A stretch of DNA of 64,000 nt from Candidatus Aegiribacteria sp. (lineage in GTDB: Bacteria > Fermentibacterota > Fermentibacteria > Fermentibacterales > JCC-6), in contig WTBT01000042.1 of assembly GCA_013138965.1 (NCBI GenBank), positions 1 to 64,000 on the forward strand. The letters are read 5' to 3'. A model generated the notes under the pieces. That model worked only from the letters and a program-made list of their open reading frames with translations. It did not search any database and was not told the DNA's origin. This document shows positions 1 to 64,000 of the stretch, piece after piece. Each line of letters begins with the position of its first letter. The first letter of the stretch is position 1. The translations under genes and the position numbers were made by a program.

Positions 1-2
1 TT

Positions 3-170
3 ATACCATTGACACCAACCATAGCGTATCGATCGACATCCCTGCCCCAACCATTCAATGGAGACCCAGCAGATCAGATCATTGTGGCAACAGCCAGAGA
101 GGAAAACGCTACAATATTGACCAAGGATAAGATCATACGGAAGTACGAGCATGTTCGAAGTCTTTGGTAG
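3..170 (+). CDS. PIN-domain (VapC-type) protein, C-terminal part, truncated by window edge
   Basis: Open frame 3-170 reads IPLTPTIAYRSTSLPQPFNGDPADQIIVATAREENATILTKDKIIRKYEHVRSLW*, matching the VapC C-terminal pattern (GDPADxIIVATA...ILTKD..I). Confidence 0.8.
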   Translation: MPLTPTIAYRSTSLPQPFNGDPADQIIVATAREENATILTKDKIIRKYEHVRSLW

Positions 171-414
171 AGTGGATAGAAAACAGTTCCGGTAAAACTC
201 ACCCTACCAGACCCTCGGTCAGGCTTGATCTTCGATTTATGGTCCGAATCAACAACTTCTCTACAGAAGTAAAAAAAACCCCCATGAAGGGGGCATTCAC
301 TGCAATGGCTGGGCATCTTGATAGATTATCGAACTATCTTCGAATTTTCAAAGGGTTGTAACAATAAAGTTGTGCTTGATCTGGTTTTGTTTATAATCTG
401 AGGAAAGTTTAATT

Positions 415-434
415 CCCCGCCCCTTGGGGCGGGG
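415..434. terminator. GC-rich hairpin, terminator-like
   Basis: CCCCGCCCCTTGGGGCGGGG perfect inverted repeat followed by a T-rich stretch. Confidence 0.5.
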
Positions 435-495
435 AGCTTCTTGATTTTATTATCATCAATAACAGGGATTCATCTATGGAGAGGGAATCATAGAA

Positions 496-2427
496 TTGAT
501 CAGGAATTCATCTTGCCGTTCACAGGGACTATTTATCCTTGCGATCTTCGCAGCCTTCAGCTCGTGTGAGAAATACAACCATACAACTGAGGAAACATCA
601 GATCCTGGTAATTCTGCAGTTATTGAGGACACCACCATTATTGCGGAAACAGCATCAACGGATTCTTGCTATATCACCGGCGCATTAAACGCTTTTAGTG
701 AACCATTAATTGGTGCTACAGTTTTGATTCAAGGCACTCCGTTGGGAGCGATGACAAATTCGGACGGTCGATTCCTCGTTACTACATCAGCGGGAGCGTA
801 TCGGCTTGTATTGAGTATGGTGGGAATGAATAACAGATACGTTCTCACAGAATTCATTGATCCTGGAGATACTCTTGATGTTGGAGATATTCAATTATCA
901 CCGGAATTCTCTCCTCCCAGTCGAGTTTATTCTCAAGATACTTCCATAGTCGTAGATCTGATTACGGGCTTTGATGCAGATAGTCTGCAGGGATTTGCAG
1001 TATACGACGGAAAGAATATAAGACGGCAAATGCGGCATTACATCACTGATAACGGGATCGTCAGATTCTACCCATCTCGCTATAGGCGCTTCGAAGCGTT
1101 ATGGAGCCTTCCTCATCTTGGCAAACGTACAATTGAGCAAGTTGTTTATAATGATGGCATAACTTCAATCGAGATAGATGCTGATGTAGTCTTTGACAGT
1201 CTTGCCTATTCCTCAATGGAGCACCCCTTTCAGATCGCTGAAGCAACTCCAGATGAGTGGGTGACCGAAGGGGTCACCTTCGATCGGAGAATCTACGATA
1301 CTGCTGATTTCGGTCAGGACAGTCTGGTGGGCTATGGATTTCTCGGGTGTAGGGCAAATATGAACCAGGATGGAAGCTGGAATGCCGTCGTTGGATACTG
1401 CCTTTCAATTGCGTTATTCGGAAGTGAGAACACACAGGATCTAGTGGAACTGGATTATCCCATCAGGGAAATGCTATTCTCTCCAAGCGGGTTATATATC
1501 ATTGGAAAACCAATCACGGGTTCTCCCTCAGAAGAAAGACCCTGTATCCTATTCAACTCCTTAGATTCTAGTGTATTGGAATACTATCCCTTTCAGTCAA
1601 CTGTAACCGAAGTCACGGGAACAGGATCCGGTTCCACAATAATCATCTATCGACCAAATCGTATGGACCAGCTTGGCAACGACGGTTCATTGATGTCGAT
1701 TGTAGGAGATTCAATAGTGACCTTCACAGGTAGTTATGAAACGGTAAGATCGTTCAGGATCTCTGATGCTGTGCCAGAGGATTACGCAACCTTTAGTCCG
1801 AAGGTCAGTTACGATCATGTATTCAGATCGTCTGATTGTTCCAAACTGATCCTGCCTTTGGAGTATAGAGAGACTGGATCGTTTCCTTCGGAGCTCCTGT
1901 TATGCATGGACTCATCCGGGAACAGGCTGTGGAGTATTCCTGGAAGAAGTATTCGATGGTCTGCTTCTGCGAATTGCGAATGTATTGCCTGTTGGAGTAT
2001 TTCTGGGCATTTCTCCATACATGAAGGAGCATCCGCTGATACTGTCTGGAAAACAACCTTTGAACAATGCCCTAGAAAAGTCGCCTTCTCCGAATCAGGG
2101 ACACTTGTTACGATAGCTTTCTCGGACAGAACAACATCACGCTTTGAAATTCGGGAAACCAGGACTGGTAACTTATTATATTCAGAGAGGGATTCAGATT
2201 GGGTACCTTGCCGTATTACAGATGAAGGTTTCTGTCTTCTTTCAAATGAGGGTAGGTTCATGCTCATCTCCTCTGCTGGAGAACCTATATGGTTGAGTCC
2301 TCAGAGAGGACAAGGGATTATCGATTTGAAGGCATTTATGTCAAATGGTTGGATCAAGTTGATCTACATGGATGGCAGAAATCTTAATGTACTGAGTTTT
2401 GCTGCTCAGCATGAAAATGCAGACTAA
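496..2427 (+). CDS. Lipoprotein with carboxypeptidase-regulatory-like domain and propeller-like C-terminal region
   Basis: Signal peptide with lipobox (AAFSSC); YITGALNAFSEPLIGATVLIQGTPLGAMTNSDGRF motif; TTG start with upstream GGAG. Confidence 0.6.
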   Translation: MIRNSSCRSQGLFILAIFAAFSSCEKYNHTTEETSDPGNSAVIEDTTIIAETASTDSCYITGALNAFSEPLIGATVLIQGTPLGAMTNSDGRFLVTTSAGAYRLVLSMVGMNNRYVLTEFIDPGDTLDVGDIQLSPEFSPPSRVYSQDTSIVVDLITGFDADSLQGFAVYDGKNIRRQMRHYITDNGIVRFYPSRYRRFEALWSLPHLGKRTIEQVVYNDGITSIEIDADVVFDSLAYSSMEHPFQIAEATPDEWVTEGVTFDRRIYDTADFGQDSLVGYGFLGCRANMNQDGSWNAVVGYCLSIALFGSENTQDLVELDYPIREMLFSPSGLYIIGKPITGSPSEERPCILFNSLDSSVLEYYPFQSTVTEVTGTGSGSTIIIYRPNRMDQLGNDGSLMSIVGDSIVTFTGSYETVRSFRISDAVPEDYATFSPKVSYDHVFRSSDCSKLILPLEYRETGSFPSELLLCMDSSGNRLWSIPGRSIRWSASANCECIACWSISGHFSIHEGASADTVWKTTFEQCPRKVAFSESGTLVTIAFSDRTTSRFEIRETRTGNLLYSERDSDWVPCRITDEGFCLLSNEGRFMLISSAGEPIWLSPQRGQGIIDLKAFMSNGWIKLIYMDGRNLNVLSFAAQHENAD

Positions 2428-2490
2428 GCAGTAGGACATACTCAAAACCTATACTATTAAGCAATAAAGGCTACAGACATTTCTGTTTGG

Positions 2491-2991
2491 CTATAGATCT
2501 TCAAGGACTACAGCAGCAATACGCTGTGCAGATATTCTTTTCAGGCTTTCATTGATTTCAGTTTTTTCTTCTTCTGAGATTATATTTTGAGATATTGCCA
2601 AATCGAGAAGATTGTCTGTAGTAAGGAGATGATTTGGTCCGAGTCTGTCAAATATGGTTTTGGGCACTCTCTTTTTGTCGTCGGTACAAACTATCCAGTT
2701 GTTTTCAGTAGCCAGTGCGATACAGGATGATTCCCCTTTACCAAGGCGTTTGTTCAGTTTGATATAGTCTTCAATTAGATGTGGTTGGGTTAGATCGACC
2801 ACACTGATCAAGCCGGTGGTGATGCAGTGTTGTACTTTTTCCTTTTGGGCTTCGTTTGTGATTTCCATGATCACATGTTCAGTTGTCAGAAATTCGATGT
2901 TTGAAATTTGCTCAAGAATATCAAGTTTTTCCACATTGGATAAATTTATCAGAACACATGCATCAAGAATAATCACAGTTTTTGTGGTCAT
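2491..2991 (-). CDS. PIN-like (DUF3368-type) putative toxin
   Basis: MTTKTVIILDACVLINLSNVEKLDIL... GKGESSCIALA ... VCTDDKK: PIN acidic residues. Start overlaps the upstream gene's stop (ATGA). Confidence 0.7.
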   Translation of the reverse strand: MTTKTVIILDACVLINLSNVEKLDILEQISNIEFLTTEHVIMEITNEAQKEKVQHCITTGLISVVDLTQPHLIEDYIKLNKRLGKGESSCIALATENNWIVCTDDKKRVPKTIFDRLGPNHLLTTDNLLDLAISQNIISEEEKTEINESLKRISAQRIAAVVLEDL

Positions 2992-4202
2992 GCAGAACCA
3001 AAGGTTTGAATGATGGCGAATGCCCGCTCTGTGCTGATTCCAGTAAGTGAGGCTATTTCCATACATTTACCGCTGCTTATTTCATTTCTGCGAAGGGCTT
3101 CAAGAGCCATATTGAATACCCTGATTCTGAAAGTGTCGGTTGCCTGAAAACCAGTTTCAATTTCCGTTTCCTTCATAAGAGCTCGAAGATGCTTGCCATA
3201 GGGCCCATGATTCTCTTTTAGAAGGCGGTCAAGTTCATCGTTGGACAGAAAATTGGTGTTTTTCAGTCTGTAGAGCATTGTTGGAATACTCACACCAAAC
3301 CACATGGACATCCCGGCAACTTCAAAAAGTTGAATAGATTGTTCAGACCTGATGTTTCTTTTGTGAATTGCAAGTGATTCATTTTCGTCATAGATGGATT
3401 CTTCATCCCGTGAGGGGAATCCTTTTCCCAGTTCATGAACCTTATCTCTGCAGATGTCATCAGGCACAAGAAAATGAGCAGTAAAGGCGTTTGCCCGCAC
3501 TTCCAGAAGTTCACTATTCTTACTTAGATAGCTTACTGATACCGGTCTTTCTGTGTCCAGTATTGCATGACAGTACTCGTGGACAAGGGAAAATCTGATT
3601 CTAACTCCGGGATGGTCAGAGTTTACAAAAATGAAGAGTCCTGTGGCTTTCTCCGCAATTGTAAACCCGGAAATATCCTCTGGCATTTTTACTTGTCCAA
3701 TAAGAATGTCCTGGGACTCTATAAGTTTAATCACATCAGTAATTGGCTGATGTCCAAGGTTCAATCGATTTCTTTCCTGACCGGCAATTCTTATGCCCTG
3801 TTCCTTTGCCTCCCATTTGCTTGCCGGTGGCTTTAGCAGATAAGATGCTCTGGTTAAGGGACCGCCCTCAATTTTTAGAATGTTCCTCAGGTTTTTGCTT
3901 TCCCGTCCGAGTTTCAGACAATTCGCAACACACTCTTTCAGCTCAGAGTTAGTATTCAGGTCAGTATTTGCCCGAAACAGAATCGCTACAGGATCCCCGG
4001 CGGTTTGTTTTTCTTTAAAGAAAACCAGTGGATCACAGCCAAAGAAGTCGGCTATCTTCTCAAGGGTAACAGAGTCAATAACCCTGTTACCCAGTTCCAT
4101 TTGTGCTACTGTTGCTCTCGAGGTTTTCAAGTATGCTGCCAGATCATCCTGAGAGTAGCAGAATTTCTCTCTAAGCTGTCTGACCTTTGTTCCAAGTTTC
4201 AT
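2988..4202 (-). CDS. XRE-family HTH regulator with ImmA/IrrE metallopeptidase domain
   Basis: N-terminal HTH (LREKFCYSQDDLAAYLKTSRATVAQMELGNR) and zinc-peptidase motif (FSLVHEYCHAILD). Confidence 0.85.
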   Translation of the reverse strand: MKLGTKVRQLREKFCYSQDDLAAYLKTSRATVAQMELGNRVIDSVTLEKIADFFGCDPLVFFKEKQTAGDPVAILFRANTDLNTNSELKECVANCLKLGRESKNLRNILKIEGGPLTRASYLLKPPASKWEAKEQGIRIAGQERNRLNLGHQPITDVIKLIESQDILIGQVKMPEDISGFTIAEKATGLFIFVNSDHPGVRIRFSLVHEYCHAILDTERPVSVSYLSKNSELLEVRANAFTAHFLVPDDICRDKVHELGKGFPSRDEESIYDENESLAIHKRNIRSEQSIQLFEVAGMSMWFGVSIPTMLYRLKNTNFLSNDELDRLLKENHGPYGKHLRALMKETEIETGFQATDTFRIRVFNMALEALRRNEISSGKCMEIASLTGISTERAFAIIQTFGSA

Positions 4203-4232
4203 TATTACCTGTCACCTCCAGGTTGTATCCAG

Positions 4233-4670
4233 CTACAAATTGATTCCAGCTGGAGTAAGGGAATCAAGAGCGAGATGAGACATGTAACCGGCTGATAGTC
4301 CCATAAGGAAACCTGTCAACAGCTCGTTACAGGCGACTTTCATTATGGTTTCAACAGGGATATCATATCCGTATTGAATGTACCTGTCAGCAGTGTTCTG
4401 CAGTTGTTTGCGGGAAGTTCTTAGATTACGGACAGCTATTTGCACTATTGCAGCTCCCGTGAGTGCAGCAATTATAGAGTGCCCCGATTTGCGATGGTTT
4501 GGAGAATCCGTGGGGTCGAAAATGTCAGCTAACTGCCCTCCTGTATAACCACCTGCAGCAGAGCCCATCAGCTCTGTCATGCTGAAACGATTCTCTGACT
4601 TCTGATTTGCTATCGAGTACAATATTCCTATAACTGTTCCAGTAGTAGTATGCGTTTTCCTGTTTGGCAT
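4233..4670 (-). CDS. Small membrane/YdjM-like putative metal-dependent hydrolase
   Basis: H-x-T-T-G, FDPTDSPNHRKSGHS and MSHLALDSLTP motifs reminiscent of YdjM/DUF457-like proteins. Confidence 0.4.
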   Translation of the reverse strand: MPNRKTHTTTGTVIGILYSIANQKSENRFSMTELMGSAAGGYTGGQLADIFDPTDSPNHRKSGHSIIAALTGAAIVQIAVRNLRTSRKQLQNTADRYIQYGYDIPVETIMKVACNELLTGFLMGLSAGYMSHLALDSLTPAGINL

Positions 4671-4741
4671 TTTTCACCTCCTTTCATTGGAAACTAATAG
4701 CTTTGACGATAAATGTCAATAATTAACATAATACGTTAAAC

Positions 4742-5640
4742 CGGGAAGTACACGCCTTCAGAGGTGCAAAAGATGTCCATTGATTGGGGACTTAGCAGCC
4801 AGAGCGGCAAGCCGATTGCTCTGAGCAAGATTCCCTTCATACTCAAGAATCCATTCTACATCGGATTGTTCAGCTACAAGGGGGAGATCCATGAAGGGAA
4901 ACATGAAGCCATAGTTTCCAGCGAATTGTTCGGGGAGGTTCAGAAAGTTCTCAAACGGAACTCTCGGGGAGGTTATCGCAAGGATGAGCGTTTTCCTTTC
5001 CGGCGGCTTATCACTTGTGGTCATTGCGGCTGCGCTATCACCGCCGGTACACAGAAGAAGCACAATTACTATCACTGCGGAAAACGCCGCGGCCCGTGCA
5101 GCCTTAAAACAATTCGCGAGGAAGCTCTGACTTCACTTCTGCGTCAGAGTATTCTCCGTGTTTCCCTCTCGGATCATTGTACCGAATGGATGTTTTCACA
5201 GATCGATGAACTGATGTATCAGGAGATGGAGCAGGTGGAGGATATCATCAGTTCAAAGAAACTTCGGCTTGCCAATCTGCAATCTAAGATAGAGCGCCTT
5301 CTCGACATTTACCTGGACGGTTCCCTTACTCGCGACGAATACACCGCTCGCAAGGAACAGTATGTCCTCGAGAAGACTGCTCTTACCTCTCAGATTGCAG
5401 AATATGAAGCGGGAGAAGCTTCGCGGTTTAAACCTGCGCGTGATTTCATAAGTGCTTCCAGGTTCAACCGCCTGGGCTGTGAATCTTGAGGATCTGAAAG
5501 ATTTCCATAAAAACATCGGTTCAAACCTCAGATTGGTCTCCCCTCTTTCTTCGATTAGCTTTCGGGTACTGGTTGCGGATGGACAGCGCAAAACCAGTCG
5601 GGGACAGATGTCCCCACTCGTGGATTTTGGGGGATTGAGC
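4742..5640 (+). pseudogene. Serine recombinase remnant lacking the catalytic N-terminus and frameshifted near 5450
   Basis: Frame after TAA reads TGKYTPSEVQKMSIDWGLSSQSGKPIALSKIPFILKNPFYIGLFSYKGE...LITCGHCGCAITAGTQKKHNYYHCGKR (recombinase zinc beta ribbon). C-terminal DFHKNIGSNLRLVSPLSSISFRV continues in another frame. Confidence 0.8.
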
Positions 5641-5842
5641 TCAAAGACAGACAAGCCACTCAGCCTTCATACCGATGTTTCCGGACTCAGAAGTCTCCTT
5701 TGCGTTTGGACTCAAGAGTTTCTGTTCTCTCGGATCGAAATCAGATCGAGTTCTGCAGATTCAATACCCGATGCCGTGGAAAATGCTCGCGGAACGCGAG
5801 TCATTTTTGGAAAATGATGCGATTTCTGAGAATCTGCTGAAC

Positions 5843-5934
5843 TGGCGGAGGGGGTGGGATTCGAACCCACGGACCCCGCATAGGGGGTCAACGGTTTTCG
5901 AGACCGTCCCGTTCAACCGCTCCGGCACCCCTCC
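5843..5934 (-). tRNA. tRNA-Ser (anticodon CGA)
   Basis: Reverse complement GGAGGGGTGCCGGAGCGGTTGAACGGGACGGTCTCGAAAACCGTTGACCCCCTATGCGGGGTCCGTGGGTTCGAATCCCACCCCCTCCGCCA folds with long variable arm; anticodon loop CTCGAAA. Confidence 0.95.
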
Positions 5935-5960
5935 GCGGGACAAGAATATGCCGTGAGGGA

Positions 5961-6945
5961 GTGATTTCAGCAAGTGCGGGTGATTCAGGTTAAATTTGCG
6001 CCGGAAACTCAATAACCTATTATTAGACTATGGATAAAGGATGCTGACAACAAAAACCCTTATGGTTATAGTTCAGCAGATCAGAATTGCTTTTTCAAGG
6101 AGAAATTATATGAACAATACAGTTGTGCTCTTTTCTGCACTTGCATTGACTCTGCTCATTGCTTCCTGTCTTCCTGAAGACCAGGCGCCGGGTACCGGCC
6201 CGGATTTCAGTACGGAGCTTCTGGTGGATACGGGTCGTACATATGGAGAGCTGGTTGCTGGAGAGAGTTCCACATTCACTCTCAGATGGACAGCCGCCGA
6301 TGATGCTGAGTGGTACGATATCAGAATATCTCCCCATCCCATCAACGATTCAAACTGGGATACCGCGCTGAGAATTGACTCTATTCCAGCAAGCGATACA
6401 ACTGATATGATTGCTTATGTGCAGGTGCAACCAGAGGTTTTTGCGAATACATGCATCTCATGCGGATTGTGTGTTGAAGCATGCCCTCAGGACGCCATGA
6501 GCCTTATTGACGGTAAAGCGGTAATCGATCTCAGCAAGTGTACTGCCTGCGGTGAATGCGTGAAAGTATGCCCTGTCAACGCGATTACCGACAGCCGTTT
6601 CGGGCAGTCTTACTACTTTGCGATGAGGGCCATGGGTTCAGGAAATACTCAATCCGAGGTTGTTTCAGCCTCGGGAAGCTACAGGCTTCGATACATGAAC
6701 CTTGAGTCCTGGTGTGGCAACTGTGCGTACAACTGTTTCATACTGCTTCCTGAATGCGGACCCGGATGCCCTGTAGACGCTATCTGGTACACACCCGCTG
6801 GGCAGGATTCCGGTCTTGTACATATTGATTATGATCTTTGCATAGACTGCGGCCAGTGCTATATCCAGTGCCATGAGTACGGGCAATGGTCGATAATGAA
6901 GGAGGTGGTTGCTGAATGAAAACACTGATACCGGCAGTTATGATT
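5961..6945 (+). repeat. Direct repeat unit 1 (~1 kb, upstream region plus polyferredoxin gene)
   Basis: Near-identical to 8055-9045, including the leader GGATGCTGACAACAAAAA..CTTATAGTTCAGCAGATCAGAATTGCTTTTTCAAGGAGAAATTATATGAACAATAC. Confidence 0.9.
6110..6919 (+). CDS. Lipoprotein polyferredoxin, copy 1 (beta-sandwich-like N-domain plus multiple 4Fe-4S motifs)
   Basis: Lipobox LLIASC; CISCGLCVEACPQDAMSLIDGKAVIDLSKCTACGECVKVCPVNAI and CIDCGQCYIQC; RBS AAGGAGA upstream of ATG 6110. Confidence 0.85.
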   Translation: MNNTVVLFSALALTLLIASCLPEDQAPGTGPDFSTELLVDTGRTYGELVAGESSTFTLRWTAADDAEWYDIRISPHPINDSNWDTALRIDSIPASDTTDMIAYVQVQPEVFANTCISCGLCVEACPQDAMSLIDGKAVIDLSKCTACGECVKVCPVNAITDSRFGQSYYFAMRAMGSGNTQSEVVSASGSYRLRYMNLESWCGNCAYNCFILLPECGPGCPVDAIWYTPAGQDSGLVHIDYDLCIDCGQCYIQCHEYGQWSIMKEVVAE

Positions 6946-6995
6946 CATTGCTGCTTCGTTCATCTATTCCTGCAGCATTTATTGATCCTCCCGAT
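6916..6995 (+). pseudogene. Deleted remnant of the second ferredoxin gene (homologous to 9020-9300)
   Basis: ATGAAAACACTGATACCGGCAGTTATGATTCATTGCTGCTTCGTT...CAGCATTTATTGATCCTCCCGATAA aligns in pieces to 9020-9043, ~9138-9162 and ~9250-9290. Confidence 0.75.
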
Positions 6996-7288
6996 AACAG
7001 AACCAAAGTGATTAAACAGGATGCTGAGTTCCTGGCCACATCTTGAATATTGGCAGGATAGTACCCTGTCATGAAATATATGTCGGTATAATGCGCCGCT
7101 ATCCTGAGTTTCAGCAAGGCACTGGTTTATGCGCATAGCACTGCTATGTAATTGAACCAGTAACGCAGCTGGGGCTCTGGAGAGCAAGCAGAATGCGACA
7201 GTTATTCCTTGACAGGGTAATAGAAGGAATTTCAATCCAACAAGCATGCAGTTCCTGCATTCGCTATCTGCTCATTAACCGGTTGCCC

Positions 7289-7810
7289 CTACTCGCTGGA
7301 GTACTCGGCGGCGTTCTCCTGACCCTTGTAATCATCCCAGGACTGTACTTCCCCTGATAAGTAGACCTGACCCTGGTTGGGAAAATGCGCCTGTATGAAC
7401 ACCCATTGCCGGTCAATACCAACATGTTCTTCTATTGCTGCGGCGAGGTTGGTCATCATGGAGGCAATCAGTTCATTCGTGAAAAAACCGGGTACGTAAA
7501 GATCCACAAGAATAGGATAATCAGTTCTCTTCTCCCCCATGCAGATGACGTTGGTCATGGGCACCCAGTAATAAGTAATGTATTGCTCTTCAATGCCGGT
7601 ATCTCGGGAAACATCCGCGCTGATTCCCGCCAGCACTTCATCCACATCTCCGTCAATGGGAAGAGCACAAATTTTCACCATTGGATCCGCTGCATACAAA
7701 CCCTCATGTGATGCAAGCTCTTCGTTGCAGGGCAGTGTACCTCCCTGCAATACTCCGACCACAAACACGATGGTAAACAAACACATGCCGAAAGAACTTC
7801 CTGCTTTCAT
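7289..7810 (-). CDS. Exported protein with tautomerase/MIF-like tandem domains
   Basis: Strong RBS AAGGAGG before ATG 7810; hydrophobic signal; two P-x-[IV]-x... repeats (PMVKICALPIDGDVDEVLAGISADVSRDTGI and PILVDLYVPGFFTNELIASMMTNLAAAIEEHVGI). Confidence 0.45.
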   Translation of the reverse strand: MKAGSSFGMCLFTIVFVVGVLQGGTLPCNEELASHEGLYAADPMVKICALPIDGDVDEVLAGISADVSRDTGIEEQYITYYWVPMTNVICMGEKRTDYPILVDLYVPGFFTNELIASMMTNLAAAIEEHVGIDRQWVFIQAHFPNQGQVYLSGEVQSWDDYKGQENAAEYSSE

Positions 7811-8054
7811 TAAACTCCTCCTTGGAATTCGGGACAATTTCAGTTTAGACACTGATTCGTTAATGAATACTATTTTCCTTGTCGCTTATCCAGCCCCTGC
7901 TTTCTGCCTGGGATAACAATATTGAGGACAGCCCTGCTCAAAGGAATAAGGGTTAATGAGCACTCAGAAAAATGTTCAAGCACACGGCTGTTCACAGAAG
8001 TCATGAAGCAGAACGACCCACAGCTGTTCATCCGGCTTCAACAGCAAATGGGGT

Positions 8055-9045
8055 GGGATTTCAGAAAGTGCAGTTGATTCAGGTAAATTACACCGGGAAC
8101 TTAATAAATTATTATCTGTCTATGAATACAGGATGCTGACAACAAAAATCCTTATGCTTATAGTTCAGCAGATCAGAATTGCTTTTTCAAGGAGAAATTA
8201 TATGAACAATACGGTTACGCTCTTTTCTGTACTTGCATTGACTCTTCTCATGGCTTCCTGTCTCCCTGAAGATCAGGCGCCGGGTACCGGCCCGGATTTC
8301 AGTACGGAGCTTCTGGTGGATACAGGCCGTACATATGGAGAGCTGGTTGCTGGAGAGAGTTCCACGTTTACTCTCAGATGGACAGCCGCCGATGATGCTG
8401 AGTGGTACGATATCAGAATATCCCCCCATCCCATCAACGATTCAAACTGGGGTACCGCGCTGAGAATTGACTCTATTCCAGCAAGCGATACAACTGATAT
8501 GATTGCTTATGTGCAGGTGCAGCCTGAAGTATTTAAGAATACATGCATTTCGTGCGGACAGTGTGTTGAAGCATGCCCCCAGGACGCCATGAGCCTTATT
8601 GACGGTAAAGCGGTAATCGATCTCAGCAAGTGTACTGCCTGCGGTGAATGTGTTAGAGTCTGCCCTGTAAACGCGATTACCGACAGCCGTTTCGGGCAGT
8701 CTTACTACTTTGCGATGAGGGCCATGGGTTCAGGCAATACGCGGTCTGAGGTTGTTTCAGCCTCGGGAAGATACAGGCTTCGTTACATGAACCTCGATAC
8801 CTGGTGTGGTGACTGTGCTTACGAGTGTTTCATACTGCTGGATTCATGCGGCCCCGGCTGCCCTGTCGACGCTATCTGGTACACACCGGACTGGAACACA
8901 CCCGGAGTGGATTCCGGTCTGATACATATCGATTATGACCTTTGCATAGATTGCGGCCAGTGCTTTATTCAGTGCCATGAGTACGGGCTCTGGTCAATAA
9001 TGAAGGAGGTGGTTGCTGAATGAAAACACTGATACCGGCAGTTAT
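8055..9045 (+). repeat. Direct repeat unit 2
   Basis: See unit 1 at 5961-6945. Confidence 0.9.
8202..9023 (+). CDS. Lipoprotein polyferredoxin, copy 2
   Basis: Lipobox LLMASC; CISCGQCVEACP...CTACGECVRVCP and CIDCGQCFIQC; stop overlaps next ATG. Confidence 0.87.
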   Translation: MNNTVTLFSVLALTLLMASCLPEDQAPGTGPDFSTELLVDTGRTYGELVAGESSTFTLRWTAADDAEWYDIRISPHPINDSNWGTALRIDSIPASDTTDMIAYVQVQPEVFKNTCISCGQCVEACPQDAMSLIDGKAVIDLSKCTACGECVRVCPVNAITDSRFGQSYYFAMRAMGSGNTRSEVVSASGRYRLRYMNLDTWCGDCAYECFILLDSCGPGCPVDAIWYTPDWNTPGVDSGLIHIDYDLCIDCGQCFIQCHEYGLWSIMKEVVAE

Positions 9046-9514
9046 ACTTGTTCTTGTCTCAACTGTTACGGCTTCCCTTACATTCTCGCAGGATGCCGGC
9101 GGAAGCGTCATCCAGTGGGACCCGTTTGAAGGCAGCTATGATTCACTGGTGCTTCGTTGCTCGGAGACAGTGTACGAAACAGAAGATCCCGGCTGGGGAA
9201 TCGTTCTCGCGACCGTATACCCCGATTCCAGCGGGGAATTTCCAGCATCCGTTCAGATTCCGGGAGCATTTATTGTTGACCCTGATAAATGCATTGCATG
9301 CGGCATTTGCATAAATCAATGCCCTACAGACGCAATAACAGAGGATATAGATGGAAAGGCTGTTATCGATCCCGATCTTTGCATAGCCTGCGGAATATGT
9401 GCGAACGTATGTCCTGTGGATGCCATTTTCGTACCATCTTCCGGTTTGTATTACGGTCTGTTCGGGGTATACGAAGAGAGTGTTGAGGAGTTTATCCAGG
9501 AGTCAGTTCAATGA
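9020..9514 (+). CDS. Secreted 2x[4Fe-4S] ferredoxin-like protein
   Basis: Sec-type signal MKTLIPAVILVLVSTVTASLTFS; CIACGICINQCPTDAI...CIACGICANVCPVDAI. Confidence 0.87.
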   Translation: MKTLIPAVILVLVSTVTASLTFSQDAGGSVIQWDPFEGSYDSLVLRCSETVYETEDPGWGIVLATVYPDSSGEFPASVQIPGAFIVDPDKCIACGICINQCPTDAITEDIDGKAVIDPDLCIACGICANVCPVDAIFVPSSGLYYGLFGVYEESVEEFIQESVQ

Positions 9515-9744
9515 CCCGAAAAGCAATAATAGTAACAACTGTATTACTTATTCTTGCCACCGTCGTGCTGGCTGATACCTTCTTCAGGGTTGACCGTTCC
9601 GTATGCACCGGATGCGGTGACTGCGAAGAGGTATGCCCTGTAGATGCGATAGAAATAATCGATGGCAAGTCTCACATAGACCCGGAAAAATGCATAGGTT
9701 GCGGGCTCTGTCAGGGGGTGTGCAGCTATGACGCGATTCGTTAA
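9511..9744 (+). CDS. Small secreted 2x[4Fe-4S] ferredoxin
   Basis: MTRKAIIVTTVLLILATVVLADTF signal; CTGCGDCEEVCPVDAIEI...CIGCGLCQGVCSYDAI; ATGA overlap with previous gene. Confidence 0.87.
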   Translation: MTRKAIIVTTVLLILATVVLADTFFRVDRSVCTGCGDCEEVCPVDAIEIIDGKSHIDPEKCIGCGLCQGVCSYDAIR

Positions 9745-9976
9745 AGCGCTCGCTGCAATAGCAGTCGTGTTCATTCTGTTTGTCGCCTGCAAGGGGCCTG
9801 TGGAAAGTACTCAGCTTCTTATCAATGCTGACGACTGCACCGGGTGCGGAGAGTGCATGGAAGTCTGCCCTTACAACGCCGTTGAGATTATCGATGGCGA
9901 TGCGGTTATCGATCCCTCCCTGTGTCATTTCTGCTACAGGTGTGTGGAGCAGTGCCCGGAAGGAGCGATATACTGA
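9728..9976 (+). CDS. Lipoprotein 2x[4Fe-4S] ferredoxin
   Basis: Lipobox FILFVAC; CTGCGECMEVCPYNAVEI...CHFCYRCVEQCPEGAI. Confidence 0.85.
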   Translation: MTRFVKALAAIAVVFILFVACKGPVESTQLLINADDCTGCGECMEVCPYNAVEIIDGDAVIDPSLCHFCYRCVEQCPEGAIY

Positions 9977-11175
9977 TGAAAACTTCTATATTTCTTGTCC
10001 TTCTCCTGCTTCCGGCGCTGGCTATGGCGGTGTCCCTTGATGGATGGATGGATTTTCAGACCGGAGGGGACAGTCTTTCTCCCGAAATGGGCAGGCTTGA
10101 TCTGGGAGGTCTGCTGAAGGGCGGCAACTGGAGCCTTGTAATTCACGAAAGATATTCCCACGAGGACAGTACAGGTATTTTGCCAAGGATACTGAACTCC
10201 TACAGCAGGACAGATGTAGATTTCCTGATTGAGGCCGGACCTGTACGTATAAATCCTGATGTCTGCTGGACGGTTGATCTGGGAGACAACAAGCCGGAGA
10301 TGGTTCTTCCCGGGCAGGCTGGAGTCGCTTACAGAGAGGGATTTATAAGACCAGGTCTTTCCCTTGAAGTGGATATTGCAGAGAATTATCATCTTTTTGC
10401 CAGGGGATTGTATTGGAACAGGGACCTGAAACAGGAAGATGGTTATGATCTCGCGTGGACGGAATCCCGTGTAAGTGGCGGACTCTCCTGTGAAACACCG
10501 GGGTTAACATTAAGCATGTCAGGTTTGTGGCACAAGACGAACTCGGATCTCATTGATTACGAATCAACATGGAGCAGGTTTGATATTGCGCTTTCCACTA
10601 AGCCGCAATCCCTTCCTGCCAACTTTTATGTGACAGGTGATGTTACATACTCATTCTACGGTGGAACCAACTATCTTGGTGACGACCTGGCTGACAGGTT
10701 CACGTCCAGGATCAGGTTTGTTCGCATGATAGTTCCCTCACTTGCGGTGAACACAACTTTCGAGTCCGTAATTGATTACGACGGAGTAATCAGATCAGCT
10801 TGTAATTCAGTTGAATCGAGAATTGTATACCGATTCATGAGATCACGTGACATTACTTCCTCAGTAGTGCTTTTCGGTAAACTCTCCAGATCATCAATAA
10901 GAACGGAGCGGGCGGGCGTATTTTCTCGGATTAACCTTTACAGAGGGCTTTCCCTTCTATTAGAGGCTGAAGCGCGTGTTACACCGACATCGGTTGCGGG
11001 GGCAGGTCCTAACAGGAAGAGGTATGTGTTCGGCCCGGGGCTTGAGTACCAGTTCGGGACTACAGCCCGGATATGGGGCATGTTTGAGCAGGAGAGAACC
11101 AACCTGGAGAAGAATCAGAACTGGTGGCGTGTGAGAGCAGGGCTGGAGTTCTATCCCGGTTCTTTCAGTTTCTGA
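9976..11175 (+). CDS. Putative outer-membrane beta-barrel protein
   Basis: Signal peptide MKTSIFLVLLLLPALAMA; alternating amphipathic strands; terminal strand ending ...RVRAGLEFYPGSFSF; start overlaps preceding stop (TGATG). Confidence 0.65.
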   Translation: MKTSIFLVLLLLPALAMAVSLDGWMDFQTGGDSLSPEMGRLDLGGLLKGGNWSLVIHERYSHEDSTGILPRILNSYSRTDVDFLIEAGPVRINPDVCWTVDLGDNKPEMVLPGQAGVAYREGFIRPGLSLEVDIAENYHLFARGLYWNRDLKQEDGYDLAWTESRVSGGLSCETPGLTLSMSGLWHKTNSDLIDYESTWSRFDIALSTKPQSLPANFYVTGDVTYSFYGGTNYLGDDLADRFTSRIRFVRMIVPSLAVNTTFESVIDYDGVIRSACNSVESRIVYRFMRSRDITSSVVLFGKLSRSSIRTERAGVFSRINLYRGLSLLLEAEARVTPTSVAGAGPNRKRYVFGPGLEYQFGTTARIWGMFEQERTNLEKNQNWWRVRAGLEFYPGSFSF

Positions 11176-11199
11176 CGGATCCTCTGAAATTGCGAATTT

Positions 11200-11225
11200 G
11201 CGGGGACATTGCAAGATGTCCCTGC
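11200..11225. terminator. Hairpin between beta-barrel and DsbD-like genes
   Basis: GCGGGGACAT-TGCAAG-ATGTCCCTGC, 10-bp stem (one G-T). Confidence 0.45.
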
Positions 11226-11253
11226 ATAATATTTTAGTGAGAGGGAAGATATT

Positions 11254-12390
11254 TTGTTTGACGGTTTCGGTACCGGGCTGACCCTGGGGCTTGCCACAGG
11301 AACAGCCTGCCTCGCTTCATGCGGTCCCATATACGCATCTTATCTGATGGGCGAGAGACGAACGGGGCTCCAATCTCTGTGGGTCATTCTCAAACTGAAC
11401 GGCGGCAGGTTTATAGCTTACGCCACCTTCGGCGCCCTGGTGGGAATGCTGGGGGGAGCGATACCGATTAACGTACGGATTCCCTTTGCTTTCTCAGGAT
11501 ACATACTGTTCTCCATCTATCTGCTTCTGTCAGTCGTGAGGGTTCGCAGAACTTGTTCCGGGTGCCATACGGGGAAGTTTCTACAGATAACAAAAAGTCC
11601 ATTCCTGCTTGGCATTTTCACCGGCTTTTCGGTGTGTCCCTCTTTCCTCATCGCGCTTACAGGGGCCTTTGGATCAAGCGGGCCGCTCAGCGGCATGATG
11701 CTCTTCATAGGCTTCTTTGCTGGAACCACTGTATACATGCTTCCCTTTGCCTTCTTCGGCCTTCTAACCATGAAGGACTGGATAACCAAGGCTGCCAGGA
11801 TGATAGCAGTAGTAGTAGCAATTTATTTCGCAGCCACGGGGATTCGAGGTCTTGTAACATGGGTTACCCGGCCATCCCTGAGAAGTCAGTACGAACAGAA
11901 TGCTGTACAAACGTCTCAAATATCGGACGCAGACACAGGTAACATCTTCTCGATAGAGGACTCGGATACGCTGTACATCGTATCCTTCAGTAACGATGTT
12001 GATGATATGGGAAGTCAGCTTGCGGAAGATATGACGGGGGCAGGACTGCCTTCCATCAAACTGGTAAAGACAACAGCGGAAGGGTGGCAGGAAGCGGTGG
12101 CTCCAATTCCGGGGCTTTCAGCCGTAATAGTCCCGCATTGGGTTGACGACAGGTCAGGCATAGGAACCGTGCAGTGGCAGGAAACCTTTACAGCGCATCT
12201 GGTGGATATGCAAATGAGAACCTTTGCCGTTGAGTATCAGCCCTACTGCGCTGACAGGGTACGAGGGATTCAGTCTTTTCTGGAAAGGTACAGTTTCAGA
12301 TGTCACCCCGATTCAGGATTTGTTTTCCTGATGATGAACCCTCTGGCCTGTGCTCCTTCGGAGTGTTCAACCTGTGATATTCCTCATTAG
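11254..12390 (+). CDS. DsbD/CcdA/UreH-like multi-TM protein with C-terminal soluble domain
   Basis: LGLATGTACLASCGPIYASYLMG..., second repeat LLGIFTGFSVCPSFLIALTGAF; C-terminal Cys-containing domain; TTG start. Confidence 0.65.
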   Translation: MFDGFGTGLTLGLATGTACLASCGPIYASYLMGERRTGLQSLWVILKLNGGRFIAYATFGALVGMLGGAIPINVRIPFAFSGYILFSIYLLLSVVRVRRTCSGCHTGKFLQITKSPFLLGIFTGFSVCPSFLIALTGAFGSSGPLSGMMLFIGFFAGTTVYMLPFAFFGLLTMKDWITKAARMIAVVVAIYFAATGIRGLVTWVTRPSLRSQYEQNAVQTSQISDADTGNIFSIEDSDTLYIVSFSNDVDDMGSQLAEDMTGAGLPSIKLVKTTAEGWQEAVAPIPGLSAVIVPHWVDDRSGIGTVQWQETFTAHLVDMQMRTFAVEYQPYCADRVRGIQSFLERYSFRCHPDSGFVFLMMNPLACAPSECSTCDIPH

Positions 12391-12436
12391 ATTAGTAATG
12401 TTGCATAATCTGATATTCCATGCGTAAGGAGTGAAT

Positions 12437-13639
12437 ATGCCGGAGAAAGCATTATGCGGTTATTCAGGACCTAAAGTAAAATCCGACTGCAGGATTTCAT
12501 ACGAGAATACGGATACAGAACTCCTGATAACAGTGAACACTGAAGGATCAAAAGAAATTCTTGAGAAAGCTGTCAGGGATACTGCAGCGCGGATGGGCAT
12601 TTCCAGAGGCATGGTAGAGATTGATGACTGCGGAGCTGCTCCATTTGTTGCCGCCGCAAGGTTTGAGGCCGCGGTCAGGAAGGTGCTTGGGAATAGTTTT
12701 CCTCCTCTTCCTCCAGCCGGGAATATAGAGCCTTCAGGAAGGAATATTCCAAGGAGGTCCAGACTTTACGTTCCCGGTAACCGGCCTAGGTTCATGGAAA
12801 AAGCCATGTCTGCAGGAGCTGATGGTGTTATTCTGGACCTTGAGGACAGCGTATCTCCCGACAGAAAATTCGAAGCAAGAATTATGGTGGCTCATGCACT
12901 GGCGAACCTTGATTTCTGTGGTATGGAGGTAATGGTTCGAATAAATCAGGGTGAATACGCTATTGATGATCTCGACTGGATAGTGCCTCAGCCGGTTCAG
13001 CATATTCTCATTCCCAAGGTGGAAATTCCCGACCAGGTTTCCATAATAAGGGATATGGTTGAGAAGGTTTCGGAGCTTTGCGGGCGGGAAGCGGGAGTAT
13101 GGCTCATGCCCATTATAGAAAGTCCTCTGGGAGTGTTCAATGCCCTTGATATTGCCAGGTCTGTCCCCGATGAGTCTGCAGCCCTCACTCTCGGGCTCCA
13201 GGACCTTTCCGCTGAGATAGGGGTTACTCCCACCGCCGAAGGCACGGAGAGCTTTACCGCAAGAAGTTTGATAGTTCTGGCGGCAAGAGCAGCCGGGCTC
13301 CAGCCCATTGATACGGTTTATGCGGACGTAAAGAACGAGGATGGGCTCAGAGAGTCGATTCGACGCGCAAAAGTACTCGGTTTCGTGGGAAAGGGATGCA
13401 TTCACCCCGGACAGGTACCCATCATAAACGAGGGTTTTCTGCCGGGTAACGCAGCGCTGGACAAGGCTAAACGGATAGTTTTAGCTATGGAACAGGCTGT
13501 GTCTGAAGGGCTGGGAGCAGTTGCTCTTGGTTCGAAAATGATTGACCCTCCGGTAGCGAAGCAGGCTCAGGTAGTTATGGATAACGCCATCAGACTGGGG
13601 TTGATCTCAATTAACTGGCGGGAAGAGGAGAAGGAATAA
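12437..13639 (+). CDS. CitD-CitE fusion (citrate lyase acyl-carrier plus beta-subunit-like)
   Basis: N-terminal ~85 aa CitD-like (CGYSGPKVKSDCRI ... DDCGAAPFVAAARFEAAVRKVLG). C-terminal CitE/HpcH: RSRLYVPGNRPRFMEKAMSAGADGVILDLEDSVSPDRK...GFVGKGCIHPGQV. Confidence 0.85.
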   Translation: MPEKALCGYSGPKVKSDCRISYENTDTELLITVNTEGSKEILEKAVRDTAARMGISRGMVEIDDCGAAPFVAAARFEAAVRKVLGNSFPPLPPAGNIEPSGRNIPRRSRLYVPGNRPRFMEKAMSAGADGVILDLEDSVSPDRKFEARIMVAHALANLDFCGMEVMVRINQGEYAIDDLDWIVPQPVQHILIPKVEIPDQVSIIRDMVEKVSELCGREAGVWLMPIIESPLGVFNALDIARSVPDESAALTLGLQDLSAEIGVTPTAEGTESFTARSLIVLAARAAGLQPIDTVYADVKNEDGLRESIRRAKVLGFVGKGCIHPGQVPIINEGFLPGNAALDKAKRIVLAMEQAVSEGLGAVALGSKMIDPPVAKQAQVVMDNAIRLGLISINWREEEKE

Positions 13640-14178
13640 TGCGCTGTCCAAAATGTAATGCTGATTTGAAGGCGTCGGAGCTTTTCGGAGTGAGGATAGA
13701 TAGATGCCCTTCCTGCATGGGATGCTGGTTCGACAGAAATGAGCTGAGGAAGGCAAGGAACCAGGCGGACAGTGACCTTGCCTGGATGGAGATCAATCTA
13801 TGGAAGGAAACAGATGGTTTTCACGTCAGAAGGGAATCCGTAGGATGCCCTTCCTGCGGAGAGAAGATGGCTTCGGTGGGTTACGCTGATACGGGAGTCC
13901 AGATAGATTACTGCAGCGAATGCGGTGGAATCTGGCTGGACAACGGGGAGTTCGTGCAGATCATCAAAGCCCTTGAACATGATATTGATAACATGACAGC
14001 CTCAGATTACTTCAGGGAAAGCATCAGAGAAGCGGAGGAACTGATCGGCGCCAGCGACAATTTCAGTGAGGAATGGAAACACTTCAAGACAGTTCTTAAA
14101 CTGTTGGAGTACCGCGTTCTTGCGGAACACAGAACCCTGGCCAGGATTATAGAGAACTTCAGGAGCCCCTTCGCCTGA
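13639..14178 (+). CDS. zf-TFIIB domain protein (two zinc ribbons)
   Basis: CPKCNADL...DRCPSCMGCWFDRNEL and CPSCGEKM...DYCSECGGIWLDNGEF. Confidence 0.85.
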   Translation: MRCPKCNADLKASELFGVRIDRCPSCMGCWFDRNELRKARNQADSDLAWMEINLWKETDGFHVRRESVGCPSCGEKMASVGYADTGVQIDYCSECGGIWLDNGEFVQIIKALEHDIDNMTASDYFRESIREAEELIGASDNFSEEWKHFKTVLKLLEYRVLAEHRTLARIIENFRSPFA

Positions 14179-14181
14179 TCT

Positions 14182-14205
14182 AATGAGCCCGAAGGGGGCT
14201 TTATT
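14182..14205. terminator. Intergenic hairpin between convergent genes
   Basis: AGCCCGAAGGGGGCTTTATT hairpin with trailing T-rich sequence. Confidence 0.5.
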
Positions 14206-15700
14206 ATTCCATCGTCCTTCTATCGTGATCATGGGAAAAGTGCTTCCTGGTAAACCGCTTCCATAGACCTATTCTGCCAAGAAAGCTGAGAATCGCGCCG
14301 TAGAAGCAGAGGTACTTGCAGAAAAACCTGGGGAAGAATACCAGAATAGCCATCGCGGCAATTGCGCCGACGAAGGATCCCACTATGAAAAATGAGAAGA
14401 TGGTATGGAAAGGATCGTACTTGCAGAAGAATGCTGTCGGGATTGAGGATTCAAACTGACCGCTGCTGACCAGAAGAAGGAAACTGAAGAATGCAATCCC
14501 AAGCAGGTACCGAAACCCCGAAAGTATTACATGTACTCTGTGGGAAAATTTCGGAGGCCTGGGAACATTAAGCTTCCCCAGCAGATCCTGCAGGGCTCCG
14601 AACGGACAGACCCATCCACAGTAGACCCTGTCGAAAAAAGCACTCCACAATATCGGGAGAATAAGAACAGCAATCCCGAGGCCCCCCAGAAAGATCAATC
14701 CGCCGGGAAGCAGCGCATACTGCATTACGCCCAGGGGGCAGAAACACCCCTGCACCAGGAAACCGAGCACTGTTAAGGATATAATCTGAACTGTGATATG
14801 AGCAATTTTGCGTTTGTGCCTGTCCTTCTTTCTTCGGCCTCTGAAATGCCTTTTCAGGATTGTAGCGGTGAGCAGAAGAACGGCAGTGGCAATCAGTACG
14901 ATCAGTGTTCTGCGAATTCCTCCCCCGCCCGGATTCGTGCAGCCGTTCCAGCCTCTGAAATTAGGGCAGAGAGGTTTGTCGGGTGATGGACACGCAGTTT
15001 CCGGAGCAAGTCCCAGAGGACATCCGCTCAAACGAAGCTCAGAAGCGTTCGTCCTCCCGGTTACAGTCTCACCGGTTGCAGTGGAAGAGTCAGGTAATGC
15101 TACGGGATTGTCACAGTATAAATCAATGTCTGCGTCAATGAAAAAAGCGCAGAAGGGGCTGTCCTCAGGACAGGCTTGCTCAGGCGAGTATCCCAGGGGA
15201 CATGTTAAGGCCGGGGCGATTGTTTCCTCTAGTGTTACCGTATCGATGGATACGGAATCCGGGAAGAAGTCAATCTGGATTTCCCCGGTTGATGCTGATG
15301 AATCGGCGAATACCTCGACAGTCTCTGAACTGTCCGCAGATGATGGTTCAGGTGCCCAGGTTACTGTGTCGGGATGTACCTCCGTGAAAACAGTGTCATC
15401 AGGAAGGGATATTTCATCTCCGGCAGGCTCCGGCAGACTGTCAGAGGCAGGTCCGGTTTCAGTATCCAGGCTGTCCGAAACAGTTTCAGATGTGTCAGAG
15501 GGAGATTCTTCTGATTGTTCGGAGCTTGCGACGGGCTGAGGGCCGGGGTTGTCGCAAAGAGCGTCTCCGTCACCATCGACATAAAGGGCGCACGAAGGGC
15601 TACCTTCGGGACAGGCGTCCTCCGGAGGGAAGCCAAGCGGACATGATGCAAGCAGAACCGAACTCATCAGGAACAATACTGTTGCGGATATATTCATCAT
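14204..15700 (-). CDS. NapH-like membrane 4Fe-4S protein with N-terminal triplicated Cys-rich motif
   Basis: CGWVCPFGALQDLLG and CKYLCFYGAILSFLG motifs and several TMs. N-terminal motifs CPLGFPPEDACPEGSPSCALYVDGDGDALCDNP, CPLGYSPEQACPEDSPFCAFFIDADIDLYCDNP, CPLGLAPETACPSPDKPLCPNF..CTNP. Confidence 0.75.
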   Translation of the reverse strand: MMNISATVLFLMSSVLLASCPLGFPPEDACPEGSPSCALYVDGDGDALCDNPGPQPVASSEQSEESPSDTSETVSDSLDTETGPASDSLPEPAGDEISLPDDTVFTEVHPDTVTWAPEPSSADSSETVEVFADSSASTGEIQIDFFPDSVSIDTVTLEETIAPALTCPLGYSPEQACPEDSPFCAFFIDADIDLYCDNPVALPDSSTATGETVTGRTNASELRLSGCPLGLAPETACPSPDKPLCPNFRGWNGCTNPGGGGIRRTLIVLIATAVLLLTATILKRHFRGRRKKDRHKRKIAHITVQIISLTVLGFLVQGCFCPLGVMQYALLPGGLIFLGGLGIAVLILPILWSAFFDRVYCGWVCPFGALQDLLGKLNVPRPPKFSHRVHVILSGFRYLLGIAFFSFLLLVSSGQFESSIPTAFFCKYDPFHTIFSFFIVGSFVGAIAAMAILVFFPRFFCKYLCFYGAILSFLGRIGLWKRFTRKHFSHDHDRRTME

Positions 15701-15802
15701 ACTCGACTTTCCATAACTCTTGTAACAGTGGAGGAAGGAATCTGATGAATCATAGAAAAACCGGCCGCGATAGCCAAGGGGCGGCCGGTTATGTGATTAT
15801 CC

Positions 15803-16420
15803 CTAAATGAAAGCTGCTTTGATCCGGGCGAAGGTGGAATTCGTAAGAGAAAGAGTTCCATTGAGGCGCAGATTCGGAACGTTGGAATTTTGGGAAAGAG
15901 CCGTTGACGCTCCGTATAATCCGTAAATGCACCTGTTGGTGCCCCCGTTCCAATTCCATGCGTACACGGATCCCGAACCTGTGGACCACTCGATTCCGAT
16001 CAGGAGGTTATCCTGGCCGTTGTACCAGTATGGAGTATCGAAAACGAATTCAAACCATTCATTCGGTCCAGCGGACTGAGAAGTGTATGGAGAGGCGCTC
16101 ATTACAAGGGTGCGTGTCCCGCTGATGTAGTTGTCATCAAAAGTTGACCCCAGTTCAGCACTGCTGCAGAGGCCCATATATATCTTCATATCGTTGAATG
16201 TCCCCTGCGATGCTCCCGTAACGTGTCTTTTCCATGAGAAGCTGTCTATGTTTATCGCGTTTCCCATTTCACTGGCGAGTACTACCACCTGGTAGCGCAT
16301 GCTGGGATCTCATGAGCCGCACCACGGTTGATTCGATGGAAATGCCGCGGAACCGATCTCGATCGTGCCGGCAAAGCCCAGGCCGACCAGTACAAGAAGA
16401 ATTGCGCCTGTCAGTTTCAT
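15803..16420 (-). CDS. Exported adhesin/jelly-roll-like protein interrupted by one in-frame TGA (16310-16312)
   Basis: ATG at 16420 encodes MKLTGAILLVLVGLGFAGTIEIGSAAFPSNQPWCGS*DPSMRYQVVVLASEMG..., in frame with the 15803-16300 ORF. Confidence 0.6.
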
Positions 16421-16574
16421 TTTAGTTTCCAGTCCTTTCTTAGAATGATTAGTTCATACCCTCTCTCCATACTAGCAAATATACCATTGAATTGTTCCGA
16501 GTAAACGTTTCCAGAAACGGGACAGCCTTGACATCTGCTCTGAATCTCAGATATTTCATTCCCTAACTCTGAGC

Positions 16575-16651
16575 GGTCCGGTAGTTCAATTGGCTAGAGC
16601 ACCGGCCTGTCACGCCGGAAGTTGCGAGTTCGAGTCTCGTCCGGACCGCCA
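16575..16651 (+). tRNA. tRNA-Asp (anticodon GTC)
   Basis: GGTCCGGTAGTTCAATTGGCTAGAGCACCGGCCTGTCACGCCGGAAGTTGCGAGTTCGAGTCTCGTCCGGACCGCCA; cloverleaf with CTGTCAC loop. Confidence 0.96.
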
Positions 16652-16896
16652 GGGATCAGGGACGTACCACATTTCTTCAACTTATCTGAAGAAACCGCCT
16701 TATCAGCGCAAAAACATAGATCGCATATTTTCAAAAATGACGGAGGTCGTGCGGTATTTTTTCAACTTACGAAAATAAAGCTCTGATTTCTTTATCGAAC
16801 CAACAAGGGTGAGTTTATCCTGAGCGAGCCGAAACGAGTTGGCTCTACACCATTAACAGGGGCACCTATTCAACTTAAGCACATAAGGCTCTGTTC

Positions 16897-17904
16897 TTAC
16901 CGCGCAGTAAGCTGGTTATCCAGATGAGCCAGCTCGTAATCAACCATTTCGTCTATCATGTCCTCGAAGGAGATTTCGGGTTTCCAGCCGAGGAGTTCTT
17001 CTGCCTTTGACGCATCTCCCATAAGTACGTCCACTTCAGTGGGCCTGAAGTACCTTTCGTCCACGGCAACATATTCTTTCCAGTCCAGCTTCACCCTGCC
17101 GAAGGCTCTGTCAAGAAGATCCCTTATGGAATGGGTTTTGCCGGTTGCTATAACGTAATCATTTCCCTCCGGCTGCTGCAGCATAAGATGCATCGCTCTG
17201 ACGAAATCCCTGGCGTGACCCCAGTCCCGTTTCGCGTCGAGGTTTCCAAGAGTAAGGCTCTTCTGAAGGTTCATCTTTATTCTTGCCGCTGCTACAGCAA
17301 CCTTTCTGGTTACGAAATTTCTGCCTCTCCTTGGCGATTCATGGTTGAATAGAATCCCGCTGGACGCGTGAAGTCCGTATCCCTTCCTGTAGTTGACCAC
17401 CATCCAGTGTGAATAGAGTTTCGCGGCGGCGTAAGGGCTTCTGGGGTGAAAGGGAGTATCCTCATTCTGGGGAGGGGGGGAAGAACCGAACATCTCGCTG
17501 GTGGAAGCCTGGTAGAATTTACACTCCCCGGTCAGTCCAACCTCCCTCATGGCGTCCAGAAGCCGTGCGACGCCAAGGGCATCAACGTCGGCTGTATATT
17601 CGGGCAAATCGAATGAAATCCTTACATGACTCTGAGCCGCCAGATTGTAGATCTCGTGCGGCCCCACCTTCTCAAGAATTCTGTTAAGAGCGCTTGAATC
17701 GGTCATATCTCCGTAATGGAGGAAAAGTGATTTTCGGTACACATCCGGGTCCTGAATAAGATGTTCAATTCTTTCCCGGTTGAAACTGCTTGAACGCCTG
17801 ACTATACCATGGACTTCGTACCCCTTCTCAAGAAGAAGCTCGGTAAGATACGAACCATCCTGACCTGTGATTCCTGTTATGAGTGCTTTTTTCATGTTTC
17901 CCAA
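16897..17904 (-). CDS. gmd: GDP-mannose 4,6-dehydratase
   Basis: [39 protein letters not shown]; full-length Gmd-like. Confidence 0.95.
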
Positions 17905-18100
17905 TCTTGCGAATATTCAGTTGAAATTCCGGCTTCATATACCGCTGCTGAAATCTGTGCCAATAGAATTATAACAATACTGCTGCCGGACTGCATGAGG
18001 ATGAAACACTGAAAAATGTTCCGGTTTCTTGCCCCACTCGCAAATGTGAGATATAATCCTTGTCATGAGAATCAACTGGAATGTATTCGGGAGGTAGATT

Positions 18101-18667
18101 TTGGCAGATCATGTATGCCCTGTATGGGTGGGGTACCTCCTTGCAAGTCCCCTGCGGAAGCTGTTTGACAATCCGGTAAAAAGGTTGTCCCCCTATATCA
18201 GCAAAGGAATGACGGTTATCGATGTGGGCTGTGCCATGGGCTTCTTCAGTCTCCCGCTGGCGGAAATGGTGGGGCCCGACGGCAAGGTCATATGTATTGA
18301 CCTTCAGGAGAAAATGCTCCAGAGGCTTTGCAGGAACGCAAAGAAGAAGAACCTTCTCAGCAGGATTGAGGCAAGGGTCTGCAGGCGTGATAATCTTAAC
18401 ACTGCTGATCTTGGCAATACAGCGGATTTCGTCCTTGCCGCAGCCGTTGTTCACGAAGTGCCGGACGCCGCTTCTTTCTTAACCGAGCTTTATGGAGTTG
18501 TTAAAGACGGCGGGAAGCTTCTGGTAGTTGAGCCGGGCGGTCATGTTTCAGAACAGGATTTCAGCGCAACGGTTGATGCCGCTGTGAAGTGCGGTTTTAC
18601 CATCCTTGAAAACTCGGGAACACGGAGAAGGCGCCAGGCTCTCTTCCAGAAAATCTCTGAGAAATGA
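18101..18667 (+). CDS. Class I SAM-dependent methyltransferase
   Basis: VIDVGCAMGFFSLPLAEMVGPDGKVICIDLQEKML motif I. Confidence 0.85.
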   Translation: MADHVCPVWVGYLLASPLRKLFDNPVKRLSPYISKGMTVIDVGCAMGFFSLPLAEMVGPDGKVICIDLQEKMLQRLCRNAKKKNLLSRIEARVCRRDNLNTADLGNTADFVLAAAVVHEVPDAASFLTELYGVVKDGGKLLVVEPGGHVSEQDFSATVDAAVKCGFTILENSGTRRRRQALFQKISEK

Positions 18668-19700
18668 TGGAGATGTTCAGGAGAAGTCCCTGCTGAAATA
18701 CACCGAAAAGCCCCTTGAACCGATTCGTCGTCCATATGAATTCAAACTCTCCATCCTCATTGTCAATTACAACAGCGGAGAGATGCTACTGGACTGCCTG
18801 GAATCTATATGTGCCACGGTCAAGACGGACCCCTTTGAAGTAATAGTCGTTGACAATGATTCAAAGGACAGTTCCATAGATAGCGCAAGGGACAAATATC
18901 CTGAAGTACGTTTCATTGAAAACAGTTTCAACAACTGGTTCACCGGAGGAACCAACCAGGCGATAGAGGTAAGTCGCGGCGAATATATTCTTTGTCTCAA
19001 CCCTGATACGGTATGCCGTGGAAATGCGATCGATGAACTGGTGAGCTTTCTCGACAGCGATCCTCAGGCAGGCCTTGCCGCTCCAAGGCTTCTGAACGGG
19101 GATGGTTCTCTTCAGCCTTCATGCCGGAATTTCCTCAAGTCCAGGTATCTTATACTTCGGCACATTCTTCCCTGGAAAAGATTGCCCGACAGCTGGAGAA
19201 AAAAGGCGGTCCTTGAGTACTGGGATCATGATGAAACAATCCAGCCCGACTGGATAATAGGAGCATGTATACTGGTACGGAGAGAGACCGTTGAGGATAT
19301 AGGCCTTAAAGACGAAGGCTTCCCGATGTTCCATGAGGAGACCGACTGGTGCTACCGTATGAAAAAGGCCGGCTGGGGGATCTGGTTCGTTCACACCGCG
19401 GAAATTACCCATTTCGGAAGCCAGTCAGCGGTTAAGTACTGGGGTAGTGACCTTGTCCTTGAATTCTACAAGGGTAAACACAGATTCGTACGAAAACATT
19501 TTGGCCCTCTGTCTCTGCTTCTGCACCGTTTGCTTCTTGCGGGGCTGCTTCTTCTCAGGCTTACAGTCGTGCTGGTCAGAAGAGTTTTTTCAGGGAACGC
19601 CGACCTCAGGCAGGAAACTGTGTTCCTGCTTAAAGGTATGGTAATACAGCTCGGATTGAACGGAAAGAATCTACCTGGAATTCCTCATAGGAAATTCTAA
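18606..19700 (+). CDS. Family 2 glycosyltransferase (start uncertain)
   Basis: LSILIVNYNSGEMLLDCLESI...VIVVDNDSKDSS...YILCLNPDTV. Confidence 0.88.
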   Translation: MKTREHGEGARLSSRKSLRNDGDVQEKSLLKYTEKPLEPIRRPYEFKLSILIVNYNSGEMLLDCLESICATVKTDPFEVIVVDNDSKDSSIDSARDKYPEVRFIENSFNNWFTGGTNQAIEVSRGEYILCLNPDTVCRGNAIDELVSFLDSDPQAGLAAPRLLNGDGSLQPSCRNFLKSRYLILRHILPWKRLPDSWRKKAVLEYWDHDETIQPDWIIGACILVRRETVEDIGLKDEGFPMFHEETDWCYRMKKAGWGIWFVHTAEITHFGSQSAVKYWGSDLVLEFYKGKHRFVRKHFGPLSLLLHRLLLAGLLLLRLTVVLVRRVFSGNADLRQETVFLLKGMVIQLGLNGKNLPGIPHRKF

Positions 19701-19718
19701 CCCGGTGGTGGAAAGCGG

Positions 19719-20294
19719 TCAGTTGATGCTCTTCCTAACAAACGGAATAAGAAGGTACAGCAGAGTTGCCCATCCCCCAAGGGGCCATGCCAGGAAGAAT
19801 ATCAGAACGGAGAAACCAGGGAAGACTATCATACTCAACCATCTGTGTTCCCTGATCTCCTTATCCACGCCCAGATCAGGATGGTTTCTTATGTAAGTGA
19901 GTTCAAAACCGATAGTCAGGCTTATCAGAAACAGGTTAATCACGAATATCTGTACGGCAAGAACGCTTTGGAAATTGCCGATAATATCCGTTGTCACTGG
20001 AATCAGGGCAATGAATAGAAGATGGGTCATGACTATCCAGTTGAGCCCTGCGTCAGTCTTCCTGATTCTATCCATAATGTAATGCTGCGCTATCCAGAAA
20101 TTCGCCAGCGTCAGAAAAGCAATGATGTAATGGCGCAGCTGATTCAGCATTCCCGGAATAGCTTCAACAAGGGATTCGTGCGTAGGGACAATTGCATTAA
20201 CATCAATACTTAAAACAGCAAGGGTTATAGCGATGGCGTAGACACCATCAAATAAAGCCTCTATTCTGTTTTTTCCAAGTATAGCTTTCCTCAA
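19719..20294 (-). CDS. TMEM175/DUF1211-family membrane protein
   Basis: FDGVYAIAITLAVLSIDV signature; six-TM-like. Confidence 0.85.
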   Translation of the reverse strand: MRKAILGKNRIEALFDGVYAIAITLAVLSIDVNAIVPTHESLVEAIPGMLNQLRHYIIAFLTLANFWIAQHYIMDRIRKTDAGLNWIVMTHLLFIALIPVTTDIIGNFQSVLAVQIFVINLFLISLTIGFELTYIRNHPDLGVDKEIREHRWLSMIVFPGFSVLIFFLAWPLGGWATLLYLLIPFVRKSIN

Positions 20295-20524
20295 AACATC
20301 ACCTCTCCGGTAGAACAAGTGGATATTTTACAGATGGATGTCCCCGCGGTCAATGATTCCCCTGGTTCGGAATTCCTCAGCTGAAGCCGCTACATCGCTG
20401 ATCAGGTCGTTTAACATTACGCTGAATTGCGTTATGCTATTCATTGAATGAGGAATCGGGGGTTATGATCATGGGGGCTATCGGAATCATCACTGCCGGG
20501 CGCACGGCATGAAGGAGTACTGAT

Positions 20525-21223
20525 ATGAAGGTAAAACAGTTCAGATATTCTGCGGACAATCTCGGATACCTGATTTACGGAGAAGAATCCGCAATCGCAG
20601 TTGACGGCGGTGCCTTCGAGCAGATGCTTTCATTTATCGAAGAGCATTGTCTGGAACTGAGAATAGTCACCAACACACATTCACATGGAGACCACACCTG
20701 CGGCAATAGAGAGCTTGCAGAGGCAACGGAAGCGGAGTTTATCAATGTCGGAGAACTCCCTTCCAGGAGGACGCTTCCGCTTGAGGGCTCCAGGATAGAT
20801 ATCATCCATACTCCCGGCCATACGGCTGATTCCGTCTGTTTCTACATTCCGGGTATACTTGTCTCAGGAGACACTCTTTTCAATGGTAAGGTAGGCAGGT
20901 GCTTTACCGGGGATATTCGAACATTCTACAAATCGATCAGAAAACTTCTCGAGCTGCCGGGTGATACAGTGATCTACGGCGGACATGACTACGTCAGGGA
21001 ATACCTGGAGTTCGCCCGGATGGTAGAACCTTCCAACAGTTTCATCAATGCATACCTGCGCAGGTACGATCCGACCCATGTTTTTGCATCGCTTGAGGAG
21101 GAATTGAAGGTTGACCCCTTCCTGCGCCTGAACGAACCTTCAGTGACATCCTTCCTCAAGAGTAGAAACCTTCCCGTTTCAACAGAATATCAGCGGTGGG
21201 AATCCCTTATGTCGCTCATGTGA
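20525..21223 (+). CDS. MBL-fold metallo-hydrolase
   Basis: TNTHSHGDHTCGN; IHTPGHTADSVCFYIPGILVSGDTLF. Confidence 0.92.
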   Translation: MKVKQFRYSADNLGYLIYGEESAIAVDGGAFEQMLSFIEEHCLELRIVTNTHSHGDHTCGNRELAEATEAEFINVGELPSRRTLPLEGSRIDIIHTPGHTADSVCFYIPGILVSGDTLFNGKVGRCFTGDIRTFYKSIRKLLELPGDTVIYGGHDYVREYLEFARMVEPSNSFINAYLRRYDPTHVFASLEEELKVDPFLRLNEPSVTSFLKSRNLPVSTEYQRWESLMSLM

Positions 21224-21307
21224 AATTCCCCGGGTTCATAGCAGGATAGAAGTCCTGGATGGACAGGCGGCCAGGCCGCCTGTCCATCTGTTTCAATACC
21301 GCGAATG

Positions 21308-21739
21308 TCAGCTATCTTCAGATCCGGAGCCGTTTTCCCTGCGCATCCAGGATTTGAAGGTCTCCCGGCCCTCTTCACGCCAGAACTCAGCGTAGTCCTG
21401 CTCCATCTCCCGCTGGAAGGGGCTTTTTTCGGTCTCCCCTGCGGGAACATCCTTCTTCTTTCGGCCGCTTCGATCGTAATGATGGGTTCCGCTGTGAGCC
21501 CCAAAGAAGATGTGCGCCAGAACGGCAAGGCCCACCGCCTGCCAGTAACCTATTTCAGGCAGGCCGAAGATGTCAGGCATCAGGGCGTTCCACAGCAGCT
21601 TTACGAGAATACCGAATAGTATGGCAAGAGCAGCCGCGGCAATTATTCCAAGCAGGACGAAGCACACGACCTTAATCACCTTTGCTGGACCGCTTCCCCT
21701 TACTTCGTGGTTCATTATCCTCATCGTACAATCACTCAT
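21308..21739 (-). CDS. Small two-TM membrane protein coupled to sigma factor
   Basis: Overlaps the sigma gene by 8 bp; VKLLWNALMPDIFGLPEIGYWQAVGLAVLAHIFFG. Confidence 0.65.
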   Translation of the reverse strand: MSDCTMRIMNHEVRGSGPAKVIKVVCFVLLGIIAAAALAILFGILVKLLWNALMPDIFGLPEIGYWQAVGLAVLAHIFFGAHSGTHHYDRSGRKKKDVPAGETEKSPFQREMEQDYAEFWREEGRETFKSWMRRENGSGSEDS

Positions 21740-22313
21740 TCTTTACCTCCTGCATCCTTTCAAGTTTTTTCCGAATGGCCCTGACGCCGCGGTGTTTCCG
21801 GGCAAGCAGCGTTCCCACCGGAACTTTCCAGAGCCCGGACAATTCCCTGAATGTTCTTTCATTGAACTCGGTTTCAATGATTACTTCCATCTGGGCGGAA
21901 GGGAGTTCCCGAATCAGTCGGAAGATAAGCCGGCGAAGTGCCCGTTGGCGGTAGGATCCCTCAGGATCGTATTTCTCGTCCGGGAGAACATCGAAAAGGC
22001 TCAGCCCGTTCTCATCCTCGCTGTCCATGGAAACGGTTTCCTTCGCAGGATTTCTGTAGAAATCGATGATCCTGTTCCTCAAAGCGCGAAATACATAGGC
22101 TGACATGTCGGATATGGGCGCCACAATATCCGGCCTGTCAAGGATGCTCAGCATCACATCCTGCACAATGTCCTCGCTGCTTCTGTGGGCGGAGTCATCG
22201 ATCATGCCTCTTACGTAGCTGACAAGACGATTGTAGTTGGTGTGAAAAAACTCCCCAACTGCCGATTTTCTCTGATGGTTCATATCCAGTTGTTTCCCTT
22301 CGCCTGCTCTCAT
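21732..22313 (-). CDS. ECF-type RNA polymerase sigma factor
   Basis: Region 2-like DIVQDVMLSIL..FRALRNRIIDFYRN and region 4-like TFRELSGLWKVPVGTLLARKHRGVRAIRKKL. Confidence 0.85.
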   Translation of the reverse strand: MRAGEGKQLDMNHQRKSAVGEFFHTNYNRLVSYVRGMIDDSAHRSSEDIVQDVMLSILDRPDIVAPISDMSAYVFRALRNRIIDFYRNPAKETVSMDSEDENGLSLFDVLPDEKYDPEGSYRQRALRRLIFRLIRELPSAQMEVIIETEFNERTFRELSGLWKVPVGTLLARKHRGVRAIRKKLERMQEVKNE

Positions 22314-22652
22314 GGACGGGAAAATGCCAGAATTATTGCATTATCAGCAGGAATGATTCGGAATGCAAGGAGATACGGCGATAGAGGAAATTCGCGCTCC
22401 CAGGAGTGTGTCTGCCAATAGGCATTGAGCAGAATATCCTCCCAGCTGAGATAGAATGCTCGGAGATTTGAGGAGAATACTGGATGTATTTGACGATAAT
22501 CTTCGGGTATTATAGCCAGCTGTGTGGGTTTTATGCCGATGCTTTATTGTCGGACGCGCTCCTACCGTTACGGCAGTATTGCTAGTATGCTAAAGCTGTA
22601 AATAGGACACAGGCACAATGGATTCAGGTGAACAGAGAATGAGAAAAATACA

Positions 22653-23705
22653 ATGAAATACGTATCACTCGCTATATCCATAGGTATTACCCTGATGACT
22701 TTCGGCATTTCAGGCTGCCTTACGGATCCGTACAGTGTAGGAGAACCGGATTCTCTTTTCTCCGAATATGTTCTTGTCTGGGATCTGATGGACAGTCACT
22801 ACGCCTGTTTTTTTGCGAAAGAGAATGTGAACTGGGATGAGCTATACCAGAAATACAGAGGCGCTGCCAACAACCTGAGAAGCAGGGATGAGCTTGTCGA
22901 TCTCTGCCTTCAGCTGCTCGGTGAGCTTTCGGATCAGAACCTGGCCCTGCGGAATTCAGCCGGCGCCAGGATGGAAAGCTGGAACCAGGGTCACTTCGTG
23001 AACTGGGATTTAAATGTCTGGCAGGATTACATGCTGGAATGGTCCCCGTCGAGTTACGTCGAAGAACTGAAACCCTCCGGAGCAAGGGTGTTTTTCCCTA
23101 CTTCCACAGATACCGTAGGATACGTATATATAAGCGATATGGGGAAAGGGTTCGGCGATTGGAGAGCATTTTATGATACAACAGAAGTGATTAATTGCTG
23201 CAGCGGTCTTATTCTGGATCTTCGCATGTGCGGCTGCAGCGGTTACGAGATGAACGCGTTCTACACTTGCGGAAGGTTCGTTGATGAGCGTCTTCTGGGT
23301 TTCTACAGAGCTTTCAGGGCAGGCTCCGGAAGAAACGACATGGGCGAGATGCTGCCAGTATGGGCGTGCAGAAACGGCGCATGGCAGTTCACAAAGCCCA
23401 TAGTTCTTCTCACGGGCAGATATACCCAGGGCGCGGCCGAGCAGATGGTCCTGCTTCTGAAAACTCAGCAGCATGTTACCGTTATAGGGGATACCACAGC
23501 CGGTTTTGCCAATACTGCCGTCTCATTCAACCTTACTGAAGGCTGGACCATTGAGATACCTTCGCTGGTAACCTATTCCCCCGACAGCACCCTTATTCTC
23601 AATTCAGGAATAGCTCCCGAGATTTACGTCCCGGTTTCCGAGGCTGATTTTGCAGCCGGAATAGACCCGGTACTTGATGCCGCCCTTGAAATGATCCTGC
23701 AGTAA
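22653..23705 (+). CDS. S41-like tail-specific protease homologue (lipoprotein), catalytic Ser apparently substituted
   Basis: Lipobox GISGC; S41 architecture ILDLRMCGCSG..., LLTGRYTQGAAEQMV, VIGDTTAGFANTAV. Confidence 0.7.
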   Translation: MKYVSLAISIGITLMTFGISGCLTDPYSVGEPDSLFSEYVLVWDLMDSHYACFFAKENVNWDELYQKYRGAANNLRSRDELVDLCLQLLGELSDQNLALRNSAGARMESWNQGHFVNWDLNVWQDYMLEWSPSSYVEELKPSGARVFFPTSTDTVGYVYISDMGKGFGDWRAFYDTTEVINCCSGLILDLRMCGCSGYEMNAFYTCGRFVDERLLGFYRAFRAGSGRNDMGEMLPVWACRNGAWQFTKPIVLLTGRYTQGAAEQMVLLLKTQQHVTVIGDTTAGFANTAVSFNLTEGWTIEIPSLVTYSPDSTLILNSGIAPEIYVPVSEADFAAGIDPVLDAALEMILQ

Positions 23706-23710
23706 ACTGG

Positions 23711-24712
23711 CTATTCAGCAGTAAGAGCCAGCAGCGTCCCTCCAGGGCTTATCGCAAGGTCAAGTGGATAGCCCTGCAGATCGATCTGATTTTCGATGAA
23801 ATAGTTACCGCAGTTGTAAGAGACCAGCCTGCTGGTGTTATCTCCCAGATAACTGAGCACATAAACACGGCTGCCGTCAGGTTTGACGCACATGTAGTGG
23901 ATATCTCCTTCAATGGGCACTGATCCGGTGTATAACGGCAAAGGAGGCATAGTACCCGGAAAATAGCGCAGTATGGTAACGATTTTATCTGTTGATTTGC
24001 TGATAACAGCGCAGAAAGTAGTATCATTCGGGATTGTTTCAATGGCCTGTATCGCAGGTAAATGGTGCATTGCTCTTCGCCGCATCACCGTTTCTCCGAT
24101 AGAAACAAGTTCTGTTCCCCCGAGGGTTCCAACGAGCATGGAATCTAGATCCTGATCGATAGCCATGCAAATGGGGCTGATTGGCAGGGCGCAGGTTCTG
24201 GATATTCTGTTGTTCTCTTTTCTGACTTCGAAGATCTTGTGCGAAGTTCCCCCGGCCACATAAAAGCAGGGCTTTCCGACGACTATTTCAATATCCACAG
24301 GAGTTTCGCAGATGCTGAAAGTGTCCATAACTTCCATATCCGGCACATGCATTTCCACTATCTGTCCCAGTGCTCCGATTATGTAGACGCTGCTCTCGGT
24401 TGAACTGTACTCTATTTCGGAGTAGCCTGAAGGGGAAGGGCTGCCAATGGTGAAGACACCTGTACGCTGGTGCGTTGCCAGGTCGAAACGTAACACCGTT
24501 CCTTCTGTGGTAGCCACAATGAAGCAGTCGGGAATGATACACAGAGACCTGGCTCCGAAGATGTTTTCGATTGTATTAACAACGGAAAGATCCGCTGCTG
24601 ACATAATAGTGATTCCCGCCTGCAGTGTATGGTCGAACTCCGTAAGATCAGTGCAGCCGATAAGTATCAGAAGCGCCGCCGTGGCGCAGACTATCCGGCA
24701 TCTGATTACCAT
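23711..24712 (-). CDS. Lipoprotein beta-propeller-like protein
   Basis: Lipobox LILIGC; repeated blades; ends VSPGGTLLALTAE-like; overlaps the TonB receptor stop. Confidence 0.6.
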   Translation of the reverse strand: MVIRCRIVCATAALLILIGCTDLTEFDHTLQAGITIMSAADLSVVNTIENIFGARSLCIIPDCFIVATTEGTVLRFDLATHQRTGVFTIGSPSPSGYSEIEYSSTESSVYIIGALGQIVEMHVPDMEVMDTFSICETPVDIEIVVGKPCFYVAGGTSHKIFEVRKENNRISRTCALPISPICMAIDQDLDSMLVGTLGGTELVSIGETVMRRRAMHHLPAIQAIETIPNDTTFCAVISKSTDKIVTILRYFPGTMPPLPLYTGSVPIEGDIHYMCVKPDGSRVYVLSYLGDNTSRLVSYNCGNYFIENQIDLQGYPLDLAISPGGTLLALTAE

Positions 24713-27384
24713 GATATCCCCGCAGACAGGATGAAATGTCTGGCTGGAGACCAGGCCCTCGCGTTACCCGTCGAACCACCCGGATCACCACTTGTGTGGA
24801 AGAGTGAAGTATCGTAAATGTGAACTATATTTTTTCTGTTGAAGAGGTTGAATACTCCCAGCACAAGATTCAGCTCGGTTGAACCTATGCTGAACATTCT
24901 TGAAAGGACAATATCAGTCTGCGTGGAAAAGGGATACCTTTCTGTATTGGTTTCGACAAGTTCCGCCTCTACCGGGGGAAGTGTATACGGCATCCCGCTG
25001 CCGTAATTCCAGGAAATACCAAGCCTGGTGTTTTCCAGGGGATGGATTCCCGCCACTTCCGGCCCCTCCGATTCAAAAGACCTCACCTCAATGGAGGCAG
25101 ATACCGTATGTGTCTGATCCCAATCAAGGTAGTTATCCTCGTTGGAAATGTATAAAACTCCCATCTGAGCATAATTGTACCCCTCCAGCATGGATGAGTA
25201 TTTGCCCTTGGCAATGGAAAGAGCATACGAGATCTGTCCTGAAATATTGCTTCCCGCTCTCCTGTTGAGGGTTGCTTCAATGCCTCTCACCATTCCATGG
25301 CTGTCGTCGTTGGAAAAAACGTAGTAAGTGCCCTCACTGTGGTCTTTGGTGTTCACCAGGCCTGTAATATCCTTGTAATAGGCGGCCAGTGAAAGCTCAG
25401 TGGTCCTGTCGATAAAATGTCTTATCCCGACTTCAAAGATCTGCGTCATCTCAGGATCAAGGTCGGGGTTGCCGGCCACTATCCTGTTCTCGGCAAGGTT
25501 GTAGGATGTCTCAAGGAAGAGACAGTTCATGGAAGGCATCTGGAAATGGTGTCCGTACGTTGAGAAGAAAACGGAAGTTTCGCTGAAGGGAACGGAGAAG
25601 CCCACCCTTGGGCTGATATGCCACTTTGTTTTAACCCGGACGTTGTCACCGGTTTCTGAAACGAATACCGAGGTATTGGCATTGAACATATCGGCCCTGA
25701 GCCCGGCTGTGGTTATTACTCCTCCTCCAAATCTGTAACTTCCCTGGAGGTAGCAGGATCCCGAATGAGGGTAAGCGTCCCACTGAGAAATGAATATGTT
25801 GCCGAAGGTCTCGGCGTAGACATTGTACTGGTAAAGATCGTAGTAGTTGCCTGAAACCCCCGCCTTTATGCGTGCCCTGGTATTGGGGTTCGAGTCAAAG
25901 CCAACCATTATGCTGCTCACCTTTGCTTTGGAATCGAACCACACATTAGGGTGTGTCCCCGTGTGATAGAAACCGAGAGAGTCGGTAATCCTTTCTTCAG
26001 GCTGATACTGCGTGAACCAGTAGGTGGGGTTTGTGTTCTCTCCGATGTAGCCGCCCCCCTGTCTCCGTATGCGGTTCCAGTCCTGGAACTTCATAATACT
26101 CATAGTGAGCTTGAGGCAGGTTTCACTCCCCAGAAGCTGCGAGGCATTGAAGGTGATACCGGCTGTTTCACTGAAGAGGATGGGGAGCGCGTAATCCTGA
26201 CTTCTCCCGAGGTATGCGGCGCCATCGATATAGGCCGGGAGATGATACCTGGACCAGGCCCATTCATTCCATCCTGTTTCCCTGCTGGAACCCAGGAAGG
26301 TGAGAGCGAAGCTGGTTCTGTTAAGCGGTCTGTAGGTAAGCTTGGCAACACCCGACATATCAGATTGCCAGTTGTTCTCCCAGCTGCTGCGGGTATCCAG
26401 GGTGTCCCTGCCGCTTAAAGAGATCTGTCCGGACGCGCTGAACCTCATCTGCCCCGGAATACGAATTCCGATGGAAGGAAGAAGCTTTTCCGTGATTGGC
26501 TCAGGGCCGGACACCGACCCCTCAATACCATTCAGGTTACTTCTGCATTGCTCCACATCCGTTTCTTCCATGAAAAGCTGTTTCCCGGATTGAAAGGAAG
26601 CTGTTGTTATGTCTCCGTGCCGGAGTATCAGCGAACCGTGGTAGGAATCAGCACCCTCTTTTCCGATGAGGTTAACAACTCCCGACATGGAATTCCCGTA
26701 TTCAACACCAAGCCCTCCGGTCATCAGTGATGCGTTTGATATAGCGCCAAGGGGCAGTTCCAGGTTGAACTTGTTACTTATGGGAGAGCGGATTGAGACG
26801 CCGTCAAAGAGGTAATCAACCTCTCCGCTGCGGCCGCCCCGCACGTGTACCTCACCGTGGCTGGTTATCACGCCGGGCTGATCGGCCACCACATCAACAA
26901 TACTCTTTGAGGTTATCGTTCTTATCTCAGTGAAGTCCATCAGGTGCAGGGTAGCGGGAACGTCCTGAAGAATGTGGTTTCTTGACTCCCGAACAGTGAT
27001 GATAGTTGAACCCGTGGGATCTTCAGGCAGGTTGAAATCAATCCTGCTCAGCTGATCGGCGATCACGAGAACACCTTCCATCCTGGAGGTGGATCTGCCC
27101 ACCATACTTGCGGTTACAGAGTAATTGCCCGGAGTAACTCCTGCTATGATGTATTCTCCGCTGGCATCCGTCATGGCGCCCAGGTAGGTATCCTCTATCA
27201 TTACAGTGGCTCCGACAAGCGGGTTTCCGTTCGTATCCAAGACGAACCCGCCCACGATCCCCGTTGTAGCTGCGTATGCGGAAAAGGTAAACAATAGCAG
27301 GGAGAATAGTATCAGTAGGGGCGCTTTACGCAGGAAGTTTGCCCGTTGACTGAATAATGCGGAAACTGCCGCTGTTGGTTTCAT
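24706..27384 (-). CDS. TonB-dependent receptor with carboxypeptidase-regulatory-like domain
   Basis: GFVLDTNGNPLVGATVMIEDTYLGAMTDASGEYIIAGVTPGNYSV; plug (VVADQPGVITSHGEVHVRGGRSGEVDYLFDGVSI); C-terminal barrel. Confidence 0.9.
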   Translation of the reverse strand: MKPTAAVSALFSQRANFLRKAPLLILFSLLLFTFSAYAATTGIVGGFVLDTNGNPLVGATVMIEDTYLGAMTDASGEYIIAGVTPGNYSVTASMVGRSTSRMEGVLVIADQLSRIDFNLPEDPTGSTIITVRESRNHILQDVPATLHLMDFTEIRTITSKSIVDVVADQPGVITSHGEVHVRGGRSGEVDYLFDGVSIRSPISNKFNLELPLGAISNASLMTGGLGVEYGNSMSGVVNLIGKEGADSYHGSLILRHGDITTASFQSGKQLFMEETDVEQCRSNLNGIEGSVSGPEPITEKLLPSIGIRIPGQMRFSASGQISLSGRDTLDTRSSWENNWQSDMSGVAKLTYRPLNRTSFALTFLGSSRETGWNEWAWSRYHLPAYIDGAAYLGRSQDYALPILFSETAGITFNASQLLGSETCLKLTMSIMKFQDWNRIRRQGGGYIGENTNPTYWFTQYQPEERITDSLGFYHTGTHPNVWFDSKAKVSSIMVGFDSNPNTRARIKAGVSGNYYDLYQYNVYAETFGNIFISQWDAYPHSGSCYLQGSYRFGGGVITTAGLRADMFNANTSVFVSETGDNVRVKTKWHISPRVGFSVPFSETSVFFSTYGHHFQMPSMNCLFLETSYNLAENRIVAGNPDLDPEMTQIFEVGIRHFIDRTTELSLAAYYKDITGLVNTKDHSEGTYYVFSNDDSHGMVRGIEATLNRRAGSNISGQISYALSIAKGKYSSMLEGYNYAQMGVLYISNEDNYLDWDQTHTVSASIEVRSFESEGPEVAGIHPLENTRLGISWNYGSGMPYTLPPVEAELVETNTERYPFSTQTDIVLSRMFSIGSTELNLVLGVFNLFNRKNIVHIYDTSLFHTSGDPGGSTGNARAWSPARHFILSAGISW

Positions 27385-27600
27385 CTCAACTTTCCCCTTC
27401 AATGTCATGAAAATGCATTCTAATACTTCAGCATTCAAGCTGCATTCTTTTCAATGTGATGCCAGCTTGATTGTCACGTCAGAAATCACGTAAATACCTA
27501 TCGGCGATACTAATTCCAGCTCATCTGGTCGTATTTGATAACATAACACCTTTCCTGCATGTTTATCGAAAAAGTATCATCCCGCCGGGTGTTTATTCCC

Positions 27601-29589
27601 TTATTCACTATCCAGAGCCTCTCGCACCTTGGCTGCCAGGTCCTCGTTTCTGAACGGCTTGTGGATGAACTGCACTCCCTCTTCCAGCACTCCATGGTGG
27701 GCGATAACGTTGGCTGTGTAGCCGGACATGAACAGGCATTTGAGGTTCGGATTGAAGGAAAGGAGGTTCCTGGCCAGATCCCCCCCGTTCATCTCGGGCA
27801 TAACGACATCGGTCATGAGGAGATCGATCTCGCCGGGGTGCGCCTTAGCCAGGCTGATGGCTTTGCCTGGTGTGGCAGCAGCCATCACGGTATATCCCTC
27901 ATGTTCGAGCATTATCGTGATAAGCTGCAGGATTGATATTTCATCCTCCACAAGAAGGATGGTTTCGTGTCCGCCTCCGGCCGGTTCCGCAGATCCTTCC
28001 TTTTGTATGCCATTGTTTCCGGCCGCGTGCCGGGGCAGGTATATCCTGAAGGTCGTACCCATCTCCGGCTCGCTGTATACGTAGATAAAACCGTCGTTCT
28101 GCTTGACGATTCCGTAGAGTGTGGCCAGCCCAAGACCGGTGCCTTTGCCAATATCTTTTGTAGTGAAAAACGGTTCAAAAAGGCGGCTCATGGTCTGCTT
28201 GTCCATACCGCAGCCGGTGTCGCTTATGGTCAGGAGTACATACTCACCGGGAACGAACCCAGGATGGCCGGCGCAGCAGGCCGCGTCAATGGTGTCGTTT
28301 TTCGTTTGGATGGTGATCCTTCCCACGCCTTTGATGGCGTCCCTTGCGTTGACGCAGAGGTTGGCAAGGATCTGATCGATCTGCACAGGATCCACCTTAA
28401 CCCACCACAGATCCGTCCCGGGCAGAAAGGTGAGATCGATGCCCTCGCCGATTAGCCGCCGTAACATCTTGATCATACCGTCCACAGTTTCATTCAGGTC
28501 AAGTAATCTGGGAGCGATGGTCTGCTTGCGGGCGAAAGCCAGCAACTGCCGTGTCAGGTCAGCGGAGCGCTCGGCGGCCATGCGGATTTCCGTCAAAGAT
28601 ACATGGAGCGGATGGGCTGGGTCCATCTGCTTCAGTATTATTTCTGTATGGCCGAGAATTACGCTCAGCATGTTGTTGAAGTCATGGGCTACACCCCCCG
28701 CCAGACGCCCGACGGATTCCATCTTCTGGGCCTGCTGCAATTGCGCCTGCAGTTTAATCTGCTCGGTGATGTCAGATATAATTCCGACTCCACCCGTAAC
28801 TTGACCGTCATCGATTAGCGGGATCCACTCTGCTCTGATATGTGCTTCTTTCTTGCCGGTATGGGATGTATATACACCTTCATAATGCCCGTGTTCACCT
28901 TTTAATGTTTTGTTAATTTCTTTAAAAAACTCTTTGTTTGGTAATTCATTTATATCCAGGCCAATGAGTATGTCACGAGATGAACCAAAAATAAGCATCG
29001 CGGCATCATTGGATTCTGTAACGATACCTCTGTTATTGTGGTGTATGATCCCGATTGGAGCACTCTCAAAGAACATTCGATGTTTTTCCTCGCTCGCACG
29101 CAGCGCTGCCTCTGCCTGTTTGCATTCAGTGATGTCACGTACGAATTCAACAATACCTGTTACTTCATCCGAATTCGGATCTTTTACAGGATAACTGAAA
29201 AGTTCAATCCATTCTATAGGAGATCCCGGAAGCCCCGGAATGATATTCCATTCTTTTCTGCCGGATTTCAGACAACGAAGGGTTGGGCAGGGAGAACAAG
29301 GCTTATCTGCGTTATGAAAGGCTTTATAGCACTTTTTCCCTTCCAGTGGAAGGTTTTTCTGATACCACCCATTCATTATTTCATTTACATGAGTGACTGT
29401 CAGATCAGGTTTGAGAACGCTGATACCATCCCGCACACTTTCAAATACATTTGTCAGGGATTGTTCACTTACCCGAAGCGCCTCTTCTGCCCTCATGCGT
29501 GCGCTGACAGCTTCGTCCAGCTCGGAAGCCAGTTTCTCGTATTCAGCTTTGCCGAGGCGTACCTCCGCTTCATCATTCCTGTCGGGCAT
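27601..29589 (-). CDS. PAS-domain hybrid histidine kinase with C-terminal receiver
   Basis: GVAHDFNNMLSVILGHTE (H-box), DTGCGMDKQTMSRLFEPFFTTK, receiver DLLMTDVVMPEMNG. Confidence 0.93.
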   Translation of the reverse strand: MPDRNDEAEVRLGKAEYEKLASELDEAVSARMRAEEALRVSEQSLTNVFESVRDGISVLKPDLTVTHVNEIMNGWYQKNLPLEGKKCYKAFHNADKPCSPCPTLRCLKSGRKEWNIIPGLPGSPIEWIELFSYPVKDPNSDEVTGIVEFVRDITECKQAEAALRASEEKHRMFFESAPIGIIHHNNRGIVTESNDAAMLIFGSSRDILIGLDINELPNKEFFKEINKTLKGEHGHYEGVYTSHTGKKEAHIRAEWIPLIDDGQVTGGVGIISDITEQIKLQAQLQQAQKMESVGRLAGGVAHDFNNMLSVILGHTEIILKQMDPAHPLHVSLTEIRMAAERSADLTRQLLAFARKQTIAPRLLDLNETVDGMIKMLRRLIGEGIDLTFLPGTDLWWVKVDPVQIDQILANLCVNARDAIKGVGRITIQTKNDTIDAACCAGHPGFVPGEYVLLTISDTGCGMDKQTMSRLFEPFFTTKDIGKGTGLGLATLYGIVKQNDGFIYVYSEPEMGTTFRIYLPRHAAGNNGIQKEGSAEPAGGGHETILLVEDEISILQLITIMLEHEGYTVMAAATPGKAISLAKAHPGEIDLLMTDVVMPEMNGGDLARNLLSFNPNLKCLFMSGYTANVIAHHGVLEEGVQFIHKPFRNEDLAAKVREALDSE

Positions 29590-29964
29590 ATTTGTTTCCT
29601 CCGTAGATTTATCCTCCGGTTAACATTCAAACCCTCCAGTACATGACCCCGAACGATTGGTTGGCAGGATTCTATTCGTTGGAATTCATACCTCAATGTA
29701 ACCTGCGTATTAAATTATTCGTGCCTATGATATATTCCACAGGCAATAAAAACAATGGGATGGGGAAGCAACACTTCTATACAGGCCCATAGACCGATAT
29801 GCGCCTTACGCTGCTTGATGAAAAGGGCTTCGTTCCCAATCTCCCCGCCTGTCAAGTAACTTCATGCCTGCAACTCCTGCTCATATCCAGCTCCGATGGC
29901 CAGGCATATCGGATGGTTCCAGGGGCGGTAGTTGAACCACAGGATGCAGATCGAATTACTGCAT

Positions 29965-30165
29965 TCAGACATCCTTTTTGTGCAGGTCAATGATCAACTG
30001 TCCTCCAACCCCCACATTGTCCGGAGAGTTTTCATGAAGCAGGATGACTACTGTCTGTGCCGGCAGCCCGTATAGTGTGGTTGCGGCGTTGGTTACGTCC
30101 TTTACGAACTGGCGCTTCTTGTCCACGTCTGTAACCTTTGGTCCATCAACTTTGATGAGTGGCAT
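29965..30165 (-). CDS. 4-oxalocrotonate tautomerase family protein
   Basis: MPLIKVDGPKVTDVDKKRQFVKDVTNAATTLYGLPAQTVVILLHENSPDNVGVGGQ; N-terminal Pro after Met. Confidence 0.88.
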   Translation of the reverse strand: MPLIKVDGPKVTDVDKKRQFVKDVTNAATTLYGLPAQTVVILLHENSPDNVGVGGQLIIDLHKKDV

Positions 30166-30533
30166 TCTGATCCTCCTAAACACCTCAAATCAGCAGACAA
30201 GCAGATCGAGTTATAATCCAATGCCGCAGTTCTGCTGGATTTGTTGGCGGAACTATTTCCGCCTTATGATCACGTTTTCTACGAATAGTACTTACCGGTT
30301 TATCACTGGTACGATAGCTTCTTTGTTCTGTCCTTTTCCGGTTTCGTTTTTCGGCGACGGCTTTTTGTTCTATGGGCCCGATTTCCCTCTTGTTCTTTGT
30401 GCTCAAGCCAGCGCCGTTTTTTTCTCGTCAACTTTTTCTTCTACCGTTTTGGTGTCCTATGGAGTAATTGCAGCAACACTATAAAGTTCTATACCACTGA
30501 TTACTGATATTGCCAAACTGCCCAAGCCGCCAG

Positions 30534-30602
30534 ATCCTCATTACTCTGAAAGCCCGGACAGAGTGGCTACAGTCTTTATTCATATCTCTCCCTATTGACA
30601 AG
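30534..30602 (+). repeat. Degenerate direct repeat flanking ATPase gene, left
   Basis: GATCCTCATTACTCTGAAAGCCCGGACAGAGTGGCTACAGTCTTTATTCATA...ATTGACAA; partner at 31941-32015. Confidence 0.7.
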
Positions 30603-30643
30603 ACAAGATACCGCCATATCTTTCCCTATAAGAAGGGATTGAT

Positions 30644-31936
30644 ATGGCAACAGCAGTTATAGAACAGATTGTAACAGAGGGGTTGAATCTCCATCCTCCG
30701 TCGATGATACGCAGGGAGCTGAAACTCCCCGCCGTACCGGATCTTGCTACCGTAATACTGGGTATGAGACGAACGGGAAAGACCTGGTTCATGTATCAGG
30801 CGATAGGAGATCTTCTTGATGAAGGAATCCCTCGAGAGAGAATCCTCTATATCAATTTCGAGGATGACCGGCTTGGTGAGTTAGATCATAGACAGATGAG
30901 ATTAATAGAAGAGGAATACTTCAGAAGGTTCCCTGAACTCAGAAACGAATTGGTATGGTTCTTCCTTGATGAGGTTCAGGAGGTGGGAGGCTGGGAGAGT
31001 TATACAAGAACCCTCCTCGACAGGAGAGGCCCAAGGCTGATATTAAGCGGGTCCTCTTCAAGGCTTCTAAGCGGTGAAGTCGCAACACAGATGCGCGGTC
31101 GATCACTGACCCTTGAAGTAAAGCCATTCAGTTTCAGAGAATACCTTAAATGGAGGGGATTGTCCCCGGAAAGGTATCCCGAAGGCTCTACGCGCCCATT
31201 AATGGAGAAATCCTTTCTTGAATACCTGGATACAGGCGGCTTTCCTGCTGTTCTTCCACTTGAAGACATGTTCCATCGTCAGCTTCTCCAGAATTATGTG
31301 AATACCGTGATATTCAGGGACGTAATAGACCGCTGGGGTGTGACGAACATTACTCTGCTTAAATATGTAGTCCGGAGATTACTTGTATCCTGCAGCTGCA
31401 GGACATCCGTTAACAGGATATTCAAAGAGGCTCGATCACAAGGGTTGCATTGCTCGAAAAATACAGTTTATGACTATCTGGGTTACCTTGAGGATGCATA
31501 TATGGTTGAGAGTATGTTCATCGAGACAGCAAGTGAACGGAGGAGGATGACAAATCCCAGGAAAGTCTATGCAATTGATCCGGGGCTTGTAAACGCCTTT
31601 GTGGGACAAAGCGGTGGATGGGGTCTGGGAAGGGCGCTGGAAGATGCGGTATTCGTGGAACTTCGCAGACGAGGCCGCACACCATCATATGTTATGCTGA
31701 AAGATGGATTCGAGATCGACTTTTCGTTCAGGGATGAAGCGGGTGAACAAATTCTTATGCAGGTCTGCTCGAAACTCGACGAACAGAATGTTCTGGAGAG
31801 AGAGACAAGAGCTCTGGCAGCTGATCCCAGGAAAGTTCGGAGACAGATAATAACCCTTCACGAGGAAAGAAATATCACCAGGGATGGTCTGGAGATAGAA
31901 ATACTTCCTGCGTGGAAATGGTTCATAAACATTTGA
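30644..31936 (+). CDS. AAA ATPase, DUF4143-type
   Basis: Walker A-like GMRRTGKTWF; FFLDEVQEVGGWESYTRTLLDRRGPRLILSGSSSRLLSGEVATQMRGRS; C-terminal nuclease-like EIDFSFRD. Confidence 0.92.
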   Translation: MATAVIEQIVTEGLNLHPPSMIRRELKLPAVPDLATVILGMRRTGKTWFMYQAIGDLLDEGIPRERILYINFEDDRLGELDHRQMRLIEEEYFRRFPELRNELVWFFLDEVQEVGGWESYTRTLLDRRGPRLILSGSSSRLLSGEVATQMRGRSLTLEVKPFSFREYLKWRGLSPERYPEGSTRPLMEKSFLEYLDTGGFPAVLPLEDMFHRQLLQNYVNTVIFRDVIDRWGVTNITLLKYVVRRLLVSCSCRTSVNRIFKEARSQGLHCSKNTVYDYLGYLEDAYMVESMFIETASERRRMTNPRKVYAIDPGLVNAFVGQSGGWGLGRALEDAVFVELRRRGRTPSYVMLKDGFEIDFSFRDEAGEQILMQVCSKLDEQNVLERETRALAADPRKVRRQIITLHEERNITRDGLEIEILPAWKWFINI

Positions 31937-31940
31937 TAGA

Positions 31941-32015
31941 ATCTCCGCATTACTCTAAAAGCCCGTACAGAGGGGTTATAGACTCTATTCGTGCGGATAG
32001 AGAATTGCATTGACA
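31941..32015 (+). repeat. Degenerate direct repeat flanking ATPase gene, right
   Basis: ATCTCCGCATTACTCTAAAAGCCCGTACAGAGGGGTTATAGACTCTATTCGT...CATTGACAA. Confidence 0.7.
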
Positions 32016-32307
32016 ATTAGCACAACTGTGGCGTCCTCAGATCAATTCAAACCTGACGCTTCTTCTCCACATCCTCTACCATTCACCGCGCTCTACAGAT
32101 TTCCGACCGTTTTATCGCACTCTGGCTCAGGGGAAGATTTGCCGGTTCATATCCATGAGTTTCGTTCACTCTATCACCCTCTGAAAAATTCTTTTCGAAA
32201 TAGGTTTGTGAACGCCTTCATAAGGAATTGACACGACCTGTTCAGTGCTGTTAGTAATTCCATTGCGCGAGAAAGCCTGATCATCTGAAAATTTCGAAGG
32301 AGAAATA

Positions 32308-33840
32308 ATGCGGAAGAATCCTCCCGGGACAGAACAATGGAAGAAGCTTTATAATCTTGCTGACACTATTTCCGAGCTTGAGCCCTGGAAGGTTCTTCCA
32401 GAGCACAGCATCTTCGGAGTACGCTTACCGGATGACGGCATCAACGGATACGTCGGGATAATCGGAGAGCTGGGGCAGGTCTGTGGCGTAACGGTATACA
32501 TGGGCGAATCGGCTCTCGACAGAATCAGGTACATTAACAGCGCTGAAGGACTCCTGGAGATACCAATGCTGGCATTGTCCTTTGATTCTCCGGAAATTGT
32601 CGAAGAGGGGGATCAGAAGATCATCAATTCCCTGAAGCGCACTTACAAAGCTGATAATACCATACCGGTTTTCAGGACATATACGCCTGGATATTTCCCC
32701 TGGTACATGGAAAAGGAAGAGGCCGGGCAGTTAATCACATGCCTGGAACAGACTATTGAAGTTATTCGAAGAAAGGAATTCAGACATCTGCTTGATATTA
32801 GAACTGAAGACAGCAGGTGTCTGTATAGAATACCCGAAAAAAACGGCCAGTGGACCGATATTGTAGAGGAAATTCCCGAAAAACCGGAAGAATCAAAGCA
32901 TTTCCATATCAAGACGAGCCTTCTGCGGAATGTCGGAAAACTTCCCGAGGTCACCGAATCAATTCAGGCAGGGCTGTTCATTCTGCCCTCAGCCATCGGA
33001 CAGGAAGGAGAGCGGCCGTCTACTGCCTATTTACTCCTTCTTGTTGATCCTGATTCTAAGATGGTGCTTGGGTTTGAACTTCTCAGCCCCATCCCTTCCA
33101 TCAGGGATATGGAACTTTCAGTTCCCAATTTCCTCCTTAGAAAACTGGAGGAAATCGGAGTGAAACCCGCGAAGCTGTCAGTAGATGGAGATGGAAGGCT
33201 GTGTGAAATCCTGTATCAGCTGGGATATGAAAACCTGCCGGTGCATGTGGAGGAAGAAAAAGAACTTGCCGCTCTCGAAACCGTACAGTACAGTCTGTTC
33301 GGTCATATGGGAGATGACGATAATGAACTGCCGCAACACCCTGCAAAAAAGCAGAAACATGAGAAACCGGAGGCTGGTCAAACGCAGGACGACAGGATAC
33401 ATGTGATAAAGGTCTCCCTGATTCACGACAAAACAGTTTACCGAAAAATCGCCATAAAAGGTAACCAGACCCTTGAGGATCTGCATGGCGCCATATACAA
33501 TGCCTTTGACAGAGAAGAGGAGCATCTCTACTCCTTCTTCTTTCCGGATAAACCAACAAAATCCCAAAGAACGATCATGGATTCCCTGGAATACACCATC
33601 ACGGGAATGGCGGATGATTTATTTGACAAAGAACAGAATGATGCTTCAGAGGCAACCATACAGTCCCTTAAACTCAGAATGAAGCAGAAATTCTATTATC
33701 TCTTTGACTGGGGAGACGAGTGGTGGCACGAACTGACTTACGAGGGTGTTAAAGAGATCAGAGCGGAAGATCTGCCCGCAGTCATAGTGGCAAAGGGAGA
33801 ATCTCCTCCTCAATACCCCGACTATGATGAGGAAGATTGA
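32308..33840 (+). CDS. Two-domain protein: N-terminal uncharacterised domain plus pRiA4b ORF-3-like C-terminus
   Basis: C-terminal HVIKVSLIHDKTVYRKIAIKGNQTLEDLHGAIYNAFDREEEHLYSFFF...YLFDWGDEWWHELTYEGV. Confidence 0.7.
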   Translation: MRKNPPGTEQWKKLYNLADTISELEPWKVLPEHSIFGVRLPDDGINGYVGIIGELGQVCGVTVYMGESALDRIRYINSAEGLLEIPMLALSFDSPEIVEEGDQKIINSLKRTYKADNTIPVFRTYTPGYFPWYMEKEEAGQLITCLEQTIEVIRRKEFRHLLDIRTEDSRCLYRIPEKNGQWTDIVEEIPEKPEESKHFHIKTSLLRNVGKLPEVTESIQAGLFILPSAIGQEGERPSTAYLLLLVDPDSKMVLGFELLSPIPSIRDMELSVPNFLLRKLEEIGVKPAKLSVDGDGRLCEILYQLGYENLPVHVEEEKELAALETVQYSLFGHMGDDDNELPQHPAKKQKHEKPEAGQTQDDRIHVIKVSLIHDKTVYRKIAIKGNQTLEDLHGAIYNAFDREEEHLYSFFFPDKPTKSQRTIMDSLEYTITGMADDLFDKEQNDASEATIQSLKLRMKQKFYYLFDWGDEWWHELTYEGVKEIRAEDLPAVIVAKGESPPQYPDYDEED

Positions 33841-33895
33841 AACATACTGTCCTGAACCGATGCCCTGAGGATGCCGATGGTCCCGGTATCATACC
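33841..33895 (-). pseudogene. Fragment of DUF3368/PIN-like C-terminus
   Basis: Reverse frame reads TGTIGILRASVQDSMF, paralogous to 35334-35483. Confidence 0.55.
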
Positions 33896-33968
33896 GTGTG
33901 CAAAACGCCACTTGCAATGTGGCGAATCTCAGATAAGTGGTTCACATCCATAAGAATAGTTATCTGGC

Positions 33969-34217
33969 CTATCCTGGCCGTTTCAGCCGGGGGATTTCAT
34001 CGGGATCGATCAGGAGTTTGACTGATCGAGCCTGCCCGGGAACGCGACTGATGAGTCTTTTCTCTTCCAGCTTCAGGATCATCTGGTGAATCGTCGGAGG
34101 TGCGGTCCCAAAGAACAGCTGCAAATCTGCTTCCGCCGGCGCTCTCCCGTGCATCACCATGTAGCTGTCGATGAAAGCCAGGTACTGGCCCTGCTTCTCT
34201 GTGAATCTATCTGACAT
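33969..34217 (-). CDS. LexA-like winged-helix DNA-binding protein
   Basis: FTEKQGQYLAFIDSYMVMHGRAPAEADLQLFFGTAPPTIHQMILKLEEKRLISR. Confidence 0.7.
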   Translation of the reverse strand: MSDRFTEKQGQYLAFIDSYMVMHGRAPAEADLQLFFGTAPPTIHQMILKLEEKRLISRVPGQARSVKLLIDPDEIPRLKRPG

Positions 34218-34309
34218 TCAGGTCATCCTGTTCCAGCAAAAATAATCGCATATCGAACTTATAATGTCATATTGCTTTCGAACGGTCAAGCTGATCTGCC
34301 GGGTGTATC

Positions 34310-35266
34310 GCTCTTATTATCGACGAGATTCAGGATATTGAAGGCTGGGAGGAGGTTATAGCTTCCCTGCTTGCAAAGGGCGGTATGGATATCTACATAT
34401 CGGGATCCAACGCCGGTATGCTGACTTCGGATTTAACCTCGAAGATTTCCGGCAGGTATATTGAATTACGGGTATACCCCCTTGGCCTGGAGGAATTTAT
34501 TCAGTTCCGTGGCGATGAAGCAGGGCTTCTGGAAGAGGAATTCTGGCAGTACCTTAAGTATGGCGGCATGCCGGGAATTCATTCAATGGATTTAACGGCA
34601 GAAGTTGTATATCAATACCTGAAATCGGTACTGGATACAGTAATCCTCAATGATGTGATAATAAGGAACAGTGTCAGAAACGCAGCCCTTCTTGAATCAC
34701 TCCTGAATTTCCTCTCGGATAATATCGGTTCTCTGAACTCGGGAAAAAGAATATCAGATCACCTCAATTCTCTGGGACGAAAAACTACAGTAAGCACTGT
34801 TATCGACTACATCCAATATCTTGTGAACGCCTTCGCGCTGCATAATGTGAAACGATTTGACCTCAGAGAAAAAAGACAGCTGGCCTATACAGGAAAAGTC
34901 TATCTCAATGATCTTTCATTCAGACATGCCATCTTTGGTTATCGTGAAGGCGCGATCTCCGGGTTTCTGGAAAATATTGTCTATATGGAATTGCTGCGAA
35001 GAGGGTACTCTGTATACATCGGGAACATAGCGGATAAAGAAGTTGACTTCGTAGCGGAGAAAGGCGAACTAACTGTCTATCTGCAGGTTGCATATCTGCT
35101 GGCATCCGCTGAAACAATGGAAAGAGAATTCTCATGCCTGGAAGCCATCCCGGATAATTATCCTAAACTGGTTCTCTCCATGGACAGAAACATCCCTTCA
35201 AGAAAAGGAATAAAGCAGGTTCATATTCCTGAATTCCTGCTTAATCCGGAGAAATATCTGCTGTGA
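34310..35266 (+). pseudogene. N-terminally truncated DUF4143-type ATPase
   Basis: Frame enters at ALIIDEIQDIEGWEEVIASLLAKGGMDIYISGSNAGMLTSDLTSKISGRY (Walker B onward); no Walker A upstream. Confidence 0.75.
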
Positions 35267-35333
35267 TGAGTAAATTCTGAAGCGTAAGGCAACATCTCAG
35301 AACATTCTCTTGTAAGGATATAACTGGATGGTT

Positions 35334-35483
35334 TCAGAGGATATCAGCAATGCTGTTTACAGGAGAGTAAAAACCAGAAGCAATCATCTTGTCAAGTGCA
35401 TCATTTGCCTGCTCAAGAGTGAACAAACTGTCCTGCACCGATGCCTTGAGAATACCGATGGTCCCGGTAACCGGAATTTTCAT
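35334..35483 (-). pseudogene. C-terminal fragment of DUF3368/PIN-like protein
   Basis: Reverse frame MKIPVTGTIGILKASVQDSLFTLEQANDALDKMIASGFYSPVNSIADIL*, matching the GTLGVLL..A...GLI...LL..L...GF pattern. Confidence 0.65.
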
Positions 35484-36793
35484 CCTCGTTCGATTCTCAT
35501 CTCAAGCAGGAATTTCCAGGCTGGAACCACTTGGATTACTCCGGCTTCTGTTTCAATGGTGCCGGTATCATTCCGCGTTACAATTGTACCGGTTGTCAGG
35601 TTCTGCTCTTTCATGGCTGTGGTAAGAGCTTTCACTTCACGCTTTTTGGTGACAGGGTTCTGCAGTGATTCACTTACCTGTATAAGCTTTCTGGAGTGAT
35701 CAGGCATCTGAAGAATGAAATCAACCTCAAGGCTGTTCTTTGTCCTGTAGTAGAAGACCGGTTCTGTTACGCGACGGATGGCGATGAAGATGAGATTCTC
35801 AAGCAGATGGCCACTGTTGACAAGTATGCCGGAGGCGGTTGAGGTAACCATGGCATGATCAATGCAATAGATCTTCTTGGGATTTGCATTGCTGCGGGAG
35901 AGGGAAGCATCGAAAAGTCTTACTGTGAAAAAGAAGTATGAGTCTTCAAACCAGTTGAGGTAATCTGCAACGGAATGCTTGGGTGCTTTGTGTCCTTGAG
36001 ACTGCAGGAAACCGTAGAGCTTGTTCAGTGAGTAAAGCGAAGCTGTGTTATCTGTAAGGCGGTGCGCGAGATCAAGGACAGCCTTGGGATGGGAAATGTC
36101 ATGGCGCTCAATAAGGTCTCTGAACAGAACTGCGTGCAGATACTCCTGGTGTATTTTTACTCTCAACCTTGAACTTAGTCCGGCTACTTCAGGAAATCCT
36201 CCGCATTGCAGGTATTCCTCAAATGCATTCTGTATAAGAAGTCTCCTCTTTGTGGAGATGTGCTCCTGCCAGTGAATGTTCTTGTAGTCAAGAAACTCTT
36301 CAAAAGAGAACGGGAACAGCTCCCATGAGAGCGATCGGCCCCGCATGGCCGAAGCAATTTCCTTTGAAAGCATTCTTGATGATGAGCCGGTTATGTACAC
36401 TTCACACCTTTCAGTGCGGAGAATGCGGCCAACAAACGATTCCCAGCCTCTGACCACCTGGATTTCATCAAAGAAGCAGTAAACAGTCTCAGCATTCTTC
36501 TTCTCAGGGAAAAGCGAATAGTACGCTTCCAGTACAAGGTGCAGATTCTCTTCAGTGAGGTTGCAGAGACGATCGTCGAAGAAATTGATGTAAAGGATGT
36601 TCTCGGTGGAAGTCCCTTTGGCCAGAAGTTGCTCAATCAACTGCAGCATATAGGTGGATTTCCCGCAACGGCGAACTCCCATACAGATAGTTGCTTTCCC
36701 GGGAATTGATTCAATGTTAAGCTGTCGGGGTACGCCTGTGTCAACACTAAAATCCTGGGAATCCAGGATAATTCCTTTGATCTTTTCCAGCAT
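35480..36793 (-). CDS. AAA ATPase, DUF4143-type
   Basis: GVRRCGKSTYMLQLIEQLL; CFFDEIQVVRGWESFVGRILRTERCEVYITGSSSRMLSKEIASAMRGRS; LEVDFIL. Confidence 0.92.
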   Translation of the reverse strand: MLEKIKGIILDSQDFSVDTGVPRQLNIESIPGKATICMGVRRCGKSTYMLQLIEQLLAKGTSTENILYINFFDDRLCNLTEENLHLVLEAYYSLFPEKKNAETVYCFFDEIQVVRGWESFVGRILRTERCEVYITGSSSRMLSKEIASAMRGRSLSWELFPFSFEEFLDYKNIHWQEHISTKRRLLIQNAFEEYLQCGGFPEVAGLSSRLRVKIHQEYLHAVLFRDLIERHDISHPKAVLDLAHRLTDNTASLYSLNKLYGFLQSQGHKAPKHSVADYLNWFEDSYFFFTVRLFDASLSRSNANPKKIYCIDHAMVTSTASGILVNSGHLLENLIFIAIRRVTEPVFYYRTKNSLEVDFILQMPDHSRKLIQVSESLQNPVTKKREVKALTTAMKEQNLTTGTIVTRNDTGTIETEAGVIQVVPAWKFLLEMRIERG

Positions 36794-37204
36794 TGCTGCT
36801 CAATCTTCCTGATTCATAACCACTTTTCAGCCCAACTGGTTAGAATTATGACCGATTAAGGATTTCATGTCAATGGAAGGCTCGCCTCTGACAGGCAGAT
36901 CAGACTGCCTGTGCCTTTTCTTCAATATTGCGACAGGTTCCAGAAGGGTATGGGCGGGATAGTGGAAAAGGTGTACGACCGTCCGATGAACCTCCTAGAA
37001 TAGAAGTATCAATAAGAAGGAGCTTGCGAATAGATGATCGTTCCGGCGTACTCAGTTCTCAGCACCAGCTCTGTAAGTGTTTCCATATTTCTTCCCGAAT
37101 CAGTTTGTAGAAGTAATATAACTACACTCATCATTATAGCGCGATATATGCGCAATACTTCCAGATATTGGAAGTATCATGCCAGGTCACCTGTCCATAA
37201 GATT

Positions 37205-37456
37205 TCAAGATAGGTTTAGCTGTGTTCCTCGCCCGGGCGTGGAGCACCCGAAGTCATTCTGTGCCGGTCTGGCAACTCCGATGCAGCAGGGGTACTCCTG
37301 ATCTTTCTCCCTGAAGATGTAACCCTCAAGCTTCACGGTGTGAACCCAGCTGTCTCCGTAGTCATAGTGATATATGGCGGTTACTCCCAGATCGTTGAAG
37401 TGATCATAATTCATGAGATAACCTTCTTTTGTAAAATCCCTGTCAAAATTCCTCAT
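37205..37456 (-). pseudogene. Fragment of pRiA4b ORF-3-like protein
   Basis: AIYHYDYGDSWVHTVKLEGYI...YPCCIGVARPAQNDFG; N-terminal part absent. Confidence 0.6.
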
Positions 37457-37534
37457 AGATGCTTCCTTCCAAATTCGATATCCCGCCGATACCGATTTAT
37501 CATGAATCGAATCATGTGCGGTGTCATATTCGCT

Positions 37535-37575
37535 TCAGCCGGGGGATTTCATCGGAATCGATCTTTGTTCGATAA
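37535..37575 (-). pseudogene. Remnant of the LexA-like gene 3' end
   Basis: TTCAGCCGGGGGATTTCATCGGAATCGATC repeats 33980-34012 almost exactly. Confidence 0.55.
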
Positions 37576-37694
37576 TCCGCAGGAATTCAGGGAAAGATTG
37601 CTCTTGTAATCGAACTTGACATAGTGTTCATAATACTGTACCTTATCTATGTTAAGAACCAGTATACTGAACGCTATATTACTACGGATGAATA

Positions 37695-38021
37695 ATGAAA
37701 ATCGAAACAGCAGCTCAATACAAACTTCCGATACCTGTGCAGCGTATTCTGCGTAAACTTGGGCAGGATATTCGGGATGCCAGAAGACGCCGCCGTATAC
37801 CAACCGCTATTCTGGCTGAACGGGCATCCATAAGCAGAACAACCCTTGCAAAGCTGGAAAAAGGGAATCCCGGTGTTTCTCTGGGCATATTCGCAACTGT
37901 TCTTTTCTCTCTCGGGATGAGCGATCGTCTGGCTGATCTGGCTGATGTACGTCATGATCGGACAGGTATTGCCCTTGAGGAAGAAAATCTTCCAAAGCGC
38001 ATTCGGAAGTTCAGAAAATGA
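37695..38021 (+). CDS. HipB-like XRE antitoxin
   Basis: LRKLGQDIRDARRRRRIPTAILAERASISRTTLAKLEKGNPGVSLG; ATGA overlap with HipA-like gene. Confidence 0.88.
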   Translation: MKIETAAQYKLPIPVQRILRKLGQDIRDARRRRRIPTAILAERASISRTTLAKLEKGNPGVSLGIFATVLFSLGMSDRLADLADVRHDRTGIALEEENLPKRIRKFRK

Positions 38022-39268
38022 GTCAGCCCATTTTTGTTCATGTAGACATTCATGGAGTAACACAGCTGGTCGGCCGATTGTGGGCACATACAAAAAACCG
38101 CCGGCAGAGTGCCACATTTGAGTACGACCATTCCTGGCTGGCAAATCCGCAAAGGTTTCCTCTGGAACCTGCCCTTAAACTCGGTCCCGGCCCCTTTCAT
38201 ACTGCACAGAACAAGACTCTGTTCGGAGCCATAGGAGATTCAGCACCGGATAGATGGGGTCGTGTACTGATGAAACGACAGGCAAGACATCAGGCAGAAG
38301 AATCAGGCAAACCCCTGAGATTTCTGAACGAAACTGATTACCTGCTCCAGGTCGATGATGAGACAAGAGAGGGAGCCCTGCGATTCTCAACAGAAGAAAA
38401 TGGTCAATTCCTCGCTCATTATGCAGGCAGCAGTATTCCACCTCTTATCGACCTGCCGCGACTTCTCACGGCAGCGGATCACATAAGTGCTGACAACGAT
38501 ACGAGTGAGGATGTCAGGTTTCTTATAGCGCCTGGCTCATCACTTGGAGGAGCCAGGCCCAAAGCATGCGTAAGAGACAGCCGGGGAGATCTGTCACTAG
38601 TGAAATTCCCTTGCAGGACGGATGAAATAAGTACGGTACTATGGGAGGCTGTTGCGCTGACGCTTGCCGGGCAGTGTGGAATATCAGTCCCCGATTGGAG
38701 AATTGAATCCGTTGCGGGCAGAAGCGTTCTGCTGCTTTCAAGATTTGATCGGAAAGGCAGCATGCGGATTCCTTTTCTGTCAGCAATGAGCATGATAGAC
38801 GCGAAGGACAATGAGGTGCGAAGCTATCTGGAACTGGCTGATGCCCTCAGAATGCATGGAGCCCAATCCAGAAAGGATATGCAGAAGCTCTGGCGCCGCA
38901 TGGTCTTTACAGTCCTCATATCAAATGTGGATGATCACATGAGGAACCATGGATTCCTCTATGACGGATCACAGGGCTGGATACTCTCTCCGGCCTACGA
39001 TCTGAATCCGACCCCGGCGGACATAAGTCCCCGCATTCTATCAACTGCCATCAGCTATGACGATCCGACAGCTTCTCTTGAAACCGCCTTTGAAGTGGCG
39101 GAATATTTCGACATCAATCCGAACCTGGCAAGGGAGATCGCGGCTGAAGTGGGCACGGCTGTTGCGTGCTGGCGCACTGAAGCCAGGCGATTCAGTCTGA
39201 CCCCGCGCGAGATAGAGCGAATGGAATCGGCCTTTGAGCACGAAGACCTCGCGCTTGCTCTTGGATGA
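38018..39268 (+). CDS. HipA-like Ser/Thr kinase toxin
   Basis: SLGGARPKACV, LLSRFDR, VDDHMRNHGFLYDGSQGWILSPAYDLNP. Confidence 0.93.
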   Translation: MSQPIFVHVDIHGVTQLVGRLWAHTKNRRQSATFEYDHSWLANPQRFPLEPALKLGPGPFHTAQNKTLFGAIGDSAPDRWGRVLMKRQARHQAEESGKPLRFLNETDYLLQVDDETREGALRFSTEENGQFLAHYAGSSIPPLIDLPRLLTAADHISADNDTSEDVRFLIAPGSSLGGARPKACVRDSRGDLSLVKFPCRTDEISTVLWEAVALTLAGQCGISVPDWRIESVAGRSVLLLSRFDRKGSMRIPFLSAMSMIDAKDNEVRSYLELADALRMHGAQSRKDMQKLWRRMVFTVLISNVDDHMRNHGFLYDGSQGWILSPAYDLNPTPADISPRILSTAISYDDPTASLETAFEVAEYFDINPNLAREIAAEVGTAVACWRTEARRFSLTPREIERMESAFEHEDLALALG

Positions 39269-39456
39269 ACCTACTATTTCTGAAAAGTATCAGGAAACAA
39301 ATACTGTTATGCTTCGTGTTCAGGATATGTGATACAATGGCTGTTTTCCTGCTGCTTAGTGAACCGCTTCCGATTACATTCCGCAAAGCGAAAAAATGAT
39401 GTTCTTGCGAATTCACAGAACAACTGATTCGCTGAAAACATAAAGGAGAAAGAGAA

Positions 39457-40688
39457 GTGAAGAATCCTCCATCAAAGACGCAATGGAAGAAACTGTACAA
39501 TCTTGCGAATAAAGTTGCTGAACTGAAGCCATGGAAGATACTTTCTGATTACATGGTTTTTGGAGTGCGATTATCAGGTTACGATACAAATGGTTATGTG
39601 AGTATTGCCGGAAAACACGGGCAGAGTCGCGGTGTGTTTGTTTACATGGGCGAACCATCTATGGAGAGAGTGAGGTACATGGGCAGCCTGGGAATCGTTA
39701 TGGAATTATCGATGTTGACATTGACCTTTGAAAAACCGGAAACTCTTTCGGATAAGGATAGAGAGATTATCAGATCACTGAAGCTCAACTATCATTCGGA
39801 TGAAGATGTTCCGCTTTTCAGATCATACTCACCCGGACTTCTCCCATGGCCTTTGAACAAGGATGATGCCGCAATGTTAATAATCTGCCTTGAGCAGGCT
39901 ATTGAACTGCTTCGAAGGGGAAAATTCAAGAATCTGCTTGATATGCGCTCCGAGGAGAAAAAGTGCCTTTACAGAATTCCCGGAGAAAATGGAAAATGGA
40001 TTGAAATCGTAGAAGAGACTCCTGAAAACCCTGAATTCGAAAAGATGTTCTTCATCAGGAAAGGCAGCCTTGACGATATCAACGAACTTCCCCAAAGCAA
40101 TAAGTCAATCCAGGCAAGAATTGTCCCGTTACCAGAACCAATCGGAAAGAAAGGGGTGCGGCCGTCTTTTGCGTACATGCTCATTATGGTTGACTCCGGA
40201 ACAGAGTTTTTACTGACCACTGATTTACTGGAGATCGACTCTTCTATAAGAGATATGGAGCTGCAGCTTCCTGAAATGCTTATCAATGAGTTAGTGGTTC
40301 ATGAAATTAAGCCAAAACAGTTGGAAATTATTAAGGGTGGTAAGCTGAGTGAGATTCTGAGGCAACTGGGATATGAGAATTTCCCAGTGCCGGTGAAAGA
40401 AAGAAAGCAACTCAAGGCTCTTGGCAAATCACTTAACCTCCTGCTCAATTCATTGTTTGAAAAAGAAGAATTACCGGACCCGCGCGCAACCAGGAACTCT
40501 CCTGTGCAGTAAGAACACGTTCACGAAGTGGATGACAGGATAAATGTGATAAAAGTTTCACTGATGTATGACAAAGCAATTTACCGAAAAATCGCCATTA
40601 GAGGTGACCAGACCCTTAAAGATCTGCATGACGCCATATTCGATCTCACATTCCCCACCCTTAAGACGAGATTTGTAAGAATTATCTG
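39457..40688 (+). pseudogene. Truncated paralogue of 32308-33840; stop at 40510-40512 then in-frame remnant of pRiA4b-like domain
   Basis: After VQ* the same frame continues EHVHEVDDRINVIKVSLMYDKAIYRKIAIRGDQTLKDLHDAIFDLTFPTL...; the intact copy has VIKVSLIHDKTVYRKIAIKGNQTLEDLHGAIYNAF. Confidence 0.75.
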
Positions 40689-40739
40689 ATTCTTTCAAAT
40701 CCGGCGACATACTTACCCTCCAATCTATCTTCATTATAC

Positions 40740-40876
40740 AATAATCACATATCGAATTCAAGATGTCTATTGCTTTCAAACGCTCAGCTTAACCTGGCGT
40801 GCTGTACAACCTCAGGTGTGCAGGTATGACCGTTGCTCAGAAACGCAACCCTTCTTGAATCACTCCTGAATTACAA
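40740..40876 (+). pseudogene. Decayed copy of the 34244-34710 region (ATPase and upstream)
   Basis: AATAATCACATATCGAATTCAAGATGTCTATTGCTTTCAAACGCTCAGCTTAACCTG...CAGAAACGCAACCCTTCTTGAATCACTCCTGAATT parallels both 34244-34305 and 34677-34712. Confidence 0.7.
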
Positions 40877-41081
40877 ATAGCTTGCCCGGCGGTTATCGTT
40901 ATCCGGTCCGGGCATGGGCGAACGGGAACCGAAAGCGTGAGTGTATATAATTCATACATTTCACATACAGCTATAGTTTTTCATGATTAGCTATCTTGTG
41001 TGTATTGGAATCATAAGCTATAATTGTTTATCAGGAATGACGCGAATAGTGACCATAATTCATGAAAGGTGATGGGTATTC

Positions 41082-42635
41082 ATGAAAACAACATTCAAGG
41101 TAAGTTCTCCCGGACCGGTTAAAACTTTCATGAACAGACGGCTTCCCGAGGAAGCTGCTCCGGTGGGTTATGCAGCTCTCATTCAAACCTTCGATCTCAG
41201 GGTACCCGTTCCACGGATGCTCAGTGCTATCAGCGCCAGGCACAGGAAGTATATGCGTGACTGCTGGCGAATCCTCACTCCCCGCCATATGCCTGAACCA
41301 TCGCTAAGAGGACAATTGACTTTTGCTCTCAAGTATGAAGGTCTTGATCTTGCTTTACTGAAAAGGCTTTTCCTGGAGACAGGTCCCAAACCCCTCCTGC
41401 AGATGGTCAGGGAAACCCCTGCAGGCAACTATGCCAGACGACTCTGGTTCCTGTACGAATGGCTGTTAAGCGAGCAGCTTGATCTGTCCGATTCCCAATC
41501 GAAGGGAGGAGCTTACGTTCCTGTGATTGACCCGGATTTACAGTATTGTGTTTCAGGAAAGACCTCTACAAGACACCGCGTACGGAACAATCTGCCAGGA
41601 AGTAAAAAGTTCTGTCCCCTGGTTTTCCGTACGGAATTACTGGAGAGTTATCACAGAGCTGATCTCCATGCCAGAGCCAAGAAGGTAATAGGAGATGTCC
41701 CCGAGGATATTTTAACCAGAGCAGCTGCGTTCCTGCTTGTGGATGATTCCAGGGCCAGTTTTGCGATAGAGAGGGAACAGGCGCCGCAGAGCCGTATCCA
41801 GCGGTGGGGTCAGGCTATCGGCGAGTCTGGAAGGATGTCCCTGAGTCTGGAAGAGCTTCTTCGGTTGCATCAGATAGTAATAGGTGATTTCCGATTCGTG
41901 AAAAAAGGGCTCAGAGAAGAGGGAGGTTTTATAGGACAACATGATCGAAGCTCGGGAAATCCTCTGCCGGTTCACATCAGTGCCTCACCGGAAGACCTTG
42001 CTTCCCTCATGAACGGGTTGATTATCTTCGATAGTGAGTCTGCTCCGGATCTGGATCCTGTGGTGGCTGCATCTGTGCTGTCCTTCGGATTCGTGTATAT
42101 CCACCCGTTCGAGGATGGCAACGGCCGGATACACAGGCTTCTGATGCATCATGAACTCACCCGTAGGGGGTTCAATCCTCCCGGGCTGCCCTTCCCGGTG
42201 TCCGCGGCTATCCTTGAGAGAATTCAGGAGTACCGATCAACACTCGAGAGCTACTCAACCCGTCTGCTTCCGATGATAGATTGGGAGCCTACGACAAAAG
42301 GCAACATAAAGGTTCTTAATGATACAGCTGACTTCTACCGCTATTTCGACGCTACAAAGCATACAGAGTTCCTTTACATGTGCGTGGAGCAAACCATAGA
42401 AACCATTTTGCCCCGTGAAGTGGCTTTTCTTCAATACTACGACAGGTTCCGGAAAGGCTTAAGCGAGATAGTGGAAATGCCCTCCAGCAAGATCGATCTG
42501 CTCCATAGATTTCTGCAGCAGAACGGAGGTAGACTATCGAAAAGGGCAAAAACAGGGGAGTTCGCCGCGCTTACAGAAGATGAGGCCGAAAAGATCGAAA
42601 GCCTTTACGAAAGCTGCTTCGAAACGAGCAACTGA
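41082..42635 (+). CDS. Fic-domain protein
   Basis: Canonical HPFEDGNGRIHRLLMHH; FVYIHPFEDG. Confidence 0.93.
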   Translation: MKTTFKVSSPGPVKTFMNRRLPEEAAPVGYAALIQTFDLRVPVPRMLSAISARHRKYMRDCWRILTPRHMPEPSLRGQLTFALKYEGLDLALLKRLFLETGPKPLLQMVRETPAGNYARRLWFLYEWLLSEQLDLSDSQSKGGAYVPVIDPDLQYCVSGKTSTRHRVRNNLPGSKKFCPLVFRTELLESYHRADLHARAKKVIGDVPEDILTRAAAFLLVDDSRASFAIEREQAPQSRIQRWGQAIGESGRMSLSLEELLRLHQIVIGDFRFVKKGLREEGGFIGQHDRSSGNPLPVHISASPEDLASLMNGLIIFDSESAPDLDPVVAASVLSFGFVYIHPFEDGNGRIHRLLMHHELTRRGFNPPGLPFPVSAAILERIQEYRSTLESYSTRLLPMIDWEPTTKGNIKVLNDTADFYRYFDATKHTEFLYMCVEQTIETILPREVAFLQYYDRFRKGLSEIVEMPSSKIDLLHRFLQQNGGRLSKRAKTGEFAALTEDEAEKIESLYESCFETSN

Positions 42636-42819
42636 CGATTCTTGAGCTCTCAGGCTCAAAAGTGACACCTGCTATAATCTATGGCGGAGATACTCATCAA
42701 TCACGAAATGGAATAGAGCTGTTCCCATGGAAAGATGTAAATAAGCTTTAAATCCTGACAAATGAGATAATTACTACCCACAAAGAATTCCTTCGATCCG
42801 AAAGATATGAGTAAAAAGA

Positions 42820-44724
42820 TCAATCTCGATTCAGAAGAACTACCCGCCTGATGTAACCTTTATCCTCCAGCCACTGAATGATATACTCAGCACTTTCCTC
42901 TTTGGTTTCTTTCTCGGTGTTTACGATTATCTCCGGTGTTTCAGGCTCTTCATAGGGAGCCGAAATGCCGGTAAAATCTTTAATTTCACCAGCTCGGGCT
43001 TTTTTGTACAACCCTTTTGTATCCCGGAGTTCGCATTCCTCTATAGAAGTCTTTACAAATACTTCCACAAAATCCCCTGCTGCAAGAGAACTGCGTACGT
43101 TATCTCGATCTTCAGCGTAAGGAGAAATAAATGACGTCATAACCAGAGTACCGGCATCCGCGAACAATTTTGCGACTTCTCCGATACGACGAATGTTTTC
43201 TTTTCGATCCTCGGGAGAGAAGCTCAGATTCTTGTTCAATGCATGGCGGACATTGTCCCCGTCCAATACGTATACGTTAACTCCCCGCTTGAATAACCGA
43301 TTTTGAACTTCTACCGCTATAGTCGACTTCCCTGAGCCGGACAATCCGGTAAACCACATAACAGCTGCTTTATGACGGTTAACTTTTTCCCGATCCTGTT
43401 TTGTGATTTTAAGATCATGCCAGGTCAGGTTGGCGATCTTCTCCTCAGCCTTTGTTCTTTCAATACTTGCCTGATAGTAATCAGTAAGTATATCAGCTAC
43501 AGGTTCTCTCATAACACGGGTGTCTATTGACTCTCCGTTCAGAAGCTTTTTCCGTAAGTCTTTGCCTGCAATACTGACAACTGTATAGCCTTTATCCTTC
43601 TGATTTATCATGAGGTCAACTTTACCCAGCTCTTCGTAATAGGCCGCGAACCCAACCTTCACCGGCTGAATGAGAAGTTCTCCATTTAACTCGTCAAATT
43701 TCTCCTGGGCATCAAAATCGCCCCATACCTGTGTACCGTCATCAAAAGGCGCGTCAGCATGACGCCTGCCGATAATGATATTGGTAAATCCGAGGTTCTG
43801 CCTGTAAATCGCGTGCATGATCGCTTCTTTAGGGCCGGCATAGAACATCTTGATATCCATGCCGATTAACACAGCATTGTCACAAAGATCGTATCCCGTT
43901 TTCTGCCAGAACTCATCGTTCTTATCGCCCTGCCCGATAAGCTTGTTATTGATCAGAACCTCATAGGTCTTCATTCGAACATCTGCGGGAACGTCATCTT
44001 TCTTTGTTTGCCCTATTAACGGGTTAAGAACCACTCCTGTGAAGAACCCCTGTTCAGTTAAAGTCTCCATGGCATAAACCATGGTGTATTCATGAGCCCG
44101 GTGCAGAGGATTCCTTGTTTGAAAAGCTACTGTTCTTTCCCATTTGCGTTCCTTGAACAAAGCCCGTGTTTCTTCAGGTGAAAGCATGTATTTGCTGTAT
44201 ACAGCATGAGGCTCCGGAGTTATTGCCCAGATCTTCCCCCCCAGCAGATAATCACGGGAATCTTCATTAACAACTCGAGGGCCGGGATGATCTTTCCGGT
44301 CAGAACCATAAACAGCATTATTGTATCTTGCCTTATCAAGAGGATAGATATCCGTTATTTCAAGAGCGCCAACAATTGTGCCATGCTCATTCATTACCGT
44401 TACGGTTTCGCCTGCATAGAATTTTTCGCGTTCTTCGCGGGAAATCGCAAACGCCAGAGGAATTGTCCAGGCGTACAGCTTGTTGTTCCGCTCAATGACT
44501 TCTTCATCCAGGACCCGGTAGAACTCCTTTTCATTCATCGGGCCTTCCAGGGGAGACAACATACCGTCAGCTATCCGGTAAAAGGTGGACAGATCAGCAT
44601 TGCTTATCCTGTAAACTTTATTCTCACGGACCTTATCAACAAAATGGTCCCTCTCAATATGAGGGACTACTCTATTAATAAGCCCACACCCGCCATGAGG
44701 CGGGAAGACAAATTCGTTTTCCAT
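42820..44724 (-). CDS. Bifunctional sulfate adenylyltransferase / adenylylsulfate kinase (PAPS synthase)
   Basis: [25 protein letters not shown] (ATP sulfurylase); [57 protein letters not shown] (APS kinase). Confidence 0.95.
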
Positions 44725-44769
44725 CTGTGAATCTCCTTTGTTGAAGCGCACCCAAATTATCAATGGATA

Positions 44770-45588
44770 TTAGAATATTACTTTAAACAGTGTGAAAAGC
44801 CCAAGAACAACCGTTGCGATTCCAACCATCGTAGTGAAATTCTTGACTTTCAGTTTCTTTACGGTTCTTGTTGAAAAAGGAACTGATGTAACAGCGCCTG
44901 CAAGCAGTACGAGAGCGATCCTCCAATCGACTGTATTACCAAGCAGCAGGAAAGTACATACCCCTACAAGACAGGTAAAGCTCTCAGCCAGCGATGTTAT
45001 TGCTACTGAACTCTTGGTGTCTACTCCGGACAGAATCTGACCGGATGTAACCAGAGGACCGTATCCTCCACCTGAGAGTCCCTTGTTAAAGGCTGCCAGC
45101 ATTCCAAGTCCTACAATCTTCTTCCATGAAAAATCATGTCGAGAATTCCTCTTAAGCAGAATCAACAATCCCATAGAAAATACAATAATACCTATGAACA
45201 GCCTAAGATAAAACTTGGGAATACTTATTGCCACAAAAACGGCAATTACAGCGCCGAAAAGACTGCAAACAGCGAGTACCAGCGCTATTTTAGATGCGTT
45301 TGATCGTGGCATGTAACCAAGCATTCTCATTTTTTTGATGAGCCTGTGATTGGGATCATGCCGAAAATCAAACTTAACATTTCCTATTTTGTGATGCATG
45401 AAAGCCGCAAATGCACCTGTAAAGAATTCCGACAGGAGTATCGCCGGAATAACAACCAATGGAGAGTAGCCCAATATAAGCAGAAGTGGAGTCAGGGTTG
45501 TGCCGTAACCCATTCCCAGAGAGGAATCAATGAATTCACAAACAAATGCGACGAAAAACAGTATCACAAAAAACAGCAGTGGATCCAT
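44770..45588 (-). CDS. TauE/SafE-family sulfite/organosulfonate exporter-like permease
   Basis: Multi-TM; FIDSSLGMGYGTTLTPLLLILGY and GGGYGPLVTSGQILSG. Confidence 0.85.
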   Translation of the reverse strand: MDPLLFFVILFFVAFVCEFIDSSLGMGYGTTLTPLLLILGYSPLVVIPAILLSEFFTGAFAAFMHHKIGNVKFDFRHDPNHRLIKKMRMLGYMPRSNASKIALVLAVCSLFGAVIAVFVAISIPKFYLRLFIGIIVFSMGLLILLKRNSRHDFSWKKIVGLGMLAAFNKGLSGGGYGPLVTSGQILSGVDTKSSVAITSLAESFTCLVGVCTFLLLGNTVDWRIALVLLAGAVTSVPFSTRTVKKLKVKNFTTMVGIATVVLGLFTLFKVIF

Positions 45589-45604
45589 TCAGATGCCCTT
45601 CAAA

Positions 45605-45820
45605 TCAAACAACAGGATCATCAACAGAAGGCTGAAAAGCTTCAAGAACTCTGGAAATACACAACCTTCCATCGTTGAAGAGTACCCAGCGTACTTTATC
45701 TCCGTCATGTATATCCAGCCTATCAACTATTTCTTTCGGAATAGTAATTCGTCTTCTGCTTTGCCGTATGGTTACAGAAGTCTCTCCAACATACGCAACA
45801 TCATCAAGATCTATTTCCAT
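45605..45820 (-). CDS. AbrB/SpoVT-type DNA-binding domain protein
   Basis: SVTIRQSRRRITIPKEIVDRLDIHDGDKVRWVLFNDGRL. Confidence 0.75.
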   Translation of the reverse strand: MEIDLDDVAYVGETSVTIRQSRRRITIPKEIVDRLDIHDGDKVRWVLFNDGRLCISRVLEAFQPSVDDPVV

Positions 45821-45942
45821 GGTTTCTCCCCTCTGCGCAAATATATATTGGTTTTATGCCAATAGCAAAGGTACTCTAAACAGATTTTCCTCACCTTGTA
45901 TTCTATTTGCTGGAATGGTAGATTCACATTTCAAGATACTAA

Positions 45943-46916
<974 letters not shown>

Positions 46917-46917
<1 letters not shown>

Positions 46918-47765
46918 TGAGCAACCAGCAGGGAAGAAATACGAGTGTTACTGTAATAGAGCCTCCAGGCAAATGGCATTTCTTTGATTTTTCAGAATTC
47001 AGAACTCATCACGAACTCTTATATTTCCTTACATGGCGTGATATTAAAGTAAGGTATAAGCAAGCCCTTCTTGGTATTGGATGGGCAGTGATACAACCCA
47101 TTATGCTTATGATTGTTTTCACATTCATCTTTGGTAAAATGGCTCAAGTTAATTCTGAGGGAGTTCCATATCCAATTTTCGCTTTTGTTGCAATCCTTCC
47201 ATGGAATCTGTTCTCTACTTCACTCAATAAGGCGGGACAGAGTCTAGTGAGTAATGCTGGTCTTTTACAAAAGGTTTATGTTCCAAGGCTCATTATTCCA
47301 GTTGCTTCAGTTTTACCGAATCTTGTGGATTTCTTTATAGGAAGCGTTATTCTCGGCGGTATGATGATATACTACCATTCTAGTGTTCATCTTTCATGGA
47401 CGATACTTCTTTTACCAATCTTTACTTTGCTTGCTCTCTTATCTGCGCTTGCGGCAGGATTATGGCTTGCCGCATTGAATGTGAAGTACAGAGATATTAA
47501 GCAGGTTAGTCCATTCCTTGTGAGGTTATGGATGTGGGTATCGCCAGTTGCATATTCTGCAACAGAAGTGCCTACGGGCATATGGAAAGTTATTTATGGA
47601 CTTAATCCCATGGCAGGAGTAATTCAGGGCTTCAGATGGGCTATAGTTGGCGGGGAAAGGCCTGATGTACTTATCTTTCTCTCGATAGGAATAGTACTAA
47701 TTCTATTAATTACAGGCTTGATCTATTTCCGTAAAACAGAAGCATATTTTGCAGATATTGTATAA
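46917..47765 (+). CDS. ABC-2 polysaccharide export permease (Wzm-like)
   Basis: TWRDIKVRYKQALLGIGWAVIQPIMLMIVFTFIFG. Confidence 0.93.
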
Positions 47766-47813
47766 TAATACTAATTATACGAATTCACTTAGCGTGAATG
47801 TGTAAGGAAATAA

Positions 47814-49118
47814 ATGAGTGATACAGTTATTAAAGTAGAAGGTTTAGGAAAGCAATACAACATAGGTGCGTTGCATAAACTGCAGCAGCACGATACCCTT
47901 CGTGATAAGATAGCTTCTGGCTTTAAATCTGCAAAGAAACATATAGCACATAGGAAAAGTACAATGCTAGGGGCAGAAAAATTCTGGGCACTTCGCGATG
48001 TATCTTTCGAAGTAAAACAGGGTGAAGTACTTGGAATAATAGGTAAGAATGGTGCCGGTAAGAGTACATTACTTAAGATGCTATGCAGAGTTACATCTCC
48101 AACAGAAGGTAGAGCAACACTTAAAGGCAGGGTCGGAACTCTACTTGAGGTTGGAACTGGGTTTCATCAAGAGCTTACCGGCAGAGAAAACATCTATTTA
48201 AGTGGTGCTATACTTGGTATGAATAAAGACTATATTGAGCGAAAAGAAGATGAGATCATTAATTTCAGTGGAGTTGAGAAGTTCATAGATACTCCGGTTA
48301 AAAGATATTCAAGCGGAATGAGAGTAAGACTGGGATTTGCAGTAGCAGCACACCTTGAACCTGAGATTTTGCTGATTGATGAAGTGTTGGCGGTTGGAGA
48401 TGCTGCTTTTCAGAAAAAATGTTTTGGTAAAATGGAAAACATAACTAAGCAGGGAAGAACTGTTCTCTTCGTTAGCCACAATTTGATTTCTATTAAACAC
48501 ATGTGCCCGAGAGTTCTTCTTCTTGAAGAGGGTCGGATTATATGCGATGATAAACCCGAAAAAGTCATTTCAAAATACCTTCAGGATACCCAAGATCAAA
48601 CAGAGACAGGGAGAGTATATTCAATTAACTATCAAGTAATAGAAGAGAATTGTCATAACGATTTCAAGATAACGAATGTAGGATTAATGAGTGTCAATCA
48701 CTCTGAATTAAACTCTTTTCACACAAAAGATTCGCTGATAATCCAAATTGAATATCAAGCTTCAAAACAATTTACGTCACAAGCTTTTGCGGTACACATA
48801 AACAATCGTTATCATAGCAGAGTCATTCAACTAAATACCACTCCCATAAGTGGTTATCACATAGACACTCTTGGAAAAATCGGGAAGATTGAACTTCTTC
48901 TCAAAGATATTCCTCTTACCGCAGGTCGATATTTCTTCGATATTGGCTTCGTCAGGGAAAGAATTGGATGGATAGTTAAATTAGAAAAGGTGATAACTCT
49001 AAATATAGGTTTAAGAGATGTATATAACAGTGGTATGGCACTAGATAGCAAGCGTGGTGTTCTTGTTGTTAAACACTCTTGGTCCCATAAAATTTGCGAG
49101 CCACAGAATAGTTATTGA
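47814..49118 (+). CDS. Polysaccharide ABC transporter ATPase with Wzt-type C-terminal domain
   Basis: GIIGKNGAGKSTLLKMLCRVTSPTEG; RYSSGMRVRLGFAVAAHLEPEILLIDEVLAVGD; long C-terminal beta domain. Confidence 0.94.
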   Translation: MSDTVIKVEGLGKQYNIGALHKLQQHDTLRDKIASGFKSAKKHIAHRKSTMLGAEKFWALRDVSFEVKQGEVLGIIGKNGAGKSTLLKMLCRVTSPTEGRATLKGRVGTLLEVGTGFHQELTGRENIYLSGAILGMNKDYIERKEDEIINFSGVEKFIDTPVKRYSSGMRVRLGFAVAAHLEPEILLIDEVLAVGDAAFQKKCFGKMENITKQGRTVLFVSHNLISIKHMCPRVLLLEEGRIICDDKPEKVISKYLQDTQDQTETGRVYSINYQVIEENCHNDFKITNVGLMSVNHSELNSFHTKDSLIIQIEYQASKQFTSQAFAVHINNRYHSRVIQLNTTPISGYHIDTLGKIGKIELLLKDIPLTAGRYFFDIGFVRERIGWIVKLEKVITLNIGLRDVYNSGMALDSKRGVLVVKHSWSHKICEPQNSY

Positions 49119-49121
49119 TAC

Positions 49122-50135
49122 ATGTTCAGAAAAACAATTTCTAGAATATTGTTGAGAAAACGGGTTAAAACTAAATCAAGAAGTACTGATAGGAGTCACC
49201 CTTGGTATGAAGGGTTCAAATTTAACGTAGTTGAAGAAACGGATCAGAAAACTTATTTTACTTCATTACCTCCACCTATACTGTTTCTTTCTCGAGGACA
49301 TTCAGGAACAAGAGCATTATCACATTTACTTCAGCGAGCGGGTATTTATATGGGTAATATTATTGATCCATATTGCCTAAATCAAACCGAGGACGCTTTG
49401 TATTGGGTTTATGGTTTTCAAAGAGAATTGGTTCCTCAGTTATTTAAATATGGTAAAGGATGCAGTAACATACCGGACTTGGTAGATAGTGTTGGGAAAG
49501 TTTGTATTTCTCACCATATGTCTGCGTATAAAGGAGGTCCGTGGGGTTTCAAAACCTGTGCAGGTAGTTTCTCGCACCAGCTATACAATTATCTTTTCCC
49601 TAATGCTAAATATATCTACCTTCTGCGTGATGGTAGGGATGTTATTCTTTCCAATAATGGCAAATTTCATATGGCAGGACATTCTCCTATTACAACTCCT
49701 CATTGGGAGTATTTTCGAATTATAACATCTGGAATAAGCAATGATTTCTCTCAATGGCCTTTTCAATTTAATCATGAAGATGAAATGGAACAACGTACAT
49801 GGCAAAATCGATTTTGGATTCAAGCGAAATCATGGAGAGAAGACATCCGAATGATGGAATTTCTGAAAGAAACTTCTCAACTTTCTGATTCAGTATATAC
49901 AATTAAATATGAAGAACTTTGCGCTAATCCGACTCGTTCTATCAAAGACTTGTTTAATTTCCTAAATATTCCGATCAATGCAGATGTTGTATCTTTTGCA
50001 TCAAAACATTTTTATACAACATCTGTTTCCAAGTGGAAGAATTGGAAAAACTATGTATTTGATACAAACGAAGATCTAGATAAAATATTCGATGAAATGA
50101 AAACAGAACTAATCTTGACTAAGTATTTAACTTGA
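49122..50135 (+). CDS. Sulfotransferase-like protein
   Basis: PILFLSRGHSGTRALSHLLQRAG (5'-PSB loop-like) and YIYLLRDGRDVILSN (3'-PB-like). Confidence 0.7.
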   Translation: MFRKTISRILLRKRVKTKSRSTDRSHPWYEGFKFNVVEETDQKTYFTSLPPPILFLSRGHSGTRALSHLLQRAGIYMGNIIDPYCLNQTEDALYWVYGFQRELVPQLFKYGKGCSNIPDLVDSVGKVCISHHMSAYKGGPWGFKTCAGSFSHQLYNYLFPNAKYIYLLRDGRDVILSNNGKFHMAGHSPITTPHWEYFRIITSGISNDFSQWPFQFNHEDEMEQRTWQNRFWIQAKSWREDIRMMEFLKETSQLSDSVYTIKYEELCANPTRSIKDLFNFLNIPINADVVSFASKHFYTTSVSKWKNWKNYVFDTNEDLDKIFDEMKTELILTKYLT

Positions 50136-50388
50136 TGTGGATTCATAGTGCCAAGTAAAACACTGATAACAGGCGGCAGTTTTCATTCGGCAGATTCTCT
50201 TTTTGTATTTAGTAATAGAGACCGATGAAAGAAGCATACAGAAAGTTTCAATGGGATTGAGAAAATATTAAAACGAAGTTCTTGTTGATGGAGAACGAAT
50301 AGAAAATTCATAAATATGTACAAAATGCTCCATATAAATATTAATTATTGATAGAGTATTATTTCACAATAAGCAAGGATGTAATTCG

Positions 50389-50745
50389 ATGACAGACAAA
50401 GCAAAAGTAACACTTATGTCGTTTGGGTTCAAATATGGAATGCCAAATGCTAATTACTATTTTGATGTGGGGTTCATTAGAAATCCCGCCCGAGAAAATG
50501 GATGGGGATTCTTTTCCGAACCTAATGAAAAGATGTACAGATACGTGCTTGAACAAGAATCGGTCAAGGAGTTTATCGACAACGTCATTCCGTTGATTCT
50601 ATTCCTGATTTCCATTGATCAGCATCAGGTTTTCGCGTTTGGCTGCAACGCAGGGCGTCATAGGAGCTATCTTCTTGTAGAGAAAATTGCAAGGGTGTTG
50701 AAGGAAAAGGGTGTTGTAACTCAAATTGTTCATAGGGATGTATAA
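50389..50745 (+). CDS. Stand-alone RapZ C-terminal-domain-like protein
   Basis: MSFGFKYGMPNANYYFDVGFIRNPARENG...FAFGCNAGRHRSYLLVEKIARVLKEKGVVTQIVHRDV, the RapZ-C signature (SFGFKYG.P..AD..FDVRFLPNP...IGCTGGRHRSV..AE.....V...HRD). Confidence 0.85.
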   Translation: MTDKAKVTLMSFGFKYGMPNANYYFDVGFIRNPARENGWGFFSEPNEKMYRYVLEQESVKEFIDNVIPLILFLISIDQHQVFAFGCNAGRHRSYLLVEKIARVLKEKGVVTQIVHRDV

Positions 50746-50746
50746 A

Positions 50747-52468
50747 ATGAAAATGAATAACAGAATTTCTGAGGTCTGGGACGCACATGGCAGACTTGTT
50801 CCAATATCCTCATTAAGTATTCCCAACAGAACAGCAGATGTAGCTGCGATTGTCGTAAGCCGCAATAGACCGGACTTAACCGACCAGATCTACGAGCAAC
50901 TGAAAAATATGGGGAAACACCTTTCTATGGATATTTTTATTGTGGAGATGGGGTCGGACGAAGATAAAAGAAGTAAATATACGACTATATACTATGCCGA
51001 TGAAGATTACCGCGGCAAATGTTATGGTCACAATGTTGGTCTACGCCAGGCTATGCTTAAGGGGGAATATAGGTATTACTGGTTCATGATGAATGATGTC
51101 GTTTATGAGGAAGGCGCGGACGCTGTCGGTGAGCTTGTTCGGATTGCAGATAAATATCCGGATCTAGGACTATTAAGTCCAGCTGAGCCTATTGGAGGTG
51201 CGAATAAAGATGGAAAACCAATTGAAAATTCGGAATTCCATTACATTTTCTCGCCAGACTATCTTTCGGTACTGATACGCGGAGAAATTATTGAAAAGAT
51301 CGGATTTTTCAATCCGGAATTCAAGTATTGCTGGGGTGCGATTATAGAATATGCTTACAAGCTTTACAAAGCGAATTATAAGGTAGCATATATCGATAAG
51401 GTCTGCATGAAGCATCTTGGAAGTACAACATATGGTGTTGTAAAAAATACCATTTCTAAAGAAGAGTACAGGAAGCACGCAAAGAAATTCGCAACACTGT
51501 ATTTTCGTGAACACTATGGTAGTGAATGGGACTCATTATTCCGAGAAGCGGCGACCCCACAAATTGAGTGTGGGCAAATGAAAAGGACTCGCAAATACTG
51601 GGAAGAAGTTTTTTCAATATCTAAACCCGAAACTACCGACAAACTAGACAATCTCTTCGCCAGACTAAAGAACCTGCTTAAAAGAAAATACGAACAAAAT
51701 AAAGATACAGTTCTTAAGGAGGAAATTAAAAAACTTAATCCGTGGTATTATTCGGTAACGATTAAGAACGTAATGGTAACGCCTGGCATTGGCTCAAAGC
51801 AAACTCCGGAAGCACTTGAAAGTCGTGTGCTGTATAGATCCCCGCTTCTTGTTGGAGAAGTAGTGAAATTATTCGATTTCAAGGGGAAAAGTCTTCTCGA
51901 TCTTGGTTCGAACTGCGCATACTGGTCCGCAAGATTTGCTGAGCATGGCGCGCAAAAGCTTCTAGCTGTTGAAGGGCGAATCGATTATATAAAACAAGGG
52001 AATCTATACTGGGATAATAATGACTTCATGGAAAAAGATTCTTATGAGTTTATACAGGGCAATGTAATGGATAGTGCGACATGGGATTTAATAGAATCAA
52101 AGGGGCCGTTTGATTTCACACTTTGCTGTGGTATCTTATATCATATTCCCGATTATAAATATGTACTAGAGAAAATCGCAGAAGTTACAACTGGTGGAAT
52201 ACTTGTAGATACAAGAGTTTCAGAAGGTGAAGCAATGGTCTCTGAACCAGGAGGCTATTGTTTCGATGCAATTATAGAAACTAGGAATAAAAAGAACCCA
52301 AACCTTAGGAAATTGATAAGAATATTAGAAGGACTTGAATTCACAATCCATCAACTCAAGATTGATATGTTTACACCCATTGGACTTAAGGGAGCCGACG
52401 ATTATAATGAATCTCGTAGGGTTGCTCTATTGGCGTTGAAGACAGATAAATCAAGCATGAGATTGTGA
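50747..52468 (+). CDS. GT2 glycosyltransferase fused to SAM methyltransferase
   Basis: N-terminal VAAIVVSRNRPDLTDQIYEQL...; C-terminal GKSLLDLGSNCAYWSARFAEHGAQKLLAVEGRIDYIKQ (CmoB-like). Confidence 0.8.
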   Translation: MKMNNRISEVWDAHGRLVPISSLSIPNRTADVAAIVVSRNRPDLTDQIYEQLKNMGKHLSMDIFIVEMGSDEDKRSKYTTIYYADEDYRGKCYGHNVGLRQAMLKGEYRYYWFMMNDVVYEEGADAVGELVRIADKYPDLGLLSPAEPIGGANKDGKPIENSEFHYIFSPDYLSVLIRGEIIEKIGFFNPEFKYCWGAIIEYAYKLYKANYKVAYIDKVCMKHLGSTTYGVVKNTISKEEYRKHAKKFATLYFREHYGSEWDSLFREAATPQIECGQMKRTRKYWEEVFSISKPETTDKLDNLFARLKNLLKRKYEQNKDTVLKEEIKKLNPWYYSVTIKNVMVTPGIGSKQTPEALESRVLYRSPLLVGEVVKLFDFKGKSLLDLGSNCAYWSARFAEHGAQKLLAVEGRIDYIKQGNLYWDNNDFMEKDSYEFIQGNVMDSATWDLIESKGPFDFTLCCGILYHIPDYKYVLEKIAEVTTGGILVDTRVSEGEAMVSEPGGYCFDAIIETRNKKNPNLRKLIRILEGLEFTIHQLKIDMFTPIGLKGADDYNESRRVALLALKTDKSSMRL

Positions 52469-53487
52469 CAATGCTAGATAGAATCCTTAATCTGTTCGCA
52501 AGACCGGGGCTGAATAAAGACAGACTATTTTCTTCGATTCAGATTGAACTGACAAATCACTGCACCAATACCTGCAGATATTGTCCTCAGTCAATATGGC
52601 GTTCTAACTGTGAAAATGGAGTATTTAATCGGGAAAAGGGCTATATGGATAAAGCCTTTTTCAAGGAGGTTTTTACTAAAGCAGTAAAGTATACAAAACT
52701 TGTGAACTTTAGTTTTTTTGGTGAACCAATGATGCATCCAGATTTCCTTGAAATCATGGACTATGTTGGCAATAACAAAGACAATGTCCGGATTGTAATT
52801 AATACAAACCTATCACTTGCAACGCGAGAAATATTCGAAAAACTCATAGAAATATGTATAACCGAGCTTAGATTGAGTATTGATTCGAGTACATCTGAAA
52901 CCTTTGAAAAATTACGACCCGGGAAGATATGCTTCGATTTGAATGGTAATACTATTGAAGGGAATCGTTTTGAGGATGTGACAGCAAAAGCGGAATATTG
53001 GCTCGGACTTTCAGATCATAGGCCCACAAGGCATGTATTTGCTGTTAATAGCCAGAACGTCAAAGAAGTTAAGGATTTTTTCAAGAAGTGGCATTCATTA
53101 CTTGGAAAAGATGACTCAATACTTTTCAAGCGGATTTTATCTTATGGTGGAAATATGGCAGATGATATGGTTGAAAATCATGAATGCAATGTTTGGCGAT
53201 ACAATATGCTTACGATCGATTGGCAAGGGAACATGTCACCATGCAATCTTGATGTGAATATGGCTCTAAACCTCGGTAATATACGAAATGTTTCTCTCGG
53301 AGGACTAAGCAAATCAAAGAAATATAAAGAACTTAAAAGGATGTCTATGTCAAAAAGTATCCAGCCCTGCAAATCGTGCTTTGATGCTAACAATTGGGAT
53401 AGTAACATTCTATTAAGATCAACGGATGTATGGAATGAGAGTCTATTCTCAGCAATATATCATACTCCTGAGGTGGATTCGGATTAG
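52465..53487 (+). CDS. Radical SAM/SPASM protein
   Basis: IELTNHCTNTCRYCPQS (CxxxCxxC); C-terminal Cys cluster CNVWRYNMLTIDWQGNMSPCNLD...CKSCFD. Confidence 0.9.
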   Translation: MTMLDRILNLFARPGLNKDRLFSSIQIELTNHCTNTCRYCPQSIWRSNCENGVFNREKGYMDKAFFKEVFTKAVKYTKLVNFSFFGEPMMHPDFLEIMDYVGNNKDNVRIVINTNLSLATREIFEKLIEICITELRLSIDSSTSETFEKLRPGKICFDLNGNTIEGNRFEDVTAKAEYWLGLSDHRPTRHVFAVNSQNVKEVKDFFKKWHSLLGKDDSILFKRILSYGGNMADDMVENHECNVWRYNMLTIDWQGNMSPCNLDVNMALNLGNIRNVSLGGLSKSKKYKELKRMSMSKSIQPCKSCFDANNWDSNILLRSTDVWNESLFSAIYHTPEVDSD

Positions 53488-53529
53488 CTTATGGATATAT
53501 TAAGGCTCTTCAGGTTTTTGCATACATAA

Positions 53530-53664
53530 GATCTTGACAGAATTGTTCATAGTTCATACAGGATTGAACTGGGAAGCGGAAGCATGAAAGAAAGCATGAG
53601 GAAGGTTTATTCCGAGATTGGAGAAGATGGTAATAAAAAACAGAAAGAGGACGAAAAGCATTAA
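53530..53664 (+). pseudogene. IS21-family IstB C-terminal remnant
   Basis: Frame reads DLDRIVHSSYRIELGSGSMKESMRKVYSEIGEDGNKKQKEDEKH*, resembling the IstB C-terminus (LDRLVHNAYRIELKGESMRK). Confidence 0.65.
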
Positions 53665-53831
53665 TGGACTGTGCCGCTGAAATGAGAGATTTTTCTCAGA
53701 AAACCGGGGTTGATTTTGGAAAGATAACTCCGGCAAGAAGACTGGAAACAATGACCGGCGTGAGCACTTTGAGGTTGTTTAGTCGAATACAGAGTTATCA
53801 AACAAAGCAATAAGAGTTCTAAGGAGAAATA

Positions 53832-54512
53832 ATGAAATGCAGTATTTATGTATCATCGTATCGAATCAAAGACCAAAAACTAATTGACGGCTTTACATCA
53901 GAAAAAAGTAATACATTTCTAGTGAGTTTTCCAAGAACAGGTAGTCATTGGCTACGAATGATAATCGAACTGTATTTTCAACGACCAACATTAGTGAGAA
54001 CCTTTTATTATCCTGAAAAAAAAGATTATATATTATTGCATACACATGATCTGGATCTGGATATCCAGAGGGATAATGTTATTTACCTTTATAGAAATCC
54101 TGTGGATACTATGTTTTCGCAATTAAAGTACCATAAAGAAGATATTGAGAATAAAGAAAGAATAATATACTGGACATCATTGTATGGGAAACACCTTGAG
54201 AAATGGTTAATTGAGGAAGAATTCACAAAGAAAAAAACTGTTATTCGATATGAACAGATGAAAACTAATCTTCATATAGCATTTCAGAAAGTATGTCAAC
54301 ATTTTGAAAAAGAGTTTGATGTTGATTTACTTGATGAGGTCTCATCTAAAGTAACAAAAAATGAAGTTAAGAAGAAAACACTACATGATCAACAAGTTAT
54401 TAAATTAACAAAGTTATATTCTGATGAAAGAAAGTATTTCAAGAGCGAATATTCAAATCTCGTTTTGGAGAATCTTTTTGATGGTAGAGAGCAATTGAGG
54501 AATATAATTTAG
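53832..54512 (+). CDS. Sulfotransferase-domain protein
   Basis: TFLVSFPRTGSHWLRMIIEL; VIYLYRNPVDTMFSQLKYH; VIRYEQMK. Confidence 0.82.
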   Translation: MKCSIYVSSYRIKDQKLIDGFTSEKSNTFLVSFPRTGSHWLRMIIELYFQRPTLVRTFYYPEKKDYILLHTHDLDLDIQRDNVIYLYRNPVDTMFSQLKYHKEDIENKERIIYWTSLYGKHLEKWLIEEEFTKKKTVIRYEQMKTNLHIAFQKVCQHFEKEFDVDLLDEVSSKVTKNEVKKKTLHDQQVIKLTKLYSDERKYFKSEYSNLVLENLFDGREQLRNII

Positions 54513-54798
54513 TAATAAAAGGTAATACTTAGTAAATATAATACATAAGATAATAAACTTAATAAGCGTGTATCGTAATATATTAGGTAAATATTCTATT
54601 AACATTAACTGGATTCTTCATGCAGCAATAGTTATTCGAGGATATATGGTTATGCATTCAATAATAGCATATGATAACTTCTCAATAATACCTTCGAGTG
54701 AAGTGAAGCATACTAAGTAGAATCTTTTCAAAATCGGTTCCATGCCGTATCGATAAGTAGTAAATGGATATCAGTAAGAATTAGGTGTAACATATATA

Positions 54799-56325
54799 AT
54801 GAATAACATTAAACTAAGTGCTGTCGTTGTTACTTTCAATGAATCTGCTCATTTGGCTGAATGCCTTGAAAGCCTGAAATTTGCTGACGAATTAATAGTT
54901 ATTGACCTGGGTTCTACTGATACTTCTGTAGAGATTGCGGAATCATGTGGGGCAAGAGTTATAGCACACGATTGGGTTCCTGTCATTGAAATGATAAGGG
55001 AATGGGCTTTTGAGCAGGCAACTTATAACTGGATTGTTCATTTAGATCCGGATGAGGTCTTTCCTCCAGCATCAGTACAAGTAATTAAAAAGTTGATATT
55101 AGCTGACGATGGATTAGCCTATATCGGACTACCTCTTAGAAATTACTATATGGGGAAACCTGTTATGCATGGTAGATGGGGAAGTATACTAAGCCCTGCA
55201 AGAATTATTAACAGAGAGCGTACAATTCTAAATGATGTAGTTCATGCAGGTTTTGGTGTACGGCAGGGATTTCATAGCCATAGATTTGAGCCATTATCAG
55301 TTGACGAAATTATTAAACACTATTGGATTGATAGTACTAAGCAGTTTAAGGAAAAGCACCTCAGATATTTGCAGCATGAGGGAAGGGCAATGAAGCTAAG
55401 AGGGTATAGATTCAATATTATCAAGGCAACTATGTCTTCAATTGCAGCGTTTTCAAGTTCATTAGTCAGGAAGTACGGAATACTAATGGGTAAAACTGGA
55501 ATTGATCTTGCATGCAAATGGAGCTGGTACACCTGGAATAGATGGAAGCAATTAGAATTATACGAAGAGCAGAATAATAAAGATAATAACATACTATGCG
55601 TTCAAGATATTAACCCCCGAAGATCATGGCTCAGTAAATTGAAATGTAGCAAGTTTGTGCGATTCTGCAAGAAGGCATCAGGATATACTTGGCTAAAGAG
55701 CAGGAATATTCACAAGAACTATATTTATCAATGTGTACAACAGATTAACAAACAATCAGAGATCCATACCGCTGAATCGGTACTAATTTCTGATATGCCC
55801 CTTATTGAAACACTGAAATCTTTCCGTAATATCAGATCAATAGAAAGAAACTTATGGTCCAATATTCGATACATAGAATATGATCGAAAGGAATCTGGTA
55901 AAAACATATTAAATTCAATCTCGCTTGATGATTACGCCTATGTAGTGATTGTATCTTTAATCGAATATTTAGGGATCTCTGTCGATCCGAGATCGAAAGA
56001 TTTTAAACCGGATCTTGATCTAGAGTTTATGGTGAATCTTAGGCAAAAGTTGACAACAAAGGGAAAAGTATTTCTAATACTGCCTGTATCGTGCGATCAT
56101 TTATTCATCGGACAGCAGCGAGTGTATGGAAAGCTAAGGCTTAAGAAGTTATTCAAAGGTTGGAATCTAAATGAGCAATGTTTTTTTAGTCTTGATAAAT
56201 CCGGAAATTGGTTACCCGTAGAAGAAAGTGAAGTACTTAAAGTAAAAGCAACAAGAAGATATAAAAACATTGGATGTTTTTTACTTGAAAGAACGAGTAC
56301 AGATCAGGATAATGAAAATAGTTGA
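54799..56325 (+). CDS. GT2 glycosyltransferase with long C-terminal extension
   Basis: LSAVVVTFNESAHLAECLESLKFADELIVIDLGSTDTSVEIAESCGARV. Confidence 0.88.
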   Translation: MNNIKLSAVVVTFNESAHLAECLESLKFADELIVIDLGSTDTSVEIAESCGARVIAHDWVPVIEMIREWAFEQATYNWIVHLDPDEVFPPASVQVIKKLILADDGLAYIGLPLRNYYMGKPVMHGRWGSILSPARIINRERTILNDVVHAGFGVRQGFHSHRFEPLSVDEIIKHYWIDSTKQFKEKHLRYLQHEGRAMKLRGYRFNIIKATMSSIAAFSSSLVRKYGILMGKTGIDLACKWSWYTWNRWKQLELYEEQNNKDNNILCVQDINPRRSWLSKLKCSKFVRFCKKASGYTWLKSRNIHKNYIYQCVQQINKQSEIHTAESVLISDMPLIETLKSFRNIRSIERNLWSNIRYIEYDRKESGKNILNSISLDDYAYVVIVSLIEYLGISVDPRSKDFKPDLDLEFMVNLRQKLTTKGKVFLILPVSCDHLFIGQQRVYGKLRLKKLFKGWNLNEQCFFSLDKSGNWLPVEESEVLKVKATRRYKNIGCFLLERTSTDQDNENS

Positions 56326-56404
56326 TTAGGTATGGGTAAGAATTTAATCATTAACATAGCTAATTATCAGGATTACTCTTGCTTGCATATTCAGGAACAA
56401 AATT

Positions 56405-57298
56405 ATGTTAACAATTTTCACAACTGCAAAGCCCTTCATCGGAAAAATTAAGGTAAATCAATATAATGCTATTAGAAGTTGGAAAGCACTTCCAGTTGAG
56501 AAAGAGATTATTCTATTTGGAGAGGGGGAAGGTTATAGTAAAGCTGTTAGTGATTTAAATATAGAATGGATTCCAGAAGTAGAAACAAGCTCACAGGGAA
56601 CTCCATTGGTAAATTCCATGTTTCAGATTGCAAGAGATTGTGGTAAATATCAAATAAAGATGTACATAAATAGCGATATAGTGTTGCTGAGCGATTTCCC
56701 AACTGCGTTAAAGAGTATTAGGTTTAACGAGTATCTAGTCGTGTCCCAAAGATATGATTTGAATTTGAATGAAATAATTGATTTCAATAAACCCGATCTC
56801 GAAAATGAACTTCGTAGAATGATATCGAATCATGCAAAACTTCATCCTCCAAGTGGATCAGATATATTTTGTTTTGCCGGATGGCCATGGGGTGGGATTC
56901 CAGAGCTAGTAATTGGCAGAGCAGGTTATGACAATGAACTGATTTTTCATTGTAGAAATACTAGAGTTCCTGTAATTGATGCTACAGGAGCAATAACTCT
57001 GATTCATCAGAACCATGGTTACGCGCATCATAAGAACGGCAGACAGGGAGTCTGGCATGGCCAAGAAGCCAAAACTAATATGGAGAAGGGTAAATCACGA
57101 GGTTTGCGATTTACCATCCTTGAAGCCGATTATATGATATCAGGAGGTAAGATCGTTAGGAACAAGAGAAAGGTTGAACTATCCAGAAAGTTAAGGGCAA
57201 GAAAAGAGATTTGTAGAAGTGAAATAGGAGGAAGTATCATTGAGTATTATATCAGGCTAATAGGAATAATAAATAGGAGAATACTACTGCGCTACTAA
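56405..57298 (+). CDS. Putative GT-A-like glycosyltransferase/sugar-processing protein
   Basis: MYINSDIVLL DxD-like motif; context in GT cluster. Confidence 0.5.
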   Translation: MLTIFTTAKPFIGKIKVNQYNAIRSWKALPVEKEIILFGEGEGYSKAVSDLNIEWIPEVETSSQGTPLVNSMFQIARDCGKYQIKMYINSDIVLLSDFPTALKSIRFNEYLVVSQRYDLNLNEIIDFNKPDLENELRRMISNHAKLHPPSGSDIFCFAGWPWGGIPELVIGRAGYDNELIFHCRNTRVPVIDATGAITLIHQNHGYAHHKNGRQGVWHGQEAKTNMEKGKSRGLRFTILEADYMISGGKIVRNKRKVELSRKLRARKEICRSEIGGSIIEYYIRLIGIINRRILLRY

Positions 57299-57380
57299 CG
57301 TTTTGGAGTCGACAAGTATATGCGAATAATAGAATTTGATACTGAGTGCTTAGAACATATTATATCACTATACTATTTTA

Positions 57381-58844
57381 ATGATTAGCATTCATTCACT
57401 TTCAAGGATAATCAAACCACAAGTAGTTAAAGCTATAATCCTGCTTATAGTACTTACAGTATTCATGAAGCTTCTTGAATATCCTAATGCTGATAGAATC
57501 ATACTTTTGCTTATTATGTCTATTGCGATAGGTATGATCTGGGGAGTGAAGGGTTACATATATGGATTCTTACTATTAGTACCATTTACTCTTCCATCCT
57601 TCAATGTTTCAAAGATTCCTGTATTTGGTTACTATTTACTTTCTCTTTCTTTAAAAGAAAGATCAATAACGTTTGCAGGTTTGGTAACACTATTATTCCT
57701 AACCAAGTTGGATAGATTCTCTTATCTGAAGAAATCCCTGATATTCCTTACTATTGTAAATATTCTTGCAATATTAGTTGCTGTTGAATTTGGCGTCCTC
57801 ACTGGCCCAGAATACTATTCTGGTTGGTATCCAAAAGTTTTTCTGTATCCAAGCATGCTCTTCATAATAGTATTCCGATATGCAAATGATATAAAAACCA
57901 TTAAAAGAATGTTAGTCTTTCTACTTATTGGAAATGTAGTATTTGTACTACTGACTCAGATATTCACTTCTGCTGAATTGGGATATTTGTCATCGCGCTC
58001 GGGATTAAGATATGGAGGCTTCTGGAATCTGCCAATGGGCATAAAGGCTTATGCAGATACAGTTATTCTGAGTGGTTATCTTGCAATAACAGTTATTCTG
58101 AGTGTTGGTTTCATTTTCATGACTAAGAGCTATGCTGTGCGAATACCGTTATTAATTTCTATTATATTGTCATTAAAATTAATGTTTTTTACTTTTAGTA
58201 GGACAGGATTGTACGGTACTATTGTTGGTACTATAATTATTCTTTCATTGAATATTTTCAAAATGGGACAAAATAAAGCACTTCCGAAAAAACTGATAAA
58301 ACTCATAGTCTTTATTGCACTTATTGCTATACTATTCGTAGTTGGTTTTAAGCATATGATTTTTAGTATTGAAGGCACAGAAAGAGAAGATTATGTATTT
58401 CGACTTCTTTCTCCAACATCATCCGGTTCAAACATATATGGTCGATGGGATTTATTCTCTCAGAGCATTGAAAATTCTCTATCGCATCCCCTTGGCGAAG
58501 GTATTGATTTAATAAAACAACAAACAGGGGCAAATCATCATTCTACAGTTACTAAGTATCTTTCAGCACTTGGATGGTTTGGCATGGCTTGTTTCTCATT
58601 CTTTATTTCTATATGTATCAAATGCGTATGGAAAGCCACCAAATCTGAAAACCTAGAAATCCGAAAAATGGCGATTATTGTTTTTACTTGCCTCATTGCA
58701 TTCATCTTAATGTCATTTGGGATAGGTATTCTTGGGCCGATGTGGGGGATTGCATATTTTTGGTCATTGCTAGCTCTTGGAGTATCATTGGGATATCTAG
58801 ATGCGAATACTATTCGAAATAGAAGTGAATCGATTTCGACATAG
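57381..58844 (+). CDS. O-antigen ligase/polymerase-like membrane protein
   Basis: Many TM segments; Wzy/WaaL-like loop GRWDLFSQSIENSLSHPLGEGIDLIKQQTGANHHSTVTKYLSALGWFG. Confidence 0.75.
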   Translation: MISIHSLSRIIKPQVVKAIILLIVLTVFMKLLEYPNADRIILLLIMSIAIGMIWGVKGYIYGFLLLVPFTLPSFNVSKIPVFGYYLLSLSLKERSITFAGLVTLLFLTKLDRFSYLKKSLIFLTIVNILAILVAVEFGVLTGPEYYSGWYPKVFLYPSMLFIIVFRYANDIKTIKRMLVFLLIGNVVFVLLTQIFTSAELGYLSSRSGLRYGGFWNLPMGIKAYADTVILSGYLAITVILSVGFIFMTKSYAVRIPLLISIILSLKLMFFTFSRTGLYGTIVGTIIILSLNIFKMGQNKALPKKLIKLIVFIALIAILFVVGFKHMIFSIEGTEREDYVFRLLSPTSSGSNIYGRWDLFSQSIENSLSHPLGEGIDLIKQQTGANHHSTVTKYLSALGWFGMACFSFFISICIKCVWKATKSENLEIRKMAIIVFTCLIAFILMSFGIGILGPMWGIAYFWSLLALGVSLGYLDANTIRNRSESIST

Positions 58845-58963
58845 TGTAATTAGGCATACTTGCAAATTAATCAACACACTGCTGAGAAAATAAGCCAGCA
58901 GTTGTAAACCGTATTCTGTCTAGACAATCCAAGGTACCTCATAAAAAAGGAGCAATAATAACA

Positions 58964-60028
58964 ATTAGTCCACTACCTAAAGTAACATTTGGCATTATTG
59001 TCTTGAATGGAGAGCCATTTACTAAGTATTGCCTTCGCCAGATCTACCCATTCGCACATGAAATAATTGTTGCAGAGGGAGCCGTTGAGGGAGCTGAATC
59101 AATTGCGACGGATGAAGGACATTCAATTGATGGGACTTGGGAGGTATTGCATCGTTTCAAGAAAGAAGAGGATCCAGACGACAAGCTGATCATTGTTAAA
59201 CATAGTGGTTTCTGGTTTGACAAAAATGAGCAGTCAAAAGCCTATTCTCAGATTGCAACAGGAGACTATCTGTGGCAGATTGATATTGATGAATTTTATA
59301 GACATGAGGACATAAAGAAGGTTCTTGGTTTGCTTGCAGAGACACCAGACATTTCTGCGATCTCTTTCCCAACTATAACCTTCTGGGGAAGCCCTGAATA
59401 TCGTTGTGATTCGTGGATGCTGATCAGGAATAATTACTATGAGGTATTTCGAATTTTCAAATGGGGGTATGGCTACAAATATAAAACCCATATTCCACCA
59501 ACTGTTTTTGATGATTCTGGGAGGAATCTTCGCAAGTTGAGGGTATTGAATGGTAATATGATGAGAAAACTGGATATCTGGATGTATCACTATTCTCTTT
59601 TGTTTCCAAAGCAAGTAGAGCTAAAAGGTATTTACTACTCATCCAGAAAAAATAGACCGAAAGTAGAGGGCTGGGAAGAATGGATGCTGAACTCTTATTT
59701 TTCCTTAAAGAAACCATTCAAAGTACATAATGTTTTCAGATACCCAGGGTGGCTTGAGCGATTTTCCAGTCAGCATCCTGAGCAGATAGAGCAAATGTGG
59801 AAGGATATTCATTCTGGGGTAATTGATTTCCCGACAAGGCAAACAGAAGATGTTGAGGGAATCATTGATTCGATATGGTATAGAACTGGAATTCGTTTTC
59901 TGAAACTACTTGAGCCTATTGATAATCTCTGGCGCAAAGTATTTTGGAATAGGATTAAGTGGCATTTGAAGTATTCTCTTGGATTTCATAGAAATATAAA
60001 TAAGTTTAAACAAAAACATAAGCAATAA
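58964..60028 (+). CDS. GT2-like glycosyltransferase; probable non-ATG/GTG/TTG start upstream of the annotated ORF
   Basis: Frame upstream of 59003 encodes ISPLPKVTFGIIVLNGEPFTKYCLRQIYP, restoring the first GT-A strand; RBS AAAAAAGGAG at 58943-58952. Confidence 0.7.
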   Translation: MSPLPKVTFGIIVLNGEPFTKYCLRQIYPFAHEIIVAEGAVEGAESIATDEGHSIDGTWEVLHRFKKEEDPDDKLIIVKHSGFWFDKNEQSKAYSQIATGDYLWQIDIDEFYRHEDIKKVLGLLAETPDISAISFPTITFWGSPEYRCDSWMLIRNNYYEVFRIFKWGYGYKYKTHIPPTVFDDSGRNLRKLRVLNGNMMRKLDIWMYHYSLLFPKQVELKGIYYSSRKNRPKVEGWEEWMLNSYFSLKKPFKVHNVFRYPGWLERFSSQHPEQIEQMWKDIHSGVIDFPTRQTEDVEGIIDSIWYRTGIRFLKLLEPIDNLWRKVFWNRIKWHLKYSLGFHRNINKFKQKHKQ

Positions 60029-61274
60029 TATCTTTGTATATGTGGTAGAGATTATTTGTAATACGCTTAGGGTTATGATATTCCAGAGCTTTCTTTCTTG
60101 CGTTTGTACTTAGTTTCTCAGAAAGTCCCTTATCGGAAAGAATTCGATTGATAGCAGCAGCAATTGAATAAGGATCTCCAGGAGTGCAGAGTAATCCCTC
60201 CTTTCCGTGTTCTAACATGCTTGGTACACCACCTACTGCAGTGGCAACACAAGGGATGCCCACCATCATTGCTTCAGCGAGAGAGTTCGGACTGTTATCA
60301 ATATAGGACGGATGAACGAAAACGGAATTGTTTGCAAGCTCAATTGAAAGATCTTCGGCGATTAAAGGTCCAAGAAATTCGACATTACTCTCAATTTGAT
60401 TGTTGGTAATTCTCTTTTTTATCATAGTCCAGTTGGCTTGACCCTTAATAGATCCAGCTAATCGCAATAGGATGTTCTCATACCCCCTTTTCTTAAGTAT
60501 CCCAATAGAATCAAGAAGAACAAGAAGCCCCTTTCTCACTGCGCTTGAGATCGTTGAGAACACAGTATGATCTCCTAACCGGGAGTTGTCCCAGGTATTC
60601 TGATAAAAGGGTTCTCTGAGGATTTCGTCTACGTGATAGTACGATGCGTCAGGATTCATCAGTTTAACAATAGATCTGTCCCATTCAGTTCGCCCCATAA
60701 AATGCTTACATCCGGAAATAACTCTCTTTTCAATTTGCGCCTGTGTTTTATGCTCAATAGCATTGTGAATAGGACCAAGTCCTTTCAGAGAAGCTCGACA
60801 GAACATAAACCTTAGTTTATCATGAATTCCAAGTCCTGGGAATTCAAAATGCTGGCATGAGATTATAAGGCCCTGCAATGATACTACTACGGGAACATCT
60901 GTATCTTCCTGCACAAGTCCGAATAGGTTTTCCGAACCATGTACGTGAATGAGATCCGGCTTGCAGGTATTTATTAGATCAACACATTGTTGCAATTCAG
61001 TGTCGGAATATCTTGAATGTTTCCAGTTCTCAAGAATATTCCATAGTTTTCCTGAAGGTCTTTTCTGGAGAATTGGATAATACGTTGCGTTAGCATGTGT
61101 ATATGGTTCAAAATCAGTATTCGAGAACGAAACAATATGCAAAGATATATCTTGGAAATATTTCTCAAGATTACTTCGAAGAGCTTCTATCCATGCACCC
61201 CCCACATAAGGTGGCAAACCAAGATGATTTCTTACAGCAGGTAACAGAATATTTGTAAACCACAAGACTTTCAT
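60006..61274 (-). CDS. GT4-family glycosyltransferase
   Basis: VFVHPSYIDNSPNSLAEAMMVGIPCVATAVGGVPSMLEHGKEGLLCTPGD. Confidence 0.92.
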   Translation of the reverse strand: MKVLWFTNILLPAVRNHLGLPPYVGGAWIEALRSNLEKYFQDISLHIVSFSNTDFEPYTHANATYYPILQKRPSGKLWNILENWKHSRYSDTELQQCVDLINTCKPDLIHVHGSENLFGLVQEDTDVPVVVSLQGLIISCQHFEFPGLGIHDKLRFMFCRASLKGLGPIHNAIEHKTQAQIEKRVISGCKHFMGRTEWDRSIVKLMNPDASYYHVDEILREPFYQNTWDNSRLGDHTVFSTISSAVRKGLLVLLDSIGILKKRGYENILLRLAGSIKGQANWTMIKKRITNNQIESNVEFLGPLIAEDLSIELANNSVFVHPSYIDNSPNSLAEAMMVGIPCVATAVGGVPSMLEHGKEGLLCTPGDPYSIAAAINRILSDKGLSEKLSTNARKKALEYHNPKRITNNLYHIYKDIIAYVFV

Positions 61275-61325
61275 TATTTATACAATCTTTTACCGTTTAA
61301 GGATATTTCAGTATTACTACTAACT

Positions 61326-62270
61326 TCAATTACTTAAATCATTTCTTCTGATTGTAATTGGATCAGATTTAATCCAGTTCATGTATTCACTCAACCCTGC
61401 TTCAATGTCACCTGATGGATTAAAGTCAAAGGAAGCTTGTGCTTTTGATACATCAGCAAGACTGTCCCTTACATCTCCAGGACGTTCTGGTCCGTACTCA
61501 ACACCAACAGAAGTTTCAGAAACACTTTCCATAAGAGAAGCAAGATTATTGATAGTTATTCTTGTGCTGCTTCCAACATTGAACACACCTGTAGCATCAG
61601 ATAGAGCGGATTTGATATTAGCCTGAGCAACATCCTTCACATTAACAAAATCACGGGTCTGTTCACCATCACCGAAAATCGTCATCGGAATATTCTTTAG
61701 AATCCTGTCAGCGAATATCGGAATAACATTACCATATGCATCAAACCTCTGATTGACACCGAATACATTGAAGTAACGAAGGCAGACTACAGGAATATCG
61801 TAAAGCTTCATGTATACCAGACAATCCTTCTCAGCTGCTAGCTTACTCACGCCGTAGGGAGAATCCGGATCCCTGGGATGATCCTCTTTAATTGGAATAG
61901 TCTTCAACTCGCCGAATATTCCGGCAGAAGAGCTGTATACAAGTTTATTCACTCCTGTTGAACGTGCTGCTTCAAGAACATTCAATGTGCCAAGAACATT
62001 GACGGTAGCATCGTAGATCGGATTGTCTATTGATCTTTTGTTACCAACACTGGCTGCAAGGTGAAAAATGTAATCAACACCAGACACAACTTCCTTCACT
62101 AACTCGCCATCAACAACGGATCCCTCTGTAAATTCCGAACCTTCTGGAATGTTCATTTTGAATCCACTACTCAGATCATCCAGAATGCGAACTTCAAAGT
62201 CCATTTCCAGCAGTTTCTTTGCTATGTTTGAGCCAATGAACCCTGCGCCACCGGTAACGAGTGCTTTCAC
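61326..62270 (-). CDS. NAD-dependent epimerase/dehydratase (UDP-glucose 4-epimerase-like)
   Basis: MKALVTGGAGFIGSNIAKKLLE; SPYGVSKLAAE. Confidence 0.92.
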   Translation of the reverse strand: MKALVTGGAGFIGSNIAKKLLEMDFEVRILDDLSSGFKMNIPEGSEFTEGSVVDGELVKEVVSGVDYIFHLAASVGNKRSIDNPIYDATVNVLGTLNVLEAARSTGVNKLVYSSSAGIFGELKTIPIKEDHPRDPDSPYGVSKLAAEKDCLVYMKLYDIPVVCLRYFNVFGVNQRFDAYGNVIPIFADRILKNIPMTIFGDGEQTRDFVNVKDVAQANIKSALSDATGVFNVGSSTRITINNLASLMESVSETSVGVEYGPERPGDVRDSLADVSKAQASFDFNPSGDIEAGLSEYMNWIKSDPITIRRNDLSN

Positions 62271-62300
62271 CAGTACTATCCTTTCCTGTGAGAATGAAAC

Positions 62301-63212
62301 TTATTGTTTGGCAAGGTCTGCATTACGTTTACGCCACTCTTCATATGGAGTTTTATCCATAACAAGTTCATCTATCATGCTATCCCAGGAGGGTCTTTCA
62401 AAACCAGTTTCGTTAAAGAATCTTTCCGAATTAAGACTTCTGTCACAAGGAGTATCATCAAAAGGTTCAATTGCTATATCAAGTTTCCAGGCATCTCTGA
62501 TTCTTGTGAGAAGATCGAGTTTGGTAATTGGAGCGCTTGAAACCTGCCAAAGCCCAGTAATGTCTGGTCGCTCAAGCACCGTCCTTTTCATCAGTCTTGC
62601 TATTGCCTCAGTAGTAAAACCTGTGTAAAGAGCGTTCTTGTAACCTCTGACTGTCTTACCTTCCTGTGACAAAAACCATTCCATAAGAGCAGTTGAACGG
62701 ACCCATTCTCTTCCAATGATAGAAGTTCTTATAGTGAGATGAGGTGCATAATCAACTTCACCAAGAGCCTTGGATTTTCCATACAGATCAAGAGCATCTG
62801 TAGGATCATCCTCTGTGTAATTACCTTTCCTCCCGGAGAACACACAATCCGTACTGATATGAACTAATCGGGCATCACACTCTGAACATAAAGTGGCCAG
62901 TTTGTGCGGAAGAAGCGAGTTTAGTCTAATGGCAAGAGTATGATCGGAAGCCTCTTCTAATTGCTTGATCAAGCCAATACAGTTTAAAACTAAATCCGGC
63001 TTTACTTTATGAATCACATTCTCAACTGCGGAATCATTCAGAACATTAATATCAAGATGAATTCTGGAAGTAGGAATATCCTTAAAGACAGGTAATGCAG
63101 AATCATATTCTTTTTGACTAAGGAACGTTGCGTGAGTTTCCATATCTTTAGAAAACACCTGAAACACTTTATGTCCAAGCATTCCGTCGCCACCGAGAAT
63201 TAATATAGTCAT
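62301..63212 (-). CDS. dTDP-4-dehydrorhamnose reductase-like SDR
   Basis: MTILILGGDGMLGHKVFQVFSK; LVHISTDCVFSGRKGNYTEDDPTDALDLYGKSKALGE. Confidence 0.88.
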   Translation of the reverse strand: MTILILGGDGMLGHKVFQVFSKDMETHATFLSQKEYDSALPVFKDIPTSRIHLDINVLNDSAVENVIHKVKPDLVLNCIGLIKQLEEASDHTLAIRLNSLLPHKLATLCSECDARLVHISTDCVFSGRKGNYTEDDPTDALDLYGKSKALGEVDYAPHLTIRTSIIGREWVRSTALMEWFLSQEGKTVRGYKNALYTGFTTEAIARLMKRTVLERPDITGLWQVSSAPITKLDLLTRIRDAWKLDIAIEPFDDTPCDRSLNSERFFNETGFERPSWDSMIDELVMDKTPYEEWRKRNADLAKQ

Positions 63213-63293
63213 TATCTCCTTATCATTAAACTCACAGAACCTTTGTTTATTTTCCAGCACATAGCATCATGTTGGATGACTCCTAAAATATAC

Positions 63294-64000
63294 TTATTCT
63301 ATTGCTTCGCATATGATTTTTTGAAAGCTACTCCTGTTTTTTTCTACATTATAGTCACTCTCATACGTCATAGATGCTGCGTTTATCAGTTTTGCTTGCT
63401 TTTTACTCGAAGAGATTAATGTCAATATTGCCTTCTCAATTTCACTTATTTTATCATCTGTAACTACTATTGCCCATCCCTCTTCTATTGCATACCTTGC
63501 AAGAGCTGTTTCCTTGGGTGCAATAACAATACATGGGACTCCTGAGCAAAGATATTCTGGCACTTTCGAAGGCATTGATAACTTGGCAAAACGAAGACTC
63601 TCAGGGGAAAAGTCCAAAGGAATTAATAGTATATCAGCAGAATCAATAATTGCTGATATTTCAGAACTTGGGTATGGACCATTTCTGTCAACATAATCCC
63701 CCAATCCAATTGAGACTGCGGTTTCAGTTTGAGCTGAGATTATGGATAAATCGATGTTTACCCCTTTCAATTTCATATTCCGAACAGCCTCAGCAATATG
63801 AACCAGAGTTTTGGAAACAGCTATTCCAATACGTCCAACGTAAAGAAGTTTTACAGAAGATTTTCTAGTTTCAGATAGAAGAGTTCTTTCAGGCCTTTGT
63901 ACTAGTCGCTGGTAAGAAGAAAAATTGTATCCATATCGAATTTTGTATTCATCAGCCATTGCTGGGCATATTGCCATTCGTGCGTGCGCTCGTTTTAAGA
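63294..64000 (-). CDS. GT4-like glycosyltransferase, partial (5' end outside window)
   Basis: KLLYVGRIGIAVSKTLVHIAEAV...MPSKVPEYLCSGVPCIVIAPKETALARYAIEEGWAIVV; the frame stays open to the window edge. Confidence 0.75.
   Translation of the reverse strand, partial: LKRAHARMAICPAMADEYKIRYGYNFSSYQRLVQRPERTLLSETRKSSVKLLYVGRIGIAVSKTLVHIAEAVRNMKLKGVNIDLSIISAQTETAVSIGLGDYVDRNGPYPSSEISAIIDSADILLIPLDFSPESLRFAKLSMPSKVPEYLCSGVPCIVIAPKETALARYAIEEGWAIVVTDDKISEIEKAILTLISSSKKQAKLINAASMTYESDYNVEKNRSSFQKIICEAIE

Follow-up and report, generated by a model that had tools for sequence, protein, structure and literature searches.

A conserved operon of exported ferredoxins and an outer-membrane beta-barrel in Candidatus Fermentibacterota: a possible iron-sulfur module for envelope electron transfer

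The porin-cytochrome conduits (MtrCAB, MtoAB, PioAB and PCC) are encoded by operons that combine exported redox proteins, some of them lipoproteins, with an outer-membrane beta-barrel, and the locus described here shares this arrangement. One iron-sulfur protein already known to take part in extracellular electron transfer beside such a multiheme porin complex is PioC, the HiPIP of PioABC in Rhodopseudomonas palustris (PMC10304953). No closer precedent for Fe-S in an outer-membrane conduit is known. Like the proteins considered here, PioC is an exported [4Fe-4S] protein that goes with an outer-membrane porin complex; unlike them, it acts as a soluble HiPIP of the periplasm in the service of a multiheme conduit, in which the hemes are not replaced. 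Periplasmic multi-[4Fe-4S] proteins also occur in NapGH- and HybA-type modules, in the case of NapGH together with a NapH-like inner-membrane partner, but these are Tat substrates with another domain layout and no barrel. Tat dependence of periplasmic Fe-S proteins has been described as obligate (PMC10924467). The published Fermentibacteria are anaerobic fermenters with a Gram-negative envelope from anoxic, often sulfidic sites (PMC5763382; PMC4846661), and the fermenters in one of these studies are without a respiratory chain (PMC5763382). The portion of a digester study that is cited here ascribes electron export in many phyla to pili and to multiheme cytochromes, and Fermentibacterota are not among the examples named in that portion (PMC7382037).

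We analyzed a window of 64,000 nucleotides (the whole stretch of DNA under study) from a Candidatus Aegiribacteria genome (G000; 2.9 Mb, 94% complete). A sequence-only reading had claimed five overlapping genes between positions 8202 and 11175, and this arrangement was confirmed, with overlaps of 4 bp between FdA and FdB and between FdB and FdC (ATGA in both cases), 17 bp between FdC and FdD, and 1 bp between FdD and the barrel gene (TGATG). The adjacent DsbD_2 gene, which that reading had overlooked, was counted in the unit because it lies 3' of the barrel gene in the loci that extend that far. The CitD-CitE-like gene that follows is probably a neighbour outside the system. Its product resembles citrate lyase CitE but starts with a CitD-like (acyl carrier) region, and is possibly a CitD-CitE fusion.

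Table 1. Predicted features of the gene block and its surroundings, with positions in the window.
Feature	Positions	Strand	Description	Basis
FdA	8202-9023	+	lipoprotein, FN3-like beta-sandwich, 4 clusters	Fer4, lipobox LMASC, AF2, Foldseek
FdB	9020-9514	+	Sec-exported, short beta-rich N-domain plus 2[4Fe-4S]	Fer4, signal features, Cys alignment
FdC	9511-9744	+	small Sec-exported clostridial-type 2[4Fe-4S] ferredoxin	Fer4, signal features, Cys alignment
FdD	9728-9976	+	small acidic 2[4Fe-4S] ferredoxin, lipoprotein	Fer4, lipid Cys21
Outer-membrane beta-barrel	9976-11175	+	signal peptide, about 20 strands, arginines conserved on the inner face	AF2, Foldseek
DsbD_2 (CcdA-like)	11254-12390	+	TM thiol/disulfide transporter, extra C-terminal domain	PF13386
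CitD-CitE-like fusion	12431-13639	+	next gene after DsbD_2, kept in most genomes	
NapH/NosR-like membrane protein (Fer4_5)	14204-15700	-	candidate associated part	Pfam, NapH/NosR models
Second FdA copy	6110-6919	+	upstream of block	91% DNA identity

Elsewhere in the window, the second FdA copy adjoins an apparent serine-recombinase gene fragment (4764-5489, by eye), and additional FdA copies are also present in the genomes G021, G026, G036 and G003. A long series of apparent surface polysaccharide genes, again recognized by eye, occupies positions 45961-63977 and includes an apparent ABC transporter, glycosyltransferases and sugar epimerases.

The Fer4 family of Pfam was detected in each of FdA-FdD (E 1e-18 to 1e-19) and was not found in the barrel protein. 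The paired cluster motifs that had been ascribed to four proteins are present as such in FdB, FdC and FdD, but FdA has four motifs, which gives 4 + 2 + 2 + 2 = 10 predicted [4Fe-4S] sites. All 16 ligand cysteines are invariant in FdA (26 sequences) and all eight in FdC (33 sequences); one of the eight is absent from 4 of 28 FdB sequences and from 1 of 35 FdD sequences. Two CxxCxxCxxxC(P) motifs and a ferredoxin fold place these proteins with the clostridial-type 2[4Fe-4S] ferredoxins, and no CXXCH motif occurs in FdA-FdD or the barrel protein of the window. Mature FdB, FdC and FdD are acidic, with 3 basic against 24 acidic residues in FdB and 2 against 11 in FdD.

The AlphaFold2 model of FdA (mean pLDDT 72.8; about 90 in the sandwich and poor past residue 200) has a beta-sandwich formed by residues 55-105 and 168-197, with a 2[4Fe-4S] ferredoxin inserted between its strands and two further clusters on the C-terminal side. 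The inserted domain matches the clostridial ferredoxin 1fca (1.4 Å, 47% identity) in Foldseek, and the sandwich itself resembles secreted enzymes and SoxY-type sandwiches only weakly; a weak match to fn3 of Pfam was obtained for only 2 of 26 FdA members. A domain that folds around a ferredoxin as modeled would favour maturation once the protein has crossed the membrane.

Signal features are conserved among the orthologs of all five proteins and the N-termini are positively charged, in keeping with the export proposed from the window. FdB, FdC and the barrel protein have Sec-type signals (the FdB and FdC cleavage sites were assigned by eye), and FdA and FdD have a lipoprotein cysteine, which is invariant both in FdA (Cys20 of the lipobox LMASC, 26 sequences) and in FdD (Cys21, 35 sequences). 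The claim that no twin-arginine motif is present holds well beyond the window: by eye and by pattern, no ortholog set (24-34 orthologs per gene) contains the Tat consensus, and RR is found in the n-region of only 7 of 33 FdC orthologs. FdA-FdD therefore lack the twin-arginine signal peptide of the Tat-exported periplasmic Fe-S proteins. TatC is found in the phylum, though the signals of FdA-FdD are not of the Tat kind, so a missing Tat system does not account for the use of Sec. Both the Fe-S signature and the export of FdA-FdD are well supported by prediction. Among the papers covered by a literature search on exported ferredoxins, none was relevant.

The barrel protein of the window has no match in Pfam, NCBIfam or the PDB sequences, although weak matches to outer-membrane-barrel profiles were obtained for a few of its orthologs. 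The AlphaFold2 model, built with 31 sequences, does form the barrel that had been anticipated (pLDDT 87.4, pTM 0.76); it has about 20 strands, nearly all with a dyad pattern of polar residues inside and apolar residues outside, and no plug domain. The barrel fold is thus well supported by prediction. Porins rank first in a Foldseek search of the PDB (OccK/OpdK, E 4e-8); the Mtr-complex barrel MtrB (6r2q_B) comes in at rank 14 (E 6e-7, TM 0.49). The nearest solved folds are generic substrate-specific porins (OccK/OprD), with MtrB one among many, and the matches support an outer-membrane barrel, not homology to MtrB. MtrB has 26 strands, and the Fermentibacterota barrel differs from it in its strand number and in showing no sequence similarity. 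The block thus resembles the MtrAB type in having an outer-membrane beta-barrel in the operon, but it encodes no exported multiheme c-type cytochrome with several CXXCH motifs, and its barrel showed no homology to MtrB or PioB by Pfam, PDB sequence or the Foldseek comparison. Having no heme, the block falls outside the porin-cytochrome family, although it may still work like such a conduit.

The conserved inward-facing residues of the barrel include ten arginines, which fit docking of the acidic ferredoxins but also an anion channel. When averaged, the inward positions are not more conserved than the outward ones, and the case for a plug based on lumen conservation was dropped. Estimated from strand number alone, a ferredoxin of 55-60 residues would just fit into a 20-strand barrel. 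Relatives of the barrel were found in neither 343 genomes outside the phylum nor plasmids, and close relatives lie on Candidatus Aegiribacteria and Candidatus Fermentibacteraceae contigs. A citrate porin, a reading prompted by the CitE neighbour, was set aside; its sole support is the OccK-like fold of the barrel.

The DsbD_2 protein scores 74.4 bits against PF13386 (E 1.5e-20; cut-off 24.9) and contains the conserved membrane cysteine pair Cys23/Cys128, as expected of a DsbD_2/CcdA thiol transporter. It departs from the known DsbD_2/CcdA transporters in an extra C-terminal cysteine domain (Cys371 and Cys374 invariant, Cys366 nearly so) and in its linkage to exported ferredoxins. The other invariant cysteines lie at positions 19 and 23 in TM1, at 101 and 104 in a predicted cytoplasmic loop and at 128 in TM4, and the positive-inside pattern suggests an N-out/C-out topology. 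None of the 42 phylum genomes has a match to Cytochrom_C_asm, which was detected in 9 of 14 controls; the phylum appears unable to make c-type cytochromes, and the CcdA-like DsbD_2 is therefore unlikely to serve cytochrome c. The search for DsbA gave two weak partial matches and no credible candidate in the phylum, so that cysteines in the periplasm may remain reduced.

A genome of another phylum (G044) encodes a Sec-exported 4x[4Fe-4S] protein (L110:9703-10323, - strand) whose gene is directly followed by a DsbD_2 gene of the same subfamily (L110:9092-9688, - strand), with no barrel homologue. Of the matches to the Fermentibacterota subfamily from outside the phylum, this DsbD_2 ranks second, and it too is extended at the C-terminus in a similar way. 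The pairing was seen in none of about 70 other DsbD_2 loci, most of which are without a ferredoxin and where the Fe-S neighbours are mainly CcoG-like. Linkage to exported ferredoxins was accordingly rejected as a trait of all DsbD_2 and is restricted to the subfamily. Because the pairing tracks the subfamily, we assign this DsbD_2 to the maturation of exported ferredoxins, for which the one case outside the phylum is thin support; its place beside the block points to a possible route of maturation for ferredoxins exported by Sec. At another locus (L111:9343-9990, + strand), a DsbD_2 gene that adjoins a selB-like gene is interrupted in frame by a TGA where a Gly is otherwise conserved, which may reflect a sequencing error, a pseudogene or recoding.

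The NapH/NosR-like gene is a convergent neighbour of the block in most genomes and is present in 38 of 42. Its product matches Fer4_5 and the NapH/NosR models, with CX3C motifs in the membrane part and three conserved four-cysteine repeats (CPLGxxPExAC...C...DxDxDxxCDNP) in an exported N-terminal region. It is a plausible inner-membrane electron donor, but a tentative one, as the gene is not co-transcribed with the block.

To establish how widely the block is kept, we compared 42 Fermentibacterota genomes, all within one order. FdA-FdB-FdC-FdD-barrel together with DsbD_2 is found in 36 of the 42 and in 9 of 9 genera, and the gene order is constant over three families, with barrel identity down to about 28-35%; the conserved neighbourhood expected from the sequence-only reading thus extends throughout the phylum. 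Every locus with intact FdC and FdD genes keeps the 17-bp overlap between them. The 1-bp overlap of FdD with the barrel gene is almost as constant, the exceptions being a broken barrel frame (G010) and an annotation artefact (G036). This shared order and these overlaps across three families and nine genera suggest coupled synthesis. For pairs without dS saturation, dN/dS is 0.06-0.27 for all six genes, and this, with the persistence of order and overlaps in three families, argues that the block is not due to chance. The barrel, FdA and DsbD_2 are absent from the same six draft genomes. In two of these (G015 and G027), the contigs stop inside the neighbouring CitE gene, where the block would begin, so missing assembly accounts for them; co-loss was dropped as evidence, and the block is probably universal in the phylum. 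The block is therefore phylum-wide, real and, as far as we searched, undescribed.

We consider that the block is best explained as a conserved Fe-S envelope electron-transfer module of Candidatus Fermentibacterota that most likely reaches the outer membrane, and give this reading a probability of roughly 0.45. The lipoproteins FdA and FdD and the soluble or loosely attached FdB and FdC would pass the inner membrane unfolded through Sec, and their [4Fe-4S] clusters would be inserted outside the cytoplasm, in a periplasm seemingly without DsbA and in habitats described as sulfide-rich. DsbD_2 would carry reducing equivalents from the cytoplasm and keep the cluster cysteines reduced, in a role like that of CcdA in cytochrome c maturation. 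Electrons would pass along the ten clusters between a donor in the inner membrane, most plausibly the NapH-like neighbour, and the barrel in the outer membrane, and FdD, perhaps with FdC, would dock to or inside the barrel so that electrons could exit or enter the cell. Cluster loading, extracytoplasmic maturation, the role of DsbD_2, the ferredoxin-barrel contact and the direction and partners of electron flow are the parts that we infer. Envelope electron transfer by the block is likely, and passage through the barrel is plausible.

The presence of DsbD_2 next to the block, though cytochrome c maturation is absent, counts for this electron-chain reading, as do the conserved order, overlaps, cluster ligands and signals, the inward arginines facing acidic ferredoxins, and the lack of a credible DsbA. 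Against it count the Tat-dependence rule for periplasmic Fe-S proteins (PMC10924467), the porin-like nearest folds of the barrel, with an arginine lining that suits an anion channel, the even conservation of inward and outward positions, the separate transcription of the NapH-like gene, and the description of published Fermentibacteria as fermenters (PMC5763382). The earlier suggestion of ferredoxins in place of hemes gains weight from the absence of Cytochrom_C_asm from the phylum, which, like the absence of a heme motif from the block, separates the locus from the porin-cytochrome conduits; passage of electrons across the outer membrane through the barrel is not supported by the barrel model, which is nearest to generic porins, with MtrB one match among many. 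The fuller proposal of a heme-free Fe-S outer-membrane conduit, in which Sec-exported ferredoxins are loaded outside the cytoplasm with the aid of DsbD_2 and docked to the barrel in a phylum without c-type cytochromes, is more tentative.

The ferredoxins might instead be periplasmic Fe-S carriers that link periplasmic enzymes, such as a periplasmic hydrogenase or those of sulfur or polysulfide reduction, with the barrel a porin for a soluble substrate or product. The export of clostridial-type ferredoxins and lipoproteins agrees with this, as do the similarity of the barrel to OccK/OprD carboxylate channels and the periplasmic [FeFe]-hydrogenase reported in Aegiribacteria MLS_C (PMC4846661), and electrons would have no need to exit the periplasm; but the block is without any conserved enzyme gene, and the 1-bp FdD/barrel overlap in nearly every genome is tighter than a general porin requires, so we regard this as somewhat unlikely. 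We think it improbable that the Cys-rich exported proteins serve in metal or sulfide handling, scavenging or storing iron, Fe-S or soft metals while the barrel moves a metal chelate. Ten sets of cysteine ligands in the envelope and conserved inward arginines able to bind anionic chelates would suit such a role, but the CxxCxxCxxxC(P) spacing is kept exactly, as is the fold of clostridial ferredoxins, beyond the needs of metal binding, the barrel model has no plug domain and the block has no metal transporter. That the N-terminal hydrophobic segments are uncleaved anchors, with the ferredoxins facing the cytoplasm, would gain from the FdB and FdC cleavage sites having been read by eye, but it is very improbable given that the positively charged N-termini predict an N-in/C-out orientation, that the lipobox cysteine is invariant in FdA and FdD, and that the FN3-like sandwich of FdA is typical of extracytoplasmic proteins.

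If the conduit reading is true, it would overturn both the rule that exported [4Fe-4S] proteins depend on Tat and cytoplasmic folding and the rule that multiheme cytochromes are the basis of Gram-negative outer-membrane conduits. Anaerobes that lack c-type cytochromes would have a way by which they could gain access to extracellular electron acceptors or partners, and searches for electroactive microbes would gain a marker besides CXXCH. Even without a conduit, a phylum-wide set of Sec-exported polyferredoxins with a thiol transporter makes extracytoplasmic Fe-S assembly directly testable. For Candidatus Fermentibacterota, the block may amount to a "wire" of iron-sulfur proteins across the cell envelope that substitutes for the usual heme wire.
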